Below are positions 1 to 64,000 of a stretch of DNA of 64,000 bases, in pieces. Under the pieces are notes generated by a model. That model saw only the letters and a list, made by a program, of their open reading frames with translations, did no database searches and had not been told where the DNA came from. The stretch is from assembly GCA_947561715.1 (NCBI GenBank), contig OX387203.1, forward strand, positions 7,936,001 to 8,000,000, written 5' to 3'. The stretch's first letter is position 1. Each line of letters opens with the position of its first letter. The DNA is from Ascidia mentula. Lineage: Eukaryota; Chordata; Ascidiacea; Phlebobranchia; Ascidiidae. Made by a program: the position numbers and the translations under genes.

Positions 1-2267
1 AGCACTGATGATGAACGCAGTTGTGTTCGAAACGCAGTTGTGTCTGCTCAATGGGATGAATACTAGCTTTGGCATTTATATTTTGTTTAATATAAAGTGT
101 ATTTGACCGAAGAACATTAAACAATGCAAAAAGATGAAAACACGTCACGTACACTTCAATCGACCATAGGTAAAATTATTTCGTCCAACTCAGACACTTT
201 TGCACATATTATAATCCCTTGTCAGTTGACGTCATATTAAACGCTTATTTCAATTGAACCCACCAAACTTGTGGCACTAAATGAAGGAGACTCTTGTGGC
301 ACGTAATATTACGTCACTCACTTTTATGCACATCATTCCCAATACCTTCTTGTGAGGAAATGAAGTCAGGTCACTTTGAACTGTCCGGGAGGAGTATAAG
401 CACCTGGGACTCTGAGAGAATTGTACCAAGAAGTCCGGGATGGGCCGGCACATGTGGTTACATAATCGCAGGCTTGGCCCGGCGGTCGAACATGACCTTC
501 CAAGCGATTCCCAAACCACAAGTTCGGTTGGTAAATTCGACAGGACGTGAGATTGGCAATTGAGTGGAAATTAACACCTCCAAGGGAGTAGTTTGACGTG
601 GTTCTCGTTCGTTTGTTGGAAGTTTTAAACCCTTCGGCTATGTAGAACTATATGCGCATGAATCATCTAATTCGATATAAGGTGTGTTTCGGGGAAAACC
701 GTATCCAATAGCGGTAAAAGAATAATCCACACAAAACAGATATTGTATTATCGAAATTAAAGAAATATATAGGAAAACTCAGAAGTTTAGAAAAGGGTCA
801 TACTGGATGTGACCTACCAACATTCATCGAACCATTGCGTATGGCAGCAAAATGTCCCTGCAACTGATCAGAACTACGGGAAAGCTTGGGGAAGCACACA
901 AGATCCACGTAAATAATTTAGGGGAAAACAACTTATTTTAAGCAACAGTGCAATTGACCACTTTCGTAAAACAAGTTCCCAAAAAAATTGTTTTATACAA
1001 AACTCTGGGGATTAAAGCATTGCTTTCCATAAAATAAAGAAGCTTTATTCTCAGACGTGTTTTTTTGCTTTAGGCGGTATTGCAGCAAATCGTGTTTCAC
1101 TGGACCTGTCTGACCCAGATAAGTTTACGCGATCCAACCTCAGACAGACCCCAGACACGACAGCTTGGCGTGTTGATGTGACGAATCACAACAACAATAA
1201 TAAATAAACAATATTTTGTTGATGCATTGACTTTGATCGATTTTACACGATTATGGGCATTTTTTTCGCAAAACCGTGGAAAAGGAGAAACGGTTCAAAT
1301 GTAAGGTAACGCAGTTGACCCATTAACAAAATACCACTGAATGAATTTGACTGCAAACGTTTGAAATTCAAAAGTTATAAAATAGTTGGTTGTATTCCGC
1401 CTTTCTTGTTTTTTGTTGAACGAACACTAAAGGCTATAAGAAAACCTACTTTCTTTAGGGGTCCATTAGGAACAAAGCAAAAAAACAACGTTTTAATTAA
1501 CCTTTGACAGAGTCAGCCGATCATTTAAAGCTTAAACAATTGTGTTTATGATGAATAATGAGTTGAAGGCGGGCAATTAACAACATCCACTTTTACATCA
1601 ACCGAGTAATGAAAACAGGATTAGGATTAGCATAATAAAAATTGGCTTTGCGGTCAAAACACATATAATTAGTCACTTCATTAATTAGAAACGCGATTTG
1701 GAAACTGCCTCAGGAACCGACGTATGGCGGCGTTGTCTACACAAAGGTAACTTACAGTCATGTAGACAAGTTCTGCACATGAGAATAAACACCAGTCAAA
1801 AGTGTCCGGCCCATTTACCAACCACAAAACCTGATCGGGATTCGAACCCAGATTGGTACGATAAACGAAAAATTAAACATATTGAAATAAACGGCTAATG
1901 CATGTGCCGACTACAAGTAGTTTTTTCGCACGGGAATTGCTTATACTTAACCAAGGAGAAGCACACCAAAAAATACATATATAGATGTTTTTTAATTTCC
2001 CAGTCGCAGACAATTAATACATTTTGATAAATCTTACATACAAATTGAACCTGTCAGATTTGTCTATGTCAACGTGGTGCGAGTGACGAACTATAAGATA
2101 AACACGTACCTTACAAGTCAAACATAAATAGCACTAATTATAAGCAACGTGGCGTTACGTTCTCGCCCTGGAGAAAGGTCACGCCGAATCGAAATACTTT
2201 AACGTAGCGATCAGGCGCGCCCGAATGACGGGCACTTGATTATCTGGTCTGGGTACTTCTGAGTCAA
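1..2267. other. upstream intergenic DNA, no gene seen
   Basis: I see no coding exon with convincing splice borders or family resemblance here. Open frames are short and of random composition. The only structured item is a tRNA B-box-like stretch near 1833-1845, listed separately. The last 120 bases before the TATA box are more GC-rich and include a GATA-type site (TTATCT, 2240-2245), consistent with the promoter of the next gene. Confidence 0.5.
1790..1870 (-). repeat. possible tRNA-derived SINE remnant (minus strand)
   Basis: Read on the minus strand, the stretch holds GGGTTCGAATCCC, which matches the tRNA B box with its T-stem partner. No matching A box or acceptor stem is evident, so this may be a decayed SINE head or chance similarity. 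Confidence 0.3.
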
Positions 2268-2274
2268 TATAAAA
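2268..2274 (+). promoter_or_regulatory. TATA box of the Ly6-like gene
   Basis: TATAAAA lies about 30 bases before an inferred start site near 2298. A non-coding first exon follows and ends at 2367 before GTAAGTG. The next exon begins at 2552 after a T-rich tract and CAG. The spacing is typical of a TATA-driven animal promoter. Confidence 0.6.
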
Positions 2275-2555
2275 GGCAGGGTTGTCAGACAGGACCACAG
2301 CATTTGTAAGCTTATCAAGTTGACAACCTACACAGAAGTCGAAAGACGTCGGATAAACCTAAAAAACGTAAGTGTTTCTGTTTTTTTTTGAACCTTTTGT
2401 TTAATTAACAATCAACGTTATCATTTACCAGCTACAGTACATTTTGTCTTTTTGCTAATACCCTTCTACTGACTTCGTATTTTTCTTCCAAGCTTGTAAG
2501 AGGCTGCATAAAAGAATTATAGGGAATTCATGGGTGTTACTTTTTTTGCAGAAGT

Positions 2556-4048
2556 ATGAAATCCATGTGCGTATTCGGACTTCTCCTTTTCGTCGCTGTT
2601 GTCAGGTCGCAAGGTAAATACGTTAGATCTGTATTTTGTTGTCATATTTCAAATAAGGAAACGTTCTGGCTTTTTTTCTGCATTATGTGCAACAAGAACA
2701 ATGTAAAAATGTTTCGCGACACTTGTTTTTTTCTCTTATAACCGAAAAGAGACAAACAATCTTCTCGGCGATCTAAATTTCTTGCCAACTTGAAACACAG
2801 TCACATACATTAAACGTTATTCTGCAGATGCTGCCGCAGTCGAAGAAATGCAGTGCATCACTGGGTACAGTGTTAATGGTCGGGGAAACTTCACCACGGA
2901 GAGGTGCACGATGATGGAGGTAGAAAAATTTTTCAACTAAATAATTGTTACAATTTTAAAAACTAAATAATTGTTACAAAAAACAGTGAAATTTAAGTCA
3001 TTAAACTTACATATAATAACATGTCCAAACCCGTCGGATTCGAAATCCTGGATAAAAAAATTAATTCCAATCTAACCTATAATTAATGGGGTGGTTCAAC
3101 TTCCAACGAGTTATTAACCTTAACGTTTCTATCTCGATCCCATCCGGCGGCGCCCATAATTGGCGATAGCCGATTCACTCATTGTGGTAATTCGGCGATA
3201 CGACAGGTGTTAGGTCCGCCATTCAACCGATCAAATGGCGTAATTTACGTCTATTTTTGTTACTTCCTTAAGTCTAATTAAATTGAAGGAACCCAATTCC
3301 AGCAGCGGTCGGTTAACAACCTTACAGTTTCTACAACGTACTTTTTTTGTTTTTAGAAAGGTTGTCAGACTAAAATTGTGAGGAACGGACCCCTTCTTTC
3401 CATTGTGAAGAGATGTAAAGAATGGGGTGTGTGCGAGAACAACGCCAAGAACAACGAACAAATCTGCTACGGAGATACGGCGTACAGCAACAGCGTAAGT
3501 ATTCACCCCAAACCCTGTACTTGTAGACATTGATATAGTTAAGCAACGTTCGAGTTGGAAAATACACACGTTGTTGCGCACACTGTAAATTTTTTGGACG
3601 ATTTGGTTAGTTTTGGACATCAGCCCAATGCTTTTACCTAACGCTAAGAGCCTACTTGCAAAGACAACACACCTATAAAAGTTGTAAACGCAGCAGTATT
3701 TAGTTTAAAGCTTCAAGTCCCAAACTAATTACATTCCTTGTCGCACAGACAAAAGTGTAGCGCTTTGGAAATAAATGCAACATGGCGATGCTTTGTTTAA
3801 TTTCCACATTGCTGCCAAGCTTGGGGTGCGCACAGCACAAAAGGTCAAGCAAGAGGCGAATTCCGGGTTGCTCAGTTTAGGTGGTCAAGTCCATGTACAT
3901 TTTACTCACAGCTGTTGTCATCCCGCAGGTCCACATTTGCCACTTTTGCTGTGACACTCCGAACTGCAACACCCTTGATGATATTCCCGATTTGGAAACG
4001 GAAAGGGCCGTGGAAGCGGGAGCCACTGCAATCGAGGGTTCCGGATAA
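2556..4048 (+). CDS. secreted ten-cysteine Ly6/uPAR-like (three-finger) protein
   Basis: Coding exons are 2556-2613, 2828-2919, 3357-3494 and 3929-4048, after a non-coding exon (about 2298-2367). All junctions are GT-AG and in phase, giving 135 residues. Residues 1-18 form a signal peptide with a hydrophobic core (FGLLLFVAVV), so the product is secreted. The mature part has ten cysteines and ends in CHFCCDTPNCN, the CC-x4-CN signature of Ly6/uPAR/CD59 and snake-toxin folds. The N-terminal CxxC common in that family is absent, and spacing also recalls sodefrin-like or phospholipase-inhibitor modules. An acidic tail of about 25 residues follows. There is no hydrophobic C-terminus, so a GPI anchor is unlikely. 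The ligand is unknown. The fold call is moderate; the exon structure is strong. Confidence 0.75.
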
Positions 4049-4167
4049 ATCGACACAACTTTAAAAGATATTCTTTATGTGGTTTTTGGAGTGCTTATTT
4101 AAACCAGTTTTCTGTGTGGTGAACACGATATTTTATGATTAAGGTGACAAAATTTTCCATATGCGCA

Positions 4168-4173
4168 AATAAA
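4168..4173 (+). terminator. poly(A) signal AATAAA of the Ly6-like gene
   Basis: AATAAA lies 120 bases past the stop codon, followed by a T/G-rich stretch, as expected for the 3' end of this gene. Confidence 0.5.
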
Positions 4174-6481
4174 TCTGAATATTGTTGATAGGCTATATGT
4201 TGTATGATGATTTTACAACCATTTCTCATTGGTTCCTAACCAGTTGACGATGCAGCACATTATATAGGTAGATGCAAAAATAATTAGTAAGTTTAGCAAA
4301 CGTAAGGTTATATTATAACTCAACCTTATCCACAGTCACGGATCGAAGCCAAACTCTGCCATATAAGCGGGTCGTAATATTTTTCCACAAAATCACCAAC
4401 TTCAGTCTTTACAATGTTGTTAAACTTCAAGAAATAGGGGCAATTTATTTAGATCATCATCTGTTTTGTACTATGACAAATAGCACCCGGCGATTTATAT
4501 ATAGCCTATATTTTATACAGTTTGTGACGAAACTGCGGTCCGTATTTTGTAACCTCTGCGCAAATTAAATGAACTAAAACTAGTCGATTGAATCATAATT
4601 TGTCGCGTAAAGTCAGGACACGTAGCCTAAACAAGACCATTAGCATTAATAATACAGTTTGTTAGCACTAATATGTTGGTTCACCTTTCACCTCAGTGTT
4701 GGGAAAAGTTGCATAGCCTTATTGATAATTTTGGGAACCACTTCCTAATCAAAAGTCACGAACCCCAATTTTTTTAGAATCTAAATATTAAATCGAGGAA
4801 CTGCTGACAAGCGCCATACGCAAAGTGGCAAAAATTAGGCTTAAAAATGAATTGTAAACAACTTTTGCACTTCCATTAAACTGGTGGCAAAACACATTCT
4901 GTCGAAACAAACAAGAATGATTGCAGATTTGCTAAAAAACTGAGTCGTTTCAAAGATCAAATGTTTATTATGTAACAACGTTGTTAACGAAAAAATAGGC
5001 CGGTCCAGAGCCAAATCTATGGTTCATCCAAAATTGGGCCACAAATGCTGCCTTCCAACAAACCCAGAAAGACCAAGAACCTGTACAATCAAGACACAAA
5101 ATTTGTACACAAGATGTATGCATAACCTTCTAAAAATTGGTAGTTGCGACTCGTTCAACGAGAAAGGGACAAGATTCTTGCTTTGCAAACTCACACTGGT
5201 TCAGAATTTACCTACACATCCTTAAACACAAACGCCTTTTATAAACAGTTAACACCAAGCCGAAAAAATTCTGCTAAACGTGGTAAAAAAATAACGGTTG
5301 CGATGACGTCAACGGCATCAGCTGTGCGTTCCACAAACTGTTTCAGCCATTTGAGACGCTGCATGGGGAAATTGTCGGTGGGTTTCAAAACACAGCATGA
5401 CAGGTAGACTTGACGTACGAGGTAGACGCAATTTATGTTTTGTTTTTATAGTTATAGATGGAAAATCTGCTTGTTTTATGTACAGCGAAAGGCGGCGCGA
5501 CCACCAAACCACATTTTCCTGATTACCCAGCTCACCTCCACGAAGGATACAAAAAATCAACAGGAATCCAAAACACAAGACTTGTCAACAAACACGTGAC
5601 TTCAGTCGACCAATCAGAAAGAAACATGCATATATAATGGCCAAGTTGCCTAAAGCTGAGCAAACGACGAATAAAAGATACAATAGCTAAAGTTACCGAG
5701 GATATAACGTTTTGTCACTGTGGAATGACGACGGCACATTGCTGCGCTTTAAAACAGCGTTTAAATAAGGTGGTATTTAGTTAATACAAGGGGCGAATGT
5801 TTAAAACGTAGCCACCATACATGGAGATAGGGTTCAGCAACCGTAATATTTATCAAAACACGGTCTACGCGGTTATTGGCCGCCTAAAAACAGACCAGTT
5901 AATTCTATATTTTGTAGTTTTTAGGGTTTGGTACAAATATGTTCTATCATGTATGCAATTTAGTCTAGAGTTGATTAAAACAAGTTTGCAATAGTTAACG
6001 TACATGGCCCCGCAATATTGTTCTACCATAGAGCATTTGCGAATCGTTGCCTAATACAACTCTTGCGTTTCCTCGCAATAACCTAATATTTCCAAGCTAC
6101 AATGCCTAACGCAGCAACGTGACGAACATAAAAAAATGAGATAACGGCGCGAGAGAGCGTCACCGACCCTGCGAGAAGAAGGGAGGATAACGAGAGAGGG
6201 TGGAAAGAAAAAAGGCGCGTGCGCGGAAAAGAGAGAGAACGCTTCTCACAAGTTTTCAAGCTTTTTTTTGCATGGAAAAAACGTCTACGCGCCGACTTTT
6301 TTTAAAGAATGAAAACGTAAAATCGACGTGTGCATTGTTAAAAAAAATACATACACAAAAAATACGGGTAAACGCACAAAAATGTTACGAGGCTTTTAGT
6401 AGTCTAAGTCCTGAGTCGTATATAAAAAGCGTGTTTTTCTATTTCAAATTCTCCTTTGATGAGATCACAAGCAAAGGGGAA
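4174..6481. other. intergenic DNA between the Ly6-like gene and ZSWIM8
   Basis: No exon is recognised. The longer open frames (for example around 5019-5407 and 6200-6517) have simple composition and no family resemblance. The 3' untranslated region of ZSWIM8 must lie just below 6482 on the minus strand, but I could not identify a clear poly(A) signal for it. A possible unassigned promoter near 5610 is listed separately. Confidence 0.5.
5608..5640 (+). promoter_or_regulatory. possible orphan promoter: CCAAT box and TATA-like element
   Basis: A GACCAATCAG motif is followed about 20 bases later by TATATAATGG on the plus strand. No coding exon was found downstream before the end of ZSWIM8. It could serve a non-coding transcript or an exon I missed, or be chance. 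Confidence 0.25.
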
Positions 6482-28427
<21,946 letters not shown>

Positions 28428-29552
28428 TTTTTCTTTTTATTGTTTGATCAACCAGCTGAGATTTCGGATGTCTTCGGAACCTTTCGGAACGGACGTTTTT
28501 TGCAAGGAAATGGGTAAAGAATCGACGACTATATGGTCAGATTGAGCTAATTTGATTCATTGAATATTGTCGACGTACCGGGATATCTGAATTGACGAAA
28601 TTAAAATATAATATCATAGGGCCAACGAATGGAAAGAAATCCGTAATGGAATTTTTGTGTCGGGTGGTGAGGTTTCCGGATGTTCGTGTGATTGTATTCA
28701 ATTATATACAGTTTTTTTTGCAGCCCGTTTTATTTGTTGGGCTTATGCATGCAAATATTGGTTCAACAATACCAAACTTTTTTGAAATGAGAATTCCATC
28801 AACCTACTTTTTTTTGGAGGGGGGAGGTTATCACGATCCTCCTAAATTTCTGTTTCCAACATCCACATCGGCGGGATGAAACAATAATCTTTTTTTACTA
28901 CCCCTTTTTATTTATATATCGTTGCTGCCTATTATGTTAACTGCATAAAATAAGGCCCTTTTCACCTTTACCGTTATATTGCTACCAGCTAATGTGGTGG
29001 CTTAACTTGGAAACAACAGTTAAGTTGGTTAAATGAGACCAGACGGTGCTTGGTTATATTTAAGTTGGTATCATGTTTCTTGTCGAAACTTCTAGTTTAA
29101 TAACAACATTTCAAATACTACATAACACAGTTCACAAGCTTGGATTGTAACGCATTAAAGAGGTTTTTTTTCATACAGTGACTGTACATATGCCATTCAG
29201 TGGTGCTAGTTTCAAGTTCAAGGTAAATAATTGCATATGAAACGCTAACATAAAACCTTAAGTGCAGAGGATACATCCAATAATATAATACATATCAAAT
29301 CATTGGGTAAAACAGATTGATATCATGATATATTGCAACACTCAAAAATCCCATTAAAAGACGAAACATTGACAGGTACTGAATAAATTTACACATTGTA
29401 GTTCACAAAATAGTGCAAAAAAAACAATATTGCACAAAGTTTTGCATCACAACGTACAACATGGTATAAACAATAATGCAAAAACAAAGGTAAATTTCAA
29501 ACTGTATTTTGGATGGAAGTGCAAAAACGGTAGTTGCAACAAAACTAGAGGA
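28428..29552. other. ZSWIM8 5' flank and spacer before the thioesterase-like array
   Basis: The first 150 bases are relatively CpG-rich and likely hold the ZSWIM8 promoter and leader. A short plus-strand frame opens at 28467 with a reasonable context, but no second exon was recognised. The rest is AT-rich with no clear feature. Confidence 0.45.
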
Positions 29553-30316
29553 TTATGAAAACAATCTGAAAGTAATGAATGCAATATTTTTTTGGTTGAC
29601 AGACAATATGAAGTGAAACACTTTATCTTTGTCTTGCCACATTTGAAAATCAATAACATCACCTTGTTGCGATTCCCCAATAATCAAATAACCCCCTTGT
29701 TTTATCATTGTACCTTTCAGGCATCCAGATACATTTAATGGAAAGTTAGCATTTGAGGCTGCATGCAGGCATTCAAAGGACATCGAAAAATATCCCAAGT
29801 TACTTGTGTGGCTATTGAAATCAGTATCAAAACAAATCACCTTGCGTTGCCAAACAAATAACTGGTATTTATCCTGAATAGTTTTTTGGCACTCTAATGC
29901 ATTTAAGCTGTGTGTTTTACTCATATGCTGTAGCACATAGGGTTTTAGTTGGGACGGTAGTGGCACAGGCCTCCTGTACTTCTTATCAACCATGACGGCA
30001 TAAACATTGGCCTTCATGAGTAATAAGCCTTTGTTGACATCAACTACTTGGTTTGTGAGTATCATGGAAGTGGTTTTAGCAGAAGTTAATGAATGGTAAA
30101 ATTTTATGGGTAGTTTAGTCTTCTCTGTGTTGCTGGTCATTACATCATTGAAATAACCAAAAATATCTGACGTAAATTCAACGTCTACACGCAAAATAAA
30201 AACAGTCCTGCTTTCAGTTACCAGGTCTTCGCCACATGTTTCCAGAAAAATGGAATTGATGAATCTATTATTGCACATTTCATTGTAGGCCAGCCAGAGT
30301 CTTGGGTGGTATGCAG
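29553..30316 (-). CDS. double-hotdog acyl-thioesterase-like gene 1 (main exon; first exon not found)
   Basis: An open exon of 764 bases (about 254 residues) starts after the acceptor TTTTTGCAG at 30317 and ends at a stop at 29553. It is the most divergent array member. The N-terminal half aligns with the first hotdog of its neighbours (SRTVFILRVDVEFTSD, then KFYHSLTSAKTTSM). The second hotdog carries DFNSHTSN in place of the canonical DxNxHxNN. The C-terminal FHFILSVNQKNIAFI matches the final strands of the paralogues. The acceptor phase fits a short first exon like those of the type A genes, but none is recognisable upstream. The family would hydrolyse acyl thioesters; the substrate is unknown. 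Confidence 0.7.
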
Positions 30317-31145
30317 CTGCAAAAACAATTGTGCAAGTACAAACATATATGCCAAACTGAGAAACGGTAAATCATTAACTTCAAATCATCACAATGTTGC
30401 AAGTACCAAAGTTTCCCAGGTGATGCATTTCCATATGATCCACCTTTGCATGGCCAGAGCACCCATCTCTGTAAAAGACTGGCATCATTCACCACTTGCC
30501 CTACAACTATATTATACCTTCAAACAAGGATTTGCATATATGAAAAATTATAACTGTTTGATCAATCACAGTCAAAACAAAATAAGCACACAACAAAATA
30601 CATAGCAACTTTATAAACTTGAATATGAATGTTATTTAAAAAATACTTTATAGTTTTTCATTCTGATCTGAAACAAAAAACAGCATAGTGAGACATGCAA
30701 CTTTTTTTTCACCCACATACAAAATAAAACAACATTGCTCAGACTGTTTTTGCCACATTTTCGCTATCAAAACATCAGTTATTCTTACTTCACCCAACAA
30801 AACTAATGTACATTTTTGTAGCATATTTTTCTTTATGTCTGTTGACAGATTTTTTAAAGGAAATCCCTGGGCTAAAGCCTCCCCCAGACATTCCAATGGA
30901 AACAACAGAAACGCGGAGTGATTGAGATGACCATTAAGATCAGTCTCAAGAAAAGTCGGTTTTCTTTGCCATGAAAACACATTTGCACTTATAGGAATGC
31001 TCTGCTGTGGGGATTCCATCCATGCATGTGATGGAATGTTGTTCTTGTTAATGAACGCTTTGAGCTTATTTGGAAACGGAATGGACTTTCTTGTGTGAGG
31101 ATCAACTGACACAAGCATTGTAGTGTTGGTCATTAATATTATAGT

Positions 31146-34052
31146 ATGCAAGAATTTGATGCTGCAACCAAACAACCACACCAACAAAATTTCGTTATGA
31201 CTCATTTTAATGTAAGAAGTTTGCCTCATAATCTACCTATTCTAGAAGCTTTTGCTAATGCGTGCAGTGTACTACCTCATATAATTGGAATCTCCGAAAC
31301 AAAACTTAAAAAAAACACAGCAACCAACATATCTTTAGATGGATATGACTTCCTTGGAGAAAACTCCCCAACACATGCTGGTGGTGTGGGCATATATGTT
31401 AAAAGACCACTGGTTTACCGTAGAAGCGACCAGTATAAAATTCATATACCTCGTTGCGAAAATTTGTGGATTGAAGTTGACCTGAAACAAAAAAACAAAC
31501 AGAAATCAATGGTAATTGGAATAATCTACCGACACCCAGATCACAACATAACAATTTTCGCTTCACATTTAGAACACACTATCCATACTTTAAACAAAAA
31601 AAACAAAACCTTTTACATTCTTGGTGACTTTAACATCGACATTTCAAGAAAAACACCTCATGTACAAGAATACAAACTGATGATAGAGAGCCTGAACACC
31701 AAAATTATAATAGACAAAGCATCCCACACAGCCCCATCACAGAGACAATCCACTATAGACCATATCTACACAAACAATTTTTCAAATGCTATTACACCTG
31801 GTCTCATTACATTCAACATATCAGACCACTTGCCTATTTTTGCCATTATTCACAAGTCCGAACCCCAAATCATGGAATACCCTACACTTACTAGAAATTA
31901 TTTCAAATTTGACACAGACAGTTTCCTACTTATGATTGAAAACAGAGCCGGCATTATTTGGAATGAATCAGATGTTCAGGATCAATTTGCAACCTTCATC
32001 CACATTTTTCAAAACACTGTAGAAGAGCATGCTCCATACACACTACAACACAGAAGGCGCAAGGCAAAGCCTTGGATCACCAAGGGTATCCTAAAATCTA
32101 TAAAACATAAAAACAAACTTTATAGGAAACTCATTCAAAAAGGAAATCTCACACCCAACTTCAAATTATATTCCAATAAACTAAAATCAGTTATAAGAGC
32201 AGCCAAGCAAAATCACTACAAAAACTTATTTAATGTTAACAAGGCAAACCCAAAGCAAACCTGGAAACTTATTAACAAAATAACCACAAATAACGCCACA
32301 AAGAAAACACCCATATCACAAATTACCACACCCAATGGCACAGTTAAAGATCCAACGCACATTGCAAGTGAATTTAACAATTTTTTCACCAACATTGGGA
32401 AAAATATGGCACTACTTGTTCCTCCAACTCTCACAAAACCAATAGACTACCTCACAAACAGTCCATCAGCATCCTTCTTTTTCCACACTGTGGAAATAAA
32501 CGAAGTATTTAACACCATTGCACAATTAGACATAAATAAATCAACAGGCCCTCATGACATTCCCATTAAACTAGTTAAATTAGCAGCACCAGTTATTTCA
32601 CCAATCCTTTGCCAATTGCTAAACCGCTGCATCCAAACAGCAACATATCCTAAATGCTTAAAAATATCTAAAGTGATACCACTATTCAAGGGAGGGGACT
32701 CTGAAAACTTAAGTAATTACAGACCAATATCATTAATACCAATCTTTGCCAAAATATTTGAAACAATTATACATAAAAGGATGATGGACTATTTACTAAA
32801 ATTTGACCTACTCACCAAATTTCAAAATGGATTTAGACCTGGACATTCAACCGACTTAGCCATAGCACACATCTATGATCACATAGCCAATTTGTTAGAC
32901 CACCAACAGAAAACATGCGCAATATTCCTTGACCTCCAAAAAGCGTTCGACACAGTCAATCATGACATCATACTACAAAAACTAGAATTTCATGGTTTTC
33001 GGGGTAAAATTATAACCTTCCTTAAGAGCTACCTAACAGGCCGACAGCAATATACAAAAATTGCCAATTCACACTCCAATGTTTCCAATGTGGTTTGCGG
33101 CGTACCTCAGGGATCGCCTTTAGGACCCCTCCTCTTCCTTATATACATCAATGACTTGCCTTGCGCCTCCACATTCCACACAACATTATTTGCAGATGAC
33201 ACATGTCTAATCATGTCACATAAAAACATAGAGGATTTGGAGAAATATACCAATATTGAAATTGACAAGGTCAATACATGGATGCAGTCCAACAAACTAA
33301 CAGTTAATTGCCAGAAAACCAAGTTCATGCTCTTCTCCAGATGTAAAAAATTAAACAATAAGTCATTTCACCTGAAAATCAATGGCGTCACACTTGAACA
33401 AGTTGAAACAGCTAAATATCTTGGCATTGAGTTCGATAGCCAACTTTTATGGGGTCCGCACATCAGCATGCTCTGCAAAAAAATAGCCAAAACCATCGCT
33501 ATCATGTACAAGCTCAAGCACCACTTAGGCCAAGACACACTTCGAATTGTGTATCATGCACTAGTACACTCTCACCTAAGATATGGTCTTCTAACATGGG
33601 GTTTTGCTAGTCCATCACTGCTACATTCTCTAGTGGTTATGCAGAATCGGGCACTGCGCTTAGTTACCAATAGTCCTTTTCGCACCCACACCTGGCAACT
33701 ACATTTAAACACCAAAATTCTGCCGATTCACTTAATGCATAATTTACAAATTGGAAGGTTCGTACACAAGTACAAAAATCAACGTTTGCCACCAGTTTTC
33801 AAAAATTATTTCACACCAGTTGCTAGAGTTCATGCCCACACAACCAGAAGTCATACCAACCTCAAATATTTTCTTCCACGTGCATCAACGGAATTGGGCA
33901 AAAAAAACTTAAATTACAAAGGCGTAGAAATTTGGAACAACATTCCTGAAAACATAAAAAAGTTCAGTTTGGTCGGATTCCACAAAGCACTGCACGCATT
34001 CCTCATCGAATCGCTTGACAAAAATCTAAACAACAACACGTGGGCGAGGTAA
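31146..34052 (+). CDS. LINE ORF2: AP-like endonuclease and reverse transcriptase
   Basis: 968 residues in one open frame. The endonuclease part (about 18-235) shows N22 (HFNVRSL), E51 (ISETKL), GDFN (160-163) and SDH (226-228), the expected catalytic and metal-binding set. The reverse transcriptase (about 480-740) shows GFRPGHSTD, FLDLQKAFDTVNH, VPQGSPLGPLLF and the catalytic FADD (682-685). A C-terminal region with YLGIEFDSQL and WNNIPENIKKF is typical of CR1/L2 proteins. All key residues are present, so this copy may encode an active enzyme. The true N-terminus may be cut off, since the frame is open to the element's 5' edge. Confidence 0.93.
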   Translation: MQEFDAATKQPHQQNFVMTHFNVRSLPHNLPILEAFANACSVLPHIIGISETKLKKNTATNISLDGYDFLGENSPTHAGGVGIYVKRPLVYRRSDQYKIHIPRCENLWIEVDLKQKNKQKSMVIGIIYRHPDHNITIFASHLEHTIHTLNKKNKTFYILGDFNIDISRKTPHVQEYKLMIESLNTKIIIDKASHTAPSQRQSTIDHIYTNNFSNAITPGLITFNISDHLPIFAIIHKSEPQIMEYPTLTRNYFKFDTDSFLLMIENRAGIIWNESDVQDQFATFIHIFQNTVEEHAPYTLQHRRRKAKPWITKGILKSIKHKNKLYRKLIQKGNLTPNFKLYSNKLKSVIRAAKQNHYKNLFNVNKANPKQTWKLINKITTNNATKKTPISQITTPNGTVKDPTHIASEFNNFFTNIGKNMALLVPPTLTKPIDYLTNSPSASFFFHTVEINEVFNTIAQLDINKSTGPHDIPIKLVKLAAPVISPILCQLLNRCIQTATYPKCLKISKVIPLFKGGDSENLSNYRPISLIPIFAKIFETIIHKRMMDYLLKFDLLTKFQNGFRPGHSTDLAIAHIYDHIANLLDHQQKTCAIFLDLQKAFDTVNHDIILQKLEFHGFRGKIITFLKSYLTGRQQYTKIANSHSNVSNVVCGVPQGSPLGPLLFLIYINDLPCASTFHTTLFADDTCLIMSHKNIEDLEKYTNIEIDKVNTWMQSNKLTVNCQKTKFMLFSRCKKLNNKSFHLKINGVTLEQVETAKYLGIEFDSQLLWGPHISMLCKKIAKTIAIMYKLKHHLGQDTLRIVYHALVHSHLRYGLLTWGFASPSLLHSLVVMQNRALRLVTNSPFRTHTWQLHLNTKILPIHLMHNLQIGRFVHKYKNQRLPPVFKNYFTPVARVHAHTTRSHTNLKYFLPRASTELGKKNLNYKGVEIWNNIPENIKKFSLVGFHKALHAFLIESLDKNLNNNTWAR

Positions 34053-34498
34053 ACACCCCCAGGAATGTTATAATTCAATCAGACACGACACCAATTAATC
34101 AAATAATTATCGCAAACCTGCCGCCAGCACGTGCCGCCATCACGTGCCTCAACATAAGTCCACACTCCACAGACGTGCCTAGATATATCTTCACACCGTC
34201 TAATGTGTTCTGCCAAGCTTATTAATGATAGATACGTAACACATCTTTTGTTGTTGTTGTTTTGTTTTTTTTTCAAAAAAAACAAAAAAATATAAAACTA
34301 GTTGATATAAAAGGAAAAAAAAATAAAAAGTTTTTCTTCCAGTTGCCGATATGTGTTTGTCTTTTTGCAACGCCCGTACCTTCCATAGGGCCGGTCATAT
34401 GACCAAGAATGGTTCCACCGGTCCTTCGTCACGTCACCAGTCGAAATGATTGCTGCAAGTTGTTGTGCGTATTCGATGACGTTTGCGAGAAATAAAAT

Positions 34499-34523
34499 GA
34501 ATTGAATTGAATTGAATTGAATT
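34499..34523 (+). repeat. (ATTGA)n repeat at the LINE 3' end
   Basis: About five ATTGA units form the 3' terminus of the LINE directly before host gene sequence. Such short tandem repeats are the template-primed 3' ends of CR1/L2-type elements. Confidence 0.85.
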
Positions 34524-36473
34524 GTCATAAGTTTCAACTTTCATCACAGCTGATGTGTTTTTTACTGGGCCGAAAGCAGAAACAAATCGAACAGGAAGAA
34601 AGACATTTCTGCTGCTGTTTGCTGCCTGCAAGTAAGAGATGGTAGCTGGGGTAAAGTCATACTCCTTACGGAGAATAAAAATAGTTCTATTGTCAGTGAC
34701 TGGTGGTTCGTTGCATGAATTGTGGAAGGCAATCCCAAGTGCGTTGAAGCGGCACATCTCCATACCTTTTATCCAAGCAAACAATGACCCTTCATAAAGA
34801 CACAACATTTTTCTATTATACTATTAAAAAAAAAACTCTGCTCTTAAACACACACTATTGTCACTGGTGTTAAGCCATGCCTTGAAATTATGCCTAATAA
34901 ATTTAGAATTGTAACTGTACAAAACCTGTTCCATTGAGTCCTTGCAATCCCATGTTTGGAATTTGAAGATATGCATGATTTTCATCTTTAGATCTTGTGA
35001 ATGCCATTTCTGGGGCAATCAGATATTCAAAGACTATGCAAAATCACATTTATATTATACTATATATACCACAATTGCTTCAATAAATGCGGCTCGGCTT
35101 TGCGCGACAAAAGTTTGCAAATCAAAGGGGAATCCCCAATGGCAAGCAGCGCAAACTCGTCATGATTTCAAAATGCAATTGCTCAGCTTTTTGTGCACGT
35201 ATTTGTGGTAGTGGCCCCAATGCGAAGATCCTTACATGGCGAAGTTGAAAACAAATCGACGTTTGTCGTCAGGCTCTAAAATTTCACTAAAACGGGCCTT
35301 AAATAGAAAAAAAGTAATGTGGTCTCCCACAAAAACGTTTCCAATGCAAAAATATCATCTGAACAACACGATAATAAGACACAATACATTCGGGTTTAAA
35401 GGAAGATATTGTGAGAAAAGAAATTGGTTCGTCTCAAAATTTGGCAGAAAATTAAAAATAGGAGAGCATCGAGTAAGTGAACACATTCTCTCCTCACTTT
35501 CCAACTACTTTTGATTGGAATTTTTCTGTTCATCCAACGCCAGCCTCTTCCACAATCCTTTTACTTATGTTTAACCACTACCTAGTCAAGACTGTCTGGA
35601 AATCTGACTGGAAAGTCAGGCATTTATGGCTTCGACACAAAGAAGAACGAATAGGCCTAAAGCATGCAGAGATTATGGCGCAGCCGTTATTGGCCATCAA
35701 TCACTATCATTATTTGGCAACTCAACTACTCTTTACAACGAAAAAACTACAGTACCTAAGGATACATCTTTGGAAGGTATTTCTGCTCTCTTGAGCGGAA
35801 CTAATTAATATTTGTTAATATGTGATTTAGGCCCTATAATTCTTTTGAACGACTTTTGTGGCAGTCAACTAAAACATACTAAATGGCGATGCTCTGAGAA
35901 AAATTGGCCAAAACACAGAAGTGAGCGTATAGCCCACGTTTATCAACATACGCTGAATCACTGTGACCTGATTCACTTCCTAAGAACACAGAAAGGAACA
36001 CGAACGTTGTCTGATGTCGAATTCGTCAACAATTCATGTTTTGCTGCGTTAATCGGAAAATTTTTATGTACCTACTTGTTTAAAATTGATACACCGAGCG
36101 TACGATTTATTTCCACACAACGTTGCATAAATTGAGTTTTTGAACGCAAAAACATAATCGCATGCATTTAGGGGTTCATGATTTCCACACATTTATCAAC
36201 TTGCTATGGAAACAAGAAAACTGTCATTGTTCACCCTATATTGCAGAAAAAACGCAAAACGACGTTTCCTGGGTAATGACAAGATTACTCAAATTTTTTC
36301 GAACATTTTTTCTGATGGAATATGCCAAAACGGTCGCATTGCATGGAAGGCGTAGCATCGTGACTTTTAAATGTTCGTTTAGTTTAGGGTATGGGCAGGC
36401 AAGCAACTTTCAGAGTATATACATGTATAACATCATAACTATGTATGACTGGTTTGCCCTCCGGACTACAACC

Positions 36474-37370
36474 CTAACAACGAAGAGACATTGAAAGAAA
36501 TGAAACTTGCTTTTCCAAAACCGACATTACAAAATGGAATGTCTGATCTGCACTTTGCCACATTTGGATGGTAATCACTTGTCCCAATATCGACTCGCTT
36601 GCAATCACCAGAGAGCAGTGTTTGATCATGCAGTCGTCAAAATTTCCAGGCAACCGAAATTGCTGCATTTTCTGGATGGCTTCTCCAATGCATTCAAAGG
36701 CCATGATTGTGTAAGAACTATTGTTTGCGTGGTTGTTCCGATCAACAAAATACAAGTCAACAGTTCTCTTCCATTTGAATACCAGCACATCTTTAGGTAC
36801 GACCCTTGACGGTTCTCCAGGAAAATAGTAGCTTAGAGTTGGATGGGCATTGACAAAGGCTCTTACTTCTTCCGAAAAAGCAATTGGCTTTCGAGAAGCC
36901 ATGTTCACCAACACCATTTTCAGGGTCATTCTCATGTACTTTGTGCCATTGATCGGGTCAACAACATCGCATAGATACACAGAAGACGTGTTCCCAACTT
37001 GGGCAGTAGTGTGAATGAAGCGAAGAGGTCTTTGAAATTCCCCAGGTTTTACTATCTGGTTTACATATTTACAGGCATCTTCAGTAAACTCAAAATCCTG
37101 GCGCACAACAAAAACTGTTCTGTTAGCTGATAAGAAGTTTTGTTTGTGGATTTTGTGGTAGATTCGATTGGTAGAATCAGCTCGACACAACTCAGTCAAC
37201 TTGAGCCAAGGTAAGGGGTCATTTCTACCTAAAAGGCAAAGTAAACCAATATTTGACCTTATTTGCTGCATATTTAAGCAAGCAATCTTACGTTTGTTTC
37301 CAAGTCGATGAATTCCAAGGTTGTTGACCTGTATGTATCCTGTTACCCCACCTCCGTAATAGCTTTTCAT
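36474..37370 (-). CDS. double-hotdog acyl-thioesterase-like gene 3 (type A, unit 1)
   Basis: Exons 37292-37370 and 36474-37228 join at a 63-base GT-AG intron to give 277 residues. The intron has no in-frame stop, so retention would simply add 21 residues. Exon 1 codes for a Gly-rich start (MKSYYGGGVTGYIQVNNLGI). The first hotdog covers about 60-150 (RTVFVVRQDFEF, PLRFIHTTAQVGNTSS, KMVLVNMASRKPIAF). The second covers about 170-277 and holds DRNNHANN near 189, the DxNxHxNN active-site motif of plant/bacterial acyl-ACP thioesterases and related hotdog enzymes. No signal peptide or membrane segment is seen, so a soluble intracellular enzyme is likely. Substrate not predictable. Confidence 0.85.
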   Translation of the reverse strand: MKSYYGGGVTGYIQVNNLGIHRLGNKRKIACLNMQQIRSNIGLLCLLGRNDPLPWLKLTELCRADSTNRIYHKIHKQNFLSANRTVFVVRQDFEFTEDACKYVNQIVKPGEFQRPLRFIHTTAQVGNTSSVYLCDVVDPINGTKYMRMTLKMVLVNMASRKPIAFSEEVRAFVNAHPTLSYYFPGEPSRVVPKDVLVFKWKRTVDLYFVDRNNHANNSSYTIMAFECIGEAIQKMQQFRLPGNFDDCMIKHCSLVIASESILGQVITIQMWQSADQTFHFVMSVLEKQVSFLSMSLRC

Positions 37371-37936
37371 GGCTTTCGAGCTCTAGTTAAACTGTTTTTA
37401 AACTAACATGGGATCTGGTGGTAAACATGGTTATGAACACAACAGTTGTTTGATTTTAGATTGGTTAATAATTGATAGTCATAAAGATTTCCTCTGTATT
37501 CATGTTTCAGTCACCACTTAATATTATAAAGCATTTTTAAAAAACATAATTTTGAACTCAACACAATTTAAGAAGACACATTTCTCATGTAGCCATACAT
37601 CTAAGCTTTAACAAAAGGAACTATACAAATGATATACTGTTTATATGTGTTAATCACTTTCTAAATACACCATCCTTGTAAGGTTCATATCTTGTCATAA
37701 TTATTTTTGTACAGGTAAGACCACTTAATGGTCAAGGTTCTTTACATGTTTTTTGGGGGTTTTGTATCAATTCTGTAAAAAAATATTAATTTTGAAAAAA
37801 ATGTATAAATGAATTATCAACACAGTTTTGCAAAAAAAATAAAGTCCATATAACAAGTGATGTGTAGTAGAAAAAAAGCAGTTTTGCAGAGTTTTTAGCA
37901 AAATGACTATAAACCGGTGTTTCTAAATAGCACAAT

Positions 37937-38000
37937 GTCGCTAATGCCGCTAATGTAGCTAATGCAGCTAATGCAGCTAATGTTGCTAATGCCGCTGATG
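37937..38000. repeat. 9-bp minisatellite at a unit boundary (about 7 copies)
   Basis: About seven head-to-tail copies of a 9-base unit of type GCNGCTAAT lie just before the type B gene of unit 2. The matching place before unit 3 has about ten copies. Confidence 0.9.
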
Positions 38001-38015
38001 AATGTTATGTAAAAA

Positions 38016-38813
38016 CTATTTTATATTTTTTTTATTCTGATCTGAAACAAAAAACAGCATAGTGAGACATGCAACTTTTTTGTCACCCACATACAAAATA
38101 AAACAACATTGCCTAGACTGTTTTTGCCACATTTTCGCTATCAAAACATCAGTTATTCTTACTTCACCCAACAAAACTAATGTGCATTTTTGTAGCATAT
38201 TTTTCTTTATGTCTGTTGACAGATTTTTTAAAGGAAATCCCTGGGCTAAAGCCTCCCCCAGACATTCTAATGGAAACAACAGAAACGCGGAGTGATTGAG
38301 ATGACCATTAAGATCAGTCTCAAGACAAGTCGGTTTTCTTTGCCATGAAAACACATTTGCACTTATAGGAATGCTCTGCTGTGGGGATTCCATCCATGCA
38401 TGTGATGGAATACTGTTCTTGTTAATGAAAGCTTTGAGCTTATTTGGAAACGGAATGGACTTTCTTGTGTGAGGATCAACTGACACAAGCATTGTGGTGT
38501 TGGTCATTAAAAGAGTATTGGTGGTGATGTCATAAGTTTCAACTTTCATCACAGCTGATGTGTTTTTTACTGGGCCGAAAGCGGAAACAAAACGAACAGG
38601 AAGATAGACATTTCTGCTGCTGTTTGCTGCATGTAAGTAAGAGATGGTAGCTGGGGTAAAGTCATACTCCTTACGGAGAATAAAAATAGTTCTATTGTCA
38701 GTGACTGGTGGTTCGTTGCATGAATTGTGGAAGGCAATCCCAAGTGCGTTGAAGCGGCACATCTCCATACCTTTTATCCAAGCGAACAATGACCCTTCAT
38801 AAAGACACAACAT
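38016..38813 (-). CDS. double-hotdog acyl-thioesterase-like gene 4 (type B, unit 2)
   Basis: A single open frame of 265 residues. It starts MLCLYEGSLFAWIKGMEMC; FAWIKGMEMC aligns with LPWLKLTELC of the type A genes, so the two types share architecture from there on, but type B has no recognisable Gly-rich first exon. First hotdog: RTIFILRKEYDFT, PVRFVSAFGPVKNTS, VSVDPHTRKSIPFP. Second hotdog: DLNGHLNH near 167, with the last Asn of DxNxHxNN replaced by His, then ECLGEALAQG. An acceptor (TATGAAG) inside the frame would allow an upstream exon to be spliced on, so the true start is uncertain. Same fold as its neighbours; activity not proven. Confidence 0.82.
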   Translation of the reverse strand: MLCLYEGSLFAWIKGMEMCRFNALGIAFHNSCNEPPVTDNRTIFILRKEYDFTPATISYLHAANSSRNVYLPVRFVSAFGPVKNTSAVMKVETYDITTNTLLMTNTTMLVSVDPHTRKSIPFPNKLKAFINKNSIPSHAWMESPQQSIPISANVFSWQRKPTCLETDLNGHLNHSAFLLFPLECLGEALAQGFPLKNLSTDIKKNMLQKCTLVLLGEVRITDVLIAKMWQKQSRQCCFILYVGDKKVACLTMLFFVSDQNKKNIK

Positions 38814-40483
38814 TTTTCTATTATACTATTACAAAAAAAACTCTGCTCTTAAACACACACTATTGTCACTGGTGTTAAGCCATGCCTTGAAATTATGCCT
38901 AATAAATTTAGAATTATAACTGTACAAAACCTGTTCCATCGAGTCCTTGCAATCCCATGTTTGGAATTTGAAGATATGCATGATTTTCATCTTTAGATCT
39001 TGTGAATGCCATTTCTGGGGCAATCAGATATTCAAAGACTATGCAAAATCACATTTATATTATACTATATATAACACAATTGCTTCAATAAATGCGGCTC
39101 GGCTTTGCGCGACAAAAGTTTGCAAATCAAAGGGGAATCCCCAATGGCTAGCAGCGCAAACTCGTCATGATGGTTTTAAAATGCAATTGCTCAGCTTTTT
39201 GTGCACGTATTTGTGGTAGTGGCCCCAATGCGAAGATCCTTACATGGCGAAGTTGAAAACAAATCGACGTTTGTCGTCAGGCTCCAAAATTTCACTAAAA
39301 CGGGCCTTAAATAGAAAAAAGTAATGTGGTCTCCCACAAAAACGTTTCCAATGCAAAAATATCATCTGAACAACACGATAATAAGACACAATACATTCGG
39401 GTTAAAAGGAAGATATTGTGAGAAAAGAAATTGGTTCGTCTCAAAATTTGGCAGAAAATTAAAAATAGGAGAGCATCGAGTAAGTGAACACATTCTCTCC
39501 GCACTTTCCAACTACTTTTGATTGGAATTTTTCTGTTCATCCAACGCCAGCCTCTTCCACAATCCTTTTACTTATGTTTAACCACTACCTAGTCAAGACT
39601 GTCTGGAAATCTGACTGGAAAGTCAGGCATTTATGGCTTCGACACAAAGAAGAACGAATAGGCCTAAAGCATGCAGAGATTATGGCGCAGCCGTTATTGG
39701 CCATCAATCACTATCATTATGCGGCAACTCAACTACTCTTTACAACGAAAAAACTACAGTACCTAAGGATACATCTTTGGAAGGTATTTCTGCTCTCTTG
39801 AGCGGAACTAATTAATATTTGTTAATATGTGATTTAGGCCCTATAATTCTTTTGAACGACTTGTGGCTGTCAACTAAAACATAGTAAATGGCGATGCTCT
39901 GAGAAAAATTGGCCAAAACACAGAAGTGAGCGTATAGCCCACGTTTATCAACATACGCTGAATCACTGTGACCTGATTCACTTCCTAAGAACACAGAAAG
40001 GAACACGAACGTTGTCTGATGTCGAATTCGTCAACAATTCATGTTTTGCTGCGTTAATCGGAAAATTTTTATGTACCTACTTGTTTAAAATTGATACACC
40101 GAGCGTACGATTTATTTCCACACAACGTTGCATAAATTAAGTTTTTGAACGCAAAAATATAATCGCATGCATTTAGGGGTTCATGATTTCCACACATTTA
40201 TCAACTTGATATAGAAACAAGAAAACTGTCATTGTTCACCCTATATTGCAGAAAAAACACAAAACGACGTTTCCTGGGTAATGACAAAGATTACTCTTAT
40301 TTTTATCGAACATTTGTCTGATGGAATATGCCAAAACGGTCGCATTGCATGGAAGGCGTAGCATCGTGACTTCCTTTTAAATGTTCCTTTAGTTTAGGGT
40401 ATGGGCAGGCAAGCAACTTTCAGAGTATATACATGTATAACATCATAACTATGTATGACTGGTTTGCCTTCCGGACTACAACC

Positions 40484-41380
40484 CTAACAACGGAGAGACA
40501 TTGAAATAAATGAAACTTGCTTTTCCAAAACCGACATTACGAAATGGAATGTCTGATCTGCACTTTGCCACATTTGGATGGTAATCACTTGTCCCAATAT
40601 CGACTCGCTTGCAATCACCAGAGAGCAGTGTTTGATCATGCAGTCGTCAAAATTTCCAGGCAACCGAAATTGCTGCATTTTCTGGATGGCTTCTCCAATG
40701 CATTCAAAGGCCATGATTGTGTAAGAACTATTGTTTGCGTGGTTGTTCCGATCAACAAAATACAAGTCAACAGTTCTCTTCCTTTTGAATACCAGCACAT
40801 CTTTAGGTACGACCCTTGACGGTTCTCCAGGAAAATAGTAGCTTGGAGTTGGATGGGCATTGACGAAGGCTCTTACTTCTTCCGAAAAAGCAATTGGCTT
40901 TCGAGAAGCCATGTTCACCAACACCATTTTCAGGGTCATTCTCATGTACTTTGTGCCATTGATCGGGTCAACAACATCGCATAGATACACAGAAGACGTG
41001 TTCCCAACTTGGGCAGTAGTGTGAATGAATCGAAGAGGTCTTTGAAATTCCCCAGGTTTTACTATCTGGTTTACATATTTACAGGCTTCTTCAGTAAACT
41101 CAAAATCCTGGCGCACAACAAAAACTGTTCTGTTAGCTGATAAGAAGTTTTGTTTGTGAATTTTGTGGAAGATTCGATTAGTAGAATCAGCTCGACACAA
41201 CTCAGTCAACTTGAGCCAAGGTAAGGGGTCATTTCTACCTAAAAGGCAAAGTAAACCAATATTTGACCTTATTTGCTGCATATTTAAGCAAGTAATCTTA
41301 CGTTTGTTTCCAAGTCGATGAATTCCAAGGTTGTTGACCTCTATGTATCCTGTTACCCCACCTCCGTAATAGCTTTTCAT
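40484..41380 (-). CDS. double-hotdog acyl-thioesterase-like gene 5 (type A, unit 2)
   Basis: Exons 41302-41380 and 40484-41238, with a 63-base intron and 277 residues. It is almost identical to genes 3 and 7, differing at a handful of residues (for example KRKRTVDLY where the others have KWKRTVDLY). The DRNNHANN motif, the two hotdog halves and the Gly-rich start are all kept. The intron is again stop-free in frame. The first intron base context (AAC|GTAAGA) is the same in all type A copies. Likely soluble acyl thioesterase of unknown substrate. Confidence 0.85.
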   Translation of the reverse strand: MKSYYGGGVTGYIEVNNLGIHRLGNKRKITCLNMQQIRSNIGLLCLLGRNDPLPWLKLTELCRADSTNRIFHKIHKQNFLSANRTVFVVRQDFEFTEEACKYVNQIVKPGEFQRPLRFIHTTAQVGNTSSVYLCDVVDPINGTKYMRMTLKMVLVNMASRKPIAFSEEVRAFVNAHPTPSYYFPGEPSRVVPKDVLVFKRKRTVDLYFVDRNNHANNSSYTIMAFECIGEAIQKMQQFRLPGNFDDCMIKHCSLVIASESILGQVITIQMWQSADQTFHFVMSVLEKQVSFISMSLRC

Positions 41381-42050
41381 GGCAAGCTCTAGTTAAACTG
41401 TTTTTAAACTAACATGGGCATCTGGTGGTAAACATGGTTATGAAAACAATATTTGTTTGATTTTACTAAAAAAAGCAGTAGCTTTTTATACAGGATCAGC
41501 CTGGCTTATAAATCAGGAATATATATTTCACCCCATGGGCATCTTCAGTTTCTTATTCAAATTGTTTGATTTTAGATAGGTTAATGATTGATAGTCATAA
41601 ACATTTTCTCTGTATCCATGTTTTAGTCACCACATAAAATAATAAAGCATTTTTAAAAACATAATTTTGAACCCAACACAATTTAAGAAGATATATTTCT
41701 CATGTAGCCATACATCTAAGCTTTAACAAAAGGAACTATACAAATGATATACTGTTTATATGTGTTAATCACTTTCTAAATACACCATCCTTGTAAGGTT
41801 CATATCTTGTCATAATTATTTTTGTACAGGTAAGACCACTTAATGGTCAAGGTTCTTTACATGTTTTTTGGGGGTTTTGTATCAATTCTGTAAAAAAATA
41901 TTAATTTTGAAAAAAATGTATAAATGAATTATCAACACAGTTTTGCAAAAAAAATAAAGTCCATATAACAAGTGATGTGTAGTAGAAAAAAAGCAGTTTT
42001 GCAGAGTTTTTAGCAAAATGACTATAAACCGGTGTTTCTAAAATGCACAA

Positions 42051-42142
42051 TGTCGCTAAAGTCGCTAATGCCGCTAATGCCGCTAATGCCGCTAATGTAG
42101 CTAATGCAGCTAATGCAGCTAATGTTGCTAATGCCGCTGATG
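42051..42142. repeat. 9-bp minisatellite at a unit boundary (about 10 copies)
   Basis: This is the same 9-base array as at 37.9 kb, but with about three extra copies, most of them GCCGCTAAT. It precedes the type B gene of unit 3. Confidence 0.9.
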
Positions 42143-42157
42143 AATGTTATGTAAAAA

Positions 42158-42955
42158 CTATTTTATATTTTTTTTATTCTGATCTGAAACAAAAAACAGC
42201 ATAGTGAGACATGCAACTTTTTTGTCACCCACATACAAAATAAAACAACATTGCTTAGACTGTTTTTGCCACATTTTCGCTATCAAAACATCAGTTATTC
42301 TTACTTCACCCAACAAAACTAATGTGCATTTTTGTAGCATATTTTTCTTTATGTCTGTTGACAGATTTTTTAAAGGAAATCCCTGGGCTAAAGCCTCCCC
42401 CAGACATTCTAATGGAAACAACAGAAACGCGGAGTGATTGAGATGACCATTGAGATCAGTCTCAAGACAAGTCGGTTTTCTTTGCCATGAAAACACATTT
42501 GCACTTATAGGAATGCTATGCTGTGGGGGTTCCATCCATGCATGTGATGGAATACTGTTCTTGTTAATGAAAGCTTTGAGCTTATTTGGAAACGGAATGG
42601 ACTTTCTTGTATGAGGATCAACTGACACAAGCATTGTGGTGTTGGTCATTAAAAGAGTATTGGTGGTGATGTCATAAGTTTCAACTTTCATCACAGCTGA
42701 TGTGTTTTTTACTGGGCCGAAAGCAGAAACAAATCGAACAGGAAGAAAGACATTTCTGCTGCTGTTTGCTGCCTGCAAGTAAGAGATGGTAGCTGGGGTA
42801 AAGTCATACTCCTTACGGAGAATAAAAATAGTTCTATTGTCAGTGACTGGTGGTTCGTTGCATGAATTGTGGAAGGCAATCCCAAGTGCGTTGAGGCGGC
42901 ACATCTCCACACCTTTTATCCAAGCAAACAATGACCCTTCATAAAGACACAACAT
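42158..42955 (-). CDS. double-hotdog acyl-thioesterase-like gene 6 (type B, unit 3)
   Basis: A single open frame of 265 residues, nearly identical to gene 4. Differences include KGVEMCRLN for KGMEMCRFN and MEPPQHS for MESPQQS. The second hotdog keeps DLNGHLNH. The N-terminal stretch matches the split gene 2 slightly better than gene 4 does (YLQAANSSRNVFL), which suggests gene conversion or a duplication order in which units 1 and 3 share this segment. The start codon has the same uncertainty as in gene 4. Confidence 0.82.
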   Translation of the reverse strand: MLCLYEGSLFAWIKGVEMCRLNALGIAFHNSCNEPPVTDNRTIFILRKEYDFTPATISYLQAANSSRNVFLPVRFVSAFGPVKNTSAVMKVETYDITTNTLLMTNTTMLVSVDPHTRKSIPFPNKLKAFINKNSIPSHAWMEPPQHSIPISANVFSWQRKPTCLETDLNGHLNHSAFLLFPLECLGEALAQGFPLKNLSTDIKKNMLQKCTLVLLGEVRITDVLIAKMWQKQSKQCCFILYVGDKKVACLTMLFFVSDQNKKNIK

Positions 42956-43444
42956 TTTTCTATTATACTATTAAAAAAAAAACTCTGCTCTTAAACACAC
43001 ACTATTGTCACTGGTGTTAAGCTATGCCTTGAAATTATGCCTAATAAATTTAGAATTGTGATTGTATAAAACCTGTTCCATTGAGTCCTTGCAATCCCAT
43101 GTTTGGAATTTGAAGATATGCATGATTTTCATCTTTAGATCTTGTGAATGCCATTTCTGGGGCAATCAGATATTCAAAGACTATGCAAAATCACATTTAT
43201 GTTATACTACATATGCCACAATTGCTTCAATAAATACGGCTCGGGCTTTGCGCGACAAAAGTTTGCAAATCAAAGGGGAATCCCCAATAGCAAGCAGCGC
43301 AAACTCGTCATGATGGTTTTAAAATGCAATTGCTCAGCTTTTTTTGCTCATATTTGTGGTAGTGGCCCCAATGCGAAGATCCTTACATGGAGAAGTTGAA
43401 CACAAATCGACGTTAGTCGTCAGACTCTAAAATTTCACTAAAAC

Positions 43445-44283
43445 AAGAACGAATAAAGTGTGCAGAGATTATGGCGCGGCCGTTGGCCATTATAATCACT
43501 ATTATTATTTGGCAACTCAACTACTCTTTGCAACGAAAAAACTACAGTACCTAAGGATACATCTTTGGAAGGTATTTTAGCTCTCTTGAGCGGAACTATT
43601 CAATATTTCTTAATATGTGATTTAGGCCCTATAATTATTTTGAACGACTTTGTGACTTTCAACCAAAACATACTAAATGGCGATGCTCTTAGAAAAATTG
43701 GTTAAAACACAGAAGTGAGCGTATAGCCCACGTTTATCAACATACGCTGAATCACTGTGACCTGATTCATTTCCTAAGAACACATCCGCACTTTCCAATT
43801 AAAAAATTACTTTGATTGGAATTTTTCTGTTCATCCAACACCAGCCTCTACCACAGTCCTTTTACCTACGTTTAACCACTACTTAGTCAAGATTGTCTGG
43901 AAATCTGACTGGAAAGTCAGGCATTTATGGCTTCGACACAAAGAAGAACGAATAGGCCTAAAGCATGCAGAGATTATGGGGCCGTTTGCTGGCCATTAAT
44001 CACTATCATTATTTGGCAACTCAACTACTCTTTGCAACAAAAAAACTACAGCACCTAAGGATACATTTGAAAGGTATTTCTGCTCTCTTGTGCGGAACTA
44101 ATAAATATTTCTTAATATGTGATTTAATTCTTTTGAACGACTCGTGGCAGCCAACTAAAACATACTAAATGGCGATGCTCTTAGAAAAATTGGCCAAAAC
44201 ACAGAAGTGAGCGTATAGCGCACGTTTATCAACATAGGCCTACGCCTAATCACTGATGTGACCTGATTCATTTCCTAAGAACA
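43445..44283. repeat. local tandem duplication inside the unit 3 spacer
   Basis: A stretch of about 340 bases occurs twice, near 43445-43786 and 43944-44283. Both copies begin AAGAACGAATA and run to TTCCTAAGAACACA. Units 1 and 2 have it once. It explains why the distance between the type B and type A genes is larger in unit 3. Noncoding. Confidence 0.8.
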
Positions 44284-44791
44284 CAGAAAGGAACACGAAC
44301 GTTGTCTGTTTTTCGAATTTCGAATTCGTCAACAATTAATGTTTTGCTGCGTTAATCGGAAAGTTTTTAGGTACCTAGCTAGGCCTACTTGTTGAAAATG
44401 GATACACCTAGCGTACGATTTATTTCTACACAACGTTGCATAAATTGAGTTTTGTACGCAAAAACATAAAAGCATAATCGCATGCTTTAAGGAATTCATG
44501 ATTTCCACACATTTATCAACTTGATATAGAAACAAGAAAACTGTCATTGTTCACCCTATATTGCAGAAAAAACACAAAACGACGTTTCCTGGGTAATGAC
44601 AAGATTTTTTTTTTCGAACATTTGTCTGATGGAATATGCCAAAACGGTCGCATTGCATGGAAGGCATAGCATCGTGACTTCCTTTTAAATGTTCGTTTAG
44701 TTTAGAGTATGGGCAAGCAAGCAACTTTCAGAGTACATACATGTATAACATCATAACTATGTATGGCTGGTTTGCCCTCTAGGCTACAACC

Positions 44792-45688
44792 CTAACAACG
44801 AAGAGACATTGAAATAAATGAAACTTGCTTTTCCAAAACCGACATTACAAAATGGAATGTCTGATCTGCACTTTGCCACATTTGGATGGTAATCACTTGT
44901 CCCAATATCGACTCGCTTGCAATCACCAGAGAGCAGTGTTTGATCATGCAGTCGTCAAAATTTCCAGGCAACCGAAATTGCTGCATTTTCTGGATGGCTT
45001 CTCCAATGCATTCAAAGGCCATGATTGTGTAAGAACTATTGTTTGCGTGGTTGTTCCGATCAACAAAATACAAGTCAACAGTTCTCTTCCATTTGAATAC
45101 CAGCACATCTTTAGGTACGACCCTTGACGGTTCTCCAGGAAAATAGTAGCTTGGAGTTGGATGGGCGTTGACAAAGGCTCTTACTTCTTCCGAAAAAGCA
45201 ATTGGCTTTCGAGAAGCCATGTTCACCAACACCATTTTCAGGGTCATTCTCATGTACTTTGTGCCATTGATCGGGTCAACAACATCGCATAGATATACAG
45301 AAGACGTGTTCCCAACTTGGGCAGTAGTGTGAATGAATCGAAGAGGTCTTTGAAAATCCCCAGGTTTTACTATCTGGTTTACATATTTACAGGCTTCTTC
45401 AGTAAACTCGAAATCCTGGCACACAACAAAAACTGTTCTGTTAGCTGATAAGAAGTTTTGTTTGTGGATTTTGTGGTAGATTCGATTGGTAGAATAAGCT
45501 CGACACAACTCAGTCAACTTGAGCCAAGGTAAGGGGTCATTTCTACCTAAAAGGCAAAGTAAACCAATATTTGACCTTATTTGCTGCATATTTAAGCAAG
45601 CAATCTTACGTTTGTTTCCAAGTTGATGAATTCCAAGGTTGTTGACCTCTATGTATCCTGTTACCCCACCTCCGTAATAGCTTTTCAT
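44792..45688 (-). CDS. double-hotdog acyl-thioesterase-like gene 7 (type A, unit 3)
   Basis: Exons 45610-45688 and 44792-45546, with a 63-base stop-free intron and 277 residues. It is near-identical to genes 3 and 5. Differences include FVVCQDFEF for FVVRQDFEF and CRAYSTNR for CRADSTNR. DRNNHANN and the hotdog halves are kept. Same likely role as the other type A genes. Confidence 0.85.
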   Translation of the reverse strand: MKSYYGGGVTGYIEVNNLGIHQLGNKRKIACLNMQQIRSNIGLLCLLGRNDPLPWLKLTELCRAYSTNRIYHKIHKQNFLSANRTVFVVCQDFEFTEEACKYVNQIVKPGDFQRPLRFIHTTAQVGNTSSVYLCDVVDPINGTKYMRMTLKMVLVNMASRKPIAFSEEVRAFVNAHPTPSYYFPGEPSRVVPKDVLVFKWKRTVDLYFVDRNNHANNSSYTIMAFECIGEAIQKMQQFRLPGNFDDCMIKHCSLVIASESILGQVITIQMWQSADQTFHFVMSVLEKQVSFISMSLRC

Positions 45689-47107
45689 GGCTTTCGAGCT
45701 CTAGTTAAACTGTTTTTAAACTAACAGGGGCATCTGGTGGCAAACATGGTTATGAACACAATATTTGTTTGGTTTTAGATAGGTTAATGATTGATAGTCA
45801 TAAAGATTTTCTCTGTATCCATGTTTTAGTCACCACATAAAATAATAAAGTATTTTTAAAAACATAACTTTGAACTCAACACTATTAGGAATAAACATTA
45901 CTCATGCAGCCATAACTCTAAGCTTTAACAAAAGGAACTATACAAATGATATACTGTATAAATGTGTTAATCACTTTCTAAATACACCATCCTTGTAAGG
46001 TTCATATCTTGTCATAATTATTTTTGTCCAGATAAGACCAGTTAATGGTCAAGGTTCTTTACATATTTGTTTCTGTTTTTATCAATTCAGTAAAAAAAAT
46101 ATTAATTTTAAATAAAAATGAAAATGAATTATCAACACAGTTTTGCAAAAAAATAAAGTCTATAACAAGTGATGTGTAGTGTGTTGTAAAAAAAGCAGTT
46201 TTGCAGAGTTTTTAGCCAAATGACTATAAACTGTCGTTATATGCATCATGCAAGATGCAACATGCAAGTAATAATTATTTGAGATCATGATTATGATTGG
46301 AATGAATGGCATGCTGTGATTGGGTAAATTAACCTCAAAAATAAATTCAGGCATTGTCAATTCACACTCTGAATGTTACACATTCTAACTATAGCTACAA
46401 AGTTTTAAAACTACGATAAAAAATAATCTACCATAACAAAAATACATGACGCAGCATAAACAAATCCAGTTACAAAAAGGGAAATTCCCCGATTCATGAA
46501 AACTTAACCAACCACAAAAAAATAAAAGGATTTGCAAAATCTGAAAGTTTCAAATTTGCAAGCAAAAACCACAATGAAAATGTGTGTACTTTATTTCAAA
46601 TACATACACAAGAAAAACAAATAAAGTCAAGTATTTTTGATCAGCGCTGTTTTGTGCTCTAAGGCCGGGTCCACACTCCCACTTTGCGCCGGCGGATTTT
46701 TGGAAACTAAGTGCCAGAAGAGCAATTCTGATTAATTAAACTATCTTCATGTTTTTTATCAAAAATATCGTGGAAGCAAATGCTATGTTTTTGCCGGAAG
46801 CAGACATGATAAAATGAAATATTCCATTTGTCGCGCATGATTGAAACTAAACTATCTTCATGTTTTTTATCAAAAATATGGGATTGTATTCCCAAGCTAT
46901 CATTAAGCATAAATGCTAATATTTCTATGTTTTCAAGCTTGCTGATCTGCATGGATTCTGTGACTGTATGATCATGATAAATTTTCATTGCGTTTGAGGT
47001 AACGATGTAGTTTAGTCCTACCTTTTCAACTTACGTCTACCTGGTCTTGCAAACATGATTATGTACACCACAGCAGTTGGATTCACATTCGGTCAACATT
47101 CACTGCG
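45689..47107. other. spacer after unit 3, with a direct repeat and a hotdog relic
   Basis: To about 46230 the sequence matches the spacers after the other type A genes. Beyond that it is unique. A 32-base direct repeat (46737-46768 and 46848-46879) surrounds a small coding relic, listed separately. The minus-strand frame 46707-46988 mostly reflects this repeat. Confidence 0.6.
46763..46831 (-). pseudogene. relic of a double-hotdog thioesterase-like gene (last strands only)
   Basis: 23 codons read TNGIFHFIMSASGKNIAFAS and onward on the minus strand, matching the C-terminal GLFHFIMSLGDKNIAYVT of gene 9. No further homologous part was found nearby. It lies between two 32-base direct repeats. 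It shows the array once extended differently here. Confidence 0.6.
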
Positions 47108-48008
47108 TCAACAACGTATAAGAGACATTGAAATAAACGAAACTTGCTTTCCAGAAGCCGATATTACGAAATGAAAGGTCTCATCTGCACTTTGCCACAT
47201 TTGGATGGTAATCTCTTGTCCCAATACCGACTCGCTTGCAATCACCAGAGAGCAATGTTTGATCATGCAGTCGTCATAATTTCCAGGCAACCGAAACTGC
47301 CGCATCTTCTGGATGCCTTCTCCAATACATTCAAGGGCCATAACTGTGTACACGCAATAGTTTGTGTGGTTGTTGCGGCTAACATCGAAGGTGCCGACTT
47401 TTCGTTTCCAGTTGAATAACTGCACGCCTGCTGGTACCACCCTTTCCGGTTCTTTAGGAAAATAGTAGTTTAGAGTTGGATGGGCGTTAACCAAATCTCT
47501 AATTTCTTTTGAGAAATCAATTGGTTTTCGAGTAGCCCTATTCACCAATACCATCTTCATAGTCATTCTCATGTACTTTGTGCCATTGATCGGGTCAACA
47601 ACATCGCATAGATACACAGAAGACGTGTTGCCAACTTGGGCAGTGGTATGAACAAAGCGAACAGATCTTTGACATTCCCCAGGTTTTACTATTTGGTTTA
47701 TGTATTTATAGGCTTCTTCAGTAAACTCGAAATCCTGGCGTACAACAAAAAATGTTTTATTTGCTGTCAAGAAGGTTTGATTGTGGACTTTGCAGAAGAT
47801 TTGGTTGCTCAAATTAGCCCAACACAGTTCAGTCATCTTAAGCCAAGGCAAAGGGTCAAATCTACCTAAAGGCAAAGTATGCTATTATGTGACATTATAG
47901 TTGCAATATAGTTAGGCAAACAATCTTACGTTTGTTTCCAAGTGGATGGATTCCAAAGTTGTTGACCTCTATGTATCCTGTTACCCCACCTCCATAATGG
48001 CTTTTCAT
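47108..48008 (-). CDS. double-hotdog acyl-thioesterase-like gene 8 (divergent type A)
   Basis: Exons 47930-48008 and 47108-47865, with a 64-base intron and 278 residues. Exon 1 (MKSHYGGGVTGYIEVNNFGI) is clearly type A, but the body differs widely from genes 3, 5 and 7. The active-site stretch reads SRNNHTNY, so the leading Asp and the last Asn of DxNxHxNN are both changed, although the central N and H remain. Such changes could weaken thioesterase activity or alter substrate. ECIGEGIQKMRQF and the C-terminal hotdog strands are kept, and the frame is open, which argues for constraint. Confidence 0.82.
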
Positions 48009-48660
48009 GACTTAGGCCAAGTTAAACTGTTTTCAAACTTACAGCAGAACTGCCTTGTCCACTGCAAACATGCTGATGAACACCGCGGCAGTTTGTTTTT
48101 CACTTGGTTAATGATTGATAGTAACAAGCTGTGATCGCCAAGTAAGGACCTGCTCAGTAAGATACAATACATAACACTACCAGAGAGAGAGACAATGGAC
48201 ATATTAAAAAAAAACATGACAAATATTAACATGTGTGGATCGGTACAAAATTCTGCGTAGTTACCAAATGCAGTCATTAGTGGTTGCCAATACTGGCAAA
48301 GGCCCTGATGACACAGACACAATAAGTCTTAAGCATGGCCAAAGGCCTATTGGATAATTACTGGAATGTCTATCTGCCACTCTGTAGGTTAAATCCGAAT
48401 GAACCGTTCACTATTAGACACGTGGAAGAAAATCCCAAGTCGGCGAATATATTTGTAAGTTTTAGTGAAGTTTATAGTGTCTTGCCACAGCGATGATATT
48501 AAATCGAACAAAACATGTTTTACATAGATTTCGAAACGCAAATGCATTGCAGTACAAAGATCACGTGACATTGCACTGAGAGTAAAAGTTATTAGCTGGT
48601 GGTGTTTGCTAGTTTGTTGGGAGAAATTATTTTAATAAATGTTATAACATCATAGATATA

Positions 48661-48908
48661 CGCAGTAATATTTCATGCAATGGCACGATAGGCAGGATCG
48701 CCCAACTGCGCAGGTCCTTGCTTGGCGATCACAGCTAACGTATCGCGATCATGAGGTTTTCAGGCTTTGCACCCCAGGCAATGCAGCCTCTGGATCAACC
48801 ACTTTTTCAAGTCGGAGCAAGATTTGAAAAATCAAGCTCCCGGTGAGGTTTGAACTCACGACCCTGGGCTAACCAGGCCCAACGCTCTACCAACTGAGCT
48901 ACAGGAGC
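48661..48908 (-). mobile_element. tRNA-derived SINE, full copy
   Basis: On the minus strand the element starts with a tRNA-like head (48836-48908), followed by a body of about 175 bases ending near 48661. With the partial copy at 49018-49179 it forms one insertion flanked by the 13-base direct repeat CATCATAGATATA (48648-48660 and 49180-49192). The body holds a GGATCGCC/GGCGATC inverted pair. It lies between genes 8 and 9. Confidence 0.8.
48836..48908 (-). other. tRNA-like head of the SINE (not a functional tRNA call)
   Basis: The 73-base stretch has a closable acceptor stem (GCTCCTG with CGGGAGC), D arm (GCTCAGTTGGTAGAGC, the A box) and T arm (GTGAGTTCAAACCTCAC, the B box). The anticodon arm closes only with an extra base at position 26, so the anticodon is ambiguous. 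Together with the repeated body and the second copy at 58.7 kb, it is a SINE promoter, not a tRNA gene. Confidence 0.75.
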
Positions 48909-49017
48909 AAAGTGGTTTCACGGTGTATATTGTGGCCAAGATACACTGGTGCGCAAGCGCACAACTTGCCAGGCATCCTTCACATATACGTAGGGGATCT
49001 CTACCACCGTATCAGAT

Positions 49018-49179
49018 AACGCAGTAATATTTCATGCAATGGCATGATAGGCAGGATCGCCCCACTGCGCAGGTCCTTGCTTGGCGATCACAGCTAACGT
49101 ATCGCGATCATGAGGTTTTCAGGCTTTGCAGCCCAGGCACTGCAGCCTAGCTGGATCAGCCACTTTTTCCTGGATCAGC
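49018..49179 (-). mobile_element. partial SINE copy (body only) in the same insertion
   Basis: It is about 95% identical by eye to the body of the full copy at 48661-48800 and in the same orientation, but lacks the tRNA head. About 110 bases of other sequence separate it from the full copy. The 13-base target duplication lies outside both, so they probably inserted as one dimeric transcript. Confidence 0.75.
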
Positions 49180-49569
49180 CATCATAGATATATTTATTAT
49201 CAGGCAACTTTTCCATGATTACAATTGAAACTGATCAATATCCGCATTGTATCACATTTACAGAAAATATAAGGCACGACCGCCTGAAAATACATGACGC
49301 AGCATAATCAAATCCAGTTGCAGAACAAAATCCACCAGTCCGAAGAAAAGTTAACCAAATCATGTACAATGTCAAATGTTTACCAAAACAAAACGTTCAC
49401 TTTTGTTAGCAAGCAGACACACAATTCAAATCCCCAATGACTGGAAATGACTTTTCTTTTTGCTGATCATCAGCTCGATTGGTTATGAGCATGCCAAGAA
49501 TAATTAAAATTAACGGAGACAAAGTTACGTCGTGGATTTTCACCAGCATGTATACACAGCAAAGCGTTG

Positions 49570-50599
49570 TTAACAGCGGAGCGCCAAAGTAACATACGCT
49601 ATGTTTTTATCGCCGAGAGACATGATAAAATGAAATAATCCATCTTCACTCTGCCACATTTTAACATTTATGTCTTGTCCCAGTCTTGATTCGCCTGCTA
49701 TTATCACCGAATATTTCTTAATCTCACAAGAGTCAATTTCACCGGGCAAATTTATCTTATATGCCTTGTCAGTTGCATGGCCAATGCATTCCCATGCTGC
49801 TTTTGGATAAACGGAATTATTGGCGTGTGCGTTGTAATCCACATCAAGAAGACAGACAGTTTTTTTCCAAATGAACACTGAGACGTTCGCGCCGGGCGCA
49901 GCTCGTACTGGTTCCTCTGCAATGCTGTAACTCTGGATGGAAAAGCTGTTGACAAACGATTTGAATGCATTTGGAAAAGGAACAGGTCGCCTTTTGACTC
50001 TGTCAACTAACACAAAAGTCTGAATCAATGTCATATATTTTATCCTTTCATGCGGGTCAGTTGCCTCCACCAAAACCATTAAGGATGTATTCTTCACCTT
50101 GAGTATTGTACTCGTAAAACGTACAGGCTGTTTTAGTACAAGTTTGCCTTCATCATGAGGGTGTTTTATGGGGCCCAGATGGAATGCTTCTAAAAATTCA
50201 AAATCCTGCTGAGCCAAAAAAAGAGTTCGTCCAGCGTCCCGTATTCTCTCATTGCAGATTTTCATGTATAGAGTGACAAAAATTGCCAAGCTGCCCATTT
50301 CCGCGTTTCTCAGCCAAGGCAAAATGTCTTGAAAACCTTAAAATAATTATTCACATAAGCGTGAGCCCAATATTATGACTTTGTGAGCTGCGTACAGATG
50401 CGCACTGTTTTGAACTATGGTCTCAACAGTGTTGTTTGGTGTAACTACTAATAATTCCAGTCCGGTGGTCAATTTACAAGTTACAATAACCTTTCAGTAC
50501 AACCATTGAACTATTACTTTTACCTTTTCGTTTTGGATCTATTCCAATATTGTCAAGCTCAATGTAGCCCTTCACTCCTTCTCCTAGAAACTGTTTCAT
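49570..50599 (-). CDS. double-hotdog acyl-thioesterase-like gene 9 (canonical motif)
   Basis: Exons 50524-50599 and 49570-50336, with a 187-base intron and 280 residues. Exon 1 reads MKQFLGEGVKGYIELDNIGI, clearly homologous to the type A first exons. The first hotdog spans about 60-150 (RTLFLAQQDFEF, PVRFTSTILKVKNTS, TFVLVDRVKRRPVPFP). The second holds DYNAHANN near 192, the canonical DxNxHxNN, followed by WECIGHA. It is the array's outermost member on the TIMELESS side and keeps the complete motif, so it may be closest to the ancestral gene. A soluble acyl thioesterase is the best guess. Confidence 0.85.
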
Positions 50600-51449
50600 G
50601 GCTTCTATAGGGATTTTAAACCTTCTGTTTTACAACGATAACGTACAGGATGTTATTTTAGTTGTTACTTTTGATTTGACGTAATCCCGTGACTTATCGA
50701 CAAGGTGAACTACAACTTTCCACCTGGACCATCGACTATTAAACTACAAGTTTGCAGTGTAGGCCATAAAGTTAATGTTTGACGAATTCTGCTAAGTTCA
50801 GAAGGTGCTGTGTACCGCAGTACTTGATGTGAAAGCGCCGATGGTATTAATTGAGTATGAATTCTGGTGTGGCAAATATGCGGCTTTCCAAAAATCAGAT
50901 TGATGCAAACACATCGATTTCATTGAATCTATCATTGGCATTGACACAGCGCTTCTCAAATTTTTTTTGTTATATAAAAAAAAATTTCCTTGTGACCCTA
51001 TTCAAAAGATAAGCGAGATTTAGAAAGCAACTGACGTTGAAATAGATAAATTGCAAAAGCTAATTCGTTTAGCAACCTATTCTTTGTGTAGCACTGTATC
51101 AAAGCATAAATTTATCGGGTTACCGGCCAGTATTGTGTACAAAACTTGAAATTAAGCCTTGATATAGGACAATGAAGTTTATGAATTTTTTTTGACATTA
51201 TTTTTGGAATTAAAAATACGACATTGCAGTTGACCAAATTCTGGAAATTCACTTGTTAAAAATCCCAATAAAACGCTATAATACTTGCAGAAATCATCCA
51301 ATCACTAGTCTGAAAGCGCTGTAGACTGATCAGGGCATTGCAAAGGAACGAGTTGTTACCAAATCTCTTTGTAATTTTTCTTTTTTTGAGTTAAAAAGCC
51401 AGAAGAGAAACATAGAAATGAAAGTGAATATATATCTAAACACATTGTG
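50600..51449. other. spacer between the thioesterase-like array and the 3' end of TIMELESS
   Basis: AT-rich DNA without recognisable exon, repeat or RNA gene. It must contain the promoter of gene 9 at one end and the 3' untranslated region of TIMELESS at the other; neither shows a decisive motif. Confidence 0.5.
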
Positions 51450-54400
51450 TTAATCTTCATCTTCATCATCGTCATCTAGAATCATTGCCTTCCTTCTCTT
51501 ATCCTTGGGTTTCTCTGGCTCAGAGTCGTCGTCGTCGTCACTGTGAATGGGAGTTGATTTGTGTTTGTTTTATACATAATGTATGTTTGAGGCAACCTTC
51601 CCCGTTTGAATGACGTCATAACGCATTAATTTATATAAGTAATAGAGAAAATGTATTTTGAGAAGGATTGTTTTTGAAACTGAAAAACTTGGTTTAAGGC
51701 GAATATATCATGCTGCTGTGCTGGGTTGCTTTTTGTGAACAGAGGGAATATCTGATCCCATTTAAACGTTGCTAGGCAACTAAGAGTAAGCGCTGTAAAG
51801 ATCCCTAGCATTTGCATGTGTCAAAAATGACACACATACAAGATTATAACCAAAGTATAAAATATCAACCTGTTCAAAGACTCATTGAGGCGTTTTCGTT
51901 TCTTGGTGTGTTCTGATGATTCTACAGCTTTCCGGAGGTGGGAGTCCTTTACACTATGCGGAATACGCCAAAACCGTTCCTAAACGTAACAGTATTATGT
52001 ATTAAACACCCAACGTTGATTTGGAGTTCCGCTTTTTGAAAAAGTGTTTACGAATTTAAACAAATCAAAATTATTTTGTATTTCGCGCAAAACAATTACG
52101 CGGGTAAACAACAAACACAAAAAATGTGACGTGGACACCGATAAAACCATAAAGGTTATTTAAGTCAGGCGTTCAGGTAACTGTGATATCCTCAAGGAGA
52201 ATCACGCTATGCTGTATCTTTATACAGGGTGTGATAATTTTGTTAGTATTTTTTACCTGTTCGGTTGCAGGTGGATGCACTCCGATGGATTTTAGAAGTT
52301 TTTTAAAGGGACGATTGTTCATTGCGTCCTCCTGTTCTTCGGTGATTGGAACAAGCGGGACGAGGTCTTTGGAAATAAGTCAACAATTCTTACCGAGACC
52401 AAAATGATTAAATTCATCATTGGTAAGTATGCGAAGCCAATCACCACCGATAATAAAGGTGATCAGCCTCCAATCGTATACCATTTTCGTAAGGTATGAT
52501 CTGTAGTCATGGGCCATTGAACAATACAATGTTGGCCAAACATGCGGCTGCAGGAAATAATTTAATGTGATTTCGGCATTGAACGTAAAAACCCTTGCAG
52601 AAATGCAATTAAAGTGGTTTGAAAATGCGAAGTTTCATAATTTCTGAGGAACGGTTTCGGCTCAATTAAAAGTTGTATCTTATATAAAGGTCGTATTTTA
52701 TTCTTTTGAAAAAAGACACATTTCCAAATCGAAAAATGACACAAGACCAAATGTTTTCAAACTCGCTATACGTGTACCTCCAGGCTCAACAATATCGCCA
52801 GCAACGTTGCCAATACAATCCAATAACCACGTGACCGCGTTATCCAATCCCGCTTCAGAGCAGTCTTTTACCAGAGCTTCGACCGATACATTTGTTGTCT
52901 CTGAAAGCAATAAATAGGCGATTAAACAATGGTGTTAAGCAGCAGATTCGCAATATAAACCATTGTCACGTGATTCATCGTCACTCGAGTCCGTTCCGCT
53001 TGAATGAACGTCGTTCTGGTCGCTTTCATTGTCGCTGTAACCGCCGCCTATTTCAGACAGAAACATATGCATTGTTATCTTTTTTGTGTAAGTGCATTTA
53101 CCGGTTGTTAATGCGGTTTGCTGATATCTTACCGATATGCATGATTTCCGGTTCTGAACGTTTCTTTCCAGTTTTTTTTGCTCTTTTCTTGTAAAGTTGT
53201 TTTCTGGGAAAAAGTATTTACTTTAGCGTATTACTATTAGCAATAGGTATTACATTAAAAATAAACATAATCGTCACCAAAAGTTGGTAAAGTTTCATTT
53301 GCCATACGAACGTATTTTCACATAGCTTACATATTTATAGTACATGGTAAATGAAACACGTAAACACACAAAACGAAGCTGCTTTGCATTTTTCTTCCTA
53401 CCTATTGCTGACAAGGCCAAGAGAAAGGATCTTTTCAGTTACTTTTCCTTTGGACTTCTTGTTGCTCATCATTTGTATGATGTTTCCAACTGGGTCTGAA
53501 ACGGCACCATTACAATTAATGCGAGGTATGACGTCACAGGAGCATTCAAATTTTTACCATCAATAAAATGCACCATTTTCTGGTTAATTAGACATAGATA
53601 ACTAAAACACAATACCGTCCGACGTCGAGAATTCCTCGTATAAACGTTTCAATTCTTCAATATCATCTTCCCGCCACATAGCAGGGACCTTAGAGCCTTT
53701 GACCCGTTTTAAGTCGGCCAAGCTATCCACAAGTCCAATATTAACAAGCTGGTTGCAAATTTGGCGCCTGGTTCGCGACTGGTCAGTTATTTTCGATAAG
53801 ATTCCATCCACCGCGTCTGAACGTAAGTATGATACAAAGTGTATGGTGTTCATGGATTTAATTCCGTGTGTATGAAACGGCAAAAATTCTGCTTTAGATT
53901 GAGAATTTTTTGATTTGTAATCGAAACGTCATGACAAAGTGAGATTAATTAAGTTGAAGCTCTTAAGTATTCCGGCTTTAGGAGTCAGTAGATTCGTGTC
54001 ATGGTTCTTAGTGAGCTATACTGATTCATATACAGGTCATTGTTATTGGTAATGCTTTTGAAAATTGAAGTTGCCAGACGAAAATGTGTCTGGGTCCAAT
54101 TACTGTACACAAACCATTTGAAACACAAAGTTTCCTCTGGTTTAAAAATAACCGTAACCGTACGAGGAAAAATCAAATAACAGAGAGTAATGCAATTTTC
54201 AAGATATAACAAAAAAGGGTTTTAACGTGTAATTAGATGGCAATGTTTTTAATTTTTGTTTGCATTCAACCTAATTCAGTCAATTCAAAGACATAACATA
54301 ATATATTTTTTAATTGTCACAGAAATGTAATCACCACTATCTTGTTCCTTAAATTGTTTGTAAAGTTCTGTTAGCTCCGCAATTTCCTCTTCAGACCACT

Positions 54401-57400
54401 GAGCACGACTTGGCTTTCTGTAAAAAAAGTACTGTCCAAATTCCGTTGCATGTGTAGTGCCGGGGGCTTATTAACGTTGTTTAAGCCAAGACATATTGAA
54501 AATACGGACGCCCAGTCAAAAATCTTATAAATAAGCACGATTATGACATCTTACACATACTTGGAATTAGAATACGTGCCATATCCTTCTGTCAGTTCAT
54601 ATGCTTCGGACGCTGAACTCCAAAACAGCATTTCGGCGTAAACGCACGTGTTCCTCTCTGCGACTTCGTACAATTTTCCAATCACCCATTTCCCGAAGGC
54701 CGCGAGTTCTCTGTAAGACTTGTTGATCACAGTGGCAGCGAATACCTGTTCGTAGGTAAGTTACCTCTTTGGAAACTAAGTCTAATTTCAAAACATACAC
54801 CGGACAGCAAACAAATTTAACGCGATCTCTTCGAAAGAGCTCGAATCTTGCCTGCCACAAACCTTAAGATGCCGCTATTCTTTCTGATGAGAAAGTTTTA
54901 AGGGTAATTAGTGGCCAATGTTTCTTATATTCATGTGTCCCTGTCGATTTTTCAACATTAATACTTTGAACCTTCGTCCCTAGGTCAATCGAGGGCAGTA
55001 TATAACAACCAGAAGGGCTGCTTTAACCACCCGATTTATTCATAAAAATTACTTATTTTTCGGTATCTAAAGCGTGTTGCAGCGAGCAAGTTGTAATATG
55101 AAGTGTCAGGTAGTTAATTCTTAACACGAAACGCAACCCCACCTTCTGGAAGACGCGCAACAGGGAAGCTTGGAAGAGAAGTCCGTACATTTTCAGGTCG
55201 AATCCGACACGGTGAAGCATTTTCACCACACAATGGTTCACGTGGACGTCGTTGACTTCGAATTCTTGTAACAGTTTTACATAAGGAACGACAACACGAG
55301 AATCAGCAAACCTAAAAGTGGTGCATTGTAAAACATACCAGCTTTGTTATGTAAACAAGGTCAAGTGTTGTAGCCAACTGGCAATGCCAGTAAACCTACA
55401 AAATGATGTCGACACTATATAGCTGCGAACGCCAAGTGAAGGACTTGCATATAACAATTCTGCAATATCAGGTGGCCTCAGATTTATCAATTCCACTGTT
55501 TATAAACTTATGTTTTTTTGTATCGCATTGTGTTCATTTACACCTGACGAAGCGAGGGAAAATCGCGAAAGCTTGTGTACTGTTTACATTACAAAAGTCG
55601 GTCCTTTACAAAAGAGTGCCAATCAGAGAAAGAAATTAAACTTATGAATGAAATCGGAAAACAGTAGCAGACCAAACTCAAGTAGTAAAACATGTTATTA
55701 CCAATGTAATCTCGTGAAACAACCACTTTACTTGCATAATTATAAGGACATTTACTGTGATAGGCGCTAAGCGCAGTCCCGTGCAAAGTTAACTACTTAC
55801 TTTTTCACAAACTCCTGAAAATTAAACTCGATTTCTTTCGTCCGCCTGGGGGCGCTCGCCTCTTCCTCGTCCAATTCCTCAATCTCATTTTCCTCTTCCT
55901 CATCATGCGGCGGATCTTCAGGTGGCTCAACACCTGTCAGATTAAAACAACAGTATAACCGACAGTTTTGTTACTAGCAAGAACATTGAGAATAATATGG
56001 GAGCGTTAGCCAACAGACAAAAGCCAGTCAGGTTTCATCAATGCAGGTTATAGGTGACAAAACGACAACGCAAGCTGCACAAATGCTACCTAGGTCAAAG
56101 CAAAGTGCATTTTATACGCAAAAGTGACGCAGCGTACAGTTTGTGCAAGAAGTTGGTAGAGATAAAGGCACATAATACAAGAAAAATTGCTTGTTTTTAT
56201 ATATTTTAGACTGGTATATAAGGTACATGGAAAAGTAGCACTTCTACCAACACAAGTACATCACAAGGACTTCTATACTCCAACATTTAAGGAGGAATTA
56301 GCAACCCGCATACAGGAAATGGAGCAGGAAGCGTTTTTACTTACCTGACAAATCAGCCAGGCATATTTCATGGAGTGACGTCACCTCCTCATCATGAGTG
56401 GTGTTCTCCCTTCCGAATATGTTTTTCTCCGGCCATACCGACCTATTTCGAAAAGGTAAGTCTAAATACATGTACAACTCGTTCTATTCCGCCAATGGAT
56501 AAAAAAATTAGCCCTACGCTTTTAAATAAGTAAGTCTCTCTCATTCTTGGGGGTTTAAAGCGGCAAAAAAGGCTTCAGCATTTTGTCTTCACTTTTTATT
56601 GTTAATATCAGGTCACTGTATGTACTAAATAGAACAGAACGTAGATAAAATGATCATCACAAAATGTGGAGATACCTCGCTGTTCGCAGAACAGTGATTG
56701 CTTCCTCCGACTGATCTTCGAGTAGATGACACTGGATTCGGAGAAGAGCTTGTTGTTGTTGAACTTCCTCGGTAACAGCGGATGTTGGGTCGAAAATGTT
56801 GTGGGAAACTGTTTCGTTGTCACGCGAAACCTACATTGCAGAAATAGCGAGGATAGGGAATTGAGTAAGTAAGTTTTTCTCATAAACACAGACCTGTTAT
56901 GTCACATCAGATTAGCTTTGGCGTCCATACCACTCTGCAGAAGTTCAATTTACAAGACATGCAAGTTCAGATTAACTGAAGGCATTTTTAGCCGGAGGCG
57001 TGCATTCAAAAGTTGGAACTAAAGTCGAATTACCACCATATTACAACACTAAATAGCCTATTAAGTAAGTTTTACTTAAGGTATAACCACCTCTACGGCT
57101 GTTGCGACTGCTCCCTGTATTTCGCCCCATTTCGCAGCTTTTTCTTCTTCTGTGAATGTTTTGCGCTCATTGTGTGACGTCACCTTCTTCTTGCGTTTCT
57201 TTCCTGGTCCCCGCACTTTCTTCTGTACGACCACTTTCTTACCTCTGTAAAATTTATGTTCGACGGTTGAAACGCAGAAAAGAAATAAAAAAATGGGCAA
57301 GATGCGGACAGTGGCAGTGTTTTAACCCCACACAATGTCTTGCCTGGGCAGTAAACTTACAAGGCCGTACTCACACCAGCTGTACTGGTGATACGTGATA

Positions 57401-60400
57401 TAGGCCTGAACATTGTGTACTGCTCACAAAAATGTTTATCTCCTTACAATAATTAGGACATGTCAAGAACAATTTGGCACTGGATCCAAAAATCCCATGC
57501 CAAAAGGAACAAGGTTGTTTTTCCTATTTTGCAAACACCAACAAAAGTGGCGCGAACAGTGTTGATGTCCAACTACATAATGAGATCTCTCAATCTAATC
57601 AAATAAAACCGTGGAAGTGGCTCAAATCTTTCTTACTTGCAGAAATTTTCAAACATCTTGAGGAAAAGGTGCGTGGATTTGACGACATCCCGAAGAAACG
57701 TACGGGTCTGTTTTCGTTCGTCGTATTTTCGCAGCAACGTGAGAAATATTTCGCGGTACTCAACGATGTAAAAAATGTTGTCTGTGGTAAATGTAGTCAG
57801 TATTTTTCAACCTTTTTGAGCCACGGAACACTTTTTTAAAAATAATTTTGCGGAACACCAAATTGTTGGAAGTACTGCGGCATTGTCCTTTACCAGCGAC
57901 AGGCTCGCGCAATTACATTCTTATTATTACAAAACGAGTCTTATTGTTACACAACATTAAATGAAGCAATTCACGATGGAACATTCAAACTGATGATAGT
58001 GGATGATTACTTTCATAAACCTATTTATGCCCTTTGTGATAAACAAGTGATTTTCGACCCGTGTTCCAAGGAACACCAGGCAATTCTTGCGGAACACCTG
58101 ACGATCTGTCAAGGAACACTGGTGTTCCTCGGAACACCGGTTGAAAATCACTGCAATAAGTATCATAACGAAGGACAGGGAAACCTATTAAGTTTAAATA
58201 ACGGGGATGGTGTTATGTGTTAGACTATAGAATTAATAATTTTGAAAAACAAGCCCTTAAAATCTTACTTCTGTGTTGCCAATAGAACCTTAACTAAAAG
58301 AGGGCCCCACAAGCCCAATGACAAGCATGCCTCCAAAATGTTACATATAGTTTGTTTAATGGGCTGTATGGCGAAGGGCTATTAGAATTGCAATCCAAAC
58401 CCTTGAATTCACATGTGGGTTTCGTATATTACATGTCAAAAAGGTACACTGTACAATAAGACAAAGGTGGTTTATAAGCATACTCATAAGCACTCTGGCA
58501 CTTTCGTTGAGGGACGAGTTCTGCGACGTCTCCATCATATGAACGGTCATTAGGAACTCGTAGTAACACTTCAAGGCAAGGTGCATTCTGGATGATACAA
58601 CTATGTTATATTCGGCTTTAATATTATTCACTGTATCACAGCCAAGCTGGATCAGTCACTTTTCCCGACAAGTCGGAGAGAGTTTCAAAAAAATCAAGCT
58701 ACGGGGAGGTTTAAACTCACGACCCTGGGCTAACCAGGCCAAATGCCCTATGACTGAGCTACGGGAGCTCAGCGGTCAGAAGGTATTGTGTTAAGATACG
58801 CGGGAGTGATGGAGCAAAACTTTCCTTCTTGTCACACGATAGCACGAAACCTTTCTAGCTTTAAATACACTTTTTTAATATTTGCATACACCTTAAGAGC
58901 TGCATACAGGGTGTACACACTGTTTCGAACTGTAAGGTCTCATAATGTAAAAGCTAGCACAGTCATACCTATGAATATAATGGCTCTTTTTGCACATATA
59001 TACATTCACCTTTTCCCCCAAGAAACAGCTTCGTGTTTGTCAACGGTCATCAGTTCCAGGTGATTCACCATCTGTGTGTCGAGAAAGTGGAGCGTGGACA
59101 ACTGCATGGTCTCCGATACAAGCTCGATTCTGAAGTTGTGATACCTGCCCATACAAACACAACCAGTTTTCGGTCGGAATTGGATGAAACTTAGCCGCGT
59201 TCGCGGACAGCACTTTGATGCATTTGTATGCACTCCATTTGCGGTGGCACCAAACCTCAGTATATACTTACCGTAATAAGCTAGGTAACCAGGCATTTGC
59301 AACACAAAATTATTTTAGGTATTAGTATTTTACATGAAAATTAGTAATATTAGGATTTACGTGATTATGCATTAGCAAATTGCAAATTAATATCTAATTT
59401 ATGCAACAGAGCGTCGCGACGCAGTCAATAGTAAAAACTATAACACGAGAAGACATCAACATTTTGACATGATTTGTAACATAACACACAACTACTAAAA
59501 GGTACTAATGAGTATTGATAACTATAGCAGTCCATTTACAAGAAGAAGTGAAATAGACCTGTTGAAAGCGAGGAAAAAACCCATAGCCCAAAAAAAGTAA
59601 GTCTCGTCTTGGTCTTGTGCCTTTTCTCTGGAGATTCTGTCCTTAATTGATCGCATCAACACGTTGTAACCATTTTCCAACAACCCGTTGCAGAACGATT
59701 TAAGCATCACGCGAATGTTTCCAGACGACTCTCTGTTAATAGCCCGAAAGAAAAGTTATAAGTCAAAGCATGTGTTTTGTTATATGCTAAGTGTTAATTG
59801 ACTGCAGGTGTAACAAAGTTAAGGTACAACACCAATTAACAGCTAAAAACAAGTATAAACAATGAAGCGGTAGAAGCCCGGAAGTTCTTGAATTATTAAT
59901 GTAATGTATTTGAAAGAATGCAAAAGTAGGGTTATTGATATTTTATAACATTTTGTATAACCTGGCCAGGTTATTTAAACTGAATACAGCCATTAACAAG
60001 GTTGGTAGTACACATTTTAATAGTGAAAAGCAAAAAATCTTGGCAAACATGCTTACCTTTTAATAGAGTCATCTACCAAGGCACGTCGATTGCGTGCTTT
60101 TCTTACTTTGGCCTTGCCTTCATCAAAAGATATTTTATCACAGTGTCTGACTGCCTTGTGTAAAATAACATCCTTAGCATCCGCCAATGCTTTAGTCCCC
60201 ATAGACACATATGTGCCACCAAATCTGGAGTGCCTTAAAACACATTGGTGTACTTGTTGCGAGCACAATTGCCCAGGATGTTATATTGATACACACCTAA
60301 ATTGATAAGTTGCATTGCAAAATGGACTACAGTACTTAAATTATAAATAAAAGTCCATATTCTTATAAATAAAAGTCCACACATTCTGCATATTAAATTT

Positions 60401-62053
60401 ACAATTGCATTTTTGGGATTCAAAATACAAACTGATAGTTAATATTCGTGACTTGCACAGTACACCCATACCAGGGAGTCATTTTTGCCCGATTTTGTCT
60501 CCTTTTTGCATCCTCAGCTCTTCTCAACTCCAATAATTCATTGCCCTCTTTTTCTCTTTGAGATGCATTAGGAACTGTTCCAGCTTTCGCAAGGCACTCA
60601 GCAGTCTGTACATTATTTACCACTTACTTTATTAATTACAGTTTATAACATAATACAAACCTGTTCTTTCAAAAACAGGCAGATAATTTCCATCAAGTGA
60701 AGACAGAACTCCTGTTCAGTACTGGAATTGCTCATATATAGGAGAAGCGATTCAACCCCAGCTGCATGGATTTGCCTTAATAAAAGAAAATCTAAACAGA
60801 TTAGGATGTACAAAAACCATCAAAAATGACTTCTAGTTGTTTATATTTTAATTTAAACCAATCGACTGCGAGCAAAAAAGCATCATTGATGTTATGCAAA
60901 AATAAGCTATCATATTCTTGTAGCTTAAAGCGACATGAAAGTCTAACTAGCTTGATAACAATAACCCTCCAAAAAGCAAGGTGGTTGTACATATATGGGA
61001 AACTTATTTACCATAACAGTTTGTCATGGGTTGACATATTTTCTGATGTTTTTTCTATGTCTTCATTAGTAGGTGGAACATGTAACAGATTTCTTAACAA
61101 GACAAGGAATCTTTCTATGACAAGACCTTCTTCAGGCCTCCTGTCTTCCCAATCTGTCTCCAGGATGTCATAAACCTTTTGGGTCAGTACCTTCCAAACT
61201 TTTTCATGACTTCCAAAAGCCTAAAATATTGTGCGAACATACCAACAATTGTATAGGCTTTTTTGCATAGCATGAAATTAAGGACACCAATGAGAATGTA
61301 CACAAACTAATACCTCTTTGTATGCTTGATTGTGTGCAAGGACCTCAAGATAGTGATGATGCATAACCGTATCCTTTGGTATGTTTCCACCAAAGCATAG
61401 TAAGGCAGGTTGTGTCAGGTTTATCAACAATCTACACACAAAAATGTTAAAAGTGCCTTTACATTGGTTGATCGCTAAAGATTTTTGGAAAGTAATTTGG
61501 TAATTAATGTAAATATGCAAAAAAATCTACTTGCGAATGCATGTTTTAAATGCATGATTTAAAAGATACCAGTTGCAGTAATATGCTGTTCTGGAATAAA
61601 AGACAATGCCCAACCGATGGCGAGATTCTCATACAGCTAATGAACATGTTTACCACATCAATATAAACAAACACCCTGACAAGTTACTTAAAGTTCAACA
61701 AAAAATGCTATTCATTTACAGTGAAAGTCTGGAAGTGACCCAATAATACCTGAGAACAGCATGAAACAAATCAGAATCGGACACATATTGACAAATTATT
61801 GGAATCAGGTCATTTTGCACCACATGAGCTGATCCAAGCTGCACCCTTATGTCTCTGGTGCTATCCTCGCTGTGCAGATACTTGATCAGGCATTTTATGT
61901 TATCTGGAGCAGAGATAGTGTTTAAAGACAATGTTATTGCCTAATGCAGTGCGATTGAATCTTTTACTCACCTAAACAGTCGGGCTCTTTGTAGTAGTTT
62001 TCTTCTTCAAGGTAGCCCAAAGCATTGCAGGTTGCCAGCAGTTCAGAATTCAT
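51450..62053 (-). CDS. timeless: TIMELESS orthologue (replication-fork protection complex)
   Basis: This is a complete gene of 26 coding exons, 3396 bases, 1131 residues (human 1208). Exons, high to low: 61972-62053, 61750-61903, 61314-61431, 61012-61220, 60661-60775, 60472-60605, 60057-60233, 59559-59732, 59010-59129, 58484-58587, 57637-57781, 57091-57244, 56676-56830, 56345-56442, 55801-55933, 55143-55311, 54561-54745, 54335-54417, 53616-53816, 53402-53495, 53133-53203, 52961-53047, 52778-52900, 52257-52366, 51870-51979, 51450-51540. All phases agree. The start [18 protein letters not shown] matches human MNCELLATCSALGYLEGD. The N-terminal helical repeats ([40 protein letters not shown]) bind TIPIN in known homologues. 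A basic Lys-rich stretch (about 515-535) is a likely nuclear signal, and the protein ends in an Asp/Glu tail. Known role: fork stability, checkpoint signalling and cohesion, with CLASPIN and TIPIN. Confidence 0.95.
53402..54417 (-). other. timeless: TIMELESS exons 18-20: two Myb-like helical repeats
   Basis: Residues about 809-934. Repeat one runs from [19 protein letters not shown] to [18 protein letters not shown]; repeat two from [17 protein letters not shown] to [16 protein letters not shown]. Each has the W-x-EE-x-L-x-x-LY start and three-helix pattern found in the human TIMELESS C-terminal region. They precede the segment that in human binds PARP1; that interaction is not visible from sequence here. 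Confidence 0.8.
58640..58768 (-). mobile_element. second copy of the tRNA-derived SINE, 3'-truncated
   Basis: The tRNA-like head (58698-58768) and the first part of the body match the copy at 48.8 kb with more mismatches. The body stops after the GGCTGTGA-like stretch. It lies in the TIMELESS intron between exons 9 and 10, in the gene's own orientation. Confidence 0.75.
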
Positions 62054-62388
62054 AGTTGAATTTAACAAAATTACCAAAAACTACGGTTTTTGCGATACAA
62101 AATTTTGTTTGGCGCGAAACATTTCCGATCATTGGATGAAACATAACTTCATTGGACATTAACCAGAAAACTGCGAAAACAAGTGTTTTTGTTGACTTGC
62201 AGTGTATTTTTCAAAAGAACACACATTTCCAAAAATCAAATTTAGCGAACAGACATGTTTTGTAGAGTTTATGTATCCAAATAACTATATTCCTAATAAA
62301 ATCACTCATGCAGTATATTTGGAAGTGAGTAACTTTTACCAAACCACGTAAAGTCCATGTTTAAAATCTTAAACTTGTGCATGCAGTT
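62054..62388. promoter_or_regulatory. shared divergent promoter region of TIMELESS and INO80C
   Basis: Only 335 bases separate the two start codons, which point away from each other. No TATA box at a fitting distance is evident on either strand. The short gap implies a bidirectional promoter that could co-express a replication-fork factor and a chromatin remodeller subunit. Confidence 0.65.
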
Positions 62389-63378
62389 ATGGAGAAAACT
62401 TCCAAGAAGACTGTTGAAGCAAAAATAAAGAAGGGCACTAAAAGTCCAGGAGCTACAAGAGGAAGAAAACGAAAGTTAAACCATGAGGTTCGTGTTTTAC
62501 ACAGATTTTTGTAAACATGCTTATGGAAACAAACCTTGATTCCGTTTCCTGTAGACCAATCCAACAAGCGGAAATGTCAATGAAGTTTCAAGTCCAAGTC
62601 AAACAAAACAGGATGGTAAAATACTTTTTAATTGATTAGATTATATTAATGATGTGTTTTGGCAAAAAAATTATGCCAACAACCATTCGACTCTGTTCTC
62701 ACTTGTAAAATTAGAGCATTAATTTAATTAAAGGTTTTTGTCTGACTACAGGCACTCATTCTTCCACGAAAACTCCTTCAAAAGAGGTTCTGTGCTTTAA
62801 GAACCCAACGCACAGAGACGAAGGGTTTGTCATTCAAACAAGGATTTGGAAAAACTTGAAACAAATAATGAACACACAGAAGTCTCAAGCATTGCCAGGG
62901 GAAATAACATGTGAGATGATTGTTTTGTAAAAAAAATGCTCAATACTTTATGCTTGTGTAATAATAGATGCAAGCATTGATGCTCCAGCTACAACCAAAC
63001 CTAAAAAGAAGTATTCTGATTTGTCTGGCTTGCCAGTAAGTTGTTGTTAAATATTTTTTGATATGTTTTTACCATGAAATATCTTTTTATGGCAGCATCA
63101 ACAGAATAGATTTATTGAAACTAAATCAAATGGCATCGTCAGCAACTGTAGTTGTTTGTAAATTGAAGAAAATACTGTACAACCAATTTGTGTATTATTG
63201 TAAATATAACTGCAAAGGCATCAAATTAACCTATGAATTTTTTACATAATTTCAGGCACTTTATACTGATCCTCACACCAAACTGAGGTATGCAAATTCT
63301 AATGAATATCGACAAATACAACATCTTTCAAGTGACACAATTACTGGTCTGCTGGCCCTTCGCAAAGCTAGCCACTAG
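62389..63378 (+). CDS. ino80c: INO80C orthologue (INO80 chromatin-remodelling complex subunit C)
   Basis: Five coding exons, 62389-62487, 62555-62615, 62752-62910, 62968-63035 and 63256-63378, code for 169 residues (human 192). The N-terminal third is Lys/Ser-rich and unconserved. RIWKNLKQIMNTQKSQALP matches human RTWKNLKQILASERALP. Then SIDAPATTKPKKKYSDLSGLP and the YL1-C domain (LYTDPHTKLRYANSNEYRQI, TITGLLALRKAS) align with human to near the end. The first donor reads GAG|GTTCGT, weaker than the others. An ATG at 62381 in another frame is passed over because it soon stops. The family is a small nuclear subunit of the INO80 nucleosome remodeller. Confidence 0.93.
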
Positions 63379-64000
63379 AACTTATCAATCACAATTCCAA
63401 TGTGGTTTGCTGATATTGTTCAAAAGATGTTGGTGGTGAAGTTCAGTACTTCTGATGCAACAAAGCAAGTATAGATTGTGGAATGCAAATTCCGCTGAAT
63501 ATGAGATATTGCAGAAGAAAAATGAGTTGCAGAAGCTGTAGTGCTGGGTATATTATATCAAAAAATAAACAGTTTAAATAACCATTCTGGGCATATAGAT
63601 AACATACTCTGCATATTTTTGACAATTAAAAACAAGACGTTTTATTGCACTGACAACATTAGCTGTATACACACAACGTCAAGGCATACATTTGGTTGTT
63701 TTTTAACGAAATTTTTTGTTCCCATAGTAAAGGTGAAAAAATATGCAAATACGAAAATTGTAAATATATTCCTGTGACAAAACAACTGTGTTTTGTGTTT
63801 TACTGAAAGACAGGCCAGCAATCAAAAATAATTTACACAAAAGGCAACGAAGTGTTTTTAAACAAAGCATAGGGTGCTGGGAGTGGAATTTTTCTCACTT
63901 TCGTTTCCGGGTAACTCCCTTTTTGTCCCGTCCGCGTATTCGTTCCTTTGCAGTTTATTCTGCACCATGCATTTTTAATAACGTCGCCCGTGCGAAATTG
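63379..64000. other. 3' flank of INO80C and window edge
   Basis: After the INO80C stop the DNA is AT-rich. The last 120 bases become richer in C, G and CpG, which could be the start of a neighbouring promoter. No exon is recognised before the edge. Confidence 0.4.
63564..63569 (+). terminator. poly(A) signal AATAAA of INO80C
   Basis: AATAAA lies 186 bases after the stop codon, the first such signal downstream in this orientation. Confidence 0.45.

Follow-up and report, generated by a model that had tools for sequence, protein, structure and literature searches.

A tandem array of putative FAT-type double-hotdog thioesterase genes in the genome of the ascidian Ascidia mentula

Introduction

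What a multi-copy animal branch of FAT-like proteins with most of the catalytic set would do beside a thioesterase-bearing fatty acid synthase, and whether it was gained by descent or by transfer, are the questions raised by a locus of Ascidia mentula (assembly of 195.8 Mb in 79 contigs), where nine copies of one gene family and a relic lie on the minus strand at positions 29553-50599 of the window, i.e., the whole analysed stretch of 64,000 nucleotides on contig C71. The fatty acid synthase of animals carries its own thioesterase. Acyl-ACP thioesterases are described in the available text of two papers as ending fatty-acid synthesis and setting the chain length in plants and bacteria, the plant enzymes also being herbicide targets (PMC3176148, PMC12713704), and a survey of the family treats plant, algal, and bacterial members, with the word "animal" being absent from its available main text (PMC3176148). 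Among the literature matches listed, no title or beginning of an abstract named FAT-type enzymes in animals; subscription journals are mostly outside this set, which does not imply absence from print. Our analysis indicates that this animal genome probably encodes, in the array, divergent double-hotdog hydrolases of the FAT type (acyl-ACP thioesterase-like), their activity being predicted. The family is assigned by sequence profiles and the fold by structure prediction, complemented by residue conservation and duplication, and we infer hydrolysis, location, and substrate.

Results

Gene models and organization of the array

Eight of the nine copies are open and one is split by a LINE-type retroelement, and the relic of a family member, recognized by eye at 46707-47030 (minus strand), consists of exon-1-like and C-terminal-strand-like pieces in different frames. 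Nine genes or remnants on the minus strand had been proposed in an earlier note on this DNA, and all nine ORF sets were indeed located on that strand. Type A is represented by g3 (ORF 36474-37382; model 36474-37370 with exon 1 at 37292-37370, intron at 37229-37291, and exon 2 at 36474-37228), g5 (ORF 40484-41392; model 40484-41380 with the same parts at 41302-41380, 41239-41301, and 40484-41238), and g7 (ORF 44792-45700; model 44792-45688 with 45610-45688, 45547-45609, and 44792-45546), each model coding for 277 amino acids. The intron of these copies has 63 nt and no in-frame stop, so that both exons are read as a single ORF. The diverged type A copy g8 (ORF 47108-47881; model 47108-48008) combines exon 1 at 47930-48008, an intron of 64 nt at 47866-47929, and exon 2 at 47108-47865, coding for 278 amino acids.

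Type B consists of g4 (ORF 38016-38825; model 38016-39012 with exon 1 at 38931-39012, intron at 38795-38930, and exon 2 at 38016-38794) and g6 (ORF 42158-42967; model 42158-43154 with exon 1 at 43073-43154, an intron of 136 nt at 42937-43072, and exon 2 at 42158-42936), both coding for 286 amino acids, together with the split copy g2 (ORFs 30648-31232 and 34434-34820), which extends over 30648-35007 with a 5' part at 34523-35007, including exon 1 at 34926-35007, and a 3' part at 30648-31136. Exon 1 of g4 was placed by eye because of a single base difference in its sequence, and translates open. The outermost copies are g9 (ORF 49570-50337; model 49570-50599 with exon 1 at 50524-50599, a GT-AG intron of phase 1 at 50337-50523, and exon 2 at 49570-50336; 280 amino acids) and g1 (ORF 29553-30371), whose exon 2 was set by eye at 29553-30316 and whose exon 1 is uncertain, lying upstream at about 30395-30440. 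The predicted models of g3, g5, g6, g7, g8, and g9 all consist of two exons separated by a GT-AG intron of phase 1 with 63-187 nt, as does that of g4, judged by eye. Acceptor-like CAG/TAG triplets are present 2-5 bases ahead of the ATG in g6 and g9 (just upstream of 43154 and 50599 on the minus strand), which could indicate an intron in the 5' UTR or a spliced leader.

The alternation of two subtypes, of which only type A was thought to have a Gly-rich first exon, needs to be amended in two respects. Type B does lack the glycine run, but a homologous exon 1 is present, e.g., in g6, and the alternation applies to g2-g7 only, since g8 is a diverged type A copy and g9 and g1 represent separate subtypes in the tree.

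The retroelement in g2 occupies 31137-34522 on the plus strand and contains an open frame of 971 codons (31137-34052), in which Pfam recognizes an endonuclease (Exo_endo_phos, E 1.8e-10) and a reverse transcriptase domain (RVT_1, E 1.7e-36). Similarity of g2 to the intact type B copies stops at 31136 and restarts at 34523 (blastn). Judged from the blastn ends, positions 38511-38527 of the intact copy, a stretch of 17 bases, are without counterpart at the junction. The retroelement was the only one of 10 other ORFs of the window scanned against Pfam to score above a cut-off. A tRNA-Thr(GGT) gene lies between g8 and g9 (48835-48908) and is bordered by a repeat of 66 bases that occurs in two identical copies (48705-49129). 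The array is flanked by an exon matching the protein timeless homolog (53605-53928, minus strand; 6taz, E 5.7e-12), and an exon matching ZSWIM8 (11753-12118, minus strand; 9rwz, E 1.7e-31) lies about 17 kb from its other end; one exon was found in each case, and the two genes are indicative of an animal genome.

Recent duplication and selection

A blastn self-comparison aligned 34523-37458 with 38528-41465 at 97.8% identity over 2946 columns, 37446-39301 with 41562-43444 at 95.9%, and 39498-41465 with 43785-45777 at 92.7%. These pieces of 92-98% identity between the B-A units indicate that a unit of about 4 kb, made up of one B and one A gene, was recently copied in tandem. Of the lineage-specific family expansion proposed in the earlier note, a recent local expansion is thereby borne out. 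At the protein level, g3, g5, and g7 share 97-98% identity and g4 and g6 97%, as against only 24-50% between subtypes. Copy g8, with 82-83% DNA identity to type A and 75-76% amino acid identity to g3, g5, and g7, is an older relative of type A by these values, and the array as a whole is, judged from its sequences, a mixture of old subtypes and new copies. The dN/dS values were 0.20-0.54 among the three type A copies, which differ by few changes, 0.31 for g4 and g6, 0.29-0.32 for g8 against the type A copies, and 0.26 for a pair of copies on contig C69, all in line with purifying selection; values between distant subtypes were saturated and left out. A few intron-derived codons stand at the start of some rows used for dN/dS and for alignments A2-A4 (g1, g8, and type B), and likewise of the type A rows in alignments A2 and A3.

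Family members outside the array

With g9 as query, a six-frame search of the complete genome yielded 15 matches at E <= 0.01, ten in the array and five on four other contigs (C73, C2, C69 twice, and C1). The family thus forms a tandem array as proposed in the earlier note, but is not confined to it. Chance ORFs were rejected as an explanation in view of the paralogues on four other contigs and of dN/dS values of about 0.3. One side of the tree contains g9 with the C73 copy, the C2 copy, and type A with g8, the other g1 with P0001, the C69 pair, the C1 copy, and type B; the midpoint root serves for drawing only, and C1 and P0001 form long branches. P0001, encoded on a single contig of 3357 bases, was the one match of a protein profile search with the nine-member alignment A1 (E 5.9e-58, 2155 candidates) and the sole homologue outside the genome in these searches. 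It clusters with g1 (support 100/99), carries all five active-site residues discussed below, and matched no Pfam family at E <= 0.01. Since P0001 groups with g1, the subtypes may be older than the split from its source organism. A protein search with exon 2 of g9 gave no match at E <= 0.01 among 192 candidates.

These data also bear on a horizontal transfer of the family from a bacterium or an alga, an origin that would be compatible with FAT-type enzymes being encoded here, yet which we regard as rather doubtful. In its favor, the nearest relatives of solved structure are enzymes of algae, plants, and bacteria, and FAT-type enzymes are described from these groups in the available literature. 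On the other hand, a scan of prokaryotic genomes with exon 2 of g9, suited to close relatives only, gave 12 pattern matches, none of which was confirmed, and the common phase-1 intron together with the low identity between subtypes indicates a long residence.

Fold and family placement

Pfam model 4HBT_2 scored above its curated cut-off of 25.5 bits in two of ten array ORFs (g9, 31.6 bits, E 2.5e-7; g4, 25.7 bits), below it in six, and not at all in two. Acyl-ACP_TE_C (PF20791) was matched below cut-off by five of the ten, namely g9, g7, g5, g3, and g1, the best being g9 (E 0.0086; 16.7 bits vs 21), and PF01643 remained unmatched both in these ORFs and in the genome. Copy g8 matched nothing in Pfam at E <= 10, and the NCBIfam models gave weak matches in two of five array ORFs, all far under cut-off. 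Because the Pfam cut-offs for acyl-ACP thioesterases were missed, the family is classified as a divergent FAT-like relative and not as a plain member.

In a search of PDB sequences with the nine-member profile, the three best matches were a Chlamydomonas protein (9mqf, E 7.3e-6), FatB of Umbellularia (E 3.7e-4), and FatA of Arabidopsis (E 2.1e-3), none of which was recovered with g9 as single sequence. HMM-HMM comparison with five acyl-ACP thioesterases aligned residues 117-248 of g9, covering the last part of hotdog 1, the linker, and hotdog 2 as far as its Glu, over 121 columns with a probability of 95 (E 1.6e-8). The first 116 residues lie outside this alignment and are assigned from Pfam 4HBT_2 and structure prediction. 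The predicted structures (pLDDT 83.0 for exon 2 of g9 and 76.5 for the read-through ORF of g7) exhibit two tandem hotdogs per chain, the first strand of hotdog 1 being unresolved in the models, and VIA-align of the models covered 216-244 residues of acyl-ACP thioesterases, so that an unrelated fold was rejected. Profiles and predicted structures therefore agree with the double hotdog and the acyl-ACP thioesterase-like placement suggested before; neither a lack of two hotdogs nor an unrelated family, which had been named as arguments against that suggestion, was encountered.

The same searches contain hints that the proteins merely resemble FATs and represent an independent animal double hotdog, derived from duplicated or fused single hotdogs of the YbgC/THEM6 type (4HBT_2). 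For the first half, 4HBT_2 is the best match, YbgC models match g1 and g6 weakly and far below cut-off, the single-hotdog thioesterase 5eo2 follows directly after FatA in the profile search (E 2.5e-3), with YbgC at E 0.034, and two matches to 4HBT_2 above cut-off at C73:1433226-1435480 (L016 and L017) probably represent one or two single-hotdog genes, which we take to be THEM6-like. Against these stand an HMM-HMM probability of 4 over 18 columns with the genome's own single-hotdog sequence, a weak control because the query was one hand-joined composite, the inter-domain linker, which can be aligned with that of FATs, and the dissimilarity of the two halves, which gave a probability of 0.4 when compared with each other. 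We consider an independent origin unlikely and favor the assignment as divergent FAT-type enzymes. What appears to be new, as far as the sequences tell, is a divergent and expanded animal branch of a known kind of enzyme.

Active site residues

The catalytic centre proposed for FatA consists of Asp262, Asn264, His266, Asn269, and Glu300 in the C-terminal half, and the substrate cavity is assigned to the N-terminal half, as given in the available text of PMC12713704. In the HMM-HMM alignment, these residues pair with D192, N194, H196, N199, and E241 of g9, and the full set is also present in g1. Alignment A1 combines five sequences from the array with four from dispersed copies. All nine rows share N194, H196, and E241 (g9 numbering), and D192 is found in eight, with Ser in g8, so that Asp, Asn, His, and Glu occur together in 8/9. 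The position of Asn269, the oxyanion-hole residue of FatA, is kept in five of the nine rows (g9, C2, g7, g1, and C1) and replaced by Tyr in g8, His in g6 and one C69 copy (C69a), and Thr in the C73 copy. The two hotdog-like halves with variants of DxNxHxNN previously ascribed to all copies need qualification for g2, which is interrupted by the retroelement, and for g8, which has lost the catalytic Asp.

The replacements in g8, g6, C69a, and C73 would suit proteins that bind acyl thioesters without hydrolysing them, with g8 and type B as the most plausible cases. That some or all members of the family are such binding proteins appears quite improbable to us, as the four residues are retained jointly in eight of nine members, contrary to what a general loss of catalysis predicts.

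Discussion

Comparison with known enzymes

The FatA/FatB enzymes of plants and algae (TE14; PF01643 plus PF20791; 7hqq, 9hrr, 5x04, and 9mqf) resemble the array proteins in their two tandem hotdogs with an alignable linker, in the catalytic D-x-N-x-H motif with which hotdog 2 opens, and in a Glu on a later strand. They differ in that the identity is about 10-16%, that the array proteins lack an N-terminal extension, have an Asp-Glu spacing of 49 instead of 38 (11 residues longer) and an inconstant Asn269 position, do not match PF01643, and are encoded by multiple copies in an animal. The acyl-ACP thioesterases from bacteria (4gak, Spirosoma; 2ess, Bacteroides; 2own, Lactobacillus) likewise share 10-16% identity, whereas the array genes contain introns. 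ACOT7 and ACOT12, which hydrolyse acyl-CoA, are similar as animal proteins with two hotdogs per chain. The acetyltransferase/decarboxylase LnmK (4hzo, 6x7l) has 8-11% identity and was absent from the 19 chains found at E <= 10 in the nine-member profile search.

Proposed mechanism and substrates

If the array indeed encodes FAT-type hydrolases, the N-terminal hotdog would form the pocket for the acyl chain and the C-terminal one would hydrolyse the thioester by an Asp/Asn/His/Glu site equivalent to Asp262, Asn264, His266, and Glu300 of FatA. Because the proteins begin near the expected first hotdog strand without a long N-terminal extension, they would be cytosolic. To our knowledge, free acyl-ACP is not expected in the animal cytosol, which leaves acyl-CoA or acyl chains on the cytosolic carrier domains of large synthases as candidate substrates. 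The tandem duplication of the B-A pair adds to the copy number, with some copies decaying, as the split g2, or having lost the catalytic Asp, as g8. A speculative extension, to which we assign a small chance, is that FAT-type thioesterases serve this animal lineage as stand-alone chain releasers for cytosolic carriers, those of its fatty acid synthase or of animal-type polyketide synthases. Their multiplication would then have produced subtypes that differ in their pockets and make a set of lineage-specific lipids.

The neighbourhoods of the five dispersed copies (loci L019-L023) were inspected for a pathway link in ORFs of at least 85 amino acids, eight of which, from the four loci other than L022, were scanned against Pfam. 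Three had no Pfam match, laminin-G matches stayed below cut-off, and an rRNA dimethylase and an NXPE protein have no link to lipids. The one neighbour connected with lipid metabolism is an open reading frame for a carnitine acyltransferase (PF00755, E 3e-186), about 2.3 kb beyond which the C73 copy is located (L019:2858-4861 and 7176-7961). This vicinity may be compatible with an acyl-CoA-related role of the C73 copy or may be due to chance. Between the two genes lies an apparent decayed copy of the family.
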